From Clostridiales bacterium (GTDB lineage: Bacteria; Bacillota; Clostridia; Christensenellales; Aristaeellaceae): a stretch of DNA of 64,000 nucleotides. The notes under the pieces are model-generated. The model was not told where the DNA came from. It worked only from the letters and a program-made list of their open reading frames with translations, and did no database searches. Made by a program: the position numbers and the translations under genes. Within the stretch, counting starts at the first letter, position 1. Each line of letters starts with the position of its first letter. The stretch is taken from assembly GCA_012523405.1 (NCBI GenBank), contig JAAYIN010000047.1:32377-96376 (forward strand). Direction: 5' to 3'. This document shows, in pieces, positions 1 to 64,000 of this stretch.

Positions 1-923
1 TGAGTAAAGTCCCTAAAGTCGCCATATGCTATGATTTTGATAAAACACTTTGTCCTGATGATATGCAAGTGTTTTCATTTATTCCATCGGTCGGTATGGA
101 TGTCGCGGAGTTTTGGGAACAGTCAAACAAAATGGCGATGGATAATAAAATGGACATGAACCTATCTTGGATGAAGAAAATGATCGATGAATCCAAACGA
201 AAGAACAAATCAATCAAGCGAGAGACTTTTTGTTCACTTGGAAAAGATGTGACGATGTATCATGGGGTGGATTCTTGGTTTGAACGAATCAATGACTATG
301 GCAGGCAAAAGAATATAGAAGTTGAACATTATATTATTTCATCTGGACTGAAGGAAATCATTGAGGGAAGTGTCATTGCGCCATATATCAAACGTATATA
401 TGCGTCTACGTTTATGTATGACGTTGATAATATTGCTGTGTGGCCAGCACAAGCGGTGAATTACACGAATAAGACGCAGTTTATTTTCAGAATTGCAAAG
501 GGTGCGTTTGATGAAAACGATAACAATGTGAATCAAAATATGCAGGCAAACGAACTGTATATTCCCTATGAAAATATGATCTATATAGGCGATAGTGACA
601 CGGATATACCCAGCATGAGGGTCGTGAAAAACAACAGAAGAAAAGTCTATACGTTGTTTAAGGAGAAAAGAATAGACTATTTTGCACCGGCAGATTACTC
701 AGAAGGTGAACCGTTATTCGGTTTGGCAAAGCAAATCATTGACATGATAAGCACCCGTGAGGCGCTGAAACGGGAAACAGAACGCCTGCAAAGATTGGTC
801 GATTCATTTGTGACTTATGAGACGGTTAAGCAGATCAATGATGGATTTGCAAACGATTCGGATAAAATAGATATGGAGATTCTTCAATCGCTGAAGAATA
901 CGATAGAAGGCAATGTGGATTAA
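1..923 (+). CDS. HAD-superfamily phosphatase, 5' end one base outside the window
   Basis: Haloacid dehalogenase-type hydrolase, probably a cytoplasmic phosphatase of unknown substrate. The frame is open to base 3, and the window opens with TGAGTAAAGTC, so the start is almost certainly an ATG whose A lies one base before the window. Read this way the protein begins MSKVPKVAICYDFDKTL: motif I DFDKT supplies the nucleophile Asp12 and the acid Asp14. A serine near residue 115 (IISSGLK) fits motif II, and GDSDTD near residue 195 is the metal-binding motif IV. An internal ATG at 63 would delete motif I and is rejected. The gene is visibly more AT-rich than its neighbours, so it may be acquired. It stands alone, convergent with the polyamine operon. 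Confidence 0.85.
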   Translation, partial: SKVPKVAICYDFDKTLCPDDMQVFSFIPSVGMDVAEFWEQSNKMAMDNKMDMNLSWMKKMIDESKRKNKSIKRETFCSLGKDVTMYHGVDSWFERINDYGRQKNIEVEHYIISSGLKEIIEGSVIAPYIKRIYASTFMYDVDNIAVWPAQAVNYTNKTQFIFRIAKGAFDENDNNVNQNMQANELYIPYENMIYIGDSDTDIPSMRVVKNNRRKVYTLFKEKRIDYFAPADYSEGEPLFGLAKQIIDMISTREALKRETERLQRLVDSFVTYETVKQINDGFANDSDKIDMEILQSLKNTIEGNVD

Positions 924-950
924 TGGTTAATCACTTGTGAATATAAAAAA

Positions 951-992
951 AGCAGTTTGCAGGGTCTTAGTGACCCTGCAAACTGCTTTTTT
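951..992. terminator. Bidirectional intrinsic terminator
   Basis: Perfect 16-bp stem (951-966 with 972-987) around a 5-nt loop, with a T run on the plus strand and an A run (T run on the minus strand) on the other side. It ends both the HAD gene and the polyamine operon. Confidence 0.92.
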
Positions 993-998
993 CGACCA

Positions 999-2045
999 TT
1001 ATTTCGCGCTCTTGATGGCGGTCCACATGGTGTTGTAGGCGAGAAGGAAATTATCTTCGATGTCGTAGAAGAATTCGCAGTTATCGATCTGCTCCTGCGT
1101 GGGGTTGAGGGTGGTATTGCCGATGTACTCCTCGCCGATTAGTTCGACGGCTTTATCGTTGGGGGTAGAGTACCAGATCTCGTCATAGTTCATCTGAGCG
1201 ATGTCGGGGCGGCACATGAAGTTGATGAATGCCTCGGCGTTCGCCTTGTTCTTTGCGCCTTTGGGGATGATCATGGTGTCGATCCAGATGTTGCTGCCTT
1301 CCTCAGGGATGGCATAGGCAAGATCATCGTTGAGGGCAATGGCGTACATGGCATCGCCGTTCCACATAAGTGCAAGGGCGGCTTCGCCTGCGACCATCTT
1401 GTCCTTGGTCTCGTCCACTTGGTATGCCTTGACAAGACCACGTAGCTTTTGGTCGATAAGCAGCTCTTTGGCTGCGTTCATTTCGAGGGGATTGCGGGTG
1501 TTCATGCTGTAGCCGAGGTACTTGAGCGCCATGCCCATGGAATCGCGGATGCTGTCGAGCATGAACACATTGTCCTTGTACTTGTCGTCAAAGAGAATGC
1601 TCCAGCTGGTGATATCTTCGTCTACCATGGTCTTGTTGTAGCAAATGCCGACTGTGCCCCACATGTAGGGTACGGTGTACTTCTGGTCAAGATCATAATA
1701 CTGCGCCTTGAAGTTTTCGCCGATATTCTCATAGTTGGGAACGTTGTCAAAGTTGATTTCTTCAAGCAGGCCTTCTTTTGCAAGACGCTCGACGCAGTAG
1801 TCGGAGGGAATCACAACGTCAAAGGACGATGAAGAGTTGCGAACTTGAACCATCATGTCTTCATTGGTGGTAAAGTACGTCATGTTGACGGTGATGCCTG
1901 TCTCTTCTTCAAACATTTTAATGGCGTCGGGGCTGATGTATTCTTCCCAGTTGTAAACCGTAACCGAACCTTCTGCAAACGCAGCAGTGGGTAGGATGGC
2001 CAGGAGCATCATGGTGACGAGAACCAGAGAAAGAATCTTTTTCAT
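999..2045 (-). CDS. potD: Spermidine/putrescine ABC transporter substrate-binding protein
   Basis: Extracellular polyamine-binding protein that delivers spermidine or putrescine to PotB-PotC. I choose the ATG at 2045 because GGGAGG lies 8 nt upstream; the longer reading frame has no ribosome site. Residues 1-24 are a signal peptide ending in AFA before EGSV. There is no lipobox cysteine, unusual for a Gram-positive binding protein. The mature protein opens with VTVYNWEEYI, the conserved PotD beginning, and the PotD/PotF-type fold continues to the end (348 residues, normal length). It is the last gene of the regulator-potA-potB-potC-potD operon. The exact polyamine cannot be told from the sequence. 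Confidence 0.93.
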   Translation of the reverse strand: MKKILSLVLVTMMLLAILPTAAFAEGSVTVYNWEEYISPDAIKMFEEETGITVNMTYFTTNEDMMVQVRNSSSSFDVVIPSDYCVERLAKEGLLEEINFDNVPNYENIGENFKAQYYDLDQKYTVPYMWGTVGICYNKTMVDEDITSWSILFDDKYKDNVFMLDSIRDSMGMALKYLGYSMNTRNPLEMNAAKELLIDQKLRGLVKAYQVDETKDKMVAGEAALALMWNGDAMYAIALNDDLAYAIPEEGSNIWIDTMIIPKGAKNKANAEAFINFMCRPDIAQMNYDEIWYSTPNDKAVELIGEEYIGNTTLNPTQEQIDNCEFFYDIEDNFLLAYNTMWTAIKSAK

Positions 2046-2098
2046 GTAATAACCTCCCAATGAATCATATATGGTCAAGGCAAATTGCCGTGGCCGCC

Positions 2099-2875
2099 TT
2101 AGGCTTTCTTGACGTTTCGGCTGGTTCTGCGGTTGATGATGCCAAGCAGGAAGAGCAGCGAGAGGAACATCAAGGCACTGAGCGCGTTGAGGGTCGGCTC
2201 GATGCCGATGCGCGCTTTGGAGTAGATCAAGGTCGATAGGTTTTGCACCATCGGGCTTGTGGTGAAATAGCTGATGATGAAATCATCAAGGGATAGGGTA
2301 AAGGCGAGCAATGCGCCTGTGATCACGCCCTCGCGAATCTCAGGCAGAATGACGTGAAATAGCGCATAGGTTGGGGTTGCGCCAAGGTCAACCGCCGCCT
2401 CGTAGGTATGCTTGTTCATCTGCTTGAGCTTTGGCAAGACCGATAATATGACGTAGGGCGTATTAAAGGTGATATGCGCAAAAAGCATGGTGACAAAGCC
2501 GCGCTCGATGCGTGAGAAGGTGAAGAGCACCATAAGAGAGATACCTGTTACGATATCGGGCATGGTCATGGGGATGTTGGTGAGGGTCATCATGGTGGCC
2601 TGCGAACGCTTTTTCATGGCGTAAATGCCTATGGCTGCGAGGGTACCAAGGATGGTGGCGGCAATCGCAGCGATAATGGCGACGGCGATGGTGATATACA
2701 GTGCCTTCATGATGGCTTCATCTTGGAATAGTGCCTGATACCAGCGGAGGCTGAACCCTTCCCATTTGGCACGGCTCTTGCCTGCGTTAAAGGACTGGAA
2801 AATCAAAACGGCAATGGGCAGGTAGAGAAACAGGAGAATCAGCGTCAGATAGGACTTCTTTAAAAATCGTTTCAT
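2099..2875 (-). CDS. potC: Polyamine ABC transporter permease PotC
   Basis: Inner-membrane permease of the polyamine importer, 258 residues with six predicted membrane segments. The EAA loop that docks on the ATPase is visible as EAAVDLGATPTYALFHVILPE around residues 160-180. The start overlaps the end of potB by 4 nt, the usual translational coupling of this operon. Family and order (A-B-C-D) leave little doubt. Confidence 0.93.
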   Translation of the reverse strand: MKRFLKKSYLTLILLFLYLPIAVLIFQSFNAGKSRAKWEGFSLRWYQALFQDEAIMKALYITIAVAIIAAIAATILGTLAAIGIYAMKKRSQATMMTLTNIPMTMPDIVTGISLMVLFTFSRIERGFVTMLFAHITFNTPYVILSVLPKLKQMNKHTYEAAVDLGATPTYALFHVILPEIREGVITGALLAFTLSLDDFIISYFTTSPMVQNLSTLIYSKARIGIEPTLNALSALMFLSLLFLLGIINRRTSRNVKKA

Positions 2876-3864
2876 GCGATGCTCCCTCCTTCTCCCTCGG
2901 GATCAGCCTTGCGTAGGATGCCGAGGCTGATGAGAATCAGCAGCATCATTACAAGCGACAGTGCGCTGCCAACGCCCCAATCATTTGCAGATAGGAACAT
3001 GCTTTCAATGAGGTCACCAAACATCATCGTGTGTCCGCCGCCAAGGATGCGGGAGATGAAAAAGGTGGTGACGGAAGGCATGAAAACCATTGTAATGCCT
3101 GAAATAACGCCTGGCAGACTGAGGGGCAAGGTGACTTTCAGAAAGGTGCGAATTTCGTTGCAGCCTAAATCCTGCGCAGCTTCCATCAGCTTGCCGTCCA
3201 TTTTGTTAAGGGTGGTGTAGATGGGGAAAACCATGAAGGGCAGGAAGTTGTAGACCATGCCAAGCAGCACCGCGCCATCGTTGTACATGAGCTTCACGCC
3301 ATCCATGCCGAAAAACCTGAGCATGGAATTGATGAGCCCTTGATCCTCCAGCAACGACATCCAGGCGATGGTGCGGAGCAGAAAGTTCATCCACATGGGG
3401 ATGATGAACAATACGATGATGGTTGACCCGAGCTTGATGTCCTTATCCGCCATGAAAAGCGCGGCGGGATAGCCAAGCAGCAAGCAGATAACGGTACAGC
3501 CAAGTGCCATCCAAAGGGAATAAACGAGGATATCGATATTGACCGTGCCGCGCGTGATGAGAACGGCATATTCTGGACCCATCTGCTCGTACATCTTGTT
3601 GACGGTGTAGTTGCTGTCCCAGAAATTAATAAAGTTATTAAGGGTGAACGTGCCTGTGGCGGAGTCTGTGAACGCATACCATCCAATCAAAACGATCGGT
3701 ACGATGGTGAAGATAAACATCCAGAGCGTATATGGCATGGCAAAGAACGAACGCTTCACGCCATGATTGCGCCTGATGGTGATCACGCACATGATGAGGA
3801 ACAGAATCGCTGCAAAACCGATTGCCCACATTGACCACGAAGGCAGCTTGAGGGATTGGTTCAT
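2872..3864 (-). CDS. potB: Polyamine ABC transporter permease PotB
   Basis: Second permease subunit. The body (from about residue 40) has the six-helix PotB fold and an EAA loop (EAAQDLGCNEIRTFLKVTLP, near residue 230). The protein is longer than usual (330 residues): an extra hydrophobic segment at residues 13-28 followed by a basic stretch precedes the normal first helix. The start sits directly against the potA stop codon. An internal start at Met43 would give a standard-length protein, so the N-terminus is not settled. Confidence 0.91.
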   Translation of the reverse strand: MNQSLKLPSWSMWAIGFAAILFLIMCVITIRRNHGVKRSFFAMPYTLWMFIFTIVPIVLIGWYAFTDSATGTFTLNNFINFWDSNYTVNKMYEQMGPEYAVLITRGTVNIDILVYSLWMALGCTVICLLLGYPAALFMADKDIKLGSTIIVLFIIPMWMNFLLRTIAWMSLLEDQGLINSMLRFFGMDGVKLMYNDGAVLLGMVYNFLPFMVFPIYTTLNKMDGKLMEAAQDLGCNEIRTFLKVTLPLSLPGVISGITMVFMPSVTTFFISRILGGGHTMMFGDLIESMFLSANDWGVGSALSLVMMLLILISLGILRKADPEGEGGSIA

Positions 3865-4944
3865 TTATTCCTCGCCCCCCTCATCGATTTCGGGTTCTTG
3901 CGGCATGGGATGCATGATGTGGATATTGTAGGGAACGATGGAAAGCCCAACCTGCGAGCCTTGGGGCTGCATGACGGTGGAGTGGACTTTGAACTCGGTC
4001 TCGCCTGTGTCGATCATCATTTCATAATGAACGCCCTTGAATAAAACGCTTGTGACAATGCCGCTGATCTGACCGATATCATCCCCGACGATCATGATAT
4101 CCTCGGGGCGGATGACCACGTCCACAGGTACGTTTTCGCCAAAGCCTGAGTCGACGCAGGGAAAGTCGTAGCCGCTGAAATGAACCATTTCATCGCAGAC
4201 CATTGTGCCGCGCAGAATATTGCTCTCTCCGATGAAATCCGCGACGAACGCGTTGGCAGGCTCATCGTAAATGGTCTTTGGATCGCCGATTTGCAGGATA
4301 ACACCATCGCGCATGACAACCACCGTGTCGCTCATGGTGAGGGCTTCTTCCTGATCATGAGTGACGTAAATAAAGGTGATGCCAAGGCGTTGCTGCATGC
4401 TCTTGAGCTCCAGCTGCATTTCCTTGCGTAATTTTAGATCCAGTGCACCAAGCGGCTCGTCAAGAAGGAGCACTTCGGGCTCGTTGACAAGAGCGCGTGC
4501 GATGGCAATGCGCTGCTGCTGACCGCCAGAAAGCGACTCAACACTGCGTTTGCCATAGCCCTTGAGGTTCACGAGATCGAGCATGCGATTAACGCGTTTC
4601 TTGATTTCGTCCTTGTGGAGTTTCTTGATTTTCAGACCGAAGGCGATATTGTCCTGCACATTGAGATGCGGAAATAAGGCATACTTTTGAAACACGGTAT
4701 TAACGGAACGCTTGTAGGGGGGCAATTCTGTGATGTCCTTGCCCTCAAAATAAACAGTGCCTGTGGTAGGATATTCAAAGCCGCCGATGATGCGAAGCGT
4801 CGTTGTTTTGCCGCAGCCGCTGGGACCAAGCAAAGTCAAGAATTCGTTTTTTCTTACGTATAAGTCAATGTTGGAAAGTACGGTGGTACCATCAAATTCT
4901 TTGGAAATTCCTTTGAGGTCTATGAGGTGCTTTTGCTCGATCAT
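3865..4944 (-). CDS. potA: Polyamine ABC transporter ATPase PotA
   Basis: ATP-hydrolysing subunit on the cytoplasmic face of the importer, 359 residues. Visible motifs are Walker [10 protein letters not shown] (about residue 39), signature LSGGQQQR (about 138), Walker B LLLDEP followed by LGALD (about 158), and the switch histidine in THDQEEA (about 196). A C-terminal TOBE-type domain follows (about 280-345). It lies 36 nt downstream of the regulator gene and directly against potB. Confidence 0.94.
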
Positions 4945-4980
4945 CAGTGGGCACTCCTTATCTGTTGAAATGGATCAATG

Positions 4981-5520
4981 TTAGAAGCTTGGCGGGGTTG
5001 AAACCCAGATTACAAGCGCGGGTTTTTGGCTGTTGTTTTCAAGGCGATGGGTGGTGGATGGATGGAGGCAGAAACTCGAGCCTTTTTTGACGGTTTGGGT
5101 GCGCTTGCCCATCACGAGCGTGACCTGACCCTTCAAAACAAAGCCAAATTCCTCGCCTTCTATGGGGCGCATATCGGCACTTTTGCCGCCTGGTTGTAAT
5201 TCTAATAGGATGGGTTCCATGCTGTTTTTCTGGGCATCTGGAATCAGCCAAGTGATTTTGCGGCCTTCCTCCTCGTCCTCTTTTTCAAACATATCGGACG
5301 GAGAATAGACAACCTTTGCCGCACTGTCATCGGAGAAGAATGCTTGCAGCGTCACGCCTAGAGACTCTAAGATGTCCTTTAGGGTCGCGATGGAAGGCGA
5401 GGCTAAATCACGTTCCACCTGAGAAATAAAGCCTTTGCTAAGCTCGCAGCGATTTGCAAGTTCCTCTTGGGTGAGGGCACGTTGAATGCGAAGCGCACGA
5501 AGCTTTTTACCAATGTTCAA
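4981..5520 (-). CDS. XRE-cupin transcriptional regulator of the polyamine operon
   Basis: DNA-binding regulator with an N-terminal helix-turn-helix (residues about 5-60, ALTQEELANRCELSKGFISQVE) and a C-terminal cupin sensor domain (about 100-175). This is the PuuR-like architecture often found beside potABCD. The likely start is TTG at 5520: AAGGAGGG lies 8 nt upstream, and the ATG at 5538 that begins the longest frame is inside or before that ribosome site. First gene of the pot operon, so it probably controls its own transcript. The ligand is inferred, not seen. Confidence 0.87.
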   Translation of the reverse strand: MNIGKKLRALRIQRALTQEELANRCELSKGFISQVERDLASPSIATLKDILESLGVTLQAFFSDDSAAKVVYSPSDMFEKEDEEEGRKITWLIPDAQKNSMEPILLELQPGGKSADMRPIEGEEFGFVLKGQVTLVMGKRTQTVKKGSSFCLHPSTTHRLENNSQKPALVIWVSTPPSF

Positions 5521-5553
5521 GCATGATCCCTCCTTCATTTTAATATTAGTATA

Positions 5554-5629
5554 AGTAAACTACAAAAAGTTTAGGAATAGTAAACTTTGAAACAGGTTTT
5601 ATTAAACCATAAAGATGGTTTGCTGTCAA
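5554..5629 (-). promoter_or_regulatory. pot operon promoter with repeated operator
   Basis: On the minus strand a consensus TTGACA (5624-5629) is separated by 17 nt from TTTAAT (5601-5606). Just downstream the hexamer TAAACT/AGTTTA occurs three times: an inverted pair at 5556-5561 and 5568-5573 with a 6-nt spacer, and another copy at 5581-5586. The repeats lie in the early leader, a fitting place for autorepression by the XRE-cupin protein. Confidence 0.7.
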
Positions 5630-5685
5630 TATCTTTTTATATAAAATGAAAAATAAATAATTTGAAAACAGATAAGATAAAAATG

Positions 5686-5722
5686 AAAAAGCTCATTAGG
5701 ACGCAAAATCCTAATGAGCTTT
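5686..5722 (-). terminator. Intrinsic terminator of the flavoenzyme pair
   Basis: Perfect 14-bp stem (5688-5701 with 5709-5722), 7-nt loop, followed on the minus strand by TTTTTC and further T-rich sequence. Confidence 0.85.
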
Positions 5723-5743
5723 GATGTAATTGCTTGATTTTGT

Positions 5744-6397
5744 TTAGCCTTCCTCATTGATCAAAGCGACCTTGCATACGGCAACGGCGCTGGCTTGGCC
5801 TTCACCTGTGATGAGGTTCTTGGGTGAGTTGATGTTGAACATAAAACCGTTCTCGCCATATTTATCGTCGATGCCTGTTGCGTATTCCTCCTGCATGGCG
5901 ATGTGATTCACTTTGCCGATGATCGTTGCATTTCGTCCATTGCCTGATAAATCGAGTGTTTGTTGCAAAGAGCATTCGATATTCAGAAACGCTTCTTCAA
6001 TTCGAGGAGATGCAACGGTTTTCGATTCCTGAATCGTAAAATGACCCACTTCGAATTCGTCCGCGTCATGATCGTTGTGCCTGATGGTCGCAACGCAAGC
6101 ATCAAAATATTCTTTGCTAAGGAAGTTGATGACAAACTCCTTTGTGCGCAGGATGTTTTGATAGGTATGGGTGCGTTGCATGCAGCTTGTGATGGCGTAA
6201 TATCCACCACCATCCCCCGTGAAACTGGTCCATGAACCGAAGCATACATTTGGCTTGCCGTTTTCCTTTATCGTGGTGATGGCGAATAAAGGATGAGGAA
6301 TGCCGCAAGCAAATTCAAAATGTGAGAATACATCATATTCCCCTGGCCAATTGGCTGTAAAATGATCGGGCTTTTGATTGCCTATCTCAATTTTCAT
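5744..6397 (-). CDS. Flavin reductase-like FMN-binding protein
   Basis: FMN-binding split-barrel protein of the flavin reductase type, 217 residues, likely cytosolic. Conserved features are the early segment HPLFAITT, then NVCFGSWTSFTGD, and a C-terminal stretch with GKV and the IN..G motif typical of the family. The start is ATG at 6397, which overlaps the stop of the upstream gene as ATGA; the longer frame lies inside that gene. It is translationally coupled to the neighbouring PNPOx-type protein, suggesting a shared redox task. The substrate is unknown. Confidence 0.8.
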   Translation of the reverse strand: MKIEIGNQKPDHFTANWPGEYDVFSHFEFACGIPHPLFAITTIKENGKPNVCFGSWTSFTGDGGGYYAITSCMQRTHTYQNILRTKEFVINFLSKEYFDACVATIRHNDHDADEFEVGHFTIQESKTVASPRIEEAFLNIECSLQQTLDLSGNGRNATIIGKVNHIAMQEEYATGIDDKYGENGFMFNINSPKNLITGEGQASAVAVCKVALINEEG

Positions 6398-6834
6398 AGT
6401 GTACCCTTCGCCTCCTTCCAATCCACAAGGAGATTGTAGCTTTTAGTGGTAAAACGGAAAATGCAGTAATTGGGGTCGTCATAGCCGCTGAAATGGTTGC
6501 TCATGCCTGCATACCACATCTCTTTTTTGACTGCGGGGTCTGTAATGATCTCCATCGTGCCAACGAGCGTGATATTGTAGGCACCGTCTTTGTTGAAACA
6601 TAGACTTGCACGATCGCATTTCTCAATGCGCTGCGCCTTGCTGCTGCCAAGCCCTGAGCAAAAGGTGACCCAGTTGATCCCATCTGATTTAGAGGGCGTG
6701 ATGGTTGAAACGGTTGGATAGCCCTCTTGATTGATGAGTGCCAATGCGCAATAGGGTTCAGAGCCATCAGGCGACTGATGGACTGTATTTTGATAGATGA
6801 TTTCTCCAGCTTTTTTGATGATTTCAGTATTCAT
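6394..6834 (-). CDS. Pyridoxamine 5'-phosphate oxidase-family protein
   Basis: Small split-barrel FMN or F420-type protein (146 residues) of the general PNPOx family. The region ALINQEGYPTVSTI followed by WVTFCSGLGSSKAQRI matches the FMN-phosphate-binding strands, and CDRASLCF is the typical middle strand. The family also contains general stress proteins, so the name does not imply vitamin B6 synthesis. It is the first gene of a two-gene unit with the flavin reductase-like gene. Confidence 0.8.
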   Translation of the reverse strand: MNTEIIKKAGEIIYQNTVHQSPDGSEPYCALALINQEGYPTVSTITPSKSDGINWVTFCSGLGSSKAQRIEKCDRASLCFNKDGAYNITLVGTMEIITDPAVKKEMWYAGMSNHFSGYDDPNYCIFRFTTKSYNLLVDWKEAKGTL

Positions 6835-6897
6835 ATGGATTGCACCCCTTTCATATCAATAGGATATCATAGCGATCAGGACAACAGCCTGTCCTGT

Positions 6898-7803
6898 TTA
6901 CTCGTGGCTTTTTAGAAGATTTGCAGCAATGCGCTTGATATCCTCTGCCATTTCGGGAGGCTGCAAAACCATTACCTTGTCGCCAAAACTCAGAATCCAA
7001 GACCTAGTATAACCATAGTTGGTGAAGCCGATTTGAAGGCGAAGATTTCCGTTTTCCAGCTCCGTATAACAGTTCAGCCCGTATTCCTCGATGAGTAGAT
7101 ACCGCATCGAGGGATCAAAATCGGCAATCAATGTCTTGTCATCGGGAAGGCGCGCGTTGAAATCCTGCTTGCCAGGCGGGATATCGCGCGGGGTGTAGGT
7201 TTGCTCAAGCAGCTGTAAATCCCAGAGCCTTTGCAGCTTGAACATGCGGAAATCCTGCCGCATGGGGCAATAGCCAAAGACATACCACGCCGTCCACTTG
7301 AATAGAACAAAGTAGGGCTCAAGCTCTCTGCGCGTCATGCCCTTGTCGTAGTAATAGTCAAAGGCGATGCAGTGCTTCTCGTTGACGGCTCGCTTGATCA
7401 GCTCGATTTTCTCGGTCAAGCTGCCCTTGTAATGGGAGGCGAGGTCGATGATCACAGGCATGCGAAGGGATAGGACGGCATCTGCGCTGGCTGAAAGCTT
7501 GTCCAGCGTTTGCTCGATTTGCGATTTTTCCGACACTGTACCGATTCCTTTGAGCGCGGCAATAATCCCGGAAAGCTCGTCGGTCGTGAGCACGCTTTTA
7601 TCCAGCTTGAATCCCTCTGCAATTGAAATCCCGCCGCCGCTGCCTTGGTGCGTGATCACAGGAATCCCCGCGAGGCAAAGCGCGTCAATATCGCGACCAA
7701 TTGTGCGGCGCGTGACCTCGAATTTATCGGCGAGATAGGGGGCGGTGACGCGTTCGTTTTGAAGCAGGACGGTGAGGATGCCAAGCAAGCGATCGAGTTT
7801 CAT
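6898..7803 (-). CDS. WYL-domain transcriptional regulator with HTH_11
   Basis: YafY/PafC-type regulator, 301 residues. Residues 1-55 form a winged helix (KLDRLLGILTVLLQNERVTAPYLADKFEVTRRTIGRDIDAL), followed by the WYL sensor domain with WTAWYVFGYCPMRQDFRMFKLQR around residues 180-205 and a C-terminal extension. The start is ATG at 7803, preceded by GGAGG at 8 nt; the upstream 47 codons of the open frame have no ribosome site. It lies 63 nt upstream of the flavoenzyme pair in the same direction and may control it. Confidence 0.87.
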   Translation of the reverse strand: MKLDRLLGILTVLLQNERVTAPYLADKFEVTRRTIGRDIDALCLAGIPVITHQGSGGGISIAEGFKLDKSVLTTDELSGIIAALKGIGTVSEKSQIEQTLDKLSASADAVLSLRMPVIIDLASHYKGSLTEKIELIKRAVNEKHCIAFDYYYDKGMTRRELEPYFVLFKWTAWYVFGYCPMRQDFRMFKLQRLWDLQLLEQTYTPRDIPPGKQDFNARLPDDKTLIADFDPSMRYLLIEEYGLNCYTELENGNLRLQIGFTNYGYTRSWILSFGDKVMVLQPPEMAEDIKRIAANLLKSHE

Positions 7804-7828
7804 TTTTGCCACCTCCATTGTTGATTTC

Positions 7829-7839
7829 ATTATACCATA
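7829..7839 (-). promoter_or_regulatory. Extended -10 promoter of the WYL regulator
   Basis: Minus-strand TATGGTATAAT is an extended -10 with a perfect TATAAT. I see no good -35 at normal spacing. It sits about 25 nt upstream of the chosen start. Confidence 0.55.
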
Positions 7840-7888
7840 GAAACAAGACGGCAGTATGTCGTGTATGGGCGGCTTCATTATTTGGTAC

Positions 7889-7916
7889 AAAAAAACACAC
7901 CCGATCAAATCGGGTG
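7889..7916 (-). terminator. Terminator of the rpsF-ssb-rpsR operon
   Basis: Perfect 8-bp GC-rich stem (7898-7905 with 7909-7916), 3-nt loop, then a run of seven T on the minus strand. Confidence 0.88.
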
Positions 7917-7944
7917 CGCAATTGTTTGCTTTAATCAGCAACAC

Positions 7945-8199
7945 TTATTCTACACAGAAAGGCATCAATGCGATGGCACGAGCGCGCTTGACGGATTCGG
8001 AGAGTTGGTGCTGATGCTTGGCGCAGTTGCCGCTCATACGCCTGGGCATGATCTTGCCACGCTCGTTTACAAAACGACGCAGACGGTTGATATCTTTGTA
8101 GTCGATATATTCGATCTTATCCACGCAGAAGCTGCACACCTTACGGCGCGGCTTGCGACCACGAGGACGAGGCCTTCTTTCGCCACGATCTTCAGACAT
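7945..8199 (-). CDS. rpsR: 30S ribosomal protein S18
   Basis: Small-subunit protein that pairs with S6 on 16S rRNA. The basic N-terminus and [17 protein letters not shown] plus the C-terminal [14 protein letters not shown] are diagnostic. The cysteines (CSFC, and a C with two His downstream) mark the zinc-type form. The start is ATG at 8199 because AAAGGAGG lies 8 nt upstream; the frame can be extended by a TTG without support. Last gene of the classical rpsF-ssb-rpsR operon. Confidence 0.96.
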
Positions 8200-8258
8200 A
8201 GTCAAAACCTCCTTTGATAAATCATCTGGAAGCGACCTTTTACACAGTCGCAGTTAAA

Positions 8259-8684
8259 TTAAAAGGGTAGGTCGTCGTCGTCAACCTCTTGGAAGCTAGC
8301 ATCATTCATAGGCGAAGCGCCTGCGGATGATCCCTGAGATGATGGGGTGAAGTTCGCGTCGTCCTGACGGGAAGACAGGAATTCAACATCGTCTGCAGTT
8401 ACTTCCAAAGAAAAACGGGTTGATCCATCGCTACCAGTATAGCTACTGACGGATACCGGTCCAACAACAGCGACTTTACGTCCTTTTGCCAAAAATCTCT
8501 GACAGTTTTCGCCTAACTGACGCCATGCAGAGACACGGAAGAAATCAGCTTCGGGCTGGTTGGCGTTCTGTGATGAACGACGGCGGTTAACAGCCACGGT
8601 AAACGAGCAAACGTTAATACCAGTGGAGGTTGTGCGCAATTCGGGATCACGGGTTAGGTTTCCGATGATGGTCAATTTATTCAT
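8259..8684 (-). CDS. ssb: Single-stranded DNA-binding protein
   Basis: Homotetrameric ssDNA-binding protein of replication and repair, 141 residues. An OB fold occupies residues 1-105 (MNKLTIIGNLTRDPELR, FTVAVNRR, FFRVSAWRQLGENCQRFLAKGRKVAVVG). A short glycine/serine-rich linker leads to the acidic tail DDDLPF that recruits partner proteins. Its place between rpsF and rpsR is the usual one. Confidence 0.96.
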   Translation of the reverse strand: MNKLTIIGNLTRDPELRTTSTGINVCSFTVAVNRRRSSQNANQPEADFFRVSAWRQLGENCQRFLAKGRKVAVVGPVSVSSYTGSDGSTRFSLEVTADDVEFLSSRQDDANFTPSSQGSSAGASPMNDASFQEVDDDDLPF

Positions 8685-8698
8685 TCGTTATTCCACCC

Positions 8699-9115
8699 TT
8701 ATTCAGCGGTTGTTGGTGCAGCAGGAGCTTCAGTTGCTACGGGAGCAGCGGGAGCTTCTACGACGGGGGGAGCAGCAACGGGGGTCGGAGCCATACGCAC
8801 GGGGCGAGGCTTGACGCTGCGCTTCTTCTCTTCCAGCTTGATGATCAAAGAGCGAAGAATGTTTTCGTTGATACCCATGTTACGCTCGATCTCGCGAGGT
8901 AGATCAGTTGGAGCCTTAAAAGTTACTTGTACGTAGTAGCCTTCAGTCATGTCGTTGATGGCATATGCCAGATGACGCTTGCCCCATGTTTCGTCGACCT
9001 TTTCAATTTCTCCACCATTGTTTGTAATGATACCGGAAAACTTCTCGATCAATTCCTTGCGAGCAGTTTCCTCAACATTGGTGTTAATGATGTAGGTCAG
9101 TTCATACCTATTCAT
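8699..9115 (-). CDS. rpsF: 30S ribosomal protein S6 with an Ala/Pro-rich tail
   Basis: S6 binds 16S rRNA together with S18. Residues 1-100 are standard (RYELTYIINTN, TWGKRHLAYAI, EGYYVQVTF, NENILRSLI). After residue 104 comes a tail of about 34 residues made mostly of Ala, Pro, Val and Thr, probably disordered, which takes the protein to 138 residues versus about 95-100 for a minimal S6. The start follows GGAGGTGAAAGGAA. Confidence 0.96.
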   Translation of the reverse strand: MNRYELTYIINTNVEETARKELIEKFSGIITNNGGEIEKVDETWGKRHLAYAINDMTEGYYVQVTFKAPTDLPREIERNMGINENILRSLIIKLEEKKRSVKPRPVRMAPTPVAAPPVVEAPAAPVATEAPAAPTTAE

Positions 9116-9131
9116 TTCCTTTCACCTCCTC

Positions 9132-9176
9132 TTGGACTTGTGGCGCCACAGTTGCTATGGCGCAAGGATGTGCCAA
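9132..9176 (-). promoter_or_regulatory. Structured rpsF leader, candidate S6:S18 autoregulatory site
   Basis: Between promoter and rpsF the transcript can form GCGCCA/TGGCGC (9144-9149 with 9158-9163) inside a closing TTGG/CCAA (9132-9135 with 9173-9176), separated by unpaired bulges. Leaders that bind the S6:S18 complex are known in front of rpsF in many bacteria. The fold here is seen in the sequence; its match to that motif is inferred. Confidence 0.45.
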
Positions 9177-9182
9177 TTACAT

Positions 9183-9211
9183 ACTTTATCAGAAAAACAA
9201 AAGAATTGCAA
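9183..9211 (-). promoter_or_regulatory. rpsF operon promoter
   Basis: Minus-strand TTGCAA (9206-9211), 17-nt spacer, TAAAGT (9183-9188). It would start transcription at about 9176, exactly at the base of the leader hairpin. Confidence 0.6.
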
Positions 9212-9283
9212 TGCTTTGTGGCATAAAAAGTCCCTAAATCTCGGATTTGCCCGATCATAATCAGGTAAACTACACATGGATTA

Positions 9284-9292
9284 TGGTATAAT
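9284..9292 (+). promoter_or_regulatory. Extended -10 promoter of the methyltransferase gene
   Basis: TGGTATAAT gives an extended -10 with consensus TATAAT at 9287-9292, about 30 nt before the start. No convincing -35. Confidence 0.5.
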
Positions 9293-9322
9293 GGACAAAA
9301 ATACTGGCAAGGATGAGTATAT

Positions 9323-10057
9323 ATGAAAGAAAATCGCTATGATGATGAAAAGTTTTTTGAGCAGTATGCAAGGTTTCCGCGTTCGGTAGAAGGTCTAAGC
9401 GCGGCGGGCGAGTGGCATCAACTGCAAAAGATGCTGCCTGATTTTGCAGGCAAACGCGTCCTTGATATCGGTTGCGGATTCGGCTGGCATTGCGCTTATG
9501 CCAAGGAGCATGGCGCAGCGTATGTGCTGGGTACGGATATATCGGAACGGATGCTTTCGGTTGCAAAGGAGAAAACGGCTGCGCTTGGAATCGAGTACCA
9601 AAAGCTTGCGATGGAGGATATCGACTTTGAAGCGGATTCTTTTGATGTTGTGATCAGTTCGCTGGCACTGCATTATACACCCGATTTTGGCGATGTTTGC
9701 AGGCGCGTGAACCGCTGCCTGACCCAAAGCGGAAACTTTGTTTTCTCCTGTGAACATCCTGTTTTTACTGCTCAGGGCACGCAGGATTGGTATTATGATG
9801 CTGAGGGCAAGATCATGCATTGGCCTGTGGATGACTATTTCGTAGAAGGAAAACGCGAATCCATCTTCCTTGGTGAAAAAGTCGTGAAGTTCCATAAGAC
9901 ACTGACCACCTACCTCAATACGCTGCTTGAAGAAGGGTTTGCGATCAATAAGATCGTCGAGCCCGAGCCGGCTGAGCATTTGCTGGATGCAGTGCCCGGC
10001 ATGCGAGATGAGCTGCGCCGCCCAATGATGCTGCTGGTGGCAGCTACGAAACTGTAA
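9323..10057 (+). CDS. Class I SAM-dependent methyltransferase
   Basis: Methyltransferase of 244 residues with a Rossmann-type SAM site. Motif I is VLDIGCGFGWHC (about residues 46-57), the acidic end of strand 2 is LGTDIS (about 70), and motif IV is FDVVISSLALHYTPDF (about 111-125). The C-terminal half (SCEHPVFTA, HKTLTTYLNTLLEEGF) resembles small-molecule methyltransferases of the UbiE/type-11 group. A single gene with its own promoter and terminator; substrate unknown. Confidence 0.85.
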   Translation: MKENRYDDEKFFEQYARFPRSVEGLSAAGEWHQLQKMLPDFAGKRVLDIGCGFGWHCAYAKEHGAAYVLGTDISERMLSVAKEKTAALGIEYQKLAMEDIDFEADSFDVVISSLALHYTPDFGDVCRRVNRCLTQSGNFVFSCEHPVFTAQGTQDWYYDAEGKIMHWPVDDYFVEGKRESIFLGEKVVKFHKTLTTYLNTLLEEGFAINKIVEPEPAEHLLDAVPGMRDELRRPMMLLVAATKL

Positions 10058-10075
10058 ATCATACTATGAGAAAAA

Positions 10076-10106
10076 GAAGTCGAGCACGCCGCTCGACTTC
10101 TTTTTT
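10076..10106. terminator. Bidirectional intrinsic terminator
   Basis: Perfect 10-bp stem (10076-10085 with 10091-10100), 5-nt loop, TTTTTT on the plus strand and TTTTT on the minus strand. It separates the methyltransferase from the giant glucan synthase gene. Confidence 0.9.
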
Positions 10107-10234
10107 ATCTCATGAGCCATCCAATTTATCAAACAATTCGTTTTTCGGGGGGGTGGGAGGTGTTTTTTTCAAAAAGAGCCTCCCACCGTTCCTTCGTATC
10201 TAAAATCAACTGCCCACCGTTCCCCAACGTCCCC

Positions 10235-13200
10235 CTACCCTCGTATCGGAAAGGTTGCCTCGTGAATGCGTCCGTCATCCATCAGAATGAGTTTGCCGTC
10301 GCGTACCTGCTCGCCATCGATGATCGGGAATGGGCATTCACGGCTTGCGTGCAGGTGGTAGGTGGAGGAACCGTAGAGATAGGTGATGCTAAAGTCATCC
10401 CAATCAGCTGGAACAACGGGTCTGAAGCGAAGCGTGTTTCCGATCTTTTGGAAACCAAATAGCTGCTCGAGCATCACATACTGATACCAGCTTGCACTGC
10501 CTGTATACCATGTCCAGCCGCCTCTGCCGCGTTGATAGGGGTTGGAGTAGATGTCGGCAGCCATGACATAGGGCTCGACGCGGTATCGATTGGAAAGCTG
10601 CTTTGTGATGGCATGGTTGATGGGCAGCATCGCGCGTGCCAGCTCCCATGCTTTGTCGTCCTGCCCGAGCTGATGCAGGGCAGAGATCGCCCATGGTACG
10701 GCATGGCTGTATTGACCGCCGTTTTCGCGCACACCAGGGATGTAGCCTGCGATATAGCCGGGGGAGTCCTGACCGTCAAATGGCGGCGTAAAGAGCTTTA
10801 GAATGCCGATGTCTCGCTCGTATAGCATGCGCCAAGCGTGATCCATCGCAAGCGTGCTTCGGTCCCGCGAGACGCCTGAAAGCACGGCCCAGCTTTGAGG
10901 CAAAATATCAATTCTGCACTCGCTGGAGCTTGCTGAGCCCAGCTTTTCGCCATCGCTGTACCATGCGCGAAGATACCATGCACCGTCCCACGCATAGCGG
11001 TCGATCAGCTGCAAGAGACCCAGCCTGCGATCACTCAAACGCCTTGCGGTGACGGGCTCGCATAGCGGTGCAAATCGGCGCAGAACTTCGCATAGGAACA
11101 TCCCGAGCCATACGCTTTCGCCGTTTTCTCCGCCCACGTTGTTCATGCCGTCATTCCAGTCGCCGCTGCCCATGAGGGGCAAACCATGTGCGCCGACGAA
11201 TACACGATCGATCGCCCTGACGCAATGCTGCCAGAAGGGTTCTTGGATGGTTGAAACCTCAGGTGAACTTAGTCTGTCGTGTTCATTTGTGTCAAGCGGA
11301 CGATCATGTAAATAGGGAACGGATTCACTGAGCAAGCTTGTGTCTCCGGTTACCTGTATGTAAATCGAAGCGATGAATGGCAGGAATAGGAGGTCATCGC
11401 TGATGCGTGTACGTACGCCATAGCGCGGGGGATGCCACCAATGCTGTACATCGCCCTCCTCAAATTGATGCGCTGCACAAAGCAGCAGATGCTGGCGAAC
11501 CAGATGCGGTGCGGTGTGTACCTGTGAGAGCATGTCCTGCAATTGATCGCGGAATCCGTATGCACCGCCTGCTTGGTAGAACCCAGCGCGCATCATCAGC
11601 CTTGCCGCTTGCACCTGATAGGGTAGCCAACGGTTGAGCATTAAGGCAAGCGCGGTATCGGGCAGGTCAAAGCGCATGATGCCTAAGCGCTGTTCCCAGT
11701 GCTGCTTGACGCTGTGAAGGCGTAAGGTTGCACCATCCGAGTGCAGGCTGTCAAGCGACTCGAGCAGAGCCTCGTGCGTCTTGCCAAAGCCTAATACGGA
11801 GGTGAAGGTTTTGCTTTCTCCGGGCTTTAGCTGCAAGGTGAAGCACAGCACAGCAACATTGCCTGCATCGCAGGGCAGAACATCTGAGCTGCTAAGGGCA
11901 GTGGGAACAATGCCCCAAAGTCCGTTGAATGCGCCCGAGCTCATGGTGGTTGTGAGCGTGGCTTCCGGATCAATGCTGCATAGGCAGACCTCGCCGTCAA
12001 CATCTGGATTCTTGGCGAAAATGGTGCCGTCCATGCGCTGCGTTGTGGTCAGCTGCACTGCGGAGGGATGGTTGCCCATGGCAAAGGTGCAGGTGTGGTA
12101 GAAGTCCAGGATGCGGTCGACCTTATCCTCGTTTTTCAGATGAAGTACACGAATGCCAAGCGTTGACTCCTCGTCGGTAAAGCAATGTAGCCGTCCGTAT
12201 ATGCCATATCCCGACGTCTCGTAGATGGTCTCGCCCGGTGCATGGGTGATGCGTGCGGGAAGACCGTGCCCAAGGGGGAAGCGAGTGATCGACCAGAGCA
12301 GCTTGTTGGTGCCATCGCGTATGAAAAAGCACTCATCACTGCGCGGCATGACGCTGTCATTGTACCAGTGCGTCAGCCTGCCAGAATGGCTGTTGCCCGT
12401 ATAGGAGAAGATCGGACCGCTCTCGCCTGCAAGTGTGCCAAAGTCATCTGTGCACAGGGGATTGCACCATGGCGCGGGGGTTTGGCGTCCGGGAGGCAAT
12501 GTGATGATGTAGTTACCATCTGCTTTGGAAAATCCGCCATAGCCGTTATCAAAGAGCAATTCGTCGATGGCTGGCAATGCGACTTTCCATGCGGTTGATG
12601 GTTTGCAGGCATATTCCTGCTTGGACTTAACGGAGTAGGAAAGGGCTTTAATTTGATCATCAATCGACCCTTGCCCTGTCGCGAATACAGCTCTTGCAGC
12701 AGCGCGCAGCAGACCGAATAACTCGGACGATAGGTTTTCACGATCAAAGAGGTGAATGCCGCCCGCTTTGCCAATCAGCTCATGGCTGTGGCTTGTTTGT
12801 GCAAGGTCGTCAAGGGCATCGTGCAGCGGATGATCGTAACCTGCGGGCTGTTTGCAGATCATGACCAAATCAATCCATAGTCCGCTCATGCGATAGTAGG
12901 CATGTGCTTTGAGCAGCAGCTTGACCAAGGACAGTTCTTTCGTATCTGCGCATTCGACCAGTAAAATGGGGAGGTCGCCGCTGATGCCAAGTCCCCATAA
13001 CTCGCGAAGCGGCAAATTGGTTTGCCCTGCATATCGGAATTGGAAAGGCTGACCGGTGTATGAGAGCATACCGCTCAGGCGCGAAACCGAGGCTTGCATG
13101 GTGGCGGACAGCCCAAGATATCTTGCTGTGACCAGCCCTTGGGTGAGCGCGGGCTCGTAGCAGCGGAGTGCGTTTTCAGGCTGCACATAGCGCTCGTGGA

Positions 13201-16200
13201 ATGCTGCGGGTGTATCCTGAGGGGAGGGGAGCAAGGTCGCAAAGACGAACTGTGCCTTGCTGTTGGCGGGCAAAACGAATTGTCCCCGAAGGCTCAGGCA
13301 TGGCTCGATCATGTCACCGATGGTATCCGCCATCGCGCTGATAGGCAGATCAAGAACCCTTGGCGCATAGAGCGTGCGTCCCCGCCCGATAAACGAGGTG
13401 CGGTCTGTATGCGTATGAAAGACGGTGAGGCTGGCATCGGTTGAGAGCATATGCCAAAGGCTTTGTACCTCATCGCTTTCTTTGCGCACACGGCGCTTTG
13501 CACAAACACCATATTTGTGCAGCTTCTCGGTTTGTATGAAGAGGTTTTGGAAGCTGGGATGTGCGGCATCATCCTTTTGAGAGGTGAGGGTGGGTTCAAG
13601 GTAGCTGCATATCTCAAGCATCCGCTCCATATTGGAGTTGTTTTGAAGGGTGAGATGATGCAGCACGGTGCCGTCCAATGGATTCACAAAAATGCGAAGC
13701 GTGCTCTGCATCGAGAAGCGCTCATGGGAAAAGACAGCTTGGGCGGTTTCATAGGACACCGTTTGATTGAGTTTTGGATCGGTCACGCTCCAATAGGAGC
13801 CGCTTTGAGAGTCGCGGAGATAGAGCCGCATCCCCGATGGAACATGGCAGCTTTCATGAAAGCGGGTCATCATGATGCCGTTTCGGCTCATATAGCCCCC
13901 GCCATGTGCATCCACAAGCAAAGTTGTACCCGCACCATGCAATACATGCGCATCGATTGGGAAGTGGAGCGATGCGGCGGTGCGCTGAGAGTGGAGGGGG
14001 GAAATGGTGGATTCATTTGCAGCTTTTTTCAGCGGATGCTTGATGATGTTCTTGCTTCGCTGTGGTCTCTCTTCCAGCAGCAAGCGGTATGCCTGTGCAC
14101 GCGGAAGCTGTGAGAACAGATTGGCGATGTAGTTGCCTGAGAGGGCGTTGCATATGGCGCACATGATCATGCCCTGATGGTGTGCCATATGGCTGCGGAC
14201 GACTTGAAAAGACGCCTTGTCGCCAATGCGGTCAGGTTCAAAATCCGCTGCTTCAAATAAGCCCATTGGACTATCCATACCCAAGGATTTAAGCTTTTGC
14301 AGGTTGGCGAAGGCACTCTTTAGGTCGATGGGCATGGAAAGGATGGAGGCGTATGGCGCGATGACATTTTGGTTTTTCACCGTGTCAAGAGCGAGGGACG
14401 GTATGCCAAACGCCCTATACTGATAATAGAGATTCGGATCAAAGGCATAATACCCGCTTTCGCTTACGCCAAAGACACCCTGCTTTTGGTAGCTTTGCTG
14501 TTCGCGAAGCGCATTTTGGCAAGCTTCATACAGCAGCGTGCCGCGAACGGGCGGCTGAAAGAGCAAGGGCATCATGTATTCAAACATAGTACCGGTGTAG
14601 CTCAGCAGCGTTTGTCCATGCTTGGTTTGCGCCATAGAGCGCCCCAGACGATACCAATGACGGACGGGGATTTGCCCTAGCATGATGCTGACAAAGCTCA
14701 GCAAGCGCGCCTCACTTGCCAGCAGATCATAGTGGGTATGGCGTTCTGCATTTTCCTCGGGATGCAAACCGATGTAGAAAAGCTCCGCATCCGGGTCAAA
14801 GAGCGGCGTGAAATCCATGTGATCGACAATAGCATCAATGCGCGCGGCAAGATCGTGATGCTTGATCGGAAGCTCAGCCATCAGCACGCGTATGCCCTGC
14901 GCGCATGCGAGCAGGCAGACGGCGAAGTTGCCGCTGTCGACCGAGGACACAAAATGCGGACGCATCGGCGCGAGCGTCTGCGTGTCATGCCAGTTGTATA
15001 TATGCCCTTTCCATTTCGGCATTTTCTCAATGCTGCTAATGGTGTCGCTGATGGACTCTGCCATGTCATCGGTTGGCAGGATGCCGAGCTTTTGCGCGGA
15101 TATCAGGGACATCAGGTAAAGACCAATATTGGTTGGCGATGTACGGTGAGAAATGCCCTTGTTTGGCTCGATCTGAAGGTTGTCGGGCGGAAGTGCATGA
15201 TCATCTTCTGTGATCGCGGTCTGAAAGAATGAATAGGTGCTTGAGGCGAGGCGGGTCAGTTCCTCGCGCATATAGTCCGTGATGCGCTGCGTGCGGTGAT
15301 AAGGCTGCTCCAAATAGGGGAGCACAAACGGAAACGACGCCCAGTAGGCAGCCGCCAAAAGCCCCATGATGAAGCTTTTGGGAATCAGTAGTGCGATGAG
15401 GAGCATCACTGCTGCGGTTACCATGAACTGATAGAAAAACAGCATGGGCGGTCTGCCGGATGGCTCGGAGAGCTTTGCGGCAGTTGTCCACTGCAATAGA
15501 TTTCTGCGGGTGAAAAGCATACGGTAAAGCGAACGGAAAATGGCATCCGCTTGCATCGCGGCCTCGCAGGGCAGCACGGCAATGCGTACCAGCGTGGAGG
15601 CAAGGGCGGTTTTGGTTGGGGGAATCAAGCTCGCAATCTCAGGCAGAAGAAGCGCTGCTAGAAATAGCCAGTATGTGCCCGTGACAGCTGCATATACAAG
15701 CAGGATCAGGCGCATGGGCTGCACGAGGCTGCGGAAGATATTCTGCCAAATCTTATGCTTGCTAACGGCGGAGAGAGAGGTGTTTTTTGCTTGGCTTGAT
15801 GCGGGGAAAATAGGCAGTAGATAGGGCAATAGCTGCCAGTCGCCGCGTGTCCAGCGATGCAGGCGATAGCAAAAGCCCTTTAGATTTTTCGGATGTCCGT
15901 CATAAAGCGTGATATCCGATGCAAGTGCACACCCCGACAGCTCGCCTTCCAGCAGATCATGGCTGAGGATGGCGGAGGGAATGATGCAGTCATCAGTAGC
16001 GCTTAAAAAGCCGGAAGGATCGATGATTCCCTTGCCGCAAAATGAACCATGGCGGTATGCATCATGGTAGTAATCGGTGGTGAGCGAGTTGTAGGGATCG
16101 GTGCCTCCGCGTCCGCCCATGAGCAGCGATAGGTAGCTGCCAACATTATGCGCGGCCACTTCCATGCGGGGCTGCAAAACACTGATGCCGCGCATGGTTC

Positions 16201-18067
16201 CATGGAGCTCCTGCCTTTTTTGCAGGGGATGCAGCATTGCCCCAATCATGCGAAGCGCACTTCCCGGGGGCAAAATCGTATCGCTGTCAAGGGTGATAAC
16301 GTAGCGATACATGCCTTTGAGGCTCTTTGGATCGACGGAAGCATAGGTGAAGATCTCCTCGATTTCTCTGCCGTCAATCAGCTTGAGGAGCGTTTCCAGA
16401 CTTCCGCGTTTTCTTTCGCGGCTTGTAAACAAATGATCGTGCGGATTGAACGCCCGCTGGCGCTGCATGTACATGAAGGGGTGGCTGGTGTTTTCTTGCA
16501 GGGCTGCGATGGCAGCGGCAGCCGTCCCAACGATTTCATCATCGCCTGAAAGCGTGCCTGTCATGCTGTCCTGATAATCGCCTAGCAGCATAAAATGCAA
16601 GTGTTCATCAGGGTTTGCCTGATGCAGGACAGAAAGATGCTTGACCATGGATAATGCGTGATCGCTGCTGAGGAGCATGGTGGGGCAAACGATCAGCGTT
16701 TTGTCGCTCGCGTCAAGCGACTCAAGGCGAATGCGAGGCACGAGATGCGGCTTGATCAGCCGCCTTGATAGCCAGAGGACGCATTGCTGCGCTGCGTAGA
16801 GAAATACAAATGCAAAGGGAAGCCAGAAAACAGGCATGATATCAAGCCAATATGCAAGTGCAATCAGCGCTGCGAATCCAATCCATGACCCGAAGCGGAA
16901 CAATCCGCAGGCGTGCTCTGATAAAAAGAAGCGCATGCGGTTGGAAGCATTCATCGCCTGTAAGTACAGAAACAAAGAGGCCTGTCCGTTATCGAGCAGA
17001 TAGTAGCCGACATGCCCTCTGATATCGCCTTCGCCAGCACTTTGGCAAAGCGAGAATGCAGCTGAACAGACGGATAGTTCCGGCTTATTTGTTTGTACGC
17101 TAATGCGTGCGATCCGCTGGCGATAATAAGAGCGGCTTTCCATATCCATGCTCGGATAGGTTGCATCTTGTGATAGCGCGGCATGCAGAGGGCTAAAGTC
17201 CTCGAGCAACCGATGCCATGGCATACGGGCAACGCTGCGAAGCGATGTGATCGCATTGCTGACCCAAAGACAGTTTTCAGTCTGGTGATCATGCTCACTT
17301 TGAGCGAGCTTTTGGGGCGAAAGGTCATGTTCGTTGAAATATCGATCCAGCCAGACAGTACGCCCTGTATCCTCTTGCGTGCGCGATTCTGTGATCATGC
17401 GTTCAAGGAATGCAGGGCTATGCTCGTATTTGGTAAACAAGCGGATTGCAGCACGCTCGTGCTTTTGCCGAAGCAAACGCCCGACCTGCTGAGCCGCGAG
17501 CTGGGATTGCTGCTCGCTTGCGCATTGCTCTGCCATTTCGCAAATGATGTGAAGCAGAGCTGTGCGCAAAGCGATAGGCAGTACGCCCATCTCCTCTACC
17601 GTGAATGGCGTGACCTTTTGCCATGCGGCAACCGCATCCTGAAGTCTGGATGTGCGCAGGTCGGCATTGGTATGACCGATGAGCTCCTTTGCGAACTCAA
17701 AGATTCTCGCTTCGCCTGACAAGGATTTTGGAAGCTTGCGTGCGCCTTTGACGCTGACCATGAGCGAGGCGGCCTCCTCCTGTAGAAAGCGTCCGTTGTC
17801 ACTAAGCCATTTTGAGGCAGGCAAAAGCTCGCCTGAAGGCAATCGATTAAAATAACCGATTGTTGTTTCAAGCGTCCTGAGCATGTGGGAAGAAACCGTG
17901 ATTGCCGCATTGCCGCGGCTTTCCGCACGAGCTGCGATTGTGCCAAGGTGCGGGAGTAATTCATCCTCCAAGGGAGCGTCGCGATAGGATGAGGATGCAG
18001 GCCGATGAGCACCCCATGCCAGAACAAACAAAATCGCGAGCCCGACCACCGAAATAATCCATTGCAT
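10235..18067 (-). CDS. Giant cyclic beta-1,2-glucan synthase-like protein (GT84 + GH94 type)
   Basis: Membrane enzyme of 2610 residues with the layout of NdvB/ChvB-type cyclic beta-1,2-glucan synthases. A short N-terminal anchor (1-20) and soluble region precede membrane segments near 390-445, 784-812 and 874-912. The cytosolic glycosyltransferase module has the DxD-type ITLDSDT near 594 and the product-site motif HRWTRGDW near 738. A glucoamylase-like module follows (RTSPTNIGL near 977, then SSVDSGNFA). The C-terminal third is a GH94 phosphorylase-like module with GDWNDGMNN near 2300, whose Asp is the catalytic acid in GH94. GGAGG lies 8 nt before the ATG. Known relatives polymerise UDP-glucose and set chain length by the GH94 part. 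Linkage and product here are inferred. Single-gene transcription unit. Confidence 0.85.
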   Translation of the reverse strand: MQWIISVVGLAILFVLAWGAHRPASSSYRDAPLEDELLPHLGTIAARAESRGNAAITVSSHMLRTLETTIGYFNRLPSGELLPASKWLSDNGRFLQEEAASLMVSVKGARKLPKSLSGEARIFEFAKELIGHTNADLRTSRLQDAVAAWQKVTPFTVEEMGVLPIALRTALLHIICEMAEQCASEQQSQLAAQQVGRLLRQKHERAAIRLFTKYEHSPAFLERMITESRTQEDTGRTVWLDRYFNEHDLSPQKLAQSEHDHQTENCLWVSNAITSLRSVARMPWHRLLEDFSPLHAALSQDATYPSMDMESRSYYRQRIARISVQTNKPELSVCSAAFSLCQSAGEGDIRGHVGYYLLDNGQASLFLYLQAMNASNRMRFFLSEHACGLFRFGSWIGFAALIALAYWLDIMPVFWLPFAFVFLYAAQQCVLWLSRRLIKPHLVPRIRLESLDASDKTLIVCPTMLLSSDHALSMVKHLSVLHQANPDEHLHFMLLGDYQDSMTGTLSGDDEIVGTAAAAIAALQENTSHPFMYMQRQRAFNPHDHLFTSRERKRGSLETLLKLIDGREIEEIFTYASVDPKSLKGMYRYVITLDSDTILPPGSALRMIGAMLHPLQKRQELHGTMRGISVLQPRMEVAAHNVGSYLSLLMGGRGGTDPYNSLTTDYYHDAYRHGSFCGKGIIDPSGFLSATDDCIIPSAILSHDLLEGELSGCALASDITLYDGHPKNLKGFCYRLHRWTRGDWQLLPYLLPIFPASSQAKNTSLSAVSKHKIWQNIFRSLVQPMRLILLVYAAVTGTYWLFLAALLLPEIASLIPPTKTALASTLVRIAVLPCEAAMQADAIFRSLYRMLFTRRNLLQWTTAAKLSEPSGRPPMLFFYQFMVTAAVMLLIALLIPKSFIMGLLAAAYWASFPFVLPYLEQPYHRTQRITDYMREELTRLASSTYSFFQTAITEDDHALPPDNLQIEPNKGISHRTSPTNIGLYLMSLISAQKLGILPTDDMAESISDTISSIEKMPKWKGHIYNWHDTQTLAPMRPHFVSSVDSGNFAVCLLACAQGIRVLMAELPIKHHDLAARIDAIVDHMDFTPLFDPDAELFYIGLHPEENAERHTHYDLLASEARLLSFVSIMLGQIPVRHWYRLGRSMAQTKHGQTLLSYTGTMFEYMMPLLFQPPVRGTLLYEACQNALREQQSYQKQGVFGVSESGYYAFDPNLYYQYRAFGIPSLALDTVKNQNVIAPYASILSMPIDLKSAFANLQKLKSLGMDSPMGLFEAADFEPDRIGDKASFQVVRSHMAHHQGMIMCAICNALSGNYIANLFSQLPRAQAYRLLLEERPQRSKNIIKHPLKKAANESTISPLHSQRTAASLHFPIDAHVLHGAGTTLLVDAHGGGYMSRNGIMMTRFHESCHVPSGMRLYLRDSQSGSYWSVTDPKLNQTVSYETAQAVFSHERFSMQSTLRIFVNPLDGTVLHHLTLQNNSNMERMLEICSYLEPTLTSQKDDAAHPSFQNLFIQTEKLHKYGVCAKRRVRKESDEVQSLWHMLSTDASLTVFHTHTDRTSFIGRGRTLYAPRVLDLPISAMADTIGDMIEPCLSLRGQFVLPANSKAQFVFATLLPSPQDTPAAFHERYVQPENALRCYEPALTQGLVTARYLGLSATMQASVSRLSGMLSYTGQPFQFRYAGQTNLPLRELWGLGISGDLPILLVECADTKELSLVKLLLKAHAYYRMSGLWIDLVMICKQPAGYDHPLHDALDDLAQTSHSHELIGKAGGIHLFDRENLSSELFGLLRAAARAVFATGQGSIDDQIKALSYSVKSKQEYACKPSTAWKVALPAIDELLFDNGYGGFSKADGNYIITLPPGRQTPAPWCNPLCTDDFGTLAGESGPIFSYTGNSHSGRLTHWYNDSVMPRSDECFFIRDGTNKLLWSITRFPLGHGLPARITHAPGETIYETSGYGIYGRLHCFTDEESTLGIRVLHLKNEDKVDRILDFYHTCTFAMGNHPSAVQLTTTQRMDGTIFAKNPDVDGEVCLCSIDPEATLTTTMSSGAFNGLWGIVPTALSSSDVLPCDAGNVAVLCFTLQLKPGESKTFTSVLGFGKTHEALLESLDSLHSDGATLRLHSVKQHWEQRLGIMRFDLPDTALALMLNRWLPYQVQAARLMMRAGFYQAGGAYGFRDQLQDMLSQVHTAPHLVRQHLLLCAAHQFEEGDVQHWWHPPRYGVRTRISDDLLFLPFIASIYIQVTGDTSLLSESVPYLHDRPLDTNEHDRLSSPEVSTIQEPFWQHCVRAIDRVFVGAHGLPLMGSGDWNDGMNNVGGENGESVWLGMFLCEVLRRFAPLCEPVTARRLSDRRLGLLQLIDRYAWDGAWYLRAWYSDGEKLGSASSSECRIDILPQSWAVLSGVSRDRSTLAMDHAWRMLYERDIGILKLFTPPFDGQDSPGYIAGYIPGVRENGGQYSHAVPWAISALHQLGQDDKAWELARAMLPINHAITKQLSNRYRVEPYVMAADIYSNPYQRGRGGWTWYTGSASWYQYVMLEQLFGFQKIGNTLRFRPVVPADWDDFSITYLYGSSTYHLHASRECPFPIIDGEQVRDGKLILMDDGRIHEATFPIRG

Positions 18068-18161
18068 TGCGTAAACCTCCGCTATTCTATGCGGTTGCTA
18101 GTTTGTGCAATGAATGAGTAAACCATGTATGTATTTGAAATTTGATTGTGGATATGAAGAT

Positions 18162-18211
18162 GAAAACAAGGCGATAACCGCATTTGAGCACGTCTGTGCG
18201 GTCATCGCCTT
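18162..18211 (-). terminator. Terminator of gltB-gltD
   Basis: Long near-perfect stem (18168-18182 with 18195-18211, one bulge) followed on the minus strand by TTGTTTTC. Confidence 0.75.
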
Positions 18212-18240
18212 ATATGAAACAAATGTTTTTGTTCTGTGTT

Positions 18241-19704
18241 TTAGTCCGTTAAATAGCGGTGACAGGCGGTCGCAGCTTCTTGACCTTCATTGATGGCTCT
18301 GACGACAAGGCTCTGCCCGCTGTGCATATCGCCTGCTGCAAATACGCCTTTGCAGACCGTCTTGTATTGATCAACTGCGACATTTGATCTGGTGTCTTGG
18401 TTAAGACCAAACGCCTTCACAAGGGTATCCTCAGGACCTGTAAAGCCCATGGCAATCAGCACGAGATCCGCTTGCCATTTCTTTGACGTGCCTTGGGTGA
18501 TCTCAGCGACTTTGCGCCCGCCTGGAGTCGATTGCCAAGTCACATTGTCCGTGACAACGGCGCTGACATGACCGCTATCATTCGCGAGAAATTCAGAGGT
18601 TTGAACAAGGTATTGCCTTGGATCATCGCCAAAGCGTGCGATGGCTTCATGCTGCGCATAGTCGACTTTAATCACCTTGGGAAACTCGGGCCATGGGTTT
18701 TGACCGGTGCGTGCAGATGGCAGCTTCGGCATGATTTCTAGCTGATGAACGCTCTTTGCGCCTTGGCGGAGGGCAGTTGCCACGCAGTCCGTACCCGTAT
18801 CGCCGCCGCCAATAATGATGACATGCTTGTTTTTCGCATTGAGGTCATCTGGCGCGGCATAGTCCGGAGTGAGCAATTGCTTTGTGGCGGAGGTTAGGTA
18901 ATCCAGAGCAAAGGCAATTCCCTTTGATTCTCGCCCGGGTGCTTTTAGATCACGAGGCTTCCCGCTGCCGCAGCATAGCACAACCGCATCATACTTGGCG
19001 CGCAGTTCATCGGCAGAATGATCAATGCCAATATGGCAGTTCGTGACAAATTCAATCCCTTCCTCGTGCATGAGCTCTTCGCGGCGCTTGACGATTTTCT
19101 TGTCCAGCTTCATGTTTGGGATACCGTACATCAACAGCCCGCCGATGCGGTCGCTGCGCTCAAAGACCGTCACGCAATGACCATAGCGGTTGAGCCACTG
19201 CGCGCAGGCAAGCCCTGCAGGACCCGAGCCGATAACGGCAACGGATTTGCCAGTTCGCCGGGTTGGCGTTTGCGGCGTCATCATGCCGCTTTTGAATGCA
19301 TGCTCAATGATGCTGAGTTCATTTTGCCTGATGGTGATCTGGGGCTGATTGATACCGCAGGTGCATGCACCCTCGCATAAGGCGGGGCATACACGACCCG
19401 TGAACTCGGGAAAACTGTTGGTGAGAAGCAAGCGATGCGCCGCTTCTGTCCACTCTTCGCGGTAGAGAAGATCGTTCCATTCGGGGATGAGGTTGCCAAG
19501 CGGGCAGCCTGTATATACGCCTTTCAGCTCCATTCCGCTTTGGCAGAATGGAACGGCACAGTTCATGCACCTAGCGGCTTGTTCTTTTTGATCTTTTAGG
19601 GGCAGGAGACCGTGAATTTCATCCCAATCGCCAAGCCTTAAAATGGGGTCGCGGTCTGGGGGCAATTCACGCTGATATTCCATAAAACCAAATAGCTTAC
19701 CCAT
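18241..19704 (-). CDS. gltD: Glutamate synthase (NADPH) small subunit
   Basis: Beta subunit of glutamate synthase, 487 residues. It takes electrons from NAD(P)H via FAD and passes them through Fe-S clusters to GltB. The N-terminal cysteines (CMNCAVPFCQ, then CPLGN, then CPALCEGAC) are the cluster ligands. GSGPAGLACA near residue 160 is the FAD dinucleotide fold, and GGGDTGTDC near 295 is the NAD(P)H fold. ATG at 19704 overlaps the end of gltB by 8 nt and is preceded by GAGGTG; the GTG-started longer frame is less likely. Confidence 0.95.
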   Translation of the reverse strand: MGKLFGFMEYQRELPPDRDPILRLGDWDEIHGLLPLKDQKEQAARCMNCAVPFCQSGMELKGVYTGCPLGNLIPEWNDLLYREEWTEAAHRLLLTNSFPEFTGRVCPALCEGACTCGINQPQITIRQNELSIIEHAFKSGMMTPQTPTRRTGKSVAVIGSGPAGLACAQWLNRYGHCVTVFERSDRIGGLLMYGIPNMKLDKKIVKRREELMHEEGIEFVTNCHIGIDHSADELRAKYDAVVLCCGSGKPRDLKAPGRESKGIAFALDYLTSATKQLLTPDYAAPDDLNAKNKHVIIIGGGDTGTDCVATALRQGAKSVHQLEIMPKLPSARTGQNPWPEFPKVIKVDYAQHEAIARFGDDPRQYLVQTSEFLANDSGHVSAVVTDNVTWQSTPGGRKVAEITQGTSKKWQADLVLIAMGFTGPEDTLVKAFGLNQDTRSNVAVDQYKTVCKGVFAAGDMHSGQSLVVRAINEGQEAATACHRYLTD

Positions 19705-22700
19705 TCGTACGCACCTCACTTTGCTTGATTAAATATTGCTTGTATTCGGCCGGGATGACCTTGATGAAGTGCTCGATTTCCGTTCCCCATTTTGTCAGCA
19801 GCCTTTGCCCAAGCGGGCTGCCTGTATGGGCTACGTGGTTTTGCACCCAACCCTTGAGCTTGATCACCTCGTTTGGGTCATCCAGGGATTCCAAAAGCAC
19901 CATTTCAGTATTGCAGTTATCTTTGAATGTGCCGTCCGCATCGTAGACATAAGCGATGCCGCCGGACATGCCCGCTGCAAAGTTGCGTCCGGTTTTGCCA
20001 AGGATAACCGCATAGCCGCCCGTCATGTACTCGCAGCCGTGATCGCCAACGCCCTCGGCTATGGCAAGTGCACCGCTGTTGCGCACGCAGAAACGTTCAC
20101 CTGCTGCGCCTGAGATATACGCCTCACCGCTTGTTGCGCCATAGAGCGCGACATTGCCTGTGATGATGTTGTCCTCTGGCCTAAAGCTCGCGCCATGAGG
20201 CGGCCTGATGCAGAGGATGCCGCCAGAAAGACCTTTGCCCATGTAGTCGTTGCAGTCGCCTTCCAGCTCGAGCGTGATGCCTTTGGGAATGAATGCGCCA
20301 AAGCTCTGCCCTGCGCTGCCGCGGAAGGTAAAGTCGATGGTGTGATCGGGCAGCCCCTCATTGCCATACTCGGCTGTCAGGATACTGCCCAGAATCGTAC
20401 CTGTGACGCGGTCTGTGTTTTTGATGGCGAGCGTTGCGGAGATGGGCTGCTTGCTTGCGAGCGCGGGCTGCGCGAGTTCGCACAGTATGCTTTCATCCAA
20501 CGTTCGCCCAAGCAATGTTTGCTGTTTCTCGCATGCATAGCAGTTGTCATTTTCTTCGCCGTGCAGACGTTCGAAAATCGCGCTAAGGTCAATGAGGTCA
20601 TGTTTCCAATTGCCTGAGTCTGCTTTTTTGATCAAGAGATCGGAACGACCAACCATGTCATTGACTGTCCTAAAACCAAGCTCTGCCATGATTTCTCGAA
20701 GCTCCTGCGCGATAAACCGCATGAAGCTGATGACGTATTCGGGTTTGCCGCGAAAGCGCTTGCGAAGCTCGGGATTTTGAGTTGCGATGCCCATGGGGCA
20801 GGTGTCAAGGTTGCATACACGCATCATGACGCAGCCAAGCGTGACCAGCGGCGCAGTTGCAAAGCCAAACTCCTCCGCGCCAAGCAGCGCAGCAATAGCA
20901 ACGTCGCGTCCTGTCATCAGCTTGCCATCTGTTTCCAAAACGACGCGGCTGCGTAAATTGTTGAGCATGAGGGTTTGGTGGGTTTCTGCAAGCCCAAGCT
21001 CCCATGGAAGCCCTGCATGCTTGATGCTTGAACGGGGAGAGGCACCTGTGCCGCCATCAAAACCGCTGACCAAAATCAGATCAGCGCCGCCCTTTGCAAC
21101 GCCAGCTGCAATTGTACCAACGCCGGCTTCGGATACAAGCTTCACGCTTATGCGGGCTTTTCGATTGGCGTTTTTAAGATCGAAAATCAGCTCTGCTAAA
21201 TCCTCGATGGAGTAGATATCATGATGAGGCGGGGGAGAAATCAGACCAACGCCTGTGGTAGAGTGGCGTGTCTTTGCAATCCACGGATAGACCTTACTGC
21301 CGGGGAGCTGTCCGCCTTCCCCGGGTTTTGCGCCCTGAGCAATTTTGATTTGCAGCTCCTGCGCATGCACGAGGTAGTTGCTTGTCACGCCAAAACGACC
21401 TGAGGCAACCTGCTTGATCGCGCTTTGACGGCTGTCGCCATTGCTGTCAGGCGTGTAGCGCCTTTCGTCCTCGCCGCCCTCGCCCGAATTGCTTTTGCCG
21501 CCGATTCGGTTCATCGCAATAGCAAGGCATTCATGGGCTTCTCTGCTCAGTGAGCCATAGCTCATGGCACCTGTCTTGAAGCGCTTTAGGATGCTGCTGA
21601 CACTCTCCACTTCCTCAATGGCAATGGACGGACGTTTTTTCTGCCATGTCATGAGGCTGCGAAGGGTTGCCTTTTGAGGGCTGTCGTTTAGCATGGATGA
21701 ATATTGCTTGAACAGATCGTAGTCGTCAGTCCATACCGCTTGCTGCAAAAGGTGGATGACTTCGGGGTTGTAGAGATGGTATTCCTCACCCCTGCGCCAT
21801 TGGAAAACACCGCCTGGGCTGAGCGTTGGTTCATGGAATGGGCTGAAGAAGGCATCCTTGTGCCTTGCCTCATTTTCCTTGGCGATGCCTGAAAGACCCA
21901 TGCCGCTGATGCGGCTCACGGTCTTTGGAAAGTATTCATCGATGAGCTTGCTGCTAAGCCCGACCGCTTCAAAAAGCTGCGAACCGCGATAGCTTTGCAC
22001 GGTTGATATGCCCATCTTGGACATGGTTTTTACAATGCCCTTGACGATGGCCTTGATATAGTGAGCATGCGCTTCCTCAACGGTTTGGGATGGGATCAAA
22101 CCATCCTCGCAGGCCTTGGTAACGGTTGCTAATGCGAGGTATGGATTGATGGCAGTCACACCATAGCCTACCAGCAGGGCGAAGTGGTGAATTTCGGTGG
22201 GTTCGCCTGATTGGAGCAATATGCTCAGCTGTGTGCGAATGGAATGCTTTGTGGTGTGGTTTTGTACACCTGAAACAGCAAGGAGCGATGGCACGGCTGC
22301 ATGCGTGCTGTCCACGCCTCGATCCGACAGAATGAAAATATTATAACCCTGCTCAAATTTCTCATCAATCTTCTGATAGATATCCTTCATGGTCTGTGAT
22401 ATGCCCTTATGCCCCTTTGTCGGATCATAGAGCAAGGACAGGGTGCAGGTTCGGAAACCCTCTGTGTCAAGGGAGCGTACCTTGTGCAGCTCCGCGTCAG
22501 TCATGATGGGGGAAGTGAGCTTGATCTGGCGGCAGCTTTGCGGAGAGGGGGAGAGCAAATTGCCTTCGGAGCCGATGTAAACGCGCGTTGAGGTGACGAT
22601 TTCCTCGCGGATGGCGTCGATTGGCGGATTGGTCACCTGTGCAAAAAATTGATGGAAGTAGTCAAAGAGCAATTGCGGCTTATCGGAAAGTATGGCAAGG

Positions 22701-24220
22701 GGCAGATCTGCGCCCATCGCGCCTGTTGGTTCTGCGCCTGCTTTTGCCATTGGAATGATAACGTCCTTCACCTGTTCCCATGTGTAGCCAAAGGCTTTTT
22801 GCTGCTGCCAAAGCGGCGTGGCTGATGCTTGGATCGGCGTATCGTTGCTGGGCAATGTTTCGATATTCATGCGAAGTTGCTTTGCCCAATTATCATAGGG
22901 ATACATGGCCGCCATGTGGTTTTTGATCTCCGCGTCGTTGATCACAAGTCCCTTTTCGGTGTCCACTAGCAGCATACGGCCGGGACGCAGGCGATCCTTA
23001 TAGAGTACCTTTTCCGGCGGTACATCAACAACCCCTGTTTCAGAGGCCAAGACGAGCAGGTCGTCGGTTGTGACGAGGTATCGCGCAGGGCGCAGACCAT
23101 TTCGATCGAGCATCGCCAATGCTTGCACGCCGTTTGTGACTGCCATTGCGGCAGGACCATCCCATGCATCCATCAAATGGCTGTGGAACTCGTAGAAAGC
23201 GCGCAATTCCTTTGTCATGCTTTGGTTCTTCTCCCATGGCTCTGGGATCATCATCATGGCAGAATGGGGAAGGGTGCGTCCTGCTAGCAGCAGGAATTCA
23301 AGCGCGTTGTCAAACATGGCGCTGTCGCTGCCGTCGTCATTGACAATGGGGAATATATCGCTCAGTTTATCGCCGAACAGATCGGTTTTAACACTGCTTT
23401 GGCGGGCGTTCATGCGCTTTTGATTGCCTGTGATGGTGTTGATCTCACCGTTGTGGATGGTATAGCGATTTGGATGTGCGCGTTCCCAGCTGGGGAAGGT
23501 GTTGGTGGAATAGCGGCTGTGCACGAGCGCGATGGAGGTCTGAAAATCCAAGTCGGATAGGTCTAGGAAGAATTCTCCAACCTGACGGCTTAGCAGCATG
23601 CCCTTGTAGACGATGGTGCGGCAGCTCAGACTGGCTGCGTAAAAATCGCCCTGCTTGGCATCCGGAGCATAGCGAAGGCGCTTCTCAGCTGTCTTACGGA
23701 TCAGATAGAGCTTGCGCTCAAAGTCGATTTCGTTTGTGAGATCAGCACTTTTCTCAATGAATGCCTGACGGATGGCAGGCATGCATTCGCGTGCGGTATT
23801 GCCTAGTGTTGCACCATGCGTGGGCACATTGCGCCAGCCCAGAAAGCGCTGTCCTTCCTCAGCTACAATCTGCTCAAATTCCTTCTCGATTTTCTCGCGG
23901 CGTTTTTTATCAGCACTTAAAAAAAGCATGCCAACGCCATAGGAACCCTGCCTTGGCAAAACCATGCCGCCAAGCTTGCATTCCTTTTCAAAAAACAGAT
24001 GAGGAAGCTGGGTGAGTATGCCTGCGCCGTCGCCTGTATCGGGCTCTGCGCCGATGCCGCCGCGATGGGCGAGACTAAGCAGCACGTGGAGTGCTTCGGA
24101 TACGATATCGTGGGAGGCCTTGCCTTTGATATGTACCAGCATCCCAATGCCACATGCGTCATGTTCGAACTGAGGTGAGTATAAAGCTTGCTGTCGTGGA
24201 TATCCCTGTGAAACCTTCAT
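19697..24220 (-). CDS. gltB: Glutamate synthase large subunit
   Basis: Alpha subunit of glutamate synthase, 1507 residues: glutamine + 2-oxoglutarate to two glutamates. From the ATG at 24220 (AGGGGGG 8 nt upstream) a propeptide of about 22 residues ends at DA before CGIGMLVHIKG. That Cys becomes the N-terminal nucleophile of the glutaminase domain after cleavage. The central and FMN domains follow (GAMSYGSLSREAHE; GEGGEDERRY), and the 3Fe-4S motif is CVMMRVCNLDTC. The C-terminal GXGXG beta-helix domain has several GGxxxVxG-like turns. The open frame continues upstream to 24337 through the leader hairpin. Confidence 0.96.
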   Translation of the reverse strand: MKVSQGYPRQQALYSPQFEHDACGIGMLVHIKGKASHDIVSEALHVLLSLAHRGGIGAEPDTGDGAGILTQLPHLFFEKECKLGGMVLPRQGSYGVGMLFLSADKKRREKIEKEFEQIVAEEGQRFLGWRNVPTHGATLGNTARECMPAIRQAFIEKSADLTNEIDFERKLYLIRKTAEKRLRYAPDAKQGDFYAASLSCRTIVYKGMLLSRQVGEFFLDLSDLDFQTSIALVHSRYSTNTFPSWERAHPNRYTIHNGEINTITGNQKRMNARQSSVKTDLFGDKLSDIFPIVNDDGSDSAMFDNALEFLLLAGRTLPHSAMMMIPEPWEKNQSMTKELRAFYEFHSHLMDAWDGPAAMAVTNGVQALAMLDRNGLRPARYLVTTDDLLVLASETGVVDVPPEKVLYKDRLRPGRMLLVDTEKGLVINDAEIKNHMAAMYPYDNWAKQLRMNIETLPSNDTPIQASATPLWQQQKAFGYTWEQVKDVIIPMAKAGAEPTGAMGADLPLAILSDKPQLLFDYFHQFFAQVTNPPIDAIREEIVTSTRVYIGSEGNLLSPSPQSCRQIKLTSPIMTDAELHKVRSLDTEGFRTCTLSLLYDPTKGHKGISQTMKDIYQKIDEKFEQGYNIFILSDRGVDSTHAAVPSLLAVSGVQNHTTKHSIRTQLSILLQSGEPTEIHHFALLVGYGVTAINPYLALATVTKACEDGLIPSQTVEEAHAHYIKAIVKGIVKTMSKMGISTVQSYRGSQLFEAVGLSSKLIDEYFPKTVSRISGMGLSGIAKENEARHKDAFFSPFHEPTLSPGGVFQWRRGEEYHLYNPEVIHLLQQAVWTDDYDLFKQYSSMLNDSPQKATLRSLMTWQKKRPSIAIEEVESVSSILKRFKTGAMSYGSLSREAHECLAIAMNRIGGKSNSGEGGEDERRYTPDSNGDSRQSAIKQVASGRFGVTSNYLVHAQELQIKIAQGAKPGEGGQLPGSKVYPWIAKTRHSTTGVGLISPPPHHDIYSIEDLAELIFDLKNANRKARISVKLVSEAGVGTIAAGVAKGGADLILVSGFDGGTGASPRSSIKHAGLPWELGLAETHQTLMLNNLRSRVVLETDGKLMTGRDVAIAALLGAEEFGFATAPLVTLGCVMMRVCNLDTCPMGIATQNPELRKRFRGKPEYVISFMRFIAQELREIMAELGFRTVNDMVGRSDLLIKKADSGNWKHDLIDLSAIFERLHGEENDNCYACEKQQTLLGRTLDESILCELAQPALASKQPISATLAIKNTDRVTGTILGSILTAEYGNEGLPDHTIDFTFRGSAGQSFGAFIPKGITLELEGDCNDYMGKGLSGGILCIRPPHGASFRPEDNIITGNVALYGATSGEAYISGAAGERFCVRNSGALAIAEGVGDHGCEYMTGGYAVILGKTGRNFAAGMSGGIAYVYDADGTFKDNCNTEMVLLESLDDPNEVIKLKGWVQNHVAHTGSPLGQRLLTKWGTEIEHFIKVIPAEYKQYLIKQSEVRTNG

Positions 24221-24271
24221 GCGGTCAGCCCCCCCTGTCAACTTACCGGAAGTGTACTTCCTTTCGTGAAC

Positions 24272-24313
24272 AAAAAAGCACGCCAAAGACAAAACTCGTC
24301 TTTGAGCGTGCTT
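24272..24313 (-). promoter_or_regulatory. Terminator-like hairpin in the gltB leader (candidate attenuator)
   Basis: On the minus strand a 15/16-nt stem (24298-24313 with 24276-24290, one bulge) is followed directly by TTTTTT. It lies downstream of the gltB promoter and about 50 nt upstream of the gltB start. The plus strand lacks a T run, so it acts only toward gltB. This arrangement implies premature termination that is relieved under some condition. Confidence 0.75.
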
Positions 24314-24342
24314 ATTGTGCAAATGCACCTTTTGCATAAAAT

Positions 24343-24372
24343 ATTATACCTGTAAAAAGAACTGATTGGCAA
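24343..24372 (-). promoter_or_regulatory. gltB promoter
   Basis: Minus-strand TTGCCA (24367-24372), 18-nt spacer, perfect TATAAT (24343-24348). The predicted start point falls at about 24337, on an in-frame ATG of the extended gltB frame. Confidence 0.75.
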
Positions 24373-24411
24373 GCGTGATACAAAAGAAGAACAAAAATGA
24401 CATGGTACGTG

Positions 24412-24439
24412 AATCGAAATAATCGATTTGCCAATTGGC
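24412..24439. promoter_or_regulatory. Two palindromes between gltB and the divergent esterase gene
   Basis: AATCGA/TCGATT (24412-24417 with 24423-24428, 5-nt spacer) is followed by the perfect 10-bp palindrome GCCAATTGGC (24430-24439). They lie upstream of the gltB -35 and upstream of the esterase gene, a fitting place for activator or repressor binding. Confidence 0.45.
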
Positions 24440-24510
24440 GAGGGACGAAGCATAGCCTCAAATGATAAATTGTGCTATGATATGAAAAACAATACATGAG
24501 GTGTTTAAAA

Positions 24511-25329
24511 ATGATCGGGAAAAGAATAGAGATTGATGCGGTTGGTGGTGTCAAAATCCCAATGGATACTTATATTCCAGAGGTGACAGACGCCATTGAC
24601 ATCAATATCATGAGACCATCTGTTGTGATTTGCCCGGGCGGCGGGTATACGCATTTGGCCAAGCGCGAGGCTGAGCCGATTGCGCTGGCATTCGTGGCTG
24701 CTGGATTTAATGCCTTTGTGATTTGGTATCGCATTTCGCCAAATCGTTACCCGATTCCTCAGCAGGATGCTGCCAGCGCAGTCGCGTATGTGAGGGCGCA
24801 TGCCAAAGAGCTGCACTCGCATCCCGACCATATCGCTATTATGGGCTTTTCTGCTGGCGGTCATTTGGCAGGAAGCCTTGGAACACGCTGGCAATGCAAA
24901 GAACTTTGGGAGCCCATGGGTCTGGCTCCCCAGCAGGTGCGCCCCAATGCCATGGTGCTGTGCTACCCGGTGATCAGCGGCGGTGAATATGCCCATCGCG
25001 GTTCATTTGAAGCGTTGACCGGCGTGAAGGACGAGAATACCCATCGAGCGTATTCGGTGGATCAATGGGTGACGGAAAGCTGTCCGCCGACATTCCTATG
25101 GCATATATTTGAAGATGGTGCTGTGCCTGTGCAAAACAGCCTGCTGATGGCGACCGCACTTGCCAAGCATGGGGTTCTCACCCAGATGCATATCTTCCCC
25201 TACGGGGGCCATGGAGCAGCGCTGTGCAATGAGCAAACATCGGGCGTAAATGGCGCGCATCATATCAACCCGCATAATGCAGCATGGGCAGGAATGGCAC
25301 AGGCGTTTTTAAAACAGATATTTGCATAA
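24511..25329 (+). CDS. Alpha/beta hydrolase, esterase of the Aes/BD-FAE type
   Basis: Serine esterase of 272 residues, probably cytosolic since no signal peptide is seen. The oxyanion segment is CPGGGYTHLAKREAEP (about residue 40), the nucleophile elbow is GFSAGGHL (about 113), the acid is likely Asp in FEDGAVPVQNS, and the base is His in YGGHGAAL. This pattern is common in acetyl-xylan-type esterases. The start is ATG at 24511, 7 nt after GAGGTG; the ATG at 24496 overlaps that ribosome site. Single gene, divergent from gltB. Confidence 0.85.
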   Translation: MIGKRIEIDAVGGVKIPMDTYIPEVTDAIDINIMRPSVVICPGGGYTHLAKREAEPIALAFVAAGFNAFVIWYRISPNRYPIPQQDAASAVAYVRAHAKELHSHPDHIAIMGFSAGGHLAGSLGTRWQCKELWEPMGLAPQQVRPNAMVLCYPVISGGEYAHRGSFEALTGVKDENTHRAYSVDQWVTESCPPTFLWHIFEDGAVPVQNSLLMATALAKHGVLTQMHIFPYGGHGAALCNEQTSGVNGAHHINPHNAAWAGMAQAFLKQIFA

Positions 25330-25332
25330 TCA

Positions 25333-25364
25333 AGAGGACGCTGAGTTGCTCAGCGTCCTCTTTC
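25333..25364. terminator. Terminator between convergent genes
   Basis: Perfect 13-bp stem (25333-25345 with 25349-25361) and 3-nt loop, ending in TTTC on the plus strand. Its short T run is modest. Confidence 0.75.
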
Positions 25365-25383
25365 ATTGTTTAATGACCTTTGA

Positions 25384-25941
25384 TCAGCCGTTTCCGATTT
25401 CTGCTGCATGGGTAATGAATTCTCCGGTTTTTGCATCGATTTTGCAATCGCCATAGGTTTTCTCGCCATCAGTGACAAATTCGAATGTCCAGATATGATC
25501 ATAATCTTTGCCGTTATATTGATAGCGGAAAGTGTAAAGAGCTATCATTTCGTCCATCAGTGAGGCTTCATAAATGCCTTTTGCATCCGTGCGGAACTGA
25601 CTCCAAGCGAGCTCGACGGCTTTGTCTTTTTGCATGTCATCCTCAGCGGGAATACCGCAAATAGAGGTCCCGTCGATCTCTTCCAATGCATATGCAGCGG
25701 CTTTGTATTCGTAGGGCCAGAAGTAGATATCCTCGCCAAACTCCTCTTTCCATGTCTCAATCAAATCGGGCAGAGCATCGGGAGAAGGAATCAATTCATC
25801 CATGACATCCCAATAGGTTTGCGGAAAAACATCGGTATGCCAATGCGCGGGATACCCCGTTGTGGTTGCGCAGGCCAAGACAGTTGGCATGAGCATCGTG
25901 GTGAGGAGTAGTAATGCTAAAATTCTAAAATGCTTTTTCAT
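25384..25941 (-). CDS. Small exported protein, possible lipoprotein, unknown function
   Basis: I do not recognise a family with certainty. From the ATG at 25941 (AAAGGAG 7 nt upstream) the 185-residue product has a signal peptide ending TVLAC, an acceptable though imperfect lipobox; cleavage by signal peptidase I after ACA is the alternative. The C-terminal half (IWTFEFVTDGEKTYGDCKIDAKTGEFI) looks like a PepSY-type beta-sheet module. The frame upstream to 26001 is unsupported. Single gene convergent with the esterase. Confidence 0.65.
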   Translation of the reverse strand: MKKHFRILALLLLTTMLMPTVLACATTTGYPAHWHTDVFPQTYWDVMDELIPSPDALPDLIETWKEEFGEDIYFWPYEYKAAAYALEEIDGTSICGIPAEDDMQKDKAVELAWSQFRTDAKGIYEASLMDEMIALYTFRYQYNGKDYDHIWTFEFVTDGEKTYGDCKIDAKTGEFITHAAEIGNG

Positions 25942-26069
25942 TTGAGCACTCCTTTCATTTGTACCATTCATAACTTTCTTCATTGATCGATCATATAACA
26001 AACGCGTGCAGCGTGGGAAATCGTGCCAAACGCATGCTTCACAATTGCAACAATGGAGAAAGTGATTCG

Positions 26070-26102
26070 AAAAGAGCGCTATTCAAATGATTAGCGCTCT
26101 TT
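26070..26102 (-). terminator. Terminator of the P-type ATPase gene
   Basis: Perfect 10-bp stem (26071-26080 with 26093-26102) and 12-nt loop, followed on the minus strand by a short T run (TTTTCG counting the last stem bases). Confidence 0.6.
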
Positions 26103-26115
26103 GTGGAAATCCTTA

Positions 26116-28758
26116 TCAATCCTGCTTATAGCGGCTTTCGCCAGTCCAGCCAAGCTTTTTAAATAGCTCTACGATGAGCAATGGTGCCACGCTCAGTCCA
26201 AGAACCAGCAGCCACTGCGGGGCTGTCAAAGTAGCAACGCGGAAAAGGGAACTGAGGAATGGGATAAAGAACACGCAAACCTGAAGGGCAATGCCGGAGA
26301 AGAACGCAGGGAACATCCATTTGTTCATCTTGTGGCGTGAAAACGCGGAATGTGTGTTGCTGCGCAGGTTAAATGAATGAACGAGCTGCGAGAGAGAAAG
26401 CACTGCAAATGCCATGGTATGACCCACATCAGGGCTGACCTTTCGTCCAAACATGAAGGCAAAGAGCGTCAGAAGCGAAATCATGATGCCCTGATAGCAA
26501 ACGCGGAAAATCAGCGGTTTGGTAAAGATGGGGCTCTTGGGATCACGCGGCGGCGCGTCCATCACATCGGGCTCTGCAGGTTCCATGCCAAGCGCGAGTG
26601 CGGGAAGGGTATCTGTGATCAGATTGACCCATAGGATATGAATGGGCAGCAGCGGCGTACCCCAGTTAAACAATGTTGCGATAAAGATCACCAATATCTC
26701 GCCCAAGTTGGAGCTGAGCAAGAACTGAATGGCCTTGAGGATGTTGGAGTAGATGGTTCTGCCCTGCGAAACCGCGGATACGATGGTGGCAAAGTTGTCA
26801 TCGGTCAAAATCATAGCGGATGCTTCCTTGCTGACCTCTGTGCCGCTAATGCCCATGGCAACGCCGATATCGGCACGCTTGAGCGCGGGTGCATCATTCA
26901 CGCCGTCGCCTGTCATCGCAACGACGTCGCCGTAGCTCTGCCATGCTTTGACGATGCGGACCTTGTGCTCAGGAGATACGCGGGCATAAACTGCGATGTT
27001 GCGCACTTCCTCACGGAGGCGATCGTCGTCCATCCGCTCCAGTTCAAGTCCTGTAATCACTCGGTCACCCTTGCCTAAAATACCAAGCTCGGTAGCAATG
27101 GCGCTGGCAGTGATCTTGTGATCACCTGTAATCATTACGGGCTTAATGCCTGCGCGTTTGCATTGCTCAACGGCTGTGCGGGCGGTGGGGCGAGGGGGAT
27201 CGATCATGCCTACCATGCCGATGAAGATCAGATCGCTTTCGTAGGAGCTGCGTTCGCCGCTAGGAGCAAGCTTGTCTACTGTGCCCATCGCGAACGATAG
27301 CACACGAAGTGCTGAGGAGGCCATATCGGTGGAGGCATTTTGAATGCGCTCGCGGTCATCGTCTGTAATGGGGCGCATGTTTCCATCTTCCATGATTCTG
27401 GTGCAGAGCACAAGCACCTCGTCCAGTCCGCCTTTGGTGTATGTGATATGGTTTCCGTTTTCCTTGTGGATAGTCGTCATTCGCTTGACATCGCTGTCAA
27501 AGGGGAGCTCATCTTCGCGGGGCAGCTGCTCTTCCAGCTTGGTTTTATCATAGCCCATTTCCGTTGCGAAGGAAAGCAGCGCGGTCTCGGTCGGGTCGCC
27601 TGTAAAGGTGCTTTCGCCCTGCTCGTTAATGGTGGGTTGACCGTCGTTGCAAAGCATGAGTGCGCGTGCAAAGTTCACGGACAACTGTTTGCTTATGTCG
27701 CTGTCTACCACAAAGGGTTGGCTTGTGGCAACGACTGTCATTCGGTTCATGGTGAGCGTGCCTGTCTTGTCAGAGCAAATGACGGTGGCACTGCCAAGGG
27801 TCTCAACAGCAGGAAGGCGGCGCACGATGGCGTTTTGATCGATCATCTGCTGTACGCCGATCGCGAGCACGATGGTCACAATCGCAAGCAAGCCTTCAGG
27901 GATGGCGGCAACCGCCAAGCTGATGGCTGTCATGAGCATATCGACGGGGTTGATGCCGTATAGAACGCCAACGAGGAATACGAGTGCGCATACGGCGATG
28001 CAAACAATAGCCAGTTTTTTACCAAGGTCGGCCATTCTGCGCTGCAATGGCGTTTGAACGCCTTCCTCTGCGTTCAGCATGCCCGCAATGGCGCCTATTT
28101 GCGTGTTCATGCCTGTTTCTGTGACAATGCCTTCGCCACGTCCATAGGTGATGAGACTGCCTGAAAAGACGAGATTATGCCTGTCTCCAAGCGGGATGTC
28201 AACGCCGTCTGGTGCATCGATCACATCCATTTGCTTTTCGACCGCTTCGCTTTCGCCTGTGAGCGCGCTTTCATTGACCTTTAGGTTGGCGGCGATGGAG
28301 AGCCTCATATCAGCCGATACATAATCACCAGCTTCAAGCAGCACCACATCTCCAACGACCATGTCCGCAGCGGGAATCACAACGATAGAACCGTTTCTGC
28401 GGACTTTTGCATGCGGTGAGGACATTTTTTTAAGCGCCTCAAGAGATTTTTCTGCTCGGTTCTCTTGAATGACGCCAAGCAGTGCATTTAGGAGCACGAC
28501 AAACAGTATGATGGCCGCGTCCACCCATTCTTTTAGTAAAACACCTGAAATAAGGGCAGCGACAATTAAAACGATGACCATAACATCCTTGAACTGCTCC
28601 AAATACATCTGAAATACGTTTCGTTTCTTACCTTGTTTGAGTTCGTTTTTACCATGCTCATCAAGGCGTTGCTGGGCTGTTTCCGAGCTTAAGCCGTTTT
28701 TTAAATCTGTTCCAAGCGAACTTGCGGCAGCATCAACGCTTTGCTTGAACCAATCCAT
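26116..28758 (-). CDS. Calcium-transporting P-type ATPase (P2A)
   Basis: Membrane cation pump of 880 residues with the SERCA/PMCA-like bacterial layout: actuator TGES, phosphorylation site DKTGTLT (Asp about 330), and the hinge GDGVNDAPALKRADIG. Ten membrane helices are expected. Ion-site residues are mostly present: Pro287-Glu288 in M4, Asn and Glu in M5 (SSNLGEIL), and Asn, Thr and Asp in M6 (WVNLITDT). One deviation is PEGLL in M4, where relatives have PEGLP. It probably exports calcium. Single-gene unit. Confidence 0.9.
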   Translation of the reverse strand: MDWFKQSVDAAASSLGTDLKNGLSSETAQQRLDEHGKNELKQGKKRNVFQMYLEQFKDVMVIVLIVAALISGVLLKEWVDAAIILFVVLLNALLGVIQENRAEKSLEALKKMSSPHAKVRRNGSIVVIPAADMVVGDVVLLEAGDYVSADMRLSIAANLKVNESALTGESEAVEKQMDVIDAPDGVDIPLGDRHNLVFSGSLITYGRGEGIVTETGMNTQIGAIAGMLNAEEGVQTPLQRRMADLGKKLAIVCIAVCALVFLVGVLYGINPVDMLMTAISLAVAAIPEGLLAIVTIVLAIGVQQMIDQNAIVRRLPAVETLGSATVICSDKTGTLTMNRMTVVATSQPFVVDSDISKQLSVNFARALMLCNDGQPTINEQGESTFTGDPTETALLSFATEMGYDKTKLEEQLPREDELPFDSDVKRMTTIHKENGNHITYTKGGLDEVLVLCTRIMEDGNMRPITDDDRERIQNASTDMASSALRVLSFAMGTVDKLAPSGERSSYESDLIFIGMVGMIDPPRPTARTAVEQCKRAGIKPVMITGDHKITASAIATELGILGKGDRVITGLELERMDDDRLREEVRNIAVYARVSPEHKVRIVKAWQSYGDVVAMTGDGVNDAPALKRADIGVAMGISGTEVSKEASAMILTDDNFATIVSAVSQGRTIYSNILKAIQFLLSSNLGEILVIFIATLFNWGTPLLPIHILWVNLITDTLPALALGMEPAEPDVMDAPPRDPKSPIFTKPLIFRVCYQGIMISLLTLFAFMFGRKVSPDVGHTMAFAVLSLSQLVHSFNLRSNTHSAFSRHKMNKWMFPAFFSGIALQVCVFFIPFLSSLFRVATLTAPQWLLVLGLSVAPLLIVELFKKLGWTGESRYKQD

Positions 28759-28906
28759 AATTCATCGACCTTTCAATAAAAGATATCAGATACCATTATC
28801 TGTCTAATAATGATAACAGAAAAAAACAAAAAGATATGATCTCTTCGCTTCAATCTACCCATAAGGGTACTCAAATATACGATTGTGTGACTGAATGCAC
28901 GGTTGC

Positions 28907-30454
28907 CTAGTTGAGCATGGGGAAGAACAGCCCGCGCCAGTAGATTTCACCTGTGAAGCCATCAAATTGCTTGTTGTTTACGAAAATGCAAACATTCTTG
29001 ATCTGTTCATCTGTACAGAGCGTATTGACGATGGCATAAGCCAGAAAACGCTCCTGCTCGGCGGTCATAGCTGTACCGATGTCTTGGAAAAGCGCAGAGA
29101 AGTTGGCGATCAAAGTATTGCCTGATATCGATAGACCTAGGATGTCTGAATCCTGAAATCCATTCGAAGGCATAATGGCAGTAAGATCAGCAACGGTATC
29201 GTAACTCATAGGTCCTTTTGCCAGCTCAACAAGCAAAGTGCGCGGGTTATGCTGCTGATAATACGCAATGGGGCGCATGGTTTTGGTGAGCTTGGAGGAG
29301 GTGCTGTTTGCGAAATAAAGTGTGCAATAATCATATAGCATGGTTGCAAAATTGGAACGCTGCTGTATTCCATCCTCAAAGGTCATTTCAGAATCAGACC
29401 CATCTGTCGGCGTGATCGATTCAATAGCGGATGAACCGATTTGCACCTTGATGCCGGCAACGCTTGGGAAGAATGTGCACAGCGTGTAGCACATGGAGGC
29501 CATGCTCTGAGCGCGCGTCAAGCCATATCCCGTGAGCATGCCATCAAGGTTATGGGCAAAAGTCAGAGAAATGATCTCGCCTCCTGCTGCCTCTGAATGG
29601 TTGATGGTGGGCTCGATGGTAAGCAGATCGGCAAGAAGGGGGAGCGCGGGAGAATCGATGTCTTGCTGAGGACCTAGCGCAAGCTCTTGAAGCAATGAAA
29701 TCACCATGTCAGCTGTTTCCATGCTTGAAAATGAGCAGGTGCGAACTTCGCTCACCATACCGCCTGTTTTAGCGATGGGGAAGTACAGGGTCACGTTGGT
29801 GGAGAGGCGCTTATCGCTGGCTTCTTCATCGGGCTGAATGCGATTGGAAAAGAGCTGCTCATAAACGGCATTGATGTCAGTGCCTACGCTTCGGCTAAAA
29901 GTCCCCATCGGTAACGTGTTTGACACGTCAATGCCAACGGGCTTATCCGCAACCAGCACGTTGACGTAGCTGATTTCCGGCAATTCGGTGATCGTGTTTG
30001 TGATCGCCTGGCATACGTTATAAAGTGCCTTGCGGCTTAATTGGAGCGCTGAGCCTGATAGGTTGACCGTCGCCACGTCTCGGCTGACCTCCACAGGACT
30101 CACGCCGTACATGGATAGCTTTACAGAGCCGCCTATCGAACTGACAACCCCATCACCCGGATAGCTCAGCAGCGCCCGAAGCAGGCTTTCAGCGCTTGGG
30201 CGACCTGGCGAGAAGGAAACCTTTGAGGTGATAGCTGCCAGCCTTGTGCCATCGTGACGAGGCAAGTAGAGCGTAGCCGGTTTGTCATATTCCAGTGCAG
30301 CGTCGCCGATGGGCGGTACATAGCTGATAAATGCAGGGGGCAGGGTATAAAGCGCCTCGGACTCGGTGATTGGCATGCTGTTATCGGCGCAGGAAGAAAG
30401 CGCAAGCATTGATGCGCATAACAATGATATCAGAACCTTATGCTTTGAATGCAA
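28907..30454 (-). CDS. Lipoprotein with three tandem GerMN-like domains
   Basis: Exported lipoprotein of 515 residues: signal peptide with lipobox LSSC (Cys22). Three GerMN-type alpha/beta units can be traced by their repeated strand-helix pattern: about residues 60-195 (LLRALLSYPGDG, NVLVADKPVGI), 215-345 (ISLLQELALGPQQ) and 365-510 (LLVELAKGP, NVCIFVNNKQF). GerMN modules occur in spore germination protein GerM and in actinobacterial LpqB. It lies 15 nt downstream of a second GerMN lipoprotein and in the same operon as a two-component system. A role in envelope sensing or signalling is inferred. Confidence 0.82.
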   Translation of the reverse strand: MHSKHKVLISLLCASMLALSSCADNSMPITESEALYTLPPAFISYVPPIGDAALEYDKPATLYLPRHDGTRLAAITSKVSFSPGRPSAESLLRALLSYPGDGVVSSIGGSVKLSMYGVSPVEVSRDVATVNLSGSALQLSRKALYNVCQAITNTITELPEISYVNVLVADKPVGIDVSNTLPMGTFSRSVGTDINAVYEQLFSNRIQPDEEASDKRLSTNVTLYFPIAKTGGMVSEVRTCSFSSMETADMVISLLQELALGPQQDIDSPALPLLADLLTIEPTINHSEAAGGEIISLTFAHNLDGMLTGYGLTRAQSMASMCYTLCTFFPSVAGIKVQIGSSAIESITPTDGSDSEMTFEDGIQQRSNFATMLYDYCTLYFANSTSSKLTKTMRPIAYYQQHNPRTLLVELAKGPMSYDTVADLTAIMPSNGFQDSDILGLSISGNTLIANFSALFQDIGTAMTAEQERFLAYAIVNTLCTDEQIKNVCIFVNNKQFDGFTGEIYWRGLFFPMLN

Positions 30455-30469
30455 GACCGTTCCTCCCTT

Positions 30470-31447
30470 TTAACGTGAAATCAATTCGAGTAATGCGGAA
30501 TATGAAATCTTCCAAACGCCATTTTCAAGCTGCAACTGCAGAGGATAGGCTTGCGTGTCAGTGCTGAGCCCTTCCCTGAGGGTTGTCATGGTAAGGGTGA
30601 GCGTTGCATGCGTGCCGCTTTGGGAAATTGATCCGCTGCTGACGCTGTACTCGGAAAGCGTGGAGCAAGCATCAACGGTGTTATGGTAGATATCATAAAT
30701 CGGCCGCGATTCATCGCTGCTCTGCATGGCGGTATAAAGATAGAGCGTTTTGTAGTCGCGCTGCTGCCATGCTTGAAGAATGCACTGAGCGGTGTTGTGC
30801 GGGGTGAGAAGCAAGGATTCGTTTCTGAGGAGCGGATCACTCACGCCGCCTTGACCTGTTAGAAAATAGGTGTTTTCAAGGCGTGTGCTCGTGGTGGAAT
30901 CAGCCGATTGACTGACGAAGAACTGAACGCCGGTATACGGCATGCTTTCGGTAATGGAGGCAACCACACTTTGCAGTGCCAGCTTGCGAAGCAGGGGGGC
31001 TTCGTCTGCCCAATCGGAGCGACTTTGCCAGTCGCTCGGGATGCTGTCATTATCCAGAAGTGCGTCGTTAAATGTGACGTAAAGGACGCCGTTTCTGGCG
31101 CTTGCACTGATGACGCGCACTGAATCCGAAAAAAGCTTTTGCAGGTCAACGTGGCTTGCTGAGGGACCCGCGAGCAATTCTTCAATCAGTATCAGTTCAA
31201 AGCTCTTATCGCGGTCCACCGTGATCACGCGGCTTTCGGCGGCTAGCATAGGCTGATCTAAATAGCGAAAGTAGAGCGTCGCGATTACGTCATCCACATT
31301 GGTGGTAGATGCAGCTGCGGGATATACTTCCATCGATAAACCGGGCGCAGCAGTGGTTTCTGCCTTTTCAATCGGGCTAATCACGGAGCAGCTGCAGAGC
31401 ACTAGCAGAAGAATGACTAGCAAGGAGAGTAGCATGGGGCGTTTCAC
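30470..31447 (-). CDS. GerMN-domain lipoprotein
   Basis: Exported lipoprotein of 325 residues. The start is GTG at 31447 because AAGGAGG lies 8 nt upstream and 13 nt separate it from the kinase stop; the longer ATG frame overlaps the kinase without a ribosome site. The signal peptide ends in LVLCSC, with Cys18 or Cys20 as lipid anchor. A single GerMN domain spans about 45-190 (LILIEELLAGPS, VLYVTFNDALL). The C-terminal part (QAWQQRDYKTLYLYT to the end) resembles an NTF2-like fold. It sits between the histidine kinase and the triple-GerMN lipoprotein. Confidence 0.82.
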   Translation of the reverse strand: MKRPMLLSLLVILLLVLCSCSVISPIEKAETTAAPGLSMEVYPAAASTTNVDDVIATLYFRYLDQPMLAAESRVITVDRDKSFELILIEELLAGPSASHVDLQKLFSDSVRVISASARNGVLYVTFNDALLDNDSIPSDWQSRSDWADEAPLLRKLALQSVVASITESMPYTGVQFFVSQSADSTTSTRLENTYFLTGQGGVSDPLLRNESLLLTPHNTAQCILQAWQQRDYKTLYLYTAMQSSDESRPIYDIYHNTVDACSTLSEYSVSSGSISQSGTHATLTLTMTTLREGLSTDTQAYPLQLQLENGVWKISYSALLELISR

Positions 31448-31460
31448 TTTGGCATCCTCC

Positions 31461-33005
31461 TTACGCTTGATGAATGGGCAGTTCGACTGTGAATGTGGAG
31501 CCTTGTCCTTCTTCGCTGTCAACCGATACATTGCCGCCGTGCATCAGCACCATCTGGTGCACAATGCTCAGACCAAGTCCTGTGCCGCCTGTATCGCGGC
31601 TGCGGGCCTTGTCCACGCGGTAGAAACGGTCAAAGATCAAGGCTTGGTCTTCCTTTGGAATGCCTGGTCCTGTATCTGAAACGGTCAAAATGGCATCTCT
31701 GCCAGAGCGAATGAGGCGCACGCGGACAGTGCCGCCTTCGGGCGTGTATTTCAAAGCGTTGTCCATGATGTTGTATACAACTTGGGTTAGCTTCGCAAAG
31801 TCTGCGTACATCTCGCATCGGTCACCAAGCTGCACCTTGATCTCCTGCTTGCGCTTTGTTGCCATGGGCTTTAGGCGCTCGACAGAATCGGAGACGAGCT
31901 GGGAAAAGTTAAAGGTGGTGCGGTTGAGTCTGAGCGTTTTGGAGTCCATGCTGACTAGCGCGAGCAGGTCGCTGATGATGAGATTGAGGCGATTGATTTC
32001 CTCATTGACATCTGTTAGGAACTCGGTTCGAAGACCTTCGTCCATCTCGGGCTGGTAAATAATGCTCTCAAGCAATATCTTCATTGTGGCAAGAGGCGTT
32101 TTCAGCTCATGGCTTGCGTTTGATACGAATTGATTACGGCTCTTATCCAGCATTTCAAGTTTTTCTGACATGGTATTGAAGGTCTCGGAGAGCTTGCGAA
32201 GCTCACCGCTGCCGCGCACGGGTACACGCACCGAAAGATCGCCGCGGCCCATCCGCTGTATGCTGCGGGTGAGGGAGGCGATGGGGCGCGTGATGATGCG
32301 GGAGAATACCAATGCAATGATCAGTGCAGCAGCAGCTGCGATTAGGAAGTAAAAGACCATCTGATCCTGCAATGTAAACAGACGCTCCATCATTTCCTGA
32401 ATGGGCGAGGCAAAAATGAGCACACCAATGGTGATCCCGCTTGTTGTGAGTGCAGAGGTAGCGTAGCCCACCCACTCGGAATTTTGATCGTAGGGACGCA
32501 AAAAGCGCAGAACACTATTGGTCTGCTCGCCAGTTGTGGTTTTATGAACACCATAATCAATGGTTTTACCGGATACGAGGATGCTGAGAACCTCGGGTAA
32601 TTCAACTCTTGAGCCGTTGAGCTCTGAAAAACTATCCGCTTGTACCTTGCCGCTTAGGTCAAGAACCATCATGCGGCCACCCAATTCGCCGCTAGCGACT
32701 TCCAAACGCTGCTGAAGGGCATTCATTTGACCCGATGCATAAAGCGGAGCGAGCTCGACCGATAGCTGTTCGGTGTTGGCTCTATCCTGCTGCATTCGGG
32801 CATCGAATAAATAATCGCCCACCAACCCAATCAGCGAGGTCGCTACTGCATAGTAGCTGACCCCTACGATGAGTAGGAAGGCGAGTAGTATTTTCCAGCG
32901 TATGGAGGTAAAGGGATTATTAATCCTTATCCGTGAAATAATAACCCACTCCCCACTTTGTGAAAATAAACTCAGGCTGAGTTGGATTGCGTTCAATCTT
33001 TTCAC
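31461..33005 (-). CDS. Membrane sensor histidine kinase
   Basis: Sensor kinase partner of the OmpR-type regulator. Domains in order: TM1 about 38-58, an extracytoplasmic sensor of about 130 residues, TM2 about 190-212, HAMP (RPIASLTRSIQRMGRGDLSVRVPV), HisKA with SNASHELKTP, and HATPase with N, G1 (DTGPGIP) and G2 (GTGLGLSIVH) boxes. The layout resembles WalK or MtrB without a PAS domain. The start is unclear: the frame has no ATG before TM1. GTG at 33005 would overlap the regulator by 86 nt with no ribosome site, while ATT at 32942 has GGGGAG 6 nt upstream. Confidence 0.9.
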   Translation of the reverse strand: MKRLNAIQLSLSLFSQSGEWVIISRIRINNPFTSIRWKILLAFLLIVGVSYYAVATSLIGLVGDYLFDARMQQDRANTEQLSVELAPLYASGQMNALQQRLEVASGELGGRMMVLDLSGKVQADSFSELNGSRVELPEVLSILVSGKTIDYGVHKTTTGEQTNSVLRFLRPYDQNSEWVGYATSALTTSGITIGVLIFASPIQEMMERLFTLQDQMVFYFLIAAAAALIIALVFSRIITRPIASLTRSIQRMGRGDLSVRVPVRGSGELRKLSETFNTMSEKLEMLDKSRNQFVSNASHELKTPLATMKILLESIIYQPEMDEGLRTEFLTDVNEEINRLNLIISDLLALVSMDSKTLRLNRTTFNFSQLVSDSVERLKPMATKRKQEIKVQLGDRCEMYADFAKLTQVVYNIMDNALKYTPEGGTVRVRLIRSGRDAILTVSDTGPGIPKEDQALIFDRFYRVDKARSRDTGGTGLGLSIVHQMVLMHGGNVSVDSEEGQGSTFTVELPIHQA

Positions 33006-33612
33006 GTAGTCGGCGGATATGCACGTCTACAGTACGAGCATCCCCAGTATAGTCATATTTCCATACGGTTTCAAGCAGAGATTCACGGCTAAATACCTTG
33101 CCGCGGTTGTTGGCAAATACAAGCAATAGATCAAATTCCTTGGCGGTCAGGCGTACTTCTTTGCCGCCCAGCTTCACTGAACGGTTGATGGCGTTGATCT
33201 CCATGTCATGAACACGCACAACCTTGCGCGTTTCATTTTGGGAGCTGCCTGTGGCACGGCGCATAATGGTCTTAATGCGAGCCTTCACCTCAAGGATATT
33301 AAAGGGTTTGGTCATATAATCATCGGCACCGTATTCAAGCCCGAGGATTTTATCGATTTGTTCACCTTTTGCGGTCAACATAATAATGGGCACATTGCTG
33401 TGCTCACGAATGCGCTGGCAAACAGTGATGCCATCAACCTTTGGCAGCATAATGTCCAGCAATATGAAATCGTAATGTCCGGCGAAAAACTTGGCAAGAG
33501 CCTCCTCGCCATCTGCAGCAGAATCGGTTTCAAACCCTTCCTGCTCTAGAGTGTATTTTAAGCCTTTTATAATCAACGGTTCATCGTCAACCAGAAGTAT
33601 ACGCTTGGCCAT
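32920..33612 (-). CDS. OmpR/PhoB-family response regulator
   Basis: DNA-binding regulator of 230 residues. The receiver domain has the acid pocket Asp9-Asp10, phospho-acceptor Asp53 (LLDIMLPK), a Thr in IIMLTAKG and Lys in MTKPFN. The C-terminal winged helix has VRLTAKEFDLLLVFANNRGKV and DVHIRRLREKIE. The start is ATG at 33612, 6-7 nt after GGAAG. First gene of the operon with the kinase and two GerMN lipoproteins. Its closest well-known types are WalR, PhoP and MtrA; I cannot assign one. Confidence 0.92.
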   Translation of the reverse strand: MAKRILLVDDEPLIIKGLKYTLEQEGFETDSAADGEEALAKFFAGHYDFILLDIMLPKVDGITVCQRIREHSNVPIIMLTAKGEQIDKILGLEYGADDYMTKPFNILEVKARIKTIMRRATGSSQNETRKVVRVHDMEINAINRSVKLGGKEVRLTAKEFDLLLVFANNRGKVFSRESLLETVWKYDYTGDARTVDVHIRRLREKIERNPTQPEFIFTKWGVGYYFTDKD

Positions 33613-33678
33613 TAACGTCTTCCTTTCTTGCTCAGACACTCGCCGTTTGGAGAATATCCAAATTGTTCTATACTAACC

Positions 33679-33707
33679 ATTGTAAGTCTAAATATGAAAA
33701 AAAGCAA
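33679..33707 (-). promoter_or_regulatory. Promoter of the two-component operon
   Basis: Minus-strand TTGCTT (33702-33707), 17-nt spacer, TACAAT (33679-33684). Confidence 0.6.
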
Positions 33708-33761
33708 GTGCTATTGAAACAAATAATTCATATTTGCGTTTTCATTTGTCCATATAAGTCA

Positions 33762-33800
33762 AAAAATCAAAAAGAATGCAGATTTATCGCTCTGCATTCT
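33762..33800 (-). terminator. Terminator of the mrfA-mrfB-TPR operon
   Basis: Perfect 10-bp stem (33773-33782 with 33791-33800) and 8-nt loop, followed on the minus strand by TTTTTGATTTTTT. Confidence 0.88.
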
Positions 33801-33814
33801 TCGTAATGTAATTG

Positions 33815-34498
33815 TCACAGATTGTCAATGATCGATTGAACCATGTCCTTGGTGACGTAGTTGAGGGGAGAAAAACGACCTTCAAGAGCTGTTTCAAGCT
33901 TTTCCTTCGCTTCGGCCTTTTTCCCGGTTTCGATATCGTACTGCGATAGGAAGTAGAGCGTATCGATTTGAGTGGGCTTTACTTCATGTGCCTTGTCAAA
34001 ATACTTCTTAGCTGTCTTTTTGTTGTTGCCAAGACGATAATAAGTTTGCGCAAGATTATCAAGAATGATGCTGTCTTCATCGTCATACTCTAACGCCTCT
34101 TTGTTAAAAGCCAATGCTTTTTCAAAATCGCCTTCTTCTACGTAAAGGTAACCGAGCGTTTGGTAAACGAGACCGCTCGCCTGCTTTTGATGCTGACGCT
34201 CCAAAAGCTCAATGCCTTTTTCCAGCTCGCCCATTTTGTACACGCAAGATGCATAGTTCACAAAGAGCTGTCTGCGATTTTCCTCGGACATCTGATACTT
34301 CTGGATTTTAACCAGCAGATCGCGAGCCTCTTGAAATTGACCTGCACGGATGAGCATGACGGAATAGCTTAATAGGTAGCGCGGGTCTTGCAAACCCTCA
34401 TCAACAGCTTCTTTATATAGCTGCATAGCACCTGCAATGTCCCCCTTGCTTATTTTGGCAGCTGCCTTGCGCGCCTTAAAGCTTGTTGTTAGTCCCAT
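33815..34498 (-). CDS. Tetratricopeptide repeat protein
   Basis: Cytosolic protein of 227 residues built of TPR helices from about residue 15 to 210. Typical units are GDIAGAMQLYKEAVDEGL, GLVYQTLGYLYVEEGDFEKALAFNKEAL and ILDNLAQTYYRLGNNKKTAKKYFDKA. No catalytic domain is seen, so a scaffold role is likely. It follows mrfB by 18 nt, with AAGGAGG in the gap, so it belongs to the same operon. MrfB itself carries C-terminal TPR-like helices. Confidence 0.82.
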   Translation of the reverse strand: MGLTTSFKARKAAAKISKGDIAGAMQLYKEAVDEGLQDPRYLLSYSVMLIRAGQFQEARDLLVKIQKYQMSEENRRQLFVNYASCVYKMGELEKGIELLERQHQKQASGLVYQTLGYLYVEEGDFEKALAFNKEALEYDDEDSIILDNLAQTYYRLGNNKKTAKKYFDKAHEVKPTQIDTLYFLSQYDIETGKKAEAKEKLETALEGRFSPLNYVTKDMVQSIIDNL

Positions 34499-34516
34499 GA
34501 GTAAAGTCCTCCTTAA

Positions 34517-35695
34517 TTAACGTGAATCTAATAGATCGGACGCATGTAAAATCTTGCGCCGTAAACGCTGATAGCGATATTGTAACGCAATTTGTTGTTC
34601 TTGTACAGTAGGATCGTGAAAAAGACTGGGTTCTGAGAGCAAAAGCAGCGCTTGCCTTGTGTAGTGAAGGGCTTGCTCTGGGTCTTTTCGCTGGTGTTCA
34701 TACAGCTTGGCTAAGGCCTCAAATGCATGAATGGGGTCGTCTCCGCGCTTGACCATCGCTTGATACAGCTTAATGGCAGCATCGGCATGACCCTGCCGCT
34801 TTTGAGAGGAGGCTAAGGCGCGGTAAGCATCCGCCCGCGTCGAGCCATGCGCGCATAGGCGATAGCACTTGGTTGCTTTTTGCAGATTGCCTTGTTTTTC
34901 TGCGGCTTTGGCAAGTGAAAGCAAATCTTCCACTTGATCAATCTCCTCAGGCTTGTCATGCTGCTTGCACAGAAAATAAAACAGCTGAGCAAGACTAACA
35001 ATGTCCTGTTTGTTATGATCAATCACACGTAGGAGCGGCGTAAAGTCGCCGTCTTTAAGATACTGGAAAAAGGTTTGCGGGACAAGTGCACCGGGAAGGT
35101 CGTCATCGCGCACCACACCAAGCAGCTTTTCCTCCAAATTGGCTAGACTGCATTGCTTGAGGCGGAGCTTCCATAGCCTGCGAGAGGGAAACAGCGCATC
35201 TGCATGCGTATCTGGGAAGCAGTCCTCTTTCATGCGATTCATCAGGAAACGGCTTTTGAGAAGCGGCACGTCAAAGGTACGTCCGTTAAATGTGCATAGA
35301 ATGCTGTAGCGCTTCATGCGCGAAGCAAGGATTTGAAGCATTTGCGCTTCCTCATGATAATCGTGCATCATTAACTGCTCAACAACGAAGGCATCTTGCG
35401 TAAAGTAGCCGATGCCAATTTGAAATGCGATGGTTCCAACCCCGCCGGAAAGTCCTGTGGTTTCAGTATCCAGAAACAGTATATCCTCGGGCGTTGCGTT
35501 TTTGGGGAATTCACATCCATAGATGCTTTCCAGCACCGCCTGCGTGGCATGGGCACGATTGCAGAAGGTGGAGAGTGGGAAGACCGCCTCGCTTCGGTAA
35601 CAGCCTTCGGTCTTTTTCGCACTTGTTTCTTCTTTATGTGCCTGCCTCTTAGGTTCTGCATCGAGCATCCGCAGCTTGTTGAGCAAGTTGGCCAT
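34517..35695 (-). CDS. mrfB: DEDDh-type exonuclease MrfB (YprB) with TPR-like tail
   Basis: RNase H-fold 3'-5' exonuclease, 392 residues. The metal-binding carboxylates are visible: Asp76 and Glu78 in FLDTETTG, Asp in NGRTFDVPLL (about 150), and the His/Asp pair in DHNKQDIVSL (about 232-238). TPR-like helices follow (about 270-375). In Bacillus subtilis MrfA and MrfB act together in repair of mitomycin C damage. The start codon shares one base with the mrfA stop (TGATG). Assignment rests on motifs and the conserved gene pair. Confidence 0.9.
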   Translation of the reverse strand: MANLLNKLRMLDAEPKRQAHKEETSAKKTEGCYRSEAVFPLSTFCNRAHATQAVLESIYGCEFPKNATPEDILFLDTETTGLSGGVGTIAFQIGIGYFTQDAFVVEQLMMHDYHEEAQMLQILASRMKRYSILCTFNGRTFDVPLLKSRFLMNRMKEDCFPDTHADALFPSRRLWKLRLKQCSLANLEEKLLGVVRDDDLPGALVPQTFFQYLKDGDFTPLLRVIDHNKQDIVSLAQLFYFLCKQHDKPEEIDQVEDLLSLAKAAEKQGNLQKATKCYRLCAHGSTRADAYRALASSQKRQGHADAAIKLYQAMVKRGDDPIHAFEALAKLYEHQRKDPEQALHYTRQALLLLSEPSLFHDPTVQEQQIALQYRYQRLRRKILHASDLLDSR

Positions 35696-37965
35696 CAGCT
35701 AAGCAGCTCCTTTAAAATGATGCTAGCGTTGTGTTTGCCATAGTCGCCGATCTCGCCGACCGGTCCTGTGCAGCTGGGGCAGCCATTCTCGCACCCACAG
35801 CTATTGAGAATCTGCAGCGCATGCTCAAGGAGCAAGCTTTGCATCTGAAATGCCTTCTCGCTCAGACCTATGCCGCCTGGAAATGCGTCATATAGGAAAA
35901 TCGTTGGCATGTCTGTGATCGGTGCTTTGACTTGATAAACAACGCTGATATCCCTCGGTGAACACATGAGATAGAGCGGCGCGACAATGGAAAGTAAGTT
36001 AGTCACAGCGAGGAGGGCACCTTGGAGGTCGTCGTTTGAATAGCGAGTGGAGAGGGATGCAGGGATGATCCACCACATGCCCACCGTATGAAGATCGGTC
36101 TGCGGCAGCATGACCTCGCCATAACCGAGGTTTTCATGAGTGTCCAGCTTGATCTTCTTAAACATCTTCACGATGCTGGATACGCGAAGCTCGCCAAGAG
36201 TTAACCCAACGCCGTTTGGAAGCGTTTTTTCTTCCAGCTCATCAAGAATATGGAGGCTGACATTCAGGTCTGCATCAGTATAGTAGTCGACATCCACTGC
36301 GCGAATATAGGCCTTGCATGCGTCATAGTCGAGCTTCTCGACTTGATATTGCTTTGCTTCGTGCATATAGATGGCATTTTCATGGAGCAGCATCGGCACG
36401 GTGAAACGATCCATTTCGCCAATCACGCGATGATGTGCGGGATTGGTAATGTCGATAATCACATAGTTTTCGGTCTTTGCGCTGCGCAGGCTGATTTCGC
36501 CTGACGGCAGCTCTTCTTCCATCCAATAGTACTTGTTTTCCAGATGCCTCAGAATGCGGTTTTCTGTGAGGTATTCAAGGAATACGCCCGTATCAGGCAC
36601 GTTTCCGAAGCTCTCCCCTTCCTCAAAAGGAAGCTCGTAAGCGGAACATTTGATATGGGAGAGGAGCACGTAGAGGTTGTTTGGCTGGATGAGTGCATGC
36701 TCGGGTGAAGCTTGGAAGAAGTACTCCGGGTTCTCGATGATATATTGATCGATGGCTGAGGACGAGGCCACCATGATGGTAAGGGCGGTGTCCTTGCGCC
36801 GTCCAGCACGTCCTGCTTGCTGCCATGTGCTGGCGATGGTTCCTGGATAGCCGCATAGGACGCAGGCGGACAATGAGCCGATATCAATGCCTAGCTCAAG
36901 CGCGTTGGTGGAGATCACCATGTCAATATTGCCAGCGCGAAGTCCATGCTCAATTTCTCTGCGTTGGTTTGGCAGATAGCCGCCGCGGTAACCGCGTACG
37001 CGTCCTGAAAAACCAAAAGGATCACGCACGCATTCCTTCATGTATTTCGTGAGAACCTCGACTTGTAGACGGCTCTTGGCAAAGACGATGGTTGGGATCG
37101 CATTTTTGAGCATCTGCTCAGCGATATTTCTTGTTTCGTTGACAACGCCGCGGCGAATTGCAAGCTGGCGATTGACGACAGGCGGATTATAAAATACGAA
37201 ATGCCTTTTGCCCATTGGTGCGCCGTTTTCTGTGATGGCGGTGATTTCGCGTCCTGTGAGGAGCTCAGCAAGCTCAACGGGATTCGCGATGGTTGCAGAG
37301 CAGAGGATGAAGCGTGGGCGGCTTCCATAGAATTCGCACAGCCTTAGCAAGCGGCGCAGTACATTCGCTAAATGACTGCCAAAAACGCCGCGATATGTAT
37401 GAATTTCGTCAATGACAATGTATTCTAGGTTTTCAAACAGCTTCACCCAACGCGTGTGATGGGGGAGGATATTGGAGTGAAGCATATCGGGGTTGGTTAC
37501 CACAATATGCCCTGCTTGGCGAATCGCTTTTCGCGCAGCGCCTTGGGTATCGCCGTCATAGGTAAATGCCTTAATATCCACATCAAGCGCTTGGATCATT
37601 TCGTATAGACTGCTGACTTGGTCGGAGGACAGCGCCTTGGTTGGGAAGAGATAAAGTGCACGTGCATCGTTATTTTGAAGAATGGAGGAGACCACGGGCA
37701 GGTTATAGCAAAGGGTTTTACCGCTTGCGGTTGGGGTGATGACGGCAAAATCCTTCTTAGCAGATGCTAGGCGGAAGCTCTCTGCTTGATGCACATACAG
37801 GCGATGAATCCCCCGCTTGCGCAGCACTTGTTTGATACGTTCATCCATTTCCTCAGGCAAATCGGCATAGATGCCTTCGGTTTCAGGCAGCGTCTCCCAA
37901 TTGGTGACGTTTTGCATGAAGGAAGGATCACTTTTGAGCTGGGTTACGAGTTGATCGAGATTCAT
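35695..37965 (-). CDS. mrfA: DEAD/DEAH-type DNA helicase MrfA (YprA) with Zn-binding C-terminus
   Basis: Superfamily 2 helicase of 756 residues. Helicase motifs: TPTASGKT (Walker A, about 82), DEIH (about 186), SATIANP (motif III), TNALELGIDIG and QQAGRAGRR (motifs V and VI). The C-terminal DUF1998-type domain ends with CGCENGCPSC, a four-cysteine metal site. The start is ATG at 37965 (GAGG 8 nt upstream); the extra 20 codons of the longer frame are unsupported. It heads an operon with mrfB and a TPR gene, as in the known mitomycin repair pair. Confidence 0.92.
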   Translation of the reverse strand: MNLDQLVTQLKSDPSFMQNVTNWETLPETEGIYADLPEEMDERIKQVLRKRGIHRLYVHQAESFRLASAKKDFAVITPTASGKTLCYNLPVVSSILQNNDARALYLFPTKALSSDQVSSLYEMIQALDVDIKAFTYDGDTQGAARKAIRQAGHIVVTNPDMLHSNILPHHTRWVKLFENLEYIVIDEIHTYRGVFGSHLANVLRRLLRLCEFYGSRPRFILCSATIANPVELAELLTGREITAITENGAPMGKRHFVFYNPPVVNRQLAIRRGVVNETRNIAEQMLKNAIPTIVFAKSRLQVEVLTKYMKECVRDPFGFSGRVRGYRGGYLPNQRREIEHGLRAGNIDMVISTNALELGIDIGSLSACVLCGYPGTIASTWQQAGRAGRRKDTALTIMVASSSAIDQYIIENPEYFFQASPEHALIQPNNLYVLLSHIKCSAYELPFEEGESFGNVPDTGVFLEYLTENRILRHLENKYYWMEEELPSGEISLRSAKTENYVIIDITNPAHHRVIGEMDRFTVPMLLHENAIYMHEAKQYQVEKLDYDACKAYIRAVDVDYYTDADLNVSLHILDELEEKTLPNGVGLTLGELRVSSIVKMFKKIKLDTHENLGYGEVMLPQTDLHTVGMWWIIPASLSTRYSNDDLQGALLAVTNLLSIVAPLYLMCSPRDISVVYQVKAPITDMPTIFLYDAFPGGIGLSEKAFQMQSLLLEHALQILNSCGCENGCPSCTGPVGEIGDYGKHNASIILKELLS

Positions 37966-38109
37966 ATCGTTAGCCTCGCTTTGTCGAGTATTTGTGGCTA
38001 CTTTGTGTGCTTGTCCCATGCACATAAACAGAACATCTGTGCGGTATTTATATTATATCAGCTAGTGCATCACTGAGCAAGGGTAAGATGATAATATGGG
38101 GAATTTTAT

Positions 38110-38144
38110 CAAAAATGCACACAGCGGTATTTGCAGTGTGCATT
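38110..38144 (-). terminator. Terminator of the apbE-like gene
   Basis: Perfect 9-bp stem (38114-38122 with 38136-38144) and 13-nt loop, then TTTTT on the minus strand. Confidence 0.8.
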
Positions 38145-38161
38145 GAGTCGCGGTTATTTGA

Positions 38162-39187
38162 TTATTCAGGCTTGATCAATGTTTCAAAGCCCTCTGTCAT
38201 GAGGGTTGTGCCATCCATGAGCGTCCACATGGCTTCGGCATCGTCGATGCTTTCAATCAATGTCCTGCTTTCTTCATAGGGGAGAAGAAAGGCGATTGTT
38301 GACAGGAAATCGGACAGCCCCGAATCGGGGTGAACGATGGTGACGGCGTGCATATAATCAGCGGGATATAGGGTATCGGGATCGATGAGGTGATGATATC
38401 GCTTTTCGTTCACTTCATAGTATCTTTGGTAATCGCCGCTGGTCACTACTGCTTTGCTTGTGATGAGCAGCTTTTCCTTGGTGGTCACCGCATCTAAATC
38501 CTCGACTGCGATTGTCCATGAATCTCTGCCATCAAGCGGTGCATCGCCGCATACCACATTGCCGCCCGCATTGATGAGAAACGAGCAGAGTCCTTCGCGC
38601 CTTAGTTCCTGTGCAACGAGTTCAGCAGCGTAGCCCTTAGCAACAGCGCCAAGATCGAGCTTGATGAGTGGGTCTTCAAAGTAAATCGTTTGTGCCTCTT
38701 GGTCAATGATCACTTGATCAAAGTTCATATGTTTTGCTGCCTCATCAAGGGCTTCTTGACTTGGCAGGGAACTGCCTTCTTCACGTGCATCATGCCACAG
38801 CGTAAGCACGCTGCCCATTGCGGGGTTGAGCTTTTCGCCGTACTGTACGCGCCATTCCTTGATGAGCAGCAGCAAGTCGATAAGCTCGCTCTCTGCCGCA
38901 ACTGGCGCATTGCCTGCGTTTTTGTTGACATAATATAGGTTGTTAACACCTTCATAGGGGTAGTATAGATCGTAAATTCTATGATAGCGTTGCATCTGAG
39001 ATTCAGTAATCTCGGCATAAATGTCAAATTCTTCTTGGTCATGAGTATACCCAGTGAGGGTGACGATTGTGTCAAATGTATTGAAAAAGTAATGTCTAAA
39101 TTTGGAATAGGTCACTGCTTCTTCCGCTGCGGTTACGGATGATAATAGCATAACGATTGCTAAAGCAATCAAAAGTATACGTTTCAC
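38162..39187 (-). CDS. apbE: FAD:protein FMN transferase (flavin transferase)
   Basis: Exported enzyme that moves FMN from FAD to a Thr in extracytosolic FMN_bind domains. 341 residues from GTG at 39187 (AGGTGA 5 nt upstream; a GTG three codons earlier is possible). The signal peptide ends near SVTAA with no lipobox. Family motifs: LDLGAVAKGYAAE, INAGGNVVCG, SGDYQRYYEV, and DSGLSDFLST. One deviation is DPDTLYP where the family usually has DPxTGxP. The next two genes upstream encode likely substrates, so the cluster looks self-contained. Confidence 0.92.
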   Translation of the reverse strand: MKRILLIALAIVMLLSSVTAAEEAVTYSKFRHYFFNTFDTIVTLTGYTHDQEEFDIYAEITESQMQRYHRIYDLYYPYEGVNNLYYVNKNAGNAPVAAESELIDLLLLIKEWRVQYGEKLNPAMGSVLTLWHDAREEGSSLPSQEALDEAAKHMNFDQVIIDQEAQTIYFEDPLIKLDLGAVAKGYAAELVAQELRREGLCSFLINAGGNVVCGDAPLDGRDSWTIAVEDLDAVTTKEKLLITSKAVVTSGDYQRYYEVNEKRYHHLIDPDTLYPADYMHAVTIVHPDSGLSDFLSTIAFLLPYEESRTLIESIDDAEAMWTLMDGTTLMTEGFETLIKPE

Positions 39188-39214
39188 AAGGATCACCTGC
39201 GTTTCATATAAAAA

Positions 39215-39248
39215 TAGAAAAGGGGCTGCCCCACTGGGACAGTCCCCA
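39215..39248 (-). terminator. Terminator after the small FMN_bind-like gene
   Basis: GC-rich stem (39223-39229 with 39241-39248, one bulge), then TTTTC and more T on the minus strand. It lies before apbE, so apbE is either read through at reduced level or has its own promoter. Confidence 0.7.
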
Positions 39249-39262
39249 TTTTTACAAGAAGA

Positions 39263-39763
39263 TTATTTTGCGCTTGCAGCAGCTTCGCTTAGTGCTCCGA
39301 AGATATCATCAACAGTGATGGTGCAGCCAGCCTGAGCGTCAGCGTCAGTTGCGAAGTTTGCAACAACTTCTTCAACGGTCTTGCCAATGCACCAGTCTTG
39401 TAGAGCAACGATCTGCTCGTTAAGTTCTTTGCCAATGGGGCTTGCAGCTCTCATAGCATAGTCGTCGCCTTTTTCCATCTTGGAACGGCCATCAGCTTCT
39501 GCCATGTCAGCAACTTCGCCAGCGACGGTTACAGCGATTTTGGGGGACTGTTGAACGTCGATTAGGATGGTAGCGATTTTGCCATCAGCATCGAGAGTTA
39601 CAGCAACAACAGAAGTGTTAACTTGGATGGAGCCATCCTTCTCGGTGGTAGCGGAAGATGCGGAGATAGAGCTAATCATGCCTAGACCCATGGTATCAGC
39701 CATAGCTGAGGTCAATCCGAGGCAAAGGGTAAGAACCAAGATGATCGATACGATTTTCTTCAT
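39263..39763 (-). CDS. Small secreted FMN_bind-like protein
   Basis: Secreted protein of 166 residues with a signal peptide ending SAMA. It has a repeated short alpha/beta pattern (VTLDADGKIATILIDVQ). Near the C-terminus is DAQAGCTITVDDI, which lines up with the IAGATITTDAV flavinylation motif of the neighbouring five-site protein but with Cys in place of the second Ala. The Thr that would carry FMN is kept. I read it as a divergent FMN_bind domain and possible ApbE substrate. Whether it is really flavinylated is inference. AGG-rich ribosome site upstream; own consensus promoter. Confidence 0.75.
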   Translation of the reverse strand: MKKIVSIILVLTLCLGLTSAMADTMGLGMISSISASSATTEKDGSIQVNTSVVAVTLDADGKIATILIDVQQSPKIAVTVAGEVADMAEADGRSKMEKGDDYAMRAASPIGKELNEQIVALQDWCIGKTVEEVVANFATDADAQAGCTITVDDIFGALSEAAASAK

Positions 39764-39789
39764 TTGAGAAAACCTCCATACATTTAATA

Positions 39790-39841
39790 GTGGTTATACC
39801 ACACTTCAAACAATTATAATGCTTCGTGAAAGAAATGTCAA
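39790..39841 (-). promoter_or_regulatory. Consensus promoter with adjacent palindrome
   Basis: Minus-strand TTGACA (39836-39841), 17 nt, TATAAT (39813-39818): a perfect sigma-A promoter. Just downstream of the expected start point lies GTGGTtatACCAC (39790-39802), a likely repressor site. The strength of this promoter suggests an abundant product. Confidence 0.8.
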
Positions 39842-39890
39842 AGCTTTTACGTGCGTTTGTTTATATACATTGCGAATTGATCCAAATGAT

Positions 39891-39941
39891 AAAAAAAGAA
39901 ACTGGCACAAACCCATACGCAACAAGGGATGTACCAGTTTC
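39891..39941 (-). terminator. Terminator of the five-flavin gene
   Basis: Stem 39898-39905 with 39934-39941, extended by inner GGG/CCC pairing, then a run of seven T on the minus strand. Confidence 0.8.
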
Positions 39942-39979
39942 AATGAAATTCGTGGTAATTGATGGTTTGTGAATAATGA

Positions 39980-41854
39980 TTACTTTACAGCTTCATAAAT
40001 CTTATCCATGGAAGCCACAAGCGCCTTGGTTGTGATGGTGGCACCAGAGTATGCATCAATATCTTCCAAAGCGATGGGCAATGTCTTGCCAACGAACTGC
40101 GATTGGAAGTCGGGCTTGAGAACCTTGTCGCCCAAGTATTCAGTTTCGTCGAAGCGATTGTCGCCGATTTCGATCTCGCTGATAGTGAGACCATCCAGCA
40201 CGAGCTTTACAGCGACAGGGCTCTGGAAGCCCTTGGAAGCAGCGCGCCATGCGCCGTCATCGCCAAGAGCCGCAGCGTCGGGATCAACGGTTGCTTCAGG
40301 CTCAGCTACCTCAGCATCTGGGTTAGCAGCCATATAAATCATATCAACAGCGGAAAGCACTGCATCGGTTGTGATGGTTGCGCCTGCAATGCCATCAATG
40401 TCGCTTGATGCAACAGGAAGGGCTTTGCCAACAAACTGGCTTTGGAAATCAGCTTCAAGAGCTTTTTCGCCAAAATACTCAGTCTCTGCAAAACGATTGT
40501 CGCCGACTTCAAAGGATGTGATGGTGTAGTTGTCGTCCATTTCCAGCTTGACGGCTACAGGACCAGCGAAGCCCTTGGAAGCAGCGCGCCATGCGCCGTC
40601 ATCGCCAAGAGTCGCAGAGTCGTCAACTTCTTCGGTAGCCAAAGTTGCGACAGCAATGGGCTGAGGCTCATCCTCTTCATCATCGCTTGCATATTTGTAG
40701 ATCGCGTCGATTGATTCAAGGACAGCATCGGTAGTGATGGTTGCGCCTGCAATGCCATCAATATCATCAACGGTTACAGGTAAAATTTTGCCAATGAATT
40801 GATCCTGGAAATCAGCTTCAAGGGCTTTTTCGCCAAAGTACTCAGTCTCGGCAAAACGGTTATCACCGATGACGATGGACTGAATGGTCAGTGCGTCATC
40901 AAGCTCAAGCTTCACAGCTACAGGACCAGCAAAGCCATCAGCTGCTGCGCGCCATGCGCCGTCTTCGTAGAATTCAGCCTTGGTGCCTTCTTCCACAGGT
41001 GCCTCTGCGCCGGTCAACTGACCGAATGCAAGGTTCACAGCATTCACAACAGCCTTGGAAGTAACGGTTGCGCCAGCGATGGCGTCGATATCGCTAAGTT
41101 CCAGAGGAGGAGTCATGCCAATGAACTGACCATAGAAGCTTTCGTCAAGCGCAGCTAGACCATAGCCAGCAGTTTCATTGAAGTAATCATCGCCAATGAC
41201 GATATCGCTGATGGCATTGCTGTCGTCAAGCTCAATGGACACAGCGACAGGACCTGCAAAGCCCTGTGAGCTTGCGGTGTTGGGCGATCCGCCGCCGGCT
41301 AGATCGGCAATATACTTGCCTGCAAGGTTGATGCCGCCATTGACAGCCGCAGATGTACGCGTTGCGCCTGCAATCGAGTCAATGGTGTTGTCAGCCTGAG
41401 GTGCGCCGGGTTTAATCAGCGTCAAAGGAGCATGCTTGCCAATGTATTGGTCAGTAAATGCGGGTTCTTTGGCTAGTGCGCCAAGCCCCGGTGTTTCGGA
41501 GAAGTTTTCTCCGCCGACGTTCACGCCGATAATATTTGACTCCATGTCAAGACCAAGTGTTACAACAACATCACCGGCATAGCCGTTAACGGTTGTTTGG
41601 ATGACATAACCAACGTTGTTGCCATCGGCATCAAGACCCATAAAGCAGCTATCCATTCCGCTGCTTTCACTAAGCTCGACAGCCTCAAAGGTGGCGGCGG
41701 TTGATAACATTTCCACGCGGGTTTGCTTCTCGGCCAAGACTTTGTTTTCCGCGATTGGACCAACGGTTAATTGGTTAGTAATGGCGAGCGCAAGGGCAGC
41801 AACTAAGCAAATTACTACCAAAATACCTAAATCACGCAGGGACTTCTTGTTCAT
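39980..41854 (-). CDS. Membrane-anchored protein with five tandem FMN_bind domains
   Basis: Exported flavoprotein of 624 residues. The N-terminus (hydrophobic 9-27, then NQLTVGPIAENKVLAEKQT) resembles RnfG/NqrC, a single anchor with the body outside. Five FMN_bind units follow, each ending in the ApbE target pattern Dx(I/Y)(A/S)GAT: modified Thr expected at 165, 263, 372, 493 and 606. Unit 1 (about 83-180) is of RnfG length; units 2-5 (about 195-275, 304-385, 426-505, 543-620) are shorter and alike, joined by acidic, Ala/Pro-rich linkers. AGGAGG precedes the ATG. Likely an extracytosolic electron carrier. Partner oxidoreductases are not in this window. Confidence 0.9.
   Translation of the reverse strand: MNKKSLRDLGILVVICLVAALALAITNQLTVGPIAENKVLAEKQTRVEMLSTAATFEAVELSESSGMDSCFMGLDADGNNVGYVIQTTVNGYAGDVVVTLGLDMESNIIGVNVGGENFSETPGLGALAKEPAFTDQYIGKHAPLTLIKPGAPQADNTIDSIAGATRTSAAVNGGINLAGKYIADLAGGGSPNTASSQGFAGPVAVSIELDDSNAISDIVIGDDYFNETAGYGLAALDESFYGQFIGMTPPLELSDIDAIAGATVTSKAVVNAVNLAFGQLTGAEAPVEEGTKAEFYEDGAWRAAADGFAGPVAVKLELDDALTIQSIVIGDNRFAETEYFGEKALEADFQDQFIGKILPVTVDDIDGIAGATITTDAVLESIDAIYKYASDDEEDEPQPIAVATLATEEVDDSATLGDDGAWRAASKGFAGPVAVKLEMDDNYTITSFEVGDNRFAETEYFGEKALEADFQSQFVGKALPVASSDIDGIAGATITTDAVLSAVDMIYMAANPDAEVAEPEATVDPDAAALGDDGAWRAASKGFQSPVAVKLVLDGLTISEIEIGDNRFDETEYLGDKVLKPDFQSQFVGKTLPIALEDIDAYSGATITTKALVASMDKIYEAVK
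40226..40611. repeat. Direct DNA repeat inside the FMN_bind array
   Basis: A 44-nt stretch at 40226-40269 recurs without change at 40568-40611 (period 342 nt, 114 codons). It encodes the linker-to-domain junction LGDDGAWRAASKGF of units 4 and 5. A second imperfect repeat joins units 3 and 4 at a period of 363 nt. Such identity points to recent in-frame duplication of units. Confidence 0.85.
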
Positions 41855-42170
41855 GGTGAAAATCCTCCTATTTTGTGCTCGTTGGTGAGACGAATTTTTA
41901 TACCTTTAACGCTTATAGAAGCGTTGTTTACGTTAGTAAGTGCTGGTGACCATTGAAGCTATGCGATATAGCAATCAATAAAAAATCATGTTGAATCAGC
42001 AGGCTATCCCACTATATAGCAAACAGCCCCCTTTATAAACTTTGTTCAAACCATTATATACTACAAATGTGTGAATACGCAATAGGAAAAGCCCTATTCA
42101 TCGCCTTATTTGAATCAAAAAGGCTGCAAGTCATATTGACCGCAGCCTTTCAAAGAAAAGAATGCTTGCA
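41855..42170. other. 316-base intergenic region upstream of the five-flavin gene
   Basis: No gene seen. It holds the ribosome site of the flavin gene and, at 41908-41925, the inverted repeat AACGCTT/AAGCGTT with a 4-nt spacer, which could be an operator or mRNA hairpin. The remainder is AT-rich with several TATA-like hexamers but no promoter I can place with confidence. The nagB terminator occupies the distal end. Confidence 0.6.
42117..42150 (-). terminator. nagB terminator
   Basis: Perfect 9-bp stem (42119-42127 with 42142-42150), 14-nt loop, TTTTT on the minus strand. Confidence 0.85.
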
Positions 42171-42896
42171 TTACAGAAGTCCAGCTGCTGCTTTGTCCAG
42201 TAAAATAATAACATCTGAGTGTGTGCGCAGAATGCTCGCTTGTACTTGCGGATTGATATCCTCGCGAAGTGCTTTGCGAATGGCATCTGCCTTATCCTCG
42301 CCCGTTGCCAGCAGCAATACTTGACGAGCGTTCATGATGCTGCCAATGCCAAGGCTGATCGCCTGACGGGGAACATCACTTTCATTGTCAAAAAAGCGGC
42401 GGTTGGCTTCGATGGTGCTTTGGGTGAGGTTGACAATATGGCAGCCATATACGAATGTATCAGCGGGCTCGTTAAAGCCGATGTGACCATTGCGTCCAAT
42501 GCCTAGGATTTGAACATCAATGCCGCCTGCGCGGTTGATGGCATGGTCATAGCGAGCGGATTCTTCCTGCTGATTCGCGGCATTGCCATCAGGTACATGC
42601 GTGTTATCGGGATTGATGTTGATGTGATTGAAAAGTTGTTCCTTCATGAAGCTATGATAGCTGCATTCGTGGGTTACAGGAAGATTGCAGTACTCGTCCA
42701 AGTTAAAGGACGTGACATTTGAAAAATCGACGATGCCGTTTTTACACAGGCTAATGAGCTCCTGATAGGTGGGGATGGGGGTAGATCCGGTTGCCAAACC
42801 AAGAACAGAATCGGGCTTGCGAATTACCTGAGCAGCAAGCAGCGTGGCGGCTGCTTTGCCGACTTGTTCTGCGTTGTCAAAAAGATGAATCTGCAT
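42171..42896 (-). CDS. nagB: Glucosamine-6-phosphate deaminase
   Basis: Cytosolic enzyme converting glucosamine 6-phosphate to fructose 6-phosphate and ammonia, the last step of amino-sugar catabolism. 241 residues, normal length for the Gram-positive form. Motifs: GLATGSTPIPTY for the phosphate, FNLDEY with the catalytic Asp, and LGIGRNGHIGFNEP containing the ring-opening His. GGGAGG precedes the ATG. It is a single-gene unit under a consensus promoter with an operator-like palindrome. Confidence 0.95.
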   Translation of the reverse strand: MQIHLFDNAEQVGKAAATLLAAQVIRKPDSVLGLATGSTPIPTYQELISLCKNGIVDFSNVTSFNLDEYCNLPVTHECSYHSFMKEQLFNHININPDNTHVPDGNAANQQEESARYDHAINRAGGIDVQILGIGRNGHIGFNEPADTFVYGCHIVNLTQSTIEANRRFFDNESDVPRQAISLGIGSIMNARQVLLLATGEDKADAIRKALREDINPQVQASILRTHSDVIILLDKAAAGLL

Positions 42897-42938
42897 GGGG
42901 AGCCTCCCTCTTATAAGTCAATACGTTTTGTTCCAATG

Positions 42939-42954
42939 TCGTTGCACACAACGA
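42939..42954 (-). promoter_or_regulatory. Operator-like inverted repeat in the nagB leader
   Basis: TCGTTG and CAACGA separated by 4 nt, located about 20-35 nt downstream of the predicted transcription start. It does not match the GntR-type NagR site I know, so the regulator is unknown. Confidence 0.5.
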
Positions 42955-42979
42955 TTTGTATGCAATACATCTTGGGTTA

Positions 42980-43008
42980 ATTATAGCACCCGTCACACTG
43001 CCTGTCAA
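42980..43008 (-). promoter_or_regulatory. Consensus nagB promoter
   Basis: Minus-strand TTGACA (43003-43008), 17 nt, TATAAT (42980-42985): perfect at both hexamers and spacing. Confidence 0.85.
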
Positions 43009-43041
43009 TATAACTTGTATCATGAGGTGCATTTGGACAAC

Positions 43042-43103
43042 AAAATACAACAAGCAGTGATGGCACATATGACTTAGCGTCATGAGGTGAACATTGCTTG
43101 TTG
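43042..43103 (-). terminator. Probable terminator of the tRNA/rRNA-modification operon
   Basis: Outer 9-bp stem (43048-43056 with 43095-43103) with a further inner stem TGAC/GTCA, followed on the minus strand by TATTTTG. The long loop makes it weaker than the others. Confidence 0.5.
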
Positions 43104-43113
43104 CTAGTTGAGA

Positions 43114-43506
43114 TTATTGGATCAGTTTCATTGCGACGAAGGTCTGGTCGGCGGGGCAGAATGTATAGCGCTCTAAATCCTTTGGGCGCACCCATTGAGC
43201 ATCCGCATGCACACGAAGCGCTAAGGGCGCTGCCGCAAGTGCTTTGGCGGCTACGAAAACCAGAAGAATCTGTTTTTGTCCGTCGCTGTGCTGGACTTGA
43301 GCAAGCTCACCGACAGGCGTGATGGGCAGATCCAGCTCCTCCATCAGCTCACGCTCTAGGCACTGAGCAAAGGACTCGCTTGCTTCACGCTTTCCTCCTG
43401 GGAATTCCCATAGGCCATCAAGTGAACCTATGCGCTGGCAAATGAGCACACGACCGTGCTCGTCTCGCACCACGCCTGCTGCGACCTCTATGGTTTTCAC
43501 TTGCAT
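43114..43506 (-). CDS. Nudix hydrolase, MutT-like
   Basis: Nucleoside triphosphate pyrophosphohydrolase of 130 residues. The Nudix box is complete: GGKREASESFAQCLERELMEEL (about 36-57), with the REL.EEL core that binds metal. The N-terminal strand AAGVVRDEHGRVLICQR and the C-terminal ADAQWVRPKDL fit the 8-oxo-dGTP or 5-methyl-dCTP group. Six nt separate it from tgt, so it is the last gene of that operon. Its exact nucleotide is not readable. Confidence 0.88.
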   Translation of the reverse strand: MQVKTIEVAAGVVRDEHGRVLICQRIGSLDGLWEFPGGKREASESFAQCLERELMEELDLPITPVGELAQVQHSDGQKQILLVFVAAKALAAAPLALRVHADAQWVRPKDLERYTFCPADQTFVAMKLIQ

Positions 43507-43512
43507 GACCTC

Positions 43513-45347
<1,835 letters not shown>

Positions 45348-45355
<8 letters not shown>

Positions 45356-46220
45356 TGGGAATCCACCGCGCGGTTGTGCCGCAGGGAAGTACCCCGCCTG
45401 ATGAAACCGTTAGTGCGAGTTCATCCGCTTCTACCTTGCCGCCGTAGCGATTGCACAGGCAGCGCTGAGCGATGTTGCGCAGCACACAGGCTGAAAAGCC
45501 TGTGGTATAGCCGTTGATCAAAAAGAACAGTGGGGTGTCGGACAGCACCTGTGCACACAGATCAACAAGCTCAAACAGCTCGTTTTCAAGCTTCCATACT
45601 TCACCATTGGGGCCGCGGCCATAGCTGGGCGGGTCCATGATGACAGCATCGTAGCGATTGCCGCGGCGAATCTCGCGCTTGACAAATGCCTTTGCATCTT
45701 CCACGAGGAAGCGAGTGCTGTCCTCAGGGAGACCTGTTAGGTCGCGGTTTTCCTTTGCCCACAGCACCATGCCCTTGGCTGCATCCACATGGGTTACATG
45801 TGCGCCGGCGGCGGCACATGCGAGCGTTGCGCCGCCTGTATAGGCAAAGAGATTGAGCACGCGTGGCGCACGGCTTGAAATGCCGGCGCGGCGAATGCGC
45901 TCCTGCATAAATGCCCAGTTGGCGGCCTGCTCAGGGAACAGGCCCGTGTGCTTAAAGCCTGTTGGCTTGACATAGAACTTCAAATCGCCAAGCGAAATAA
46001 CCCAGCGCTCAGGCAGCTTGTCCCGAAAGGTCCATTGTCCGCCGCCTGCGTCGGAACGGTCGTATGTCGCCTGTGCTTGCTTCCATAGTCTGGGCTCGGC
46101 TTTGGGCCAGATGACCTGTGGATCAGGTCTGCGCAGGATCACTTTACCCCAGCGCTCTAGTTTTTCTCCGTCACCGGTATCCAGTACTTCATAATCTTTC
46201 CATTGATCGCAAAGATACAT
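45348..46220 (-). CDS. Class I SAM-dependent rRNA methyltransferase (RlmI/RlmK-like)
   Basis: RNA methyltransferase of 290 residues. The SAM site is LNLFAYTGGATLACAAAG (about 123-140) and the catalytic motif is DAVIMDPPSYGRG (about 191-203), with the DPPS of rRNA methylases. The N-terminal part lacks a clear PUA domain. First gene of a four-gene operon (methyltransferase, pseudouridine synthase, tgt, Nudix). AAGGAG lies before the ATG. The base modified is not known. Confidence 0.85.
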
Positions 46221-46243
46221 ATATTACTCCTTCTTAAGTAGAG

Positions 46244-46266
46244 GAGGGTGGGGAACTCCCACCCTC
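46244..46266. other. Strong hairpin between ileS and the methyltransferase gene
   Basis: Perfect 9-bp GC-rich stem (46244-46252 with 46258-46266) and 5-nt loop, but no T run on either strand. It may trim or protect the ileS transcript rather than terminate it. I see no other terminator after ileS. Confidence 0.6.
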
Positions 46267-46280
46267 AAAAGTCATAGCCC

Positions 46281-49200
46281 TTATGCCTTGGTGATGCTAA
46301 GCACAGCCTTCTTGCCGTTTAGATCCCATTGCTTGCCATCGCTGCTGGCAGCTTTGCGCTCAAGCACGGTAGCCAGTACGCTTTGCATGATGAAATCGCG
46401 TCCAGCTTCGATAGCGCTTGCCAGCTCATCGTCGGTTTCATAGGTTACATGAATGCGGTCGCTCACTTCAAAGCCTGACTCCTTGCGCATGGTTTGCAGC
46501 TTGCTGACAACCTCGCGCTGATAGCCCTCGATGATGAGTGCGGGGGTTAGGTTACAGTCGAGCACAACGGTTACATCGCCGTCGATCTGTGCGGCGAATC
46601 CATCCTTTTGGGTGGGCTCGGTCAGCACGTCGTCCTTGCCAAGCACAACTTCGGTGTCATTGACTGTGAATGTGATGCTTTCGCCGCGTGCGAAGGTATC
46701 GACCACATCATTACCGTCAAGTTCCTTGAGTTTTGCGCCAATTCCGCCAAGGAGCTTGCCATACTTGGGACCGATGGTGCGCATTTGCGGCTTGAGGTGA
46801 TAGGTGGTGAATGCACGGGCATCCTCTGTGAATACAACGTTTTTTGCATTCAGCTCATCTTGCGCAAGCTCGCGGAAATCGTCTCCAAAGCTTGTACCCT
46901 TGACATAGATCACATCAACGGGCTGACGAACCTTTAGGTTTGCTGTTGCGCGGCATGCGCGGCCAAGGCTGATCACCTCAAGCAATGCATCCATCTGGGT
47001 GTTGAGCTCTTCGCTAATCATGCTCTCATCAGCAGCGGGGAAATCGCAGAGGTGAACGCTCTGCGGCGCATTCTTATCAACGCCGCAAACGAGGTTTTGA
47101 TACATATCCTCAGCCATGAAGGGCATGAAGGGTGCGATCACCTTGCTGAGCGTAACCAGAACGGTGTGGAGTGTAACAAAGGCGGATTCCTTTGTTGCGT
47201 CCATGCCCTTGCCCCAGAAACGCTCACGGCAGCGGCGAACATACCAGTTGCTCAGGTCGTCAACAAAATCAACAATAGCGCGCGCGGGCTCGGTGATGTG
47301 GTACTCGCATAGCTCGTCGTCAACAAACTTCACCAGTTTATTGAGGCGTGAGAGAATCCACTTGTCCATGAGCGTGAGCTCCACTTGATCGATGGGATGA
47401 TCCTTAGGATCGAATGCATCGATGTTCGCATACAGAACAAAGAACGCATAGGTGTTTTGCAGCGTGCTCATGAACTTGAGCGGTCCTTCTTTGATCGCTT
47501 CATCGCTAAAGCGGGAAGGCAGCCACGGAGCGCCAACGGAATAGAAGTACCAACGCACGGCATCTGCGCCCTGCTTGTCAAGCACAGTCCAAGGATCAAC
47601 AACGTTGCCCTTGTGCTTGCTCATCTTTTGGCCGTCCTTGTCCTGCACATGACCCATGACGATGCAGTTCTTAAAGGGCGATTGGTCAAAGAGCAGCGTG
47701 CTGATGGCTAGCAATGTGTAGAACCAGCCGCGGGTTTGGTCGACAGCTTCACTGATGAAATCAGCAGGGAAGCGCTGCTCGAATTCTTCCTTGTGCTCAA
47801 AGGGGTAGTGCCATTGTGCAAAGGGCATGCTGCCGCTATCATACCAGCAGTCAATGACTTCCTTTACGCGCTGCATGGGCTTGCAGCAATGTGGACATTT
47901 GATCTGCACTGCATCGATGAAGGGTCTGTGTAGCTCGATCTCGTTCACTTCAGTCGTTGCCATATCGCGCAGCTCCTGCTTGCTGCCAATCACGTGGATA
48001 TGGCCATCTTCGCAGACCCAGACGGGCAGCGGTGTGCCCCAGTAACGCTCGCGGCTCAGGCCCCAGTCAATGACGTTTCCAACGAAATTGCCCATGCGGC
48101 CTTCCTTGATGTTTTCGGGCAGCCAATTCACCGTGCGATTGTTAGCAACCAGCTTGTCGCGCACAGCCGTCATGCGGATGAACCATGTGGAGCGTGCGTA
48201 ATAGATCAGCGGGGTATCGCAGCGCCAGCAGAAGGGATAGTTATGCGTATAGGGGACAGCCTTGAGAAGCAGTCCGCGCTCGTTCAGGTCTTGAACCACC
48301 TTGCCATTGACCACCTGTACAGTTTCGTCTGCCCAAGTAGTGCCCTCCACGAACTTGCCCTGTGTGTTTACAAGCTGGATGAATGGCAGGCCATTCTCGC
48401 GGCCGATACGTGCGTCATCCTCACCAAAAGCGGGAGCGATGTGCACAATGCCCGTACCGTCTGAAAGCGTGACATAGCTATCGCTGACGACATACCATGC
48501 TTTTTCTTTCGGGGTTTCAAACTGATAGAGCGGCTCGTATTCCATGCCGCAAACATCCGCGCCCTTGACGATTTTCAGCACTTCGCCATTCGCTACATCT
48601 TCCTGCGTCAAGACGGAGGAAAGCAGTGCGTTTGCGAGGATGACGGTTTGTTCGCCGGTCTTGAAGAACACATAGTCTTCCTTTGCATTCACGCAAAGCG
48701 CGACGTTGCTGGGCAGTGTCCACGGTGTGGTTGTCCATGCAAGAAGATAGGTGTTTTCCGCGTTCTTTACCTTGAAGCGAACGAAAGCAGAGGGATCTGT
48801 TACTTCCTTATAGCCCTGCGCGACTTCATGGCTGGAAAGTGCAGTGCCGCAGCGAGGGCAGTAGGGAACAACCTTATGTCCTTTATACAGCAGATCCTTT
48901 TTCCAGATCTCTTTGAGGCTCCACCAGACAGACTCGATGTAGTTATCGTGGTAGGTGACATAGGGGTCCTTCATATCTGCCCAGAAAGCAACGCGGTCAG
49001 ACATATCTTCCCATTCGCGCTGGTACTTCCAAACGCTTTTTTTGCACTCGGCAATAAAAGGCTCAATGCCGTATGCTTCGATTTGCGGTTTTCCGTCAAG
49101 TCCCAGAAGCTTTTCAACTTCGAGTTCAACAGGCAGACCATGTGTGTCCCAGCCTGCTTTGCGCATAACGTCCTTGCCCTTCATGCTTTGAAAGCGAGGG

Positions 49201-49403
49201 ATCAGGTCTTTGATAGCGCGTGTTTCGATATGACCGATATGCGGGCGGCCATTTGCCGTTGGGGGACCATCATAAAACGTCCACTTTTCAGCACCTTCGC
49301 GGTGATGAAAGCTCTTGTCGATGATCTCGTTCTCTTTCCAGAGGTCGAGCACAGCCTTCTCGCGCTCCACGAAGTTCATGTCTGTTGATACCTTGCGATA
49401 CAT
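46281..49403 (-). CDS. ileS: Isoleucyl-tRNA synthetase, class-2 (long) form
   Basis: Charges tRNA-Ile. 1040 residues, the length of the IleRS2 type rather than the shorter IleRS1 with a C-terminal zinc finger. Motifs: PPTANGRPHIGH (HIGH signature, about 47-58), WTTTPWTLPSN in the editing domain, CPRCGTAL as a possible metal site, and KMSKHKGN (KMSKS signature with His). The IleRS2 type is known for low mupirocin sensitivity. AGGAGG lies 7 nt upstream of the ATG, and the gene is controlled by an isoleucine T-box. Confidence 0.95.
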   Translation of the reverse strand: MYRKVSTDMNFVEREKAVLDLWKENEIIDKSFHHREGAEKWTFYDGPPTANGRPHIGHIETRAIKDLIPRFQSMKGKDVMRKAGWDTHGLPVELEVEKLLGLDGKPQIEAYGIEPFIAECKKSVWKYQREWEDMSDRVAFWADMKDPYVTYHDNYIESVWWSLKEIWKKDLLYKGHKVVPYCPRCGTALSSHEVAQGYKEVTDPSAFVRFKVKNAENTYLLAWTTTPWTLPSNVALCVNAKEDYVFFKTGEQTVILANALLSSVLTQEDVANGEVLKIVKGADVCGMEYEPLYQFETPKEKAWYVVSDSYVTLSDGTGIVHIAPAFGEDDARIGRENGLPFIQLVNTQGKFVEGTTWADETVQVVNGKVVQDLNERGLLLKAVPYTHNYPFCWRCDTPLIYYARSTWFIRMTAVRDKLVANNRTVNWLPENIKEGRMGNFVGNVIDWGLSRERYWGTPLPVWVCEDGHIHVIGSKQELRDMATTEVNEIELHRPFIDAVQIKCPHCCKPMQRVKEVIDCWYDSGSMPFAQWHYPFEHKEEFEQRFPADFISEAVDQTRGWFYTLLAISTLLFDQSPFKNCIVMGHVQDKDGQKMSKHKGNVVDPWTVLDKQGADAVRWYFYSVGAPWLPSRFSDEAIKEGPLKFMSTLQNTYAFFVLYANIDAFDPKDHPIDQVELTLMDKWILSRLNKLVKFVDDELCEYHITEPARAIVDFVDDLSNWYVRRCRERFWGKGMDATKESAFVTLHTVLVTLSKVIAPFMPFMAEDMYQNLVCGVDKNAPQSVHLCDFPAADESMISEELNTQMDALLEVISLGRACRATANLKVRQPVDVIYVKGTSFGDDFRELAQDELNAKNVVFTEDARAFTTYHLKPQMRTIGPKYGKLLGGIGAKLKELDGNDVVDTFARGESITFTVNDTEVVLGKDDVLTEPTQKDGFAAQIDGDVTVVLDCNLTPALIIEGYQREVVSKLQTMRKESGFEVSDRIHVTYETDDELASAIEAGRDFIMQSVLATVLERKAASSDGKQWDLNGKKAVLSITKA

Positions 49404-49452
49404 TGGTATTCCTCCTAAGTTTAGCTCTTACGGTTTTTTGTTTTGGGGCATG

Positions 49453-49709
49453 AAAAAACCGCCCCATGAAAACGGGACGGAAACATACTTTTCCGCGGTA
49501 CCACCCATTTTGACAGCATAGCTGTCCACTCGGCGCCGATTCATTCGGCTGGCTCTGTCACGGGAGCACCCGATCTGCCTTGCGGTGATGAAACCATTGT
49601 GCAGATAGCTCAGAGGTGATTTGATGCAGTACCCTAGCGCTTGGCTTACACCGTCTCCAAGCTCGCTTTGCTAAGTGATTTGCGGCATCCGTCCCCATCA
49701 TTGCCATTG
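49453..49709 (-). promoter_or_regulatory. T-box leader of ileS
   Basis: Uncharged-tRNA-sensing riboswitch. On the minus strand the T-box core TGGGTGGTACCGCGG lies at about 49492-49506. It is followed by a terminator stem (49474-49480 with 49459-49465) and TTTTTT at 49453-49458. The region upstream can form the long stem I. ATC triplets occur in its 3' side (CATCAAATCA), consistent with an isoleucine specifier. I could not fix the specifier loop by eye; the downstream gene makes isoleucine the natural reading. Confidence 0.93.
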
Positions 49710-49715
49710 AGGGAT

Positions 49716-49744
49716 ATAGTAGCACAGAAACGGGCAATTGTAAA
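49716..49744 (-). promoter_or_regulatory. ileS promoter
   Basis: Minus-strand TTTACA (49739-49744), 17 nt, TACTAT (49716-49721), placing the start just before the T-box. Confidence 0.65.
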
Positions 49745-49822
49745 GTATCAAAGCACGGCAGCGGTATGATTTGCGCTAACTTTTTGGCGGATTAAGTTTC
49801 TGAAATGAATCAAAAGGAATAG

Positions 49823-49851
49823 TTGACGAAAGTCACATGAAATGTTACAAT
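49823..49851 (+). promoter_or_regulatory. Promoter of the lipoprotein gene at 49961
   Basis: TTGACG (49823-49828), 17 nt, TACAAT (49846-49851); leaves a leader of about 100 nt. Confidence 0.65.
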
Positions 49852-49960
49852 ATCGTGACAAAGTGAAGAAATGTAGTTTTTCAATCGTTACAGTGTTTGG
49901 ATTGCGAGTTGAAAAACCGCTAAACTCCGCGGCAGCTAGCCGCTACATGGAGGATGAAGC

Positions 49961-50866
49961 ATGAAACATCAATGGAAGATGATACTGTGCCTGATGATGG
50001 CGTTACTAATGTTAAGTTCTTGTACTCAGGCGCCAAAGCAACAAGGACAATTTGCGGAAGCCACCCAATTTCTTGGTCCGACGGATCTGCCTACAGATCC
50101 GCCCACAAACCCACCGGTTGATTTGCCCAATACCAACATAGGTGATGACGGTACCGGCACTAGCACGGGCGGTGGCGACAACATTTTCAATATGAATCCA
50201 TATGATCTAACAGGTGATGATCAAACGGGGCTTGATGCAATCAATGAGGAAGACTACATTGATACAGGTCTTAACAATCAAGATGGCGGTCTCAGTGCAT
50301 ATGTTGATGATTCCCAGACCTATCATCCCTATGCAGGCAGCACGCCGATTCCGCTGATTCCTGTCGATGCGCCTACCCCCACGCCAAGACCATCCCTAAG
50401 CTTCATCTATGGCAGCTATGCAGCGGCTATTGGGGTTTCATTTGAAGCGCCTGTGGGCTGGATTGTGGATGAGTCGGTGAGTGATGTAATCATTCTATCC
50501 GAGCCCATCGAGCAGATTAAGGAAGGTCAGCAGTGCATTATTCGAATTTCAACGATGCCTGTTGATAATACTTATTCTGAAGATGATCTCAAAACCGAAG
50601 TTCTTACGCGTTTGGATGACATCGGTTCGTCAGGCTTCGATGAATGGAAGCCTAGCTATACGTCAACCCGTTATATGATGGGTACCAAGGGCGTATATGC
50701 GAACTACACGGGTTCACTGCTTGATGGCACCGAAGTCGGCGGCCGTATCCACTATGTCAGCAGCGAATCAGCTCTTTACGGCGTAGAAATCGTATTCCCG
50801 CGCGGATACAAGGATGACTACCTCAATATCTTTACCAAGATTCGTGAAAGCCTAACCGCTATTTAA
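49961..50866 (+). CDS. Lipoprotein with a long low-complexity stalk
   Basis: I do not recognise a named family. 301 residues: signal peptide with lipobox LSSC (Cys21), then about 125 residues rich in Pro, Thr, Asp, Gly and Asn (TDPPTNPPVDLP, TPTPRPS), probably an extended stalk. A globular C-terminal domain (about 150-301) starts with GSYAAAIGVSFEAPVGWIVDE; its pattern recalls PsbP/Mog1-like domains. Ribosome site GGAGG; own promoter and terminator. Surface location is well supported; function is not. Confidence 0.75.
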   Translation: MKHQWKMILCLMMALLMLSSCTQAPKQQGQFAEATQFLGPTDLPTDPPTNPPVDLPNTNIGDDGTGTSTGGGDNIFNMNPYDLTGDDQTGLDAINEEDYIDTGLNNQDGGLSAYVDDSQTYHPYAGSTPIPLIPVDAPTPTPRPSLSFIYGSYAAAIGVSFEAPVGWIVDESVSDVIILSEPIEQIKEGQQCIIRISTMPVDNTYSEDDLKTEVLTRLDDIGSSGFDEWKPSYTSTRYMMGTKGVYANYTGSLLDGTEVGGRIHYVSSESALYGVEIVFPRGYKDDYLNIFTKIRESLTAI

Positions 50867-50885
50867 AATCAGAAGTTATGATTTC

Positions 50886-50941
50886 AAAGCTCATGTGGCG
50901 GTTTTGTTTGGGAACAAGCAAAACCCTGCATGAGCTTTTTT
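50886..50941 (+). terminator. Terminator after the lipoprotein gene
   Basis: Outer 10-bp stem (50886-50895 with 50929-50938) plus an inner GGTTTTG/CAAAACC stem, ending in a T run. Confidence 0.85.
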
Positions 50942-51014
50942 GTTCCCTGCGTTGGAAAGCTGCATATGATGTATTGATACAAAAGCAGTGAATGAATCGT
51001 CAGGAGGACAAAAA

Positions 51015-51386
51015 ATGGAAACGAGAATTTTAACCCCTGTACCACCGATTGGCAGGGTTTGTCCCCAGGGAAGCTTCAGCTATCCTGTGGGTTTTGGCGG
51101 CGAGGACTTTGGAACGCTGATGATTAGGTACAATGTACCGTTTGATAGCATGCAAGCGGCGAATCCCAATATGAGCGCCTCTCCGCTAGATGCAGGGCAA
51201 TTTGTCTGCATTCCGCAAAATGGTATCAACCCAATATGCAGCAATGGTTCATATACAATCCCGACAGGCGAGTCGCTCGGCTCTTTGCCTGCTCAGCTGG
51301 GAGGAGATATCTACTCGATTCTTCGTGCCAATCCAACGCTGCGGCCGAGCGAATTTACTGGCGGCGTAACGATTTGCAGACCCTGA
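51015..51386 (+). CDS. Small protein with two LysM-like repeats bracketed by cysteines
   Basis: 123 residues from ATG at 51015 (AGGAGG 7 nt upstream). Two repeats of about 50 residues match the LysM pattern of a strand, two helices (LMIRYNVPFDSMQAANPN; LGGDIYSILRANPTL) and a closing strand. Each begins with Cys (RVCPQGSF; PICSNGSY) and ends with Cys-Ile/Arg-Pro (VCIP; ICRP), so each module could be closed by a disulfide. No signal peptide is visible. Peptidoglycan or spore-coat binding is the likely role, by family. Confidence 0.75.
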   Translation: METRILTPVPPIGRVCPQGSFSYPVGFGGEDFGTLMIRYNVPFDSMQAANPNMSASPLDAGQFVCIPQNGINPICSNGSYTIPTGESLGSLPAQLGGDIYSILRANPTLRPSEFTGGVTICRP

Positions 51387-51472
51387 GATAATCAGTTTGT
51401 AGAGCCCAAGAATCAGTGATCCTAAGGATATAATAGTGCAAACATAGAGGCGCAAACGCCCTTGACCCAAAC

Positions 51473-51502
51473 AAAAAAGTCTCCGTTTTTGGAGACTTTT
51501 TT
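51473..51502. terminator. Bidirectional terminator
   Basis: 12-bp stem (51473-51484 with 51491-51502) whose ends are A and T runs, serving the LysM-like gene and the ara catabolic operon. Confidence 0.85.
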
Positions 51503-51514
51503 GCTGCATTGTAT

Positions 51515-52219
51515 TTACTTTTTCTGTCCGTAATAAGCGTCAGGACCATGCTTGCGAAGATAGTGCTTATCCAGCACATAATCGGGCATTAAATCCAGCG
51601 GACGCTCACGGGGCAGGGCTTCTGTATGCCAAGCCATCATCGCGACTTCTTCCAGCACAACTGCATTGTGGAGTGCTTCTATTGCATTCTTGCCCCAAGC
51701 AAACGGCCCATGATTGCGCACGAGTACGCAGGGGACAGCAACGGGATCGATATCGCCTTGGGTGAAGTGCTCGATGATTACATTGCCCGTCTCCAGTTCA
51801 TAAGCGCGCCCGACTTCCTCCGGTGTGAGGGAACGGGTGAGCGGAACGGGTCCATAGATATAGTCAGCGTGCGTTGTGCCGTAGGCAGGGATTTCGCGCG
51901 CTGCCTGCGACCAAATGGTTGCCCATCTGCTATGGGTGTGGACGGCGCCGCCAATGGTTGGGAATTTGTTGTACAGCACGACGTGCGTGGGGGTGTCGCT
52001 GCTGGGATTGAGCTTGCCCTCAACCACCTTACCATCAAGATCCACCACCACCATATCCTCTGGCTTGAGTTCCTCGTAGGGAACGCCTGAGGGTTTGATG
52101 ACAAACAAACCCTTTTTGCGATCAATGCCGGATACATTGCCCCAGGTGAATGTGACGAGATTGTGCTTGGGTAGGAGCATATTTGCTTCGTAGACTTCTT
52201 GTTTTAAATGTTTCAGCAT
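51515..52219 (-). CDS. araD: L-ribulose-5-phosphate 4-epimerase
   Basis: Zinc-dependent class II aldolase-fold enzyme that turns L-ribulose 5-phosphate into D-xylulose 5-phosphate. 234 residues, normal length. Metal ligands are visible in [10 protein letters not shown] (about 95-104) and the His of RNHGPFAWG (about 170). GNVSG and SSDTPTH are phosphate-site motifs. Last gene of the kinase-araA-araD operon; 42 nt after araA. Confidence 0.95.
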
Positions 52220-52261
52220 AAAATTGCCTCCAATTTGATAGTTCCTTGCTATTATAAACGA

Positions 52262-53740
52262 TTAGCCATGAATGCGCCAGACCATATCGTTCCAAAGCAG
52301 TTCTTTTTCAAATTGCGGGATGGTGGTATCTTTGTTGATGTGAACGAATTCAATGCCCATAATGGTGCAGAAATCGCGCATGTGCTCGGCGGTTAATGAA
52401 TAGCTAAGCACGGTATGATGTGCGCCGCCTGCCAAAATCCAAGCCTCAGCAGAGGTGGAAAGATCGGGCGCGGGCTTCCACATTACGCGAGCCACGGGAA
52501 GATTTGGCATATCTTCAAAGGGGCAGCAAGCGCGGACATCGTTCACGATCATGCGCATGCGTCCGCCCATATCGATCAATGAAACAACGATTGCATCGCC
52601 GTCGCCAGTGTTGAAGCATAGACGAGCGGGGTCTTCGCGATCGCCGATTCCCAGCGGATGCACTTCGATCCATGGACGATCAGCTGCGATATCCGGATCA
52701 ACTTCCAGCATATGAGCGCCTAGGATACCTTCGTTGCCTGGCTCCATGTGATAGCTGTAATCTTCCATGAACGCTGTGCCGCCGCCAAGTCCCTGTGCCA
52801 TCACCTTCATGATTCTGTCCATTGCAGCCACTTTCCAGTCGCCCTCGCCGCCAAAGCCAAAGCCTTTTGCCATCAGGTTTTGAGTGGCTAGACCCATGAG
52901 CTGCTTGAGCTGCTGGAGATCTTGGAAGGTGTCGGTGAATGCACCAAAGCCGCCTTCGGTTAGGAATGCTTCCATGGCAACTTCTTGGCGTGCTTGGTAG
53001 CGAACGGAAGCGATGTTATCGGTCTTGATATCATACTTCTCTTTATACTCAGCCATCTTCTCGTCGATTTGCTCCTCGGTGACAGCGTCAACAAGCTTGA
53101 TCAAGTCGCCAATGCCCCAAGTATTGACGCTCCAACCCATCTTGATTTCGGCTTCTACTTTGTCGCCTTCAGTAACAGCAACATCGCGCATGTTGTCGCC
53201 GAAGCGGCAAACCTTGAGCTGGCGGCTTTCGTGTGCGCCGATCGCGGATCTCATCCAGCCGCTCATGCGCTCGCGGATTTTAGCATCTTCCCAGTGTCCT
53301 GCAATGACCTTGCGCTTCATGCGAAGGCGGGCGTTGATAAAGCCATGCTCGCGGTCACCGTGAGCCGATTGGTTTAGGTTCATGTAGTCCATGTCGATAT
53401 CATTCCATGGAATGTCACGGCTGAACTGAGTGTTCCAATGCAGATAAGGCTTTTGGAGTTTGGTGAGGCCGCTGATCCACATCTTGGAGGGGCTAAAGGT
53501 GTGCATCCAAGCGATAATGCCGGCACAATTGGGGTCAGCATTCGCTGCCATAATCACATCTGTGATGGACTGGCTGTCAAGTACGGCGCCCTTGAAGATA
53601 ATATTGCCCACGATGGCGTCATCGCTGTTGAGTGCGGCGGTCATGATCTCGCAATGCTCTTCTTCCTGCCTGATGCATTCGTCACCGTACAGTGCCTGTG
53701 TTCCGCAGATAAACCAAAAATCGTACTGACCTAGTTTCAT
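52262..53740 (-). CDS. araA: L-arabinose isomerase
   Basis: Mn-dependent isomerase, L-arabinose to L-ribulose; 492 residues against about 500 in the family. Metal-binding and catalytic residues are seen in GFGGEGDWK, EDYSYHMEPGNE, HPLGIGDREDPARL and GGAHHTVLSY. It lies 35 nt downstream of the kinase gene and 42 nt upstream of araD. Confidence 0.96.
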   Translation of the reverse strand: MKLGQYDFWFICGTQALYGDECIRQEEEHCEIMTAALNSDDAIVGNIIFKGAVLDSQSITDVIMAANADPNCAGIIAWMHTFSPSKMWISGLTKLQKPYLHWNTQFSRDIPWNDIDMDYMNLNQSAHGDREHGFINARLRMKRKVIAGHWEDAKIRERMSGWMRSAIGAHESRQLKVCRFGDNMRDVAVTEGDKVEAEIKMGWSVNTWGIGDLIKLVDAVTEEQIDEKMAEYKEKYDIKTDNIASVRYQARQEVAMEAFLTEGGFGAFTDTFQDLQQLKQLMGLATQNLMAKGFGFGGEGDWKVAAMDRIMKVMAQGLGGGTAFMEDYSYHMEPGNEGILGAHMLEVDPDIAADRPWIEVHPLGIGDREDPARLCFNTGDGDAIVVSLIDMGGRMRMIVNDVRACCPFEDMPNLPVARVMWKPAPDLSTSAEAWILAGGAHHTVLSYSLTAEHMRDFCTIMGIEFVHINKDTTIPQFEKELLWNDMVWRIHG

Positions 53741-53775
53741 AAATAACCTCTCCTTACTTGAAATGAATGTATTGA

Positions 53776-55368
53776 TTACTTGAGTGTGTCAATGGCAGCG
53801 CGCTGTATGGACAGGGAAGCCATATAGCGTGCTAGATAAGCATCAAAGCCTGCTTCGTCCTTAGGATCGGGGAGTACTGGGTCGCCTGTGCTTCCGCAGA
53901 AAACCTGATCAGCAAGGTATGAAGCGAGCGATACGCCGTCCACATGGCTGCGGTTATATTCCGCGAGCAATGCCGCGCCCCATGCGCCGCCTTCGCCAGC
54001 TGTTTCCATCACATATACGGGTGCATGAATGGCGGCTGCGAGGATGCTCTGTCCAACGCCCTTGGTCTTAAATAGTCCGCCATGACCGAAGATCATGTCA
54101 AGACCGATGTCTTCCTGCTTGAGGAGAATTTCCATACCATATTTAAGTACGCTGAGGGATGCATACAGGTGGGTACGCATGAAATTGGCAAGTGTTAGGC
54201 GGCTGTCAGGTGTGCGAACAAAGGTGGGGCGACCTTCTTCAAAGCCCATGATATGTTCGCCCGAGTGGAAGTTATAGGCAAGCAGTCCGCTCACATCAGG
54301 TTCGCCTTCAAGCGCTTTGCGGTAGAGGGTGGAGAATAGATCGTTTGTGGATACATTCATCCCCATCGCCTTTGCGAACTCGCCGAAGAGTCCTACCCAA
54401 GCGTTTAGGTCCGTTGTGCAGTTGTTGCAATGAACCATCGCAACCGCTTCGCCTGTGGGGGTTGTGACCATATCGATTTCGGTATAGACCTTCGATAGGG
54501 CGGCCTTGTCCATAACGACCATCGCGAAGACGGATGTACCTGCTGATACATTGCCTGTGCGGGGTTTTACGCTGTTGGTTGCGACCATGCCTGTGCCTGC
54601 ATCGCCTTCAGGAGGGCAGAGGGGGATGCCGCACTCAAGCTCGCCGCTTTCGTCAAGAAGCTTTGCGCCCTGCGCGGTAAGGGTGCCTGCATCATCGCCC
54701 GCTTTGAGCACTTTTGGCAGGATATCGCTTGCTTTCCATGGGAAGCCAAGGGGAGCAAGCTTGTCTTCAAGAGCTGTCATCATCGTCGCATCAAAGTCGG
54801 CGGTGTTGCTGTCAATGGGGAACATACCGGACGCTTCGCCCACACCCACGACCTTTTGGCCTGTGAGCTGCCAGTGTACATAGCCGGCTAATGTGGTGAG
54901 GAATGAAATGCTGGGCACATGCTCTTCCTTGTTTAGCACCGCTTGATAGAGATGGGATACGCTCCAGCGCTGGGGAATATTGAAGCTGAAAAGCTCAGTT
55001 AGATCATGTGATGCTTCAGCGGTCATGGTGTTGCGCCATGTGCGGAAAGGCGTGAGCAGATTGTCATCTTTGCCAAAGGGAAGATAACCGTGCATCATAG
55101 CGCTGATGCCGATTGCGCCGACAGTGGTGAGGGGGAGATCGTATTTCTCGCGGACATCCGCACGAAGTGCAGCGTAGCAAGACCTCAGCCCGCTCCATAC
55201 ATCCTCAAGCGAATACGTCCACACACCATCGATGAGCTGGTTTTCCCATTCATGGCTGCCCGAAGCAATGGGCTGATAGCTTTGGTCAATAAGCACTGCC
55301 TTGATGCGAGTGGAACCAAGCTCAATGCCTAAAGCGGTTTTGCCCTGAATGATGTTGGTTTTAATCAT
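53776..55368 (-). CDS. araB: FGGY-family carbohydrate kinase, ribulokinase by context
   Basis: Sugar kinase of 530 residues. The N-terminal phosphate loop is [15 protein letters not shown], and the C-terminal ATP site contains [13 protein letters not shown]. The middle part ([12 protein letters not shown]) is typical of FGGY kinases. Sequence style is closer to xylulokinase-like FGGY proteins than to classical AraB, but the operon with araA and araD and the AraR site at its promoter support L-ribulose as substrate. First gene of the operon, GGAGG before the ATG. Confidence 0.82.
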
Positions 55369-55400
55369 ATCCTTGTTCCTCCACTTCTTTGATTGTTATT

Positions 55401-55464
55401 AACTGTACGAAACTTTCCGCAGGTAAAGTAAGTGTATCAAATGAACAATAAGTTGTACGTACAT
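55401..55464 (-). promoter_or_regulatory. AraR operator and half-site in the araB leader
   Basis: TTGTACGTACAT at 55453-55464 matches the known AraR operator core TTGTACGTACAA with one change. A degenerate copy, ACTGTACGAAAC, lies at 55402-55413. Both are downstream of the -10, where bound AraR would block transcription. Confidence 0.85.
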
Positions 55465-55474
55465 TTATACCTGT

Positions 55475-55503
55475 AGCATACCATAGCTTATGCACGGATG
55501 CAA
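55475..55503 (-). promoter_or_regulatory. araB-araA-araD promoter
   Basis: Minus-strand TTGCAT (55498-55503), 17 nt, TATGCT (55475-55480), with the AraR site starting about 10 nt downstream of the -10. Confidence 0.65.
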
Positions 55504-55532
55504 GCGAAATATATGCAAAAAAGCAGGTAGCA

Positions 55533-56609
55533 CTATTTCAGTGTACGGATGCTTTCTCGCTCGACAAGTTCCCATGGCAAGACAGCACTGGCTTCGTGCT
55601 CTCCTGCAATCATGCGGAGGAGCTTTTGCGCGGCGGTACGGCCAAAGAGGTCCTTTGGATGGGAGAGGGTGCTGAGTGTTGGGTGGCAGATGCTCGCAAA
55701 AGCACTGTTGTCAAAGCTGATAATGGAGAGGTCATCGGGGATGGATATATTCATTTTGGCAAGTTGAGCCATAAGCTGCAATGCAATATCATCGTTATAG
55801 CAAACGATCGCATCCGCATTTTGCTTGATGCGCTGCAAAAAGGCAATGCCTGTTTCTTCGGATAGGAAATGCTGCTTGTTTTCCGTGGTGAACCAGCAGA
55901 TGTTTTCGTCATTGGTGGTGAGTCCGGCGGTTTGCAGTGCGGCAGCATAGCCCTGATAGCGCAGATGCCCCTGCATGTCGTCGCTCTTGAAAATGCCTGC
56001 AATGCGCTGATGTCCATAAGCGATCAAGGTGTTTACGGCAAGCCTTCCGCCGTCCTCATCATCTGTGACAACATAAACATGATTTTGAAGCTGCGGGTAG
56101 TAGCCGTTGATCAGCACAAAGGGGATGTTGTGTGCGTGAAGCTGCTCATAAAGTGCGATGTTCGGATTGGGCAGGGCGGTCTTGGTGCCTTCGATGATGA
56201 GCCCATCAATCGGGGTTTCAAGCACCCTGCTTAGCAAAGCGGATTCGCGATCAGTTCGGTTGTAGGTGGCGGATAAGTTCATTACGCAGTTCTCATTGGA
56301 AAGTACGCTTTCAATCCCGCGAACAATGGAAGGGAAAATATAATCAGTAATATAAGTGGTAATGACGCCAACGTTGATCACGCCGCTGCGCTTGCGTGGT
56401 CCATGCATGACATACGTGCCGCTTCCGCGTCTGCGCATCACAAGTCCATCGTCCTCAAGCAATGCGATGGCTTGGCGCACGGTTTGTCTGCTGATGCCGT
56501 ATTTGTCTTTGAGTTCTAGTTCTGTGAGCAGCGCATCACCATCGCGGTAGACGCCGCTGGCGATTTCGTGTCTTAATGTATCAGCAACCACTTGGTATTT
56601 TGGTTTCAA
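55533..56609 (-). CDS. araR: Arabinose repressor AraR, GntR/LacI hybrid
   Basis: Repressor of 358 residues. Residues 1-70 are a GntR winged helix (LRHEIASGVYRDGDALLTELELKDKYGISRQTVRQAIALLEDDGLV); the rest is a LacI-type periplasmic-binding fold for the sugar. The start is TTG at 56609 with AAGGAG 9 nt upstream. It lies upstream of the catabolic operon in the same direction and has operators on both sides of its own promoter, so it is autoregulated. The same architecture and DNA site as Bacillus AraR. Confidence 0.93.
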   Translation of the reverse strand: MKPKYQVVADTLRHEIASGVYRDGDALLTELELKDKYGISRQTVRQAIALLEDDGLVMRRRGSGTYVMHGPRKRSGVINVGVITTYITDYIFPSIVRGIESVLSNENCVMNLSATYNRTDRESALLSRVLETPIDGLIIEGTKTALPNPNIALYEQLHAHNIPFVLINGYYPQLQNHVYVVTDDEDGGRLAVNTLIAYGHQRIAGIFKSDDMQGHLRYQGYAAALQTAGLTTNDENICWFTTENKQHFLSEETGIAFLQRIKQNADAIVCYNDDIALQLMAQLAKMNISIPDDLSIISFDNSAFASICHPTLSTLSHPKDLFGRTAAQKLLRMIAGEHEASAVLPWELVERESIRTLK

Positions 56610-56648
56610 TGCAATGCACTCCTTATGTATATCAGGTGTAAAATCGTG

Positions 56649-56662
56649 ATTGTACGTACTTG
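56649..56662. promoter_or_regulatory. AraR operator downstream of the araR promoter
   Basis: ATTGTACGTACTTG, with TGTACGTAC at 56651-56659, in the araR leader. Confidence 0.8.
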
Positions 56663-56700
56663 TGAATCATCGACCACATTGATATCGAAAGCTTTATCTT

Positions 56701-56729
56701 ATCATAACATAGTTTTCAGTTGATGACAA
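56701..56729 (-). promoter_or_regulatory. araR promoter
   Basis: Minus-strand TTGTCA (56724-56729), 17 nt, TATGAT (56701-56706). Confidence 0.65.
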
Positions 56730-56744
56730 TTCATACATGCAAAA

Positions 56745-56758
56745 AATGTACGTACAAA
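56745..56758. promoter_or_regulatory. AraR operator upstream of the araR promoter
   Basis: AATGTACGTACAAA, lying about 17 nt upstream of the -35. With the site at 56649 it brackets the promoter at a centre-to-centre distance of about 96 nt, which would allow looping. Confidence 0.82.
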
Positions 56759-56779
56759 ACAAAACATATTGCGAACATG

Positions 56780-56809
56780 AAAAAGGCTGCCAAATCATAT
56801 GGCAGCCTT
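56780..56809 (-). terminator. Terminator of the sugar transporter operon
   Basis: Perfect 10-bp stem (56783-56792 with 56800-56809), 7-nt loop, TTTTT on the minus strand. It separates the importer genes from araR. Confidence 0.88.
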
Positions 56810-56828
56810 GCTAAGATGATTGATGAAA

Positions 56829-57689
56829 TTATCCCTTAACAGCGCCTGCGGTCAGGCCCTTGATGAATTGTTTGCTCATCATCAGGTAGAGCGCAATGAC
56901 GGGCAGTGCGCTGAGTGCGAGCACTGCAAGCACCTTGCTCCAGTCGGTTTGATATTGTCCGAATAGTCTGGTAACGCCGAGCAGCAGCGTCTTGTTCTTT
57001 TCATCGCTGATGAAGATGAGCGGGAACCACAGATCGTTCCAGAAGGGGACAAGGTTGTAGATGGCGACTGTTGCCATCGCGGGCTTTAGCAGTGGAAGGA
57101 CGATGACGCGGAAAACCTTAAGGCGAGACGCGCCATCGATGAAGCCGCTTTCGGTCAGCTCTGCGGGTACGCCACGCATAAAGGCGGTGAGCACGAATAC
57201 GGAAATCGGGATGCCCATCGCGCAATAAATCGGAACCAGTGACCAGATCGTGTTCAGCAGTCCAAGACCCTTGATCAGATCGAGCAAGCGGATGGATGCG
57301 ATCTTGATGGGGAGCATCATGCCTGCGATCATGAAAAAGTAAATGCCAGATGAAAGCTTTGATTTCCAGTTCGCAAGTGCATATGCCGCGAGTGCGCCGA
57401 CAATCAGGACAATCGCGAGGCTCAGGATTACAACGATCAGGCTATTCTGGAAATAGCGCAGGAAGTCGCCGCTTTTGAGAACGTCTGAGTAGTTCTTAAA
57501 ATTCCATTTGGTTGGAAGCCAGAACGGGTTGCTGTAAATCGAAAGTCGGGTTTTAAAGGAGTTCACCACGAGCACCCAGATAGGGAAGAGTGCGATAAAT
57601 GACCAAAGGAGCAGCACGAGATGAGAGGGGATATGCATATTGGCGACTTTCATCGAGCGCGTGCGCTTTTCAGGCTTTGTCTTCAACAT
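56829..57689 (-). CDS. CUT1 sugar ABC transporter permease, MalG/AraQ-like
   Basis: Membrane permease of 286 residues with six helices. The EAA loop is visible as ESGFIDGASRLKVFRVIVLPLLKP (about 185-208), and the C-terminus ends in GLTAGAVKG, typical of MalG-type subunits. It follows the other permease with 1 nt between them. Its place beside araR suggests L-arabinose or arabino-oligosaccharide import, by inference. No ATPase gene is nearby, so a shared MsmX-type ATPase elsewhere is expected. Confidence 0.9.
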   Translation of the reverse strand: MLKTKPEKRTRSMKVANMHIPSHLVLLLWSFIALFPIWVLVVNSFKTRLSIYSNPFWLPTKWNFKNYSDVLKSGDFLRYFQNSLIVVILSLAIVLIVGALAAYALANWKSKLSSGIYFFMIAGMMLPIKIASIRLLDLIKGLGLLNTIWSLVPIYCAMGIPISVFVLTAFMRGVPAELTESGFIDGASRLKVFRVIVLPLLKPAMATVAIYNLVPFWNDLWFPLIFISDEKNKTLLLGVTRLFGQYQTDWSKVLAVLALSALPVIALYLMMSKQFIKGLTAGAVKG

Positions 57690-57690
57690 A

Positions 57691-58623
57691 TCAATCGCCT
57701 CCCTGTGTCTTAATCAATGTGGGAATGACGAAGATGGATAGCATCAGGAAGGTAATGGTCGCAATCGTCGCGCCCAGTCCTGCGTCCGCAATCGCAACAG
57801 GATGCTGTCCCGCAATACCCACGCGGTAGAACAGCGTACCGATGAGGTCGGTCGCGTAGTTTGGCGCACCGTTTGCATTCTCCATCGAATAGACAACGTC
57901 AAAGGCGTTGAAGTTGTTGACAAACGTTAGGATCGTGACAATTCCTACGACGGGCTTAATCAGCGGCAGCTTAATGTGACGGAATATATGCCAGCTATTG
58001 GCGCCCTCAAGGCTGGATGCCTCGATCAGTTCCTCACTGACACCTTGCAGTGCTGCGACAAACATCATCGTCGGGATACCCATCCATTGCCAGCAGCTGA
58101 CAAGTGCTACGCAAACAAGCGCTGTTGACTCGTTGCCAAGCCACGGCTGCGCCAAGAAACCCAGTCCCATGCTAGCAAGGATATCGCCTGTCCAAACAGG
58201 GCTCAGAATCAGCTTCCACAGGTAGCCTGTTACGACAACGGCGAGCGTTGTAGGAAGAAAAATGATGGTCTGGTATATGCTGCGGCCGCGCATAGTGCGG
58301 TTGGTAAGCATGACGGCAAAGAGTATGCCAAGCATATTTTGTACCACCATATGAATCGCAAAGAAAATCCATGTGTGTCCAAACGCGTTGAAGAAACGCG
58401 AGGAATGCGTAGGATCTGTAAAGAGCGTAATATAGTTTTGAAATCCAACAAAAGTACGGTTTCCAAAGCTGCCTGTATAAAAGGACAACTGGATGGAAGC
58501 AATCAGCGGATAAGCCATAAAGACTACGTAAATCAGTAATCCCGGAAGCAAGTACAGCATCCAATACCAGCCGCTAGGGCGCAAGCTGGCACCGAATTTT
58601 CGTAGGGATTTGCTTTGTTGCAT
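57691..58623 (-). CDS. CUT1 sugar ABC transporter permease, MalF/AraP-like
   Basis: Membrane permease of 310 residues with six helices; first helix LYLLPGLLIYVVFMAYPL. The EAA loop is EASSLEGANSWHIFRHIKLPLIKP (about 203-226). The start is ATG at 58623, 8 nt after AAGGGG; a GTG three codons earlier overlaps the ribosome site. Middle gene of the binding protein-permease-permease operon. Confidence 0.9.
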   Translation of the reverse strand: MQQSKSLRKFGASLRPSGWYWMLYLLPGLLIYVVFMAYPLIASIQLSFYTGSFGNRTFVGFQNYITLFTDPTHSSRFFNAFGHTWIFFAIHMVVQNMLGILFAVMLTNRTMRGRSIYQTIIFLPTTLAVVVTGYLWKLILSPVWTGDILASMGLGFLAQPWLGNESTALVCVALVSCWQWMGIPTMMFVAALQGVSEELIEASSLEGANSWHIFRHIKLPLIKPVVGIVTILTFVNNFNAFDVVYSMENANGAPNYATDLIGTLFYRVGIAGQHPVAIADAGLGATIATITFLMLSIFVIPTLIKTQGGD

Positions 58624-58657
58624 GTCCCTCACCCCTTGTTATTTTATGATGGAGTAA

Positions 58658-58690
58658 GGGCTGCCGTCACCCTGAGGAAAACGGCAGCCC
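58658..58690. other. Stable hairpin between binding-protein and permease genes
   Basis: Perfect 10-bp stem GGGCTGCCGT/ACGGCAGCCC (58658-58667 with 58681-58690) without a T run. Such intercistronic hairpins commonly protect the binding-protein mRNA so that it is made in excess of the permeases. Confidence 0.75.
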
Positions 58691-58718
58691 ATAGGGTTCA
58701 CAATCATGTGGTTGTTGA

Positions 58719-59936
58719 TTATTGGAGTGCGTCAAATGCTGCAACGATGGAATCGCCAGCTTCTTGAGCAGTCATAGCGCCCTTGAGCACTTGGATAACA
58801 GCCTGATTCATAGGAGCATATAGATCCATGAGTGTAGGCCATACAAAGCGAGCATCGGTTTCCTTGCCTTCGTTGAGTGCGAGGAATTCGTTTGCATGCT
58901 CATCTGTGAAGGTGACGGAGAAATTGCTCAGAGGATAGTAACCTGCGGGAAGGTTTGCAACTGCTGCAGTAACGCCTTCTTCGGAGCAGAGCCACTCTAG
59001 GAATGCTTTGCACTCATCTGGATGAGCGGTAGCGGTGTTGTATGTGATAGCAAGGTCAGGATGGAAGCAGATAGCGGTTGCTTTGCCTTCGGGTGCGGGA
59101 AGTGCGAATACGCCCCACTCGAATTCAACGTCGCCGTAAGTGCCGCTGGTCCAAGAGCCGTCCATGAACATAGCCGCTTTGCCTGTTGCAAATAGAATTT
59201 GGCTGTCGTTGTAGGTAACAGCTTCAAAGCCTGTGGGCAGATAAGGAGCCATCTTGCCGATGTCGCCAAGAGCAGCTACGAAGTTTTCGTCGTTCATCTT
59301 CAGTTCGCCGCTCTCGTACTTAGCGCGGTTTTCTGCGCCGCCAACGTAGTTGGGCAGCATGCCTAGGAAGAAGCACTCAAGGATATCCCACTCTTCTGCA
59401 ACGCCGTTTGCAAAAGGTGTGATGCCAGCAGTCTTCAAGGTCTCACATGCAGCGAGAAGCTCTTCAAAGGTTGCGGGGATTTCGATATTGTTTGCTGCGA
59501 ATACGTCCTTGTTGTAGTAAACGCCGTGGCTAACTGCTGCGAAGGGAACTGCGAACATCTTGCCGTCTTCAGTTGCCCAAGGAGCGAGGTTTAGCTCGGT
59601 GAAGTTCTCGTGCAAACCGGGGATGTCTGTGCAATCGCCAGCGTGACCGGCATTGAACAGTTCAAGACCTGTTGCATAGGAACGGGAATACATCAGGTCG
59701 GGGCCGGTGCCGCCTTCAAGCTGGAGGTTCAAGGTAGCATTGTAATCGGAAGGATTGGTGGGCTGGAACGTGATGTCAACGCCCGTTTTTTCTTTGTAGA
59801 TGGAGAGTAGATTGTTCATCTGCTCAACGTCATCCGCACGCCAAGAACCCATGGTGAGAGAGACGCCTTCAGCCATACCAACGATTGGTAGAAGCGCGAT
59901 AAGCACGGCCATGAATAGAACTAGGAACTTTTTCAA
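58719..59936 (-). CDS. CUT1 sugar ABC transporter substrate-binding protein
   Basis: Extracellular family-1 solute-binding protein, 405 residues. The start is TTG at 59936: GGAGG lies 7 nt upstream, and the ATG frame to 60131 codes through that ribosome site and the promoter region. The signal peptide ends in GMA before EGVSLTMGSW; there is no lipobox. Conserved patterns include GGTGPDLMYSRSY and VYYNKDVFAANNIEIPATFEELL. First gene of the importer operon near araR; the sugar is inferred to be arabinose-related. Confidence 0.9.
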   Translation of the reverse strand: MKKFLVLFMAVLIALLPIVGMAEGVSLTMGSWRADDVEQMNNLLSIYKEKTGVDITFQPTNPSDYNATLNLQLEGGTGPDLMYSRSYATGLELFNAGHAGDCTDIPGLHENFTELNLAPWATEDGKMFAVPFAAVSHGVYYNKDVFAANNIEIPATFEELLAACETLKTAGITPFANGVAEEWDILECFFLGMLPNYVGGAENRAKYESGELKMNDENFVAALGDIGKMAPYLPTGFEAVTYNDSQILFATGKAAMFMDGSWTSGTYGDVEFEWGVFALPAPEGKATAICFHPDLAITYNTATAHPDECKAFLEWLCSEEGVTAAVANLPAGYYPLSNFSVTFTDEHANEFLALNEGKETDARFVWPTLMDLYAPMNQAVIQVLKGAMTAQEAGDSIVAAFDALQ

Positions 59937-59997
59937 GAAAACTCCTCCTTTTTTTATCGTCGTCATTGACGATTGTATGAAATTACCATGTGAATAA

Positions 59998-60026
59998 AGT
60001 ATATCAGAGCTTATTGTGAATGTCAA
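59998..60026 (-). promoter_or_regulatory. Promoter of the sugar importer operon
   Basis: Minus-strand TTGACA (60021-60026), 17 nt, TATACT (59998-60003). Confidence 0.75.
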
Positions 60027-60046
60027 CAAACTATTATCACAATATA

Positions 60047-60061
60047 TGTCGCAATTCGACA
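60047..60061. promoter_or_regulatory. Inverted repeat upstream of the importer promoter
   Basis: TGTCG/CGACA with a 5-nt spacer, 20 nt upstream of the -35; a further TCGACA half-site lies at 60079-60084. No AraR-type TGTACGTACA is present here, so another regulator may act on the importer. Confidence 0.5.
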
Positions 60062-60087
60062 AAACTATAGAATGAATTTCGACAATG

Positions 60088-60120
60088 AAAAAACTGCCGC
60101 ACATAGATTGTGCAGCAGTT
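60088..60120 (-). terminator. Terminator of the DUF3795 gene
   Basis: Stem AACTGC.GCAC/GTGC.GCAGTT with one mismatch, then a run of T on the minus strand. Confidence 0.8.
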
Positions 60121-60181
60121 CCTTCATTCATTCAATTTGGTAAGTGCAGGTAAGAATGCACTTATGACCACAATTGGATCG

Positions 60182-60454
60182 TTATTGTAGTTGATCTTCT
60201 TGTGCCCAGTCACTGCATTGTTCTATGCGAGTGCCTTCTTCTCCTGTGGCTGGATCAAATGCGAACTCATGCAATTGCTTGCATGGGAATTTATCACAGA
60301 GACCGCAATTTGCCTTGCCTTTGCCCTCGCAGCAGTTTTTAATTGGGCATGTTTTTGCCCAATAAGGTTTTTTGATCTTTAGGCAGCCTTCACATTTCAT
60401 GATTTCTCGATATTCACATTCGCTGCATTTTAGACCACAACGGCTTTCAATCAT
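60182..60454 (-). CDS. Cysteine-rich DUF3795-type protein
   Basis: Small cytosolic protein of 90 residues with the DUF3795 cysteine pattern: CGLKCSECEY near the N-terminus, then CEGCLK, CPIKNCC, CGLCDKFPC and CSDW near the end. It probably binds zinc or an Fe-S cluster. The start is ATG at 60454 with AAGGAG 7 nt upstream; the long frame reaching 60664 would overlap the divergent exonuclease gene and is rejected. Function unknown. Confidence 0.8.
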   Translation of the reverse strand: MIESRCGLKCSECEYREIMKCEGCLKIKKPYWAKTCPIKNCCEGKGKANCGLCDKFPCKQLHEFAFDPATGEEGTRIEQCSDWAQEDQLQ

Positions 60455-60571
60455 CGAAACACTCCTTCCACGCTCGAACGGTTGTTTCCTTATGGGAGTA
60501 TAACAAAGATCGCAGGGGCTGTCAATGTATGAGTGTTTGTTAACTTTATACTGTTTCAATGGTTCATAATG

Positions 60572-60580
60572 TGGTACAAT
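60572..60580 (+). promoter_or_regulatory. Possible extended -10 promoter of the exonuclease operon
   Basis: TGGTACAAT, 35 nt upstream of the start; no clear -35. Confidence 0.45.
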
Positions 60581-60614
60581 AACATGCGTAGTAACAAGAT
60601 GCAGGAGGTAGCAA

Positions 60615-61376
60615 ATGAAGTTTATTTCATGGAATGTAAATGGTTTTCGTGCATGCCTTGGCAAAGGCTTTGCTGATTATTTTGCACAATCAGGCAGCGA
60701 TATGTTCTGCTTGCAGGAATCAAAGATGCAGCCCGGGCAAGCTGATTTTACGCCCGATGGATATCACGAATACTGGAACAGCGCTGAAAAGAAGGGCTAT
60801 TCAGGAACGGCGATCTTAACCAAGAACAAGCCAATAAGCGTGAGCTTTGGCATTGGAATAGAGGAGCATGATCACGAAGGCCGAGTGATCACGGCGGAAT
60901 ATGAGAAGTTTTATCTGGTGACCTGCTATACGCCAAACAGTCAGCGTGAATTGACTCGCCTTGAGTACCGCATGACTTGGGAGGATGCATTCGCGGACTA
61001 TCTGGCAGCGCTTGATCAAACAAAGCCTGTGATCCTATGCGGTGACCTCAATGTGGCGCATAAGGAAATAGACCTGAAAAACCCAAAGACCAACACGAAA
61101 AATGCCGGTTTTACAGATCAGGAGCGCGATAAGATGACGGTGCTTCTGGGGCGCGGGTTTGTGGATTCGTTCCGCTACCTCTATCCAGATGAGGCGGACA
61201 AGTACTCATGGTGGAGTTACATGCGTCAAAGCAGAGACCGAAACATCGGTTGGCGTATCGACTATTTCCTAGTGAGCGAACGCATTGCATCCAATATCGT
61301 TTCAGCAGGCATTGATGCGGAAATTTTGGGCAGCGATCATTGCCCTGTAACACTTGAAATGGAAGGACTGGATTAA
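60615..61376 (+). CDS. xth: Exodeoxyribonuclease III / AP endonuclease
   Basis: Base-excision repair nuclease of 253 residues in the EEP superfamily. Active-site motifs: WNVNGFRA (Asn), LQESKMQ (metal Glu), the Tyr of VTCYTPN, GDLNVAH (Asp/Asn), and GSDHCPV (Asp-His). DRNIGWRIDYFLVS is typical of the ExoA/Xth type. AGGAGG precedes the ATG. The next two genes follow at 3 nt and with a 1-nt overlap, so three genes form an operon. Confidence 0.95.
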   Translation: MKFISWNVNGFRACLGKGFADYFAQSGSDMFCLQESKMQPGQADFTPDGYHEYWNSAEKKGYSGTAILTKNKPISVSFGIGIEEHDHEGRVITAEYEKFYLVTCYTPNSQRELTRLEYRMTWEDAFADYLAALDQTKPVILCGDLNVAHKEIDLKNPKTNTKNAGFTDQERDKMTVLLGRGFVDSFRYLYPDEADKYSWWSYMRQSRDRNIGWRIDYFLVSERIASNIVSAGIDAEILGSDHCPVTLEMEGLD

Positions 61377-61379
61377 AGG

Positions 61380-61934
61380 ATGAAGATTCTTTTTGCTTCT
61401 GATATCCACGGCTCGGCATCTGCGTGCGAGAAGGTGCTCGAGCAGCTTACAAATGAAAAAGCGGACAGACTGGTATTGCTCGGCGACCTTCTCTATCATG
61501 GTCCGCGCAATGACCTGCCTGATCAATATAGCCCAAAGGCAGTTTTGGCAATGCTCAACGAGTGCGAGATCACGCCCCTTTGTGTTCGCGGCAATTGCGA
61601 TGCAGAGGTTGACCAGATGGTGCTGGATTTCCCGATCATGGCGGACTATACTCTGCTGCCGCTTGAGGACAATCGTTGCGCGTTTGTGACCCACGGGCAT
61701 TTGTTCAATACCCAGACCCCTCCGCCTTATCAAGCCGGCGATGTGCTCATTCATGGACATACACATGTCCACTGCGTGATCCCTCAGGAGGACTATACAT
61801 ATATCAATCCGGGCTCCGCTGCCCTGCCTAAGGAAGGTCAAGTCAAGAGCTACATGATTTACGAAGGCGGCGTATTTGTGATCAAAGATTTGATGGAAGG
61901 CAAAGAGCTGATGCGCTTTGATATGAATAGCTGA
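61380..61934 (+). CDS. yfcE: YfcE-type metallophosphodiesterase
   Basis: Calcineurin-like phosphoesterase of 184 residues. The two-metal site is complete: ASDIHGS (Asp, His), LLGDLLYHGPRN (Asp), VRGNCD (Asn), VTHGHLF (His), and IHGHTHVH (His-His). YfcE of Escherichia coli hydrolyses phosphodiesters in vitro; the natural substrate is unknown. It starts 3 nt after xth and its stop overlaps the next start by one base. Confidence 0.9.
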   Translation: MKILFASDIHGSASACEKVLEQLTNEKADRLVLLGDLLYHGPRNDLPDQYSPKAVLAMLNECEITPLCVRGNCDAEVDQMVLDFPIMADYTLLPLEDNRCAFVTHGHLFNTQTPPPYQAGDVLIHGHTHVHCVIPQEDYTYINPGSAALPKEGQVKSYMIYEGGVFVIKDLMEGKELMRFDMNS

Positions 61935-62335
61935 TGAAATCAATTGAAGAGATTCGTACGTTTTTCAGTGGAGACCGCTTCGCGCTGGAAGCCTGCGGCA
62001 TTAGCATTGATGAGGTGGCGGAGGATATGGCGAAATGCTCCATGCCAATCACCCAGATGCACATGAATGCCAATGGCTTTGCTCAAGGCGGAGCGATCTA
62101 TACGCTCTGTGATATCACCTTTGCGGTGGCTGCCAATGCAGGCAACGCACTCGTGGTGAGTCAAAGCGCCAACATATCCTATCTGCGTCCTGGAACAGGC
62201 GCAAGGCTTTACGCCAAAGCGCAGCGTATCAACGAAGGAAAAACCAGTTGTTTATACCAAGTTAATGTAATGGATGAAAATGGTAAACTGGTTGCGTTTG
62301 CGAGTATTCAAGGGTTTCGCAAGGTGAACGAATGA
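61934..62335 (+). CDS. PaaI-type hotdog thioesterase
   Basis: Acyl-CoA thioesterase-like protein of 133 residues. The hotdog helix is ANGFAQGGAIYTLCDITFAVAAN (about 50-72), with the G-G/acid pattern of PaaI enzymes, followed by SANISYLRPG and a YQVNVMDENGKLVAF strand. Start coupled to yfcE by TGATG. Substrate unknown. Confidence 0.85.
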   Translation: MKSIEEIRTFFSGDRFALEACGISIDEVAEDMAKCSMPITQMHMNANGFAQGGAIYTLCDITFAVAANAGNALVVSQSANISYLRPGTGARLYAKAQRINEGKTSCLYQVNVMDENGKLVAFASIQGFRKVNE

Positions 62336-62377
62336 GTCATGAATATGTGAAAAACTCGTGAACTCGACAAAAAGCCC

Positions 62378-62406
62378 TTGCTGATTCTTATGCTTTCAGG
62401 TATAAT
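62378..62406 (+). promoter_or_regulatory. Promoter of the foldase gene
   Basis: TTGCTG (62378-62383), 17 nt, TATAAT (62401-62406). Confidence 0.7.
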
Positions 62407-62447
62407 GCTCTGAGCAACAAAAACTATCATGATTGGAGAGAAGACTC

Positions 62448-63815
62448 ATGCGTAAGCGTGTATTTCTGGCGATATCGCTAGTGGTGGCTTTGATTCTTAC
62501 CACAAGCTGTTCCTTAATCGTCAAGGACCAAGAGGTAGACAAGTCCACAGTGATCATTGAGGCTGCTGGCAAGACCTTTACCAAAGAAGAGGTTCAAGAG
62601 CAGGTTAATTTGACGCTGGATTATCAAGAATATATCTATAGCATGTATGGCATGTCTTATGATAAGACTGATGCAACAGCAATTGCTGAGGCACAGGAAT
62701 CGGTTATCAGTTCTATGATCGAGCTAGCAGTTATCGACCAGAAAAAGGTTGAAAACGGCATGACTGAATTGTCCGCAGAAGATGTGGCGGCTGTTCAAAC
62801 AGAAGCAGATGAGACCTATCAGGGCTACGTGGATAGCGTAAAGACACAGTATTTTGCAGAAACAGAGCTTGAAGGCGAAGAGCTTGATAAGGCTGTTGAT
62901 GAAAAACTGGTGGAACTTGGTTACTCAACAGTGGACGAGATTGTCACAGTGCTAAGTGAAAACAAAGCAACTGAAAATCTGCGTGCGGATATCGTCAAGG
63001 ATGTCGCAGTGAGCGATGACGAGATTCAGGCAGAGTTTGATGTTCGCGTTACAAACGCAAAGGCAACCTACGAAACCACCCCGGCCGCTTATGGCACTGC
63101 TGTTACCAATGGCACCGCCGTATACTATGCTCCTGCGGGCTATCGTTATGTAAAGCATATCCTACGTCAGCTTACGACTGAGGATTCTGCTGCAATCTCC
63201 GAAATCCAGACGCAGGTGACCAGCAAGCAAACCCAGCTGACCACTGCTCAGACCGCGCTGACCGCCCTTGGCGAAGCAGCAGAGTCAGAGGATGAAGCAA
63301 TTGCAACCCAGCGCACCGAGTACGAGGCAACAATCGAAACCCTAAACACCGAGATTGCTGACCTGAATACTCAGCTTGACGCTGCAAAGGAAACTGGCTA
63401 TGCTGCAATCCAGCCTATGATCGATGAGATTCAGGCGAAGATTGATGAAGGTCAAGATTTCGATGCATTGATAGAAGAGTATGGCGAGGACCCGGGCATG
63501 CAAAGCTCACCTGCAAAGGAAAATGGCTATTTAGTATGCGAAGCCAGCAACAATTGGGTTGCTGAATTCACCTCTGCTTCCATGGCGCTGAGCAATGTAG
63601 GCGATGTATCACCTGCTGTTCGCACAAGCTATGGCGTTCATATCATCAAGTATGAGAGCGATTTGGCTGAAGGCGATGTTGAGCTTGACACTGTGAAGGA
63701 CGTTATCAGTGAAGAACTGCTTGCTAACAAGCAGGATGCACTTTACGAAGAAACCGTTGCACAGTGGGTCACAGATGCAAACGCTAAGTCCTATTTGGAT
63801 CGCTTAGTCAAGTAA
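62448..63815 (+). CDS. PrsA-like peptidylprolyl isomerase lipoprotein with coiled-coil insert
   Basis: Extracytosolic foldase of 455 residues. Signal peptide with lipobox TTSC (Cys21). A SurA_N-like chaperone region (about 35-225) precedes a parvulin domain. The parvulin domain is split: the first strand is YVKHIL near 233, while its continuation (FDALIEEYGEDPG, then VGDVSPAVRTSYGVHIIKYE) begins near 332. The roughly 85 residues between contain a heptad-rich coiled coil (TQVTSKQTQLTTAQTAL; TIETLNTEIADLNTQLDAA). ATG at 62448 with GGAGAG upstream is chosen over the TTG 15 nt earlier. Confidence 0.87.
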   Translation: MRKRVFLAISLVVALILTTSCSLIVKDQEVDKSTVIIEAAGKTFTKEEVQEQVNLTLDYQEYIYSMYGMSYDKTDATAIAEAQESVISSMIELAVIDQKKVENGMTELSAEDVAAVQTEADETYQGYVDSVKTQYFAETELEGEELDKAVDEKLVELGYSTVDEIVTVLSENKATENLRADIVKDVAVSDDEIQAEFDVRVTNAKATYETTPAAYGTAVTNGTAVYYAPAGYRYVKHILRQLTTEDSAAISEIQTQVTSKQTQLTTAQTALTALGEAAESEDEAIATQRTEYEATIETLNTEIADLNTQLDAAKETGYAAIQPMIDEIQAKIDEGQDFDALIEEYGEDPGMQSSPAKENGYLVCEASNNWVAEFTSASMALSNVGDVSPAVRTSYGVHIIKYESDLAEGDVELDTVKDVISEELLANKQDALYEETVAQWVTDANAKSYLDRLVK

Positions 63816-63835
63816 AGATTAACCAGTGATATAGG

Positions 63836-63874
63836 AGTACCCATCAAGCTTGATTGCTTGATGGGTACTTTTCT
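63836..63874 (+). terminator. Terminator of the foldase gene
   Basis: Perfect 14-bp stem (63836-63849 with 63856-63869), 6-nt loop, then TTTCTTT. Confidence 0.88.
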
Positions 63875-63887
63875 TTGTATACAGAAA

Positions 63888-64000
63888 ACCATGGGCTATG
63901 CCCATGGTACCCCAAAGGCGGAAGCCTATGAGTGGAAAAATACGCTCCTTCATTTTAAAATAGATGCAGGTTTGCCGACCGCATAAAGAAAATGAAGGAG
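63888..64000. repeat. Cluster of hairpins and inverted repeats at the window edge
   Basis: Three structures lie in 113 nt with no gene. ACCATGGGC/GCCCATGGT has 9-bp arms and a 3-nt loop (63888-63908). AGGC/GCCT closes a GGAA tetraloop (63916-63927). A perfect 12-bp inverted repeat, CTCCTTCATTTT and AAAATGAAGGAG, lies at 63945-63956 and 63989-64000. Subterminal hairpins in front of a gene are typical of IS200/IS605-type ends and REP-like elements, but no transposase is within the window. Confidence 0.5.

Follow-up and report, generated by a model that had tools for sequence, protein, structure and literature searches.

The window analysed was a 64,000-nucleotide stretch of a Clostridiales genome (family Aristaeellaceae), and all of the window features described here lie on its minus strand. 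A single open reading frame at 39980..41854 encodes a 624-residue RnfG-like protein, anchored in the membrane and made up of five FMN_bind units, as identified using Pfam and TIGR01947. A sequence-only reading of the window had picked out five ApbE target motifs in this protein and had proposed counting its FMN_bind domains (PF04205) as a check; Pfam returned five FMN_bind stretches (whole-protein E value 4.5e-55, 184.7 bits), and all five motifs were intact, each with the target threonine as its last residue: DSIAGAT (Thr165), DAIAGAT (Thr263), DGIAGAT (Thr372), DGIAGAT (Thr493) and DAYSGAT (Thr606). The AlphaFold model has an N-terminal membrane or stalk helix at residues 3–49 (41708..41848), whose counterpart in the alignment is the N terminus of the solved RnfG chains. 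Unit 1 (residues 79–183; 41306..41620) is of the RnfG type and contains Tyr92, Lys148 and the target Thr165 (codon 41360–41362). It is followed by unit 2 (residues 186–281; 41012..41299; Thr263, codon 41066–41068), unit 3 (residues 295–390; 40685..40972; Thr372, codon 40739–40741), unit 4 (residues 416–511; 40322..40609; Thr493, codon 40376–40378) and unit 5 (residues 530–624; 39983..40267; Thr606, codon 40037–40039). In the model the units form separate beads, and every target threonine opens the last helix of its own unit. The five threonines showed no variation across a 25-sequence alignment, and between five and nine units were counted among the 120 homologues listed. With more than one FMN_bind domain and a long N-terminal hydrophobic helix, the protein is a predicted member of the multi-flavinylated class, its units being expected on the extracytosolic side.

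Two genes downstream, at 38162..39196, lies the sole apbE found in the genome (assembly 96% complete, in 130 contigs). The transferase that had been reported to adjoin the 624-residue protein was confirmed as an ApbE, or FAD:protein FMN transferase, by a match to PF02424 (1.3e-62), and its N terminus carries what by eye is a hydrophobic, signal-like stretch. The gene at 39263..39763 encodes a 166-residue secreted-looking protein, in which Cys125, Cys147 and Thr148 were invariant in 17 aligned rows. Its earlier description as a small FMN_bind-like protein was not confirmed: its FMN_bind score of 14.8 bits fell short of the cut-off of 22, a scan of 17 family members gave FMN_bind matches at E ≤ 1 for 4 of them (best 0.0022), profile comparison gave a probability of 8%, the motif AGAT is replaced by AGCT, and a PDB fold search using its model returned no match at E ≤ 0.001. 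Any kinship of the protein with FMN_bind is remote at best, and the usual motif is missing; the AGCT, the weak FMN_bind scores and the lack of a PDB match led to its rejection as an ordinary ApbE substrate. A consensus promoter (TTGACA-17-TATAAT; 39813..39841), found by pattern match only, lies upstream of the 166-residue gene and suggests that this gene may be transcribed apart from the 624-residue gene. Because of this promoter, and because a terminator-like site precedes apbE, co-transcription of the 624-residue gene with apbE is doubtful, and a single operon for the three genes was rejected on these patterns, which are weak evidence.

Likeness to RnfG and the rnf operon of the genome

The rnfG model TIGR01947 matched the whole 624-residue protein with 168.7 bits against a cut-off of 102, a score to which several units add up; the first 189 residues alone scored 93.6 bits, slightly below the cut-off. 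Residues 9–179 aligned with Acetobacterium woodii RnfG (9eri_G, E 1.5e-20) and residues 5–187 with Clostridium tetanomorphum RnfG (7zc6_G, E 1.4e-19), and the first 180 residues cover these solved chains almost end to end. The same two proteins were the best PDB matches of the model, with TM-scores of 0.73 and 0.77, respectively (target length). Thr165 and Tyr92 align with T185 and Y113 of A. woodii RnfG, and a Y113 mutant of the latter is inactive according to the available part of PMC11889175. The proposal of an RnfG-like anchor joined to four extra flavin carriers, with the transferase close by, was supported. A lysine loop in unit 1 is common to solved RnfG and missing from a second RnfG-like protein of the genome, encoded on contig 90; it is weak evidence, because the genus's one-unit proteins and the majority of the in-operon G proteins at the D–E position lack it as well.

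Inspection by eye of the open reading frames at 30–50 kb of the window revealed no rnf or ndh2 gene beside the 624-residue gene, and no eetA/B or demethylmenaquinone genes. The claim of a cluster without Rnf or Ndh2 genes beside it thus stood for this neighbourhood, but an absence of Rnf does not extend to the whole genome: the genome-wide look for rnf that had been asked for beforehand found rnfC-D-E-A-B on another contig (67), which rules out a genome without Rnf. All five genes scored above the NCBIfam cut-offs, and the operon contains no rnfG. The rnfD and rnfE genes overlap by 4 bases within one contig, and rnfD leads directly into rnfE in all 16 genomes of the genus with RnfD, with a 4-base overlap in 15; for G191 the figure is 85 bases, given the start codon assigned automatically. 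No FMN_bind unit was found in the rnf loci of the genus, including 3.5–5.4 kb upstream of rnfC, the G106 locus stopping at rnfA and that of G208 being divided over two contigs. With 130 contigs, G could in principle have been lost from the rnf contig in assembly or binning; given the overlap and the direct D–E junction in 16 of 16 genomes this has next to no probability, and the repeated junction rules out an assembly artefact for the genus.

The sequence-only reading had called the cluster self-contained and had suggested a flavin wire across the cell wall. In a fuller form of this view, the extracytosolic flavin system would be independent of Rnf and receive its electrons from a quinol or NADH dehydrogenase, as in flavin-based extracellular electron transfer. 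The nearby apbE, the absence of an adjacent rnf gene in the region viewed and the separate beads of the model, as in other multi-flavinylated proteins (available part of PMC11334425), are compatible with such a system. However, the Rnf operon of the genome misses exactly the subunit that the 624-residue protein resembles, unit 1 is RnfG-type, and homologues are found in rnf operons elsewhere. A self-contained cluster is accordingly given only a slim chance, and the protein makes more sense as an Rnf subunit that has been displaced and expanded than as part of a stand-alone cluster.

RnfG-like proteins in the genus and family

Among 17 genomes of the genus, the long form (eight genomes) and a one-unit form (six genomes) were never found together, as would be expected of two proteins that stand in for each other in a single role. 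The genus contains complete genes of 1, 3, 5, 6, 7 and 8 units, and this natural series opens the effect of length to direct test.

The contig-90 protein has two units, an N-terminal hydrophobic helix (by eye), an RnfG-like first unit and a whole-protein TIGR01947 score of 103.7 bits (cut-off 102). It could be that this protein is the G subunit of the Rnf, with the 624-residue protein an extra multi-flavin wire that takes its electrons from Rnf or from a different donor in the membrane, especially as two-unit types are the sole RnfG candidates found in G200 and G215. However, its match to solved RnfG was weaker than that of the 624-residue protein (4.5e-14 versus 1.5e-20), and the tree includes seven two-unit proteins, all of them encoded outside rnf operons, unlike multi-unit proteins of the 624-residue kind, which do occur inside them. 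The contig-90 type also co-occurs with the long or the one-unit form in several genomes and is therefore not an alternative to either. Of the eight genomes with the long form, four (G126, G144, G191 and G227) have a relative of it that comprises 160–207 residues and one unit, having lost the RnfG-type first unit, so that the long protein is the sole RnfG-type candidate found there. Taken with these observations, a contig-90 G subunit is considered unlikely. A three-unit protein in G106, which accompanies a contig-90 type, was rejected as a third alternative for the same role, as it also matches the contig-90 type best.

Several further genera of the family encode multi-unit homologues within the rnf operon. 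The locus table has 57 entries from 56 genomes (G001 has two rnf loci), and where a gene runs into a contig end its number of units is a minimum. An RnfG-like protein lies at most 1.5 kb before rnfC in 15 loci (1–9 units seen) and between rnfD and rnfE in 12 (1–8 units); a single-sequence scan of genome contigs gave two loci, each of which has an FMN_bind protein in the D–E position. In G178 such a protein is placed after rnfB and apbE. In G066, scored as having a downstream G, the rnf operon ends with a multi-flavin protein that also carries a cytochrome c552-type domain, and RnfD itself is fused to an FMN_bind domain. Outside the genus, eight genomes were called G-less, after exclusion of 20 of the 28 loci without G, in which less than 1.5 kb of sequence was present upstream of rnfC. 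All five of these that were followed up (G008, G014, G024, G026 and G048) encode an unlinked protein of three to nine units, with apbE within 2.3 kb. Three 'unlinked' rows of the tree are doubtful, namely G178, whose gene is downstream within the run of rnf genes, G066, whose gene is part of the operon, and G009, whose gene lies at a contig end away from any rnf gene seen. The tree gives no firm branching order between the 624-residue clade and the in-operon proteins.

A candidate outlet for Rnf electrons

Among the energy converters of anaerobes Rnf is one of the main ones, and it is usually pictured as a closed route that takes electrons from ferredoxin to NAD. On the grounds of the G-less rnfC-D-E-A-B operon, the RnfG-like first 180 residues and the homologous multi-unit proteins in rnf operons of other genera, the 624-residue protein is probably the RnfG of an otherwise G-less Rnf, relocated near apbE, with four extra carriers that would tap electrons from Rnf and hand them on to secreted flavin reductases. 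ApbE would flavinylate all five threonines, and unit 1 would dock on RnfA/E and RnfD and act as a shuttle. The two least certain steps are that electrons could exit Rnf via units 2–5 and that their acceptor would be a secreted flavin reductase; the four-carrier tail is a possible wire across the cell wall.

One protein combining FMN_bind with FAD_binding_2 is encoded in the genome (contig 124, 596 residues; PF00890 with PF04205). Such proteins were present in all nine genomes of the genus with an anchored protein of at least three units and in none of the other eight, six of which lacked any FAD_binding_2 match at E ≤ 1e-30, while the relevant proteins of the remaining two were read individually; this co-occurrence represents one or two evolutionary events. 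In a comparison drawn from 300 genomes and confined to those with a complete G gene (leaving out any G cut by a contig end, and also G192, G066, G100, G200 and G215), the median number of further FMN_bind domains was 1 in 15 one-unit genomes and 4.5 in 20 multi-unit genomes (Mann–Whitney p 0.0007, relatedness ignored), some totals being lower bounds where 18 candidates were scored. No further FMN_bind domain was found in the linked multi-unit genomes G042 and G034.

One could also regard the four extra carriers as a flavin or electron store, or as an oxygen buffer, and not as a route by which electrons reach an acceptor. The tandem units of SaFMN3 share one redox potential, and SaFMN3 also reduces oxygen (PMC10339131, in the part available); the spread of unit numbers among the listed homologues would likewise suit a store. 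The secreted-looking proteins with FMN_bind and FAD domains that accompany the long forms across the genus, and the cytochrome fusion of G066, argue against this role, which is judged rather improbable. If RnfG bears an extra flavin chain, the Rnf pump gains an outlet, and ferredoxin-driven extracellular respiration would become possible without cytochromes or quinones. More tentatively, and with somewhat less than even confidence, this lineage may have split Rnf in two, an invariable core of rnfC-D-E-A-B and an independent G arm of changing length encoded near the flavin transferase. Gain and loss of beads on the moving G shuttle would then convert a ferredoxin:NAD ion pump into an adjustable outlet for ferredoxin electrons to secreted flavin reductases.

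Comparison with known multi-flavin systems

A G-less rnf operon combined with an unlinked, expanded G near apbE looks new. Literature searches for a G-less Rnf turned up two papers that list rnfCDEAB and pass over G in the sections available, and no wording for such an Rnf occurred in the 15 papers listed of 68. In its available sections, Meheust et al. 2021 (PMC8238504) described RnfG with several FMN_bind domains in RNF clusters and proposed a second Rnf exit to extracytosolic acceptors. Those proteins were found via the Rnf gene neighbourhood, whereas the gene described here stands apart from an operon that lacks G; as read here, the rule applied there (RnfB within the flavinylation cluster) would not assign the present case to RNF. 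Because the gene is unlinked, neighbourhood-based surveys would miss a G of this type, and Rnf sets with an unlinked G appear incomplete.

Residues 537–617 of unit 5 match the structure of CbFMN4 domain 1 (8p2b, E 0.0017). CbFMN4 and SaFMN3 are multi-FMN proteins of largely unknown role, for which the available part of PMC10339131 names no RnfG unit; the 624-residue protein has one of RnfG type. With the solved RnfG proteins (9eri_G and 7zc6_G) it shares, in near full-length alignment, the one N-terminal helix, the FMN_bind domain, the target threonine and the flavin-contacting tyrosine. It differs from them in having four more FMN_bind units in place of a single flavin domain, and in that its gene is unlinked from rnfC-D-E-A-B and placed near apbE. 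The fumarate/urocanate reductase-like enzymes that combine FMN_bind with FAD are terminal enzymes, whereas the 624-residue protein would be a carrier, and the one such protein of this genome, on contig 124, is a candidate acceptor.

The five-unit protein and its first unit

The anchored 624-residue protein is encoded by an open reading frame on the reverse strand (41854–39980), and a Pfam search gave five FMN_bind stretches in it, as the sequence-only reading had counted; the target threonines proposed there (Thr165, 263, 372, 493 and 606) were exact, and all five were unchanged across 25 aligned homologues. A search gave 481 homologues; in the 120 of them that were listed, our own unit profile identified 852 units, five to nine per protein. 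The motif SGAT, AGAT or TGAT was present in 840 of these, and six more had NAT-type sites in which the threonine is kept. Units 3, 4 and 5 shared 60–74% identity with one another, as against 27–39% with unit 1, so that internal duplication seems, from these identities, to have lengthened the tail (units 2–5). In the AlphaFold model (mean pLDDT 77), an extended N-terminal helix precedes five discrete beads; the pTM of 0.42 makes the individual domains usable and their arrangement unusable.

Residues 1–189 aligned almost end to end with RnfG of A. woodii and C. tetanomorphum, and a Foldseek search with the whole model returned these two proteins first, next NqrC and A. vinelandii RnfG, and then a CbFMN4 domain. 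Because unit 1 alone scored 93.6 against TIGR01947, slightly under the cut-off of 102, its assignment relies on the structural matches together with Tyr92, and on that basis unit 1 is RnfG-like. Tyr92 aligned with A. woodii Y113; according to PMC11889175, A. woodii strains with Y113A or T185A failed to grow, and both variants lacked activity when purified. Lys148 sits in a loop common to solved RnfGs, which our own alignments would equate with the site of NqrC K207, a residue that holds the flavin phosphate (PMC12174285). This loop decides little, since the lysine is absent also from the one-unit RnfG-like proteins of the genus and from most in-operon G proteins encoded between rnfD and rnfE; it is absent too from a two-unit anchored protein on contig 90 of the same genome.

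The gene is followed on the same strand by one for a 166-residue secreted-looking protein (39763–39263) and then by apbE (39196–38162). In a 17-row alignment of the 166-residue protein, Cys125 and Cys147 were invariant and AGCT replaced AGAT; it may be a distant relative of FMN_bind that bears thiols but no flavin. A 12/12 consensus promoter lies upstream of its gene (39841–39813, reverse strand). Elsewhere on the reverse strand, a 2610-residue protein with glycoside hydrolase 94 and glucoamylase-like domains (10235–18067) is one that we take to be cyclic beta-glucan synthase-like, and a domain search found two adjoining proteins with Germane (spore germination) domains (28907–31531), beside which a sensor kinase-like open reading frame was noted by eye.

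An Rnf operon without rnfG

The sequence-only reading had described a self-contained flavin cluster with no Rnf genes beside it. The self-contained part of this description was not supported once rnf was looked for genome-wide: RnfD, RnfE and RnfA were found on contig 67, in the order rnfC-rnfD-rnfE-rnfA-rnfB, and all five genes scored above the cut-offs of the TIGR01943–01948 models. The locus contains no rnfG, and the ATGA common to rnfD and rnfE leaves no room for one between them. ApbE had one match in this genome. The other FMN_bind proteins above the search threshold were the two-unit protein on contig 90, a 180-residue secreted-looking protein on contig 91, and a 596-residue secreted-looking FMN_bind and FAD_binding_2 protein of flavocytochrome c type on contig 124 (locus L015, 8114–9904, reverse strand), the one protein of this combination found there.

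RnfD was present in 16 of 17 genus genomes, with rnfE directly after rnfD in all 16, and the rnf loci fetched from these 16 yielded no FMN_bind unit; among these loci, that of G106 ends at rnfA and that of G208 lies on two contigs. The RnfG-like proteins of the genus are encoded away from the rnf loci. The extended form seen in the window occurred in eight genomes and formed a single clade in a tree of N-terminal regions (support 100/99). Complete genes encoded three (G159), five (the window's genome), six (G221), seven (G126) or eight units (G191), and those of G144, G227 and G233 were cut by contig ends. In five of the eight apbE follows (the window's genome, behind the 166-residue gene; G191, G221, G126 and G227), two of the eight loci ending too early to show whether it does. 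The end of the G227 gene lies on another contig, before apbE, and in G159 apbE was found on a different contig from the long form.

A one-unit form was present in six genus genomes, adjoining apbE in G057 and G181, and no genus genome had both forms. The contig-90 type co-occurs with one or the other, with its seven two-unit members grouped in one clade (99/99). Its relatives in G126, G191, G144 and G227 (L179–L182; 160–207 residues) comprise an anchor and one FMN_bind unit and do not have an RnfG-type first unit, so no RnfG-type candidate other than the long protein was found in those genomes. Counting against a simple story, G200 and G215 have the two-unit type only, and G106 has one two-unit and one three-unit protein of the contig-90 kind. 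The RnfD proteins of G171, G084, G013, G215 and G181 (L102, L100, L101, L097 and L096), all genomes without the long form, carry a large insertion; these reading frames span 428–704 residues, measured from the first possible start, and no known domain scored above the Pfam cut-off in the insertions.

Location of G across the family

Across 57 rnf loci from 56 genomes outside the genus, G lay in the rnfD-rnfE gap in 12, ahead of rnfC in 15 and downstream in 2, and was not seen in 28; only 8 of these 28, with 1.5 kb or more of sequence on the upstream side of rnfC, were called G-less. Five of these eight were examined, and all had an unlinked multi-unit protein with apbE at most 2.3 kb away, on the opposite strand in G014. 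The Rnf-core tree grouped the genus with G-less G014 (100/99). In G178 (L173, contig G178:C96), rnfC-D-E-A-B-apbE-G form one run, with a seven-unit G cut by the contig end; this arrangement is a possible intermediate of G relocation. Mapped onto the tree of N-terminal regions, the three locations taken together required 5 changes, compared with an average of 19.8 after shuffling; this indicates no more than a clustering of location on the tree, three location labels (G178, G066 and G009) being doubtful. The same tree gives no resolution of the window clade versus the in-operon proteins. Several of its clades mix one-unit and multi-unit proteins, and thus the tail seems to have been gained more than once.

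Candidate acceptors and relation to known Rnf

FMN_bind and FAD_binding_2 occurred in one frame in all nine genus genomes with an anchored protein of at least three units (the eight long-form genomes and G106) and in none of the eight others. Six of those eight had no FAD_binding_2 match at E ≤ 1e-30, and in the FAD_binding_2 proteins of G084 and G200 no FMN_bind part was seen by eye. The effective sample behind the Fisher p of 4e-5 is small, since on the Rnf-core tree (from which G233, without RnfD, is absent) the eight genomes without the combined protein make up a single clade, and one or two origins are enough to explain the long form. No further FMN_bind domain was found in G042 (three units) or G034 (four units).

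Our interpretation is that unit 1 would retain the normal Rnf path and the tail would serve as an outlet to secreted reductases. This reading is modelled on the outlet that Meheust et al. proposed for rnf-linked multi-flavin RnfGs (PMC8238504). Multi-flavinylated proteins and multi-flavin RnfGs are already published; searches of the open-licence literature yielded no description of an Rnf operon lacking G and paired with an unlinked expanded G. In G066 (contig G066:C29, L170), the rnf operon includes an RnfD-FMN_bind fusion (963–2516) and ends with a 1144-residue protein carrying three FMN_bind domains and a cytochrome c552 domain (4634–8068), which recalls the multi-heme RnfG mentioned for Christensenellales in the available text of Meheust et al. 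(PMC8238504). Studies of known Rnf complexes describe RnfG as a mobile carrier that shuttles between the iron-sulfur cluster of RnfA/E and RnfD (PMC12174285, PMC11889175). In the 624-residue protein this shuttle would bear four more flavins on linkers.
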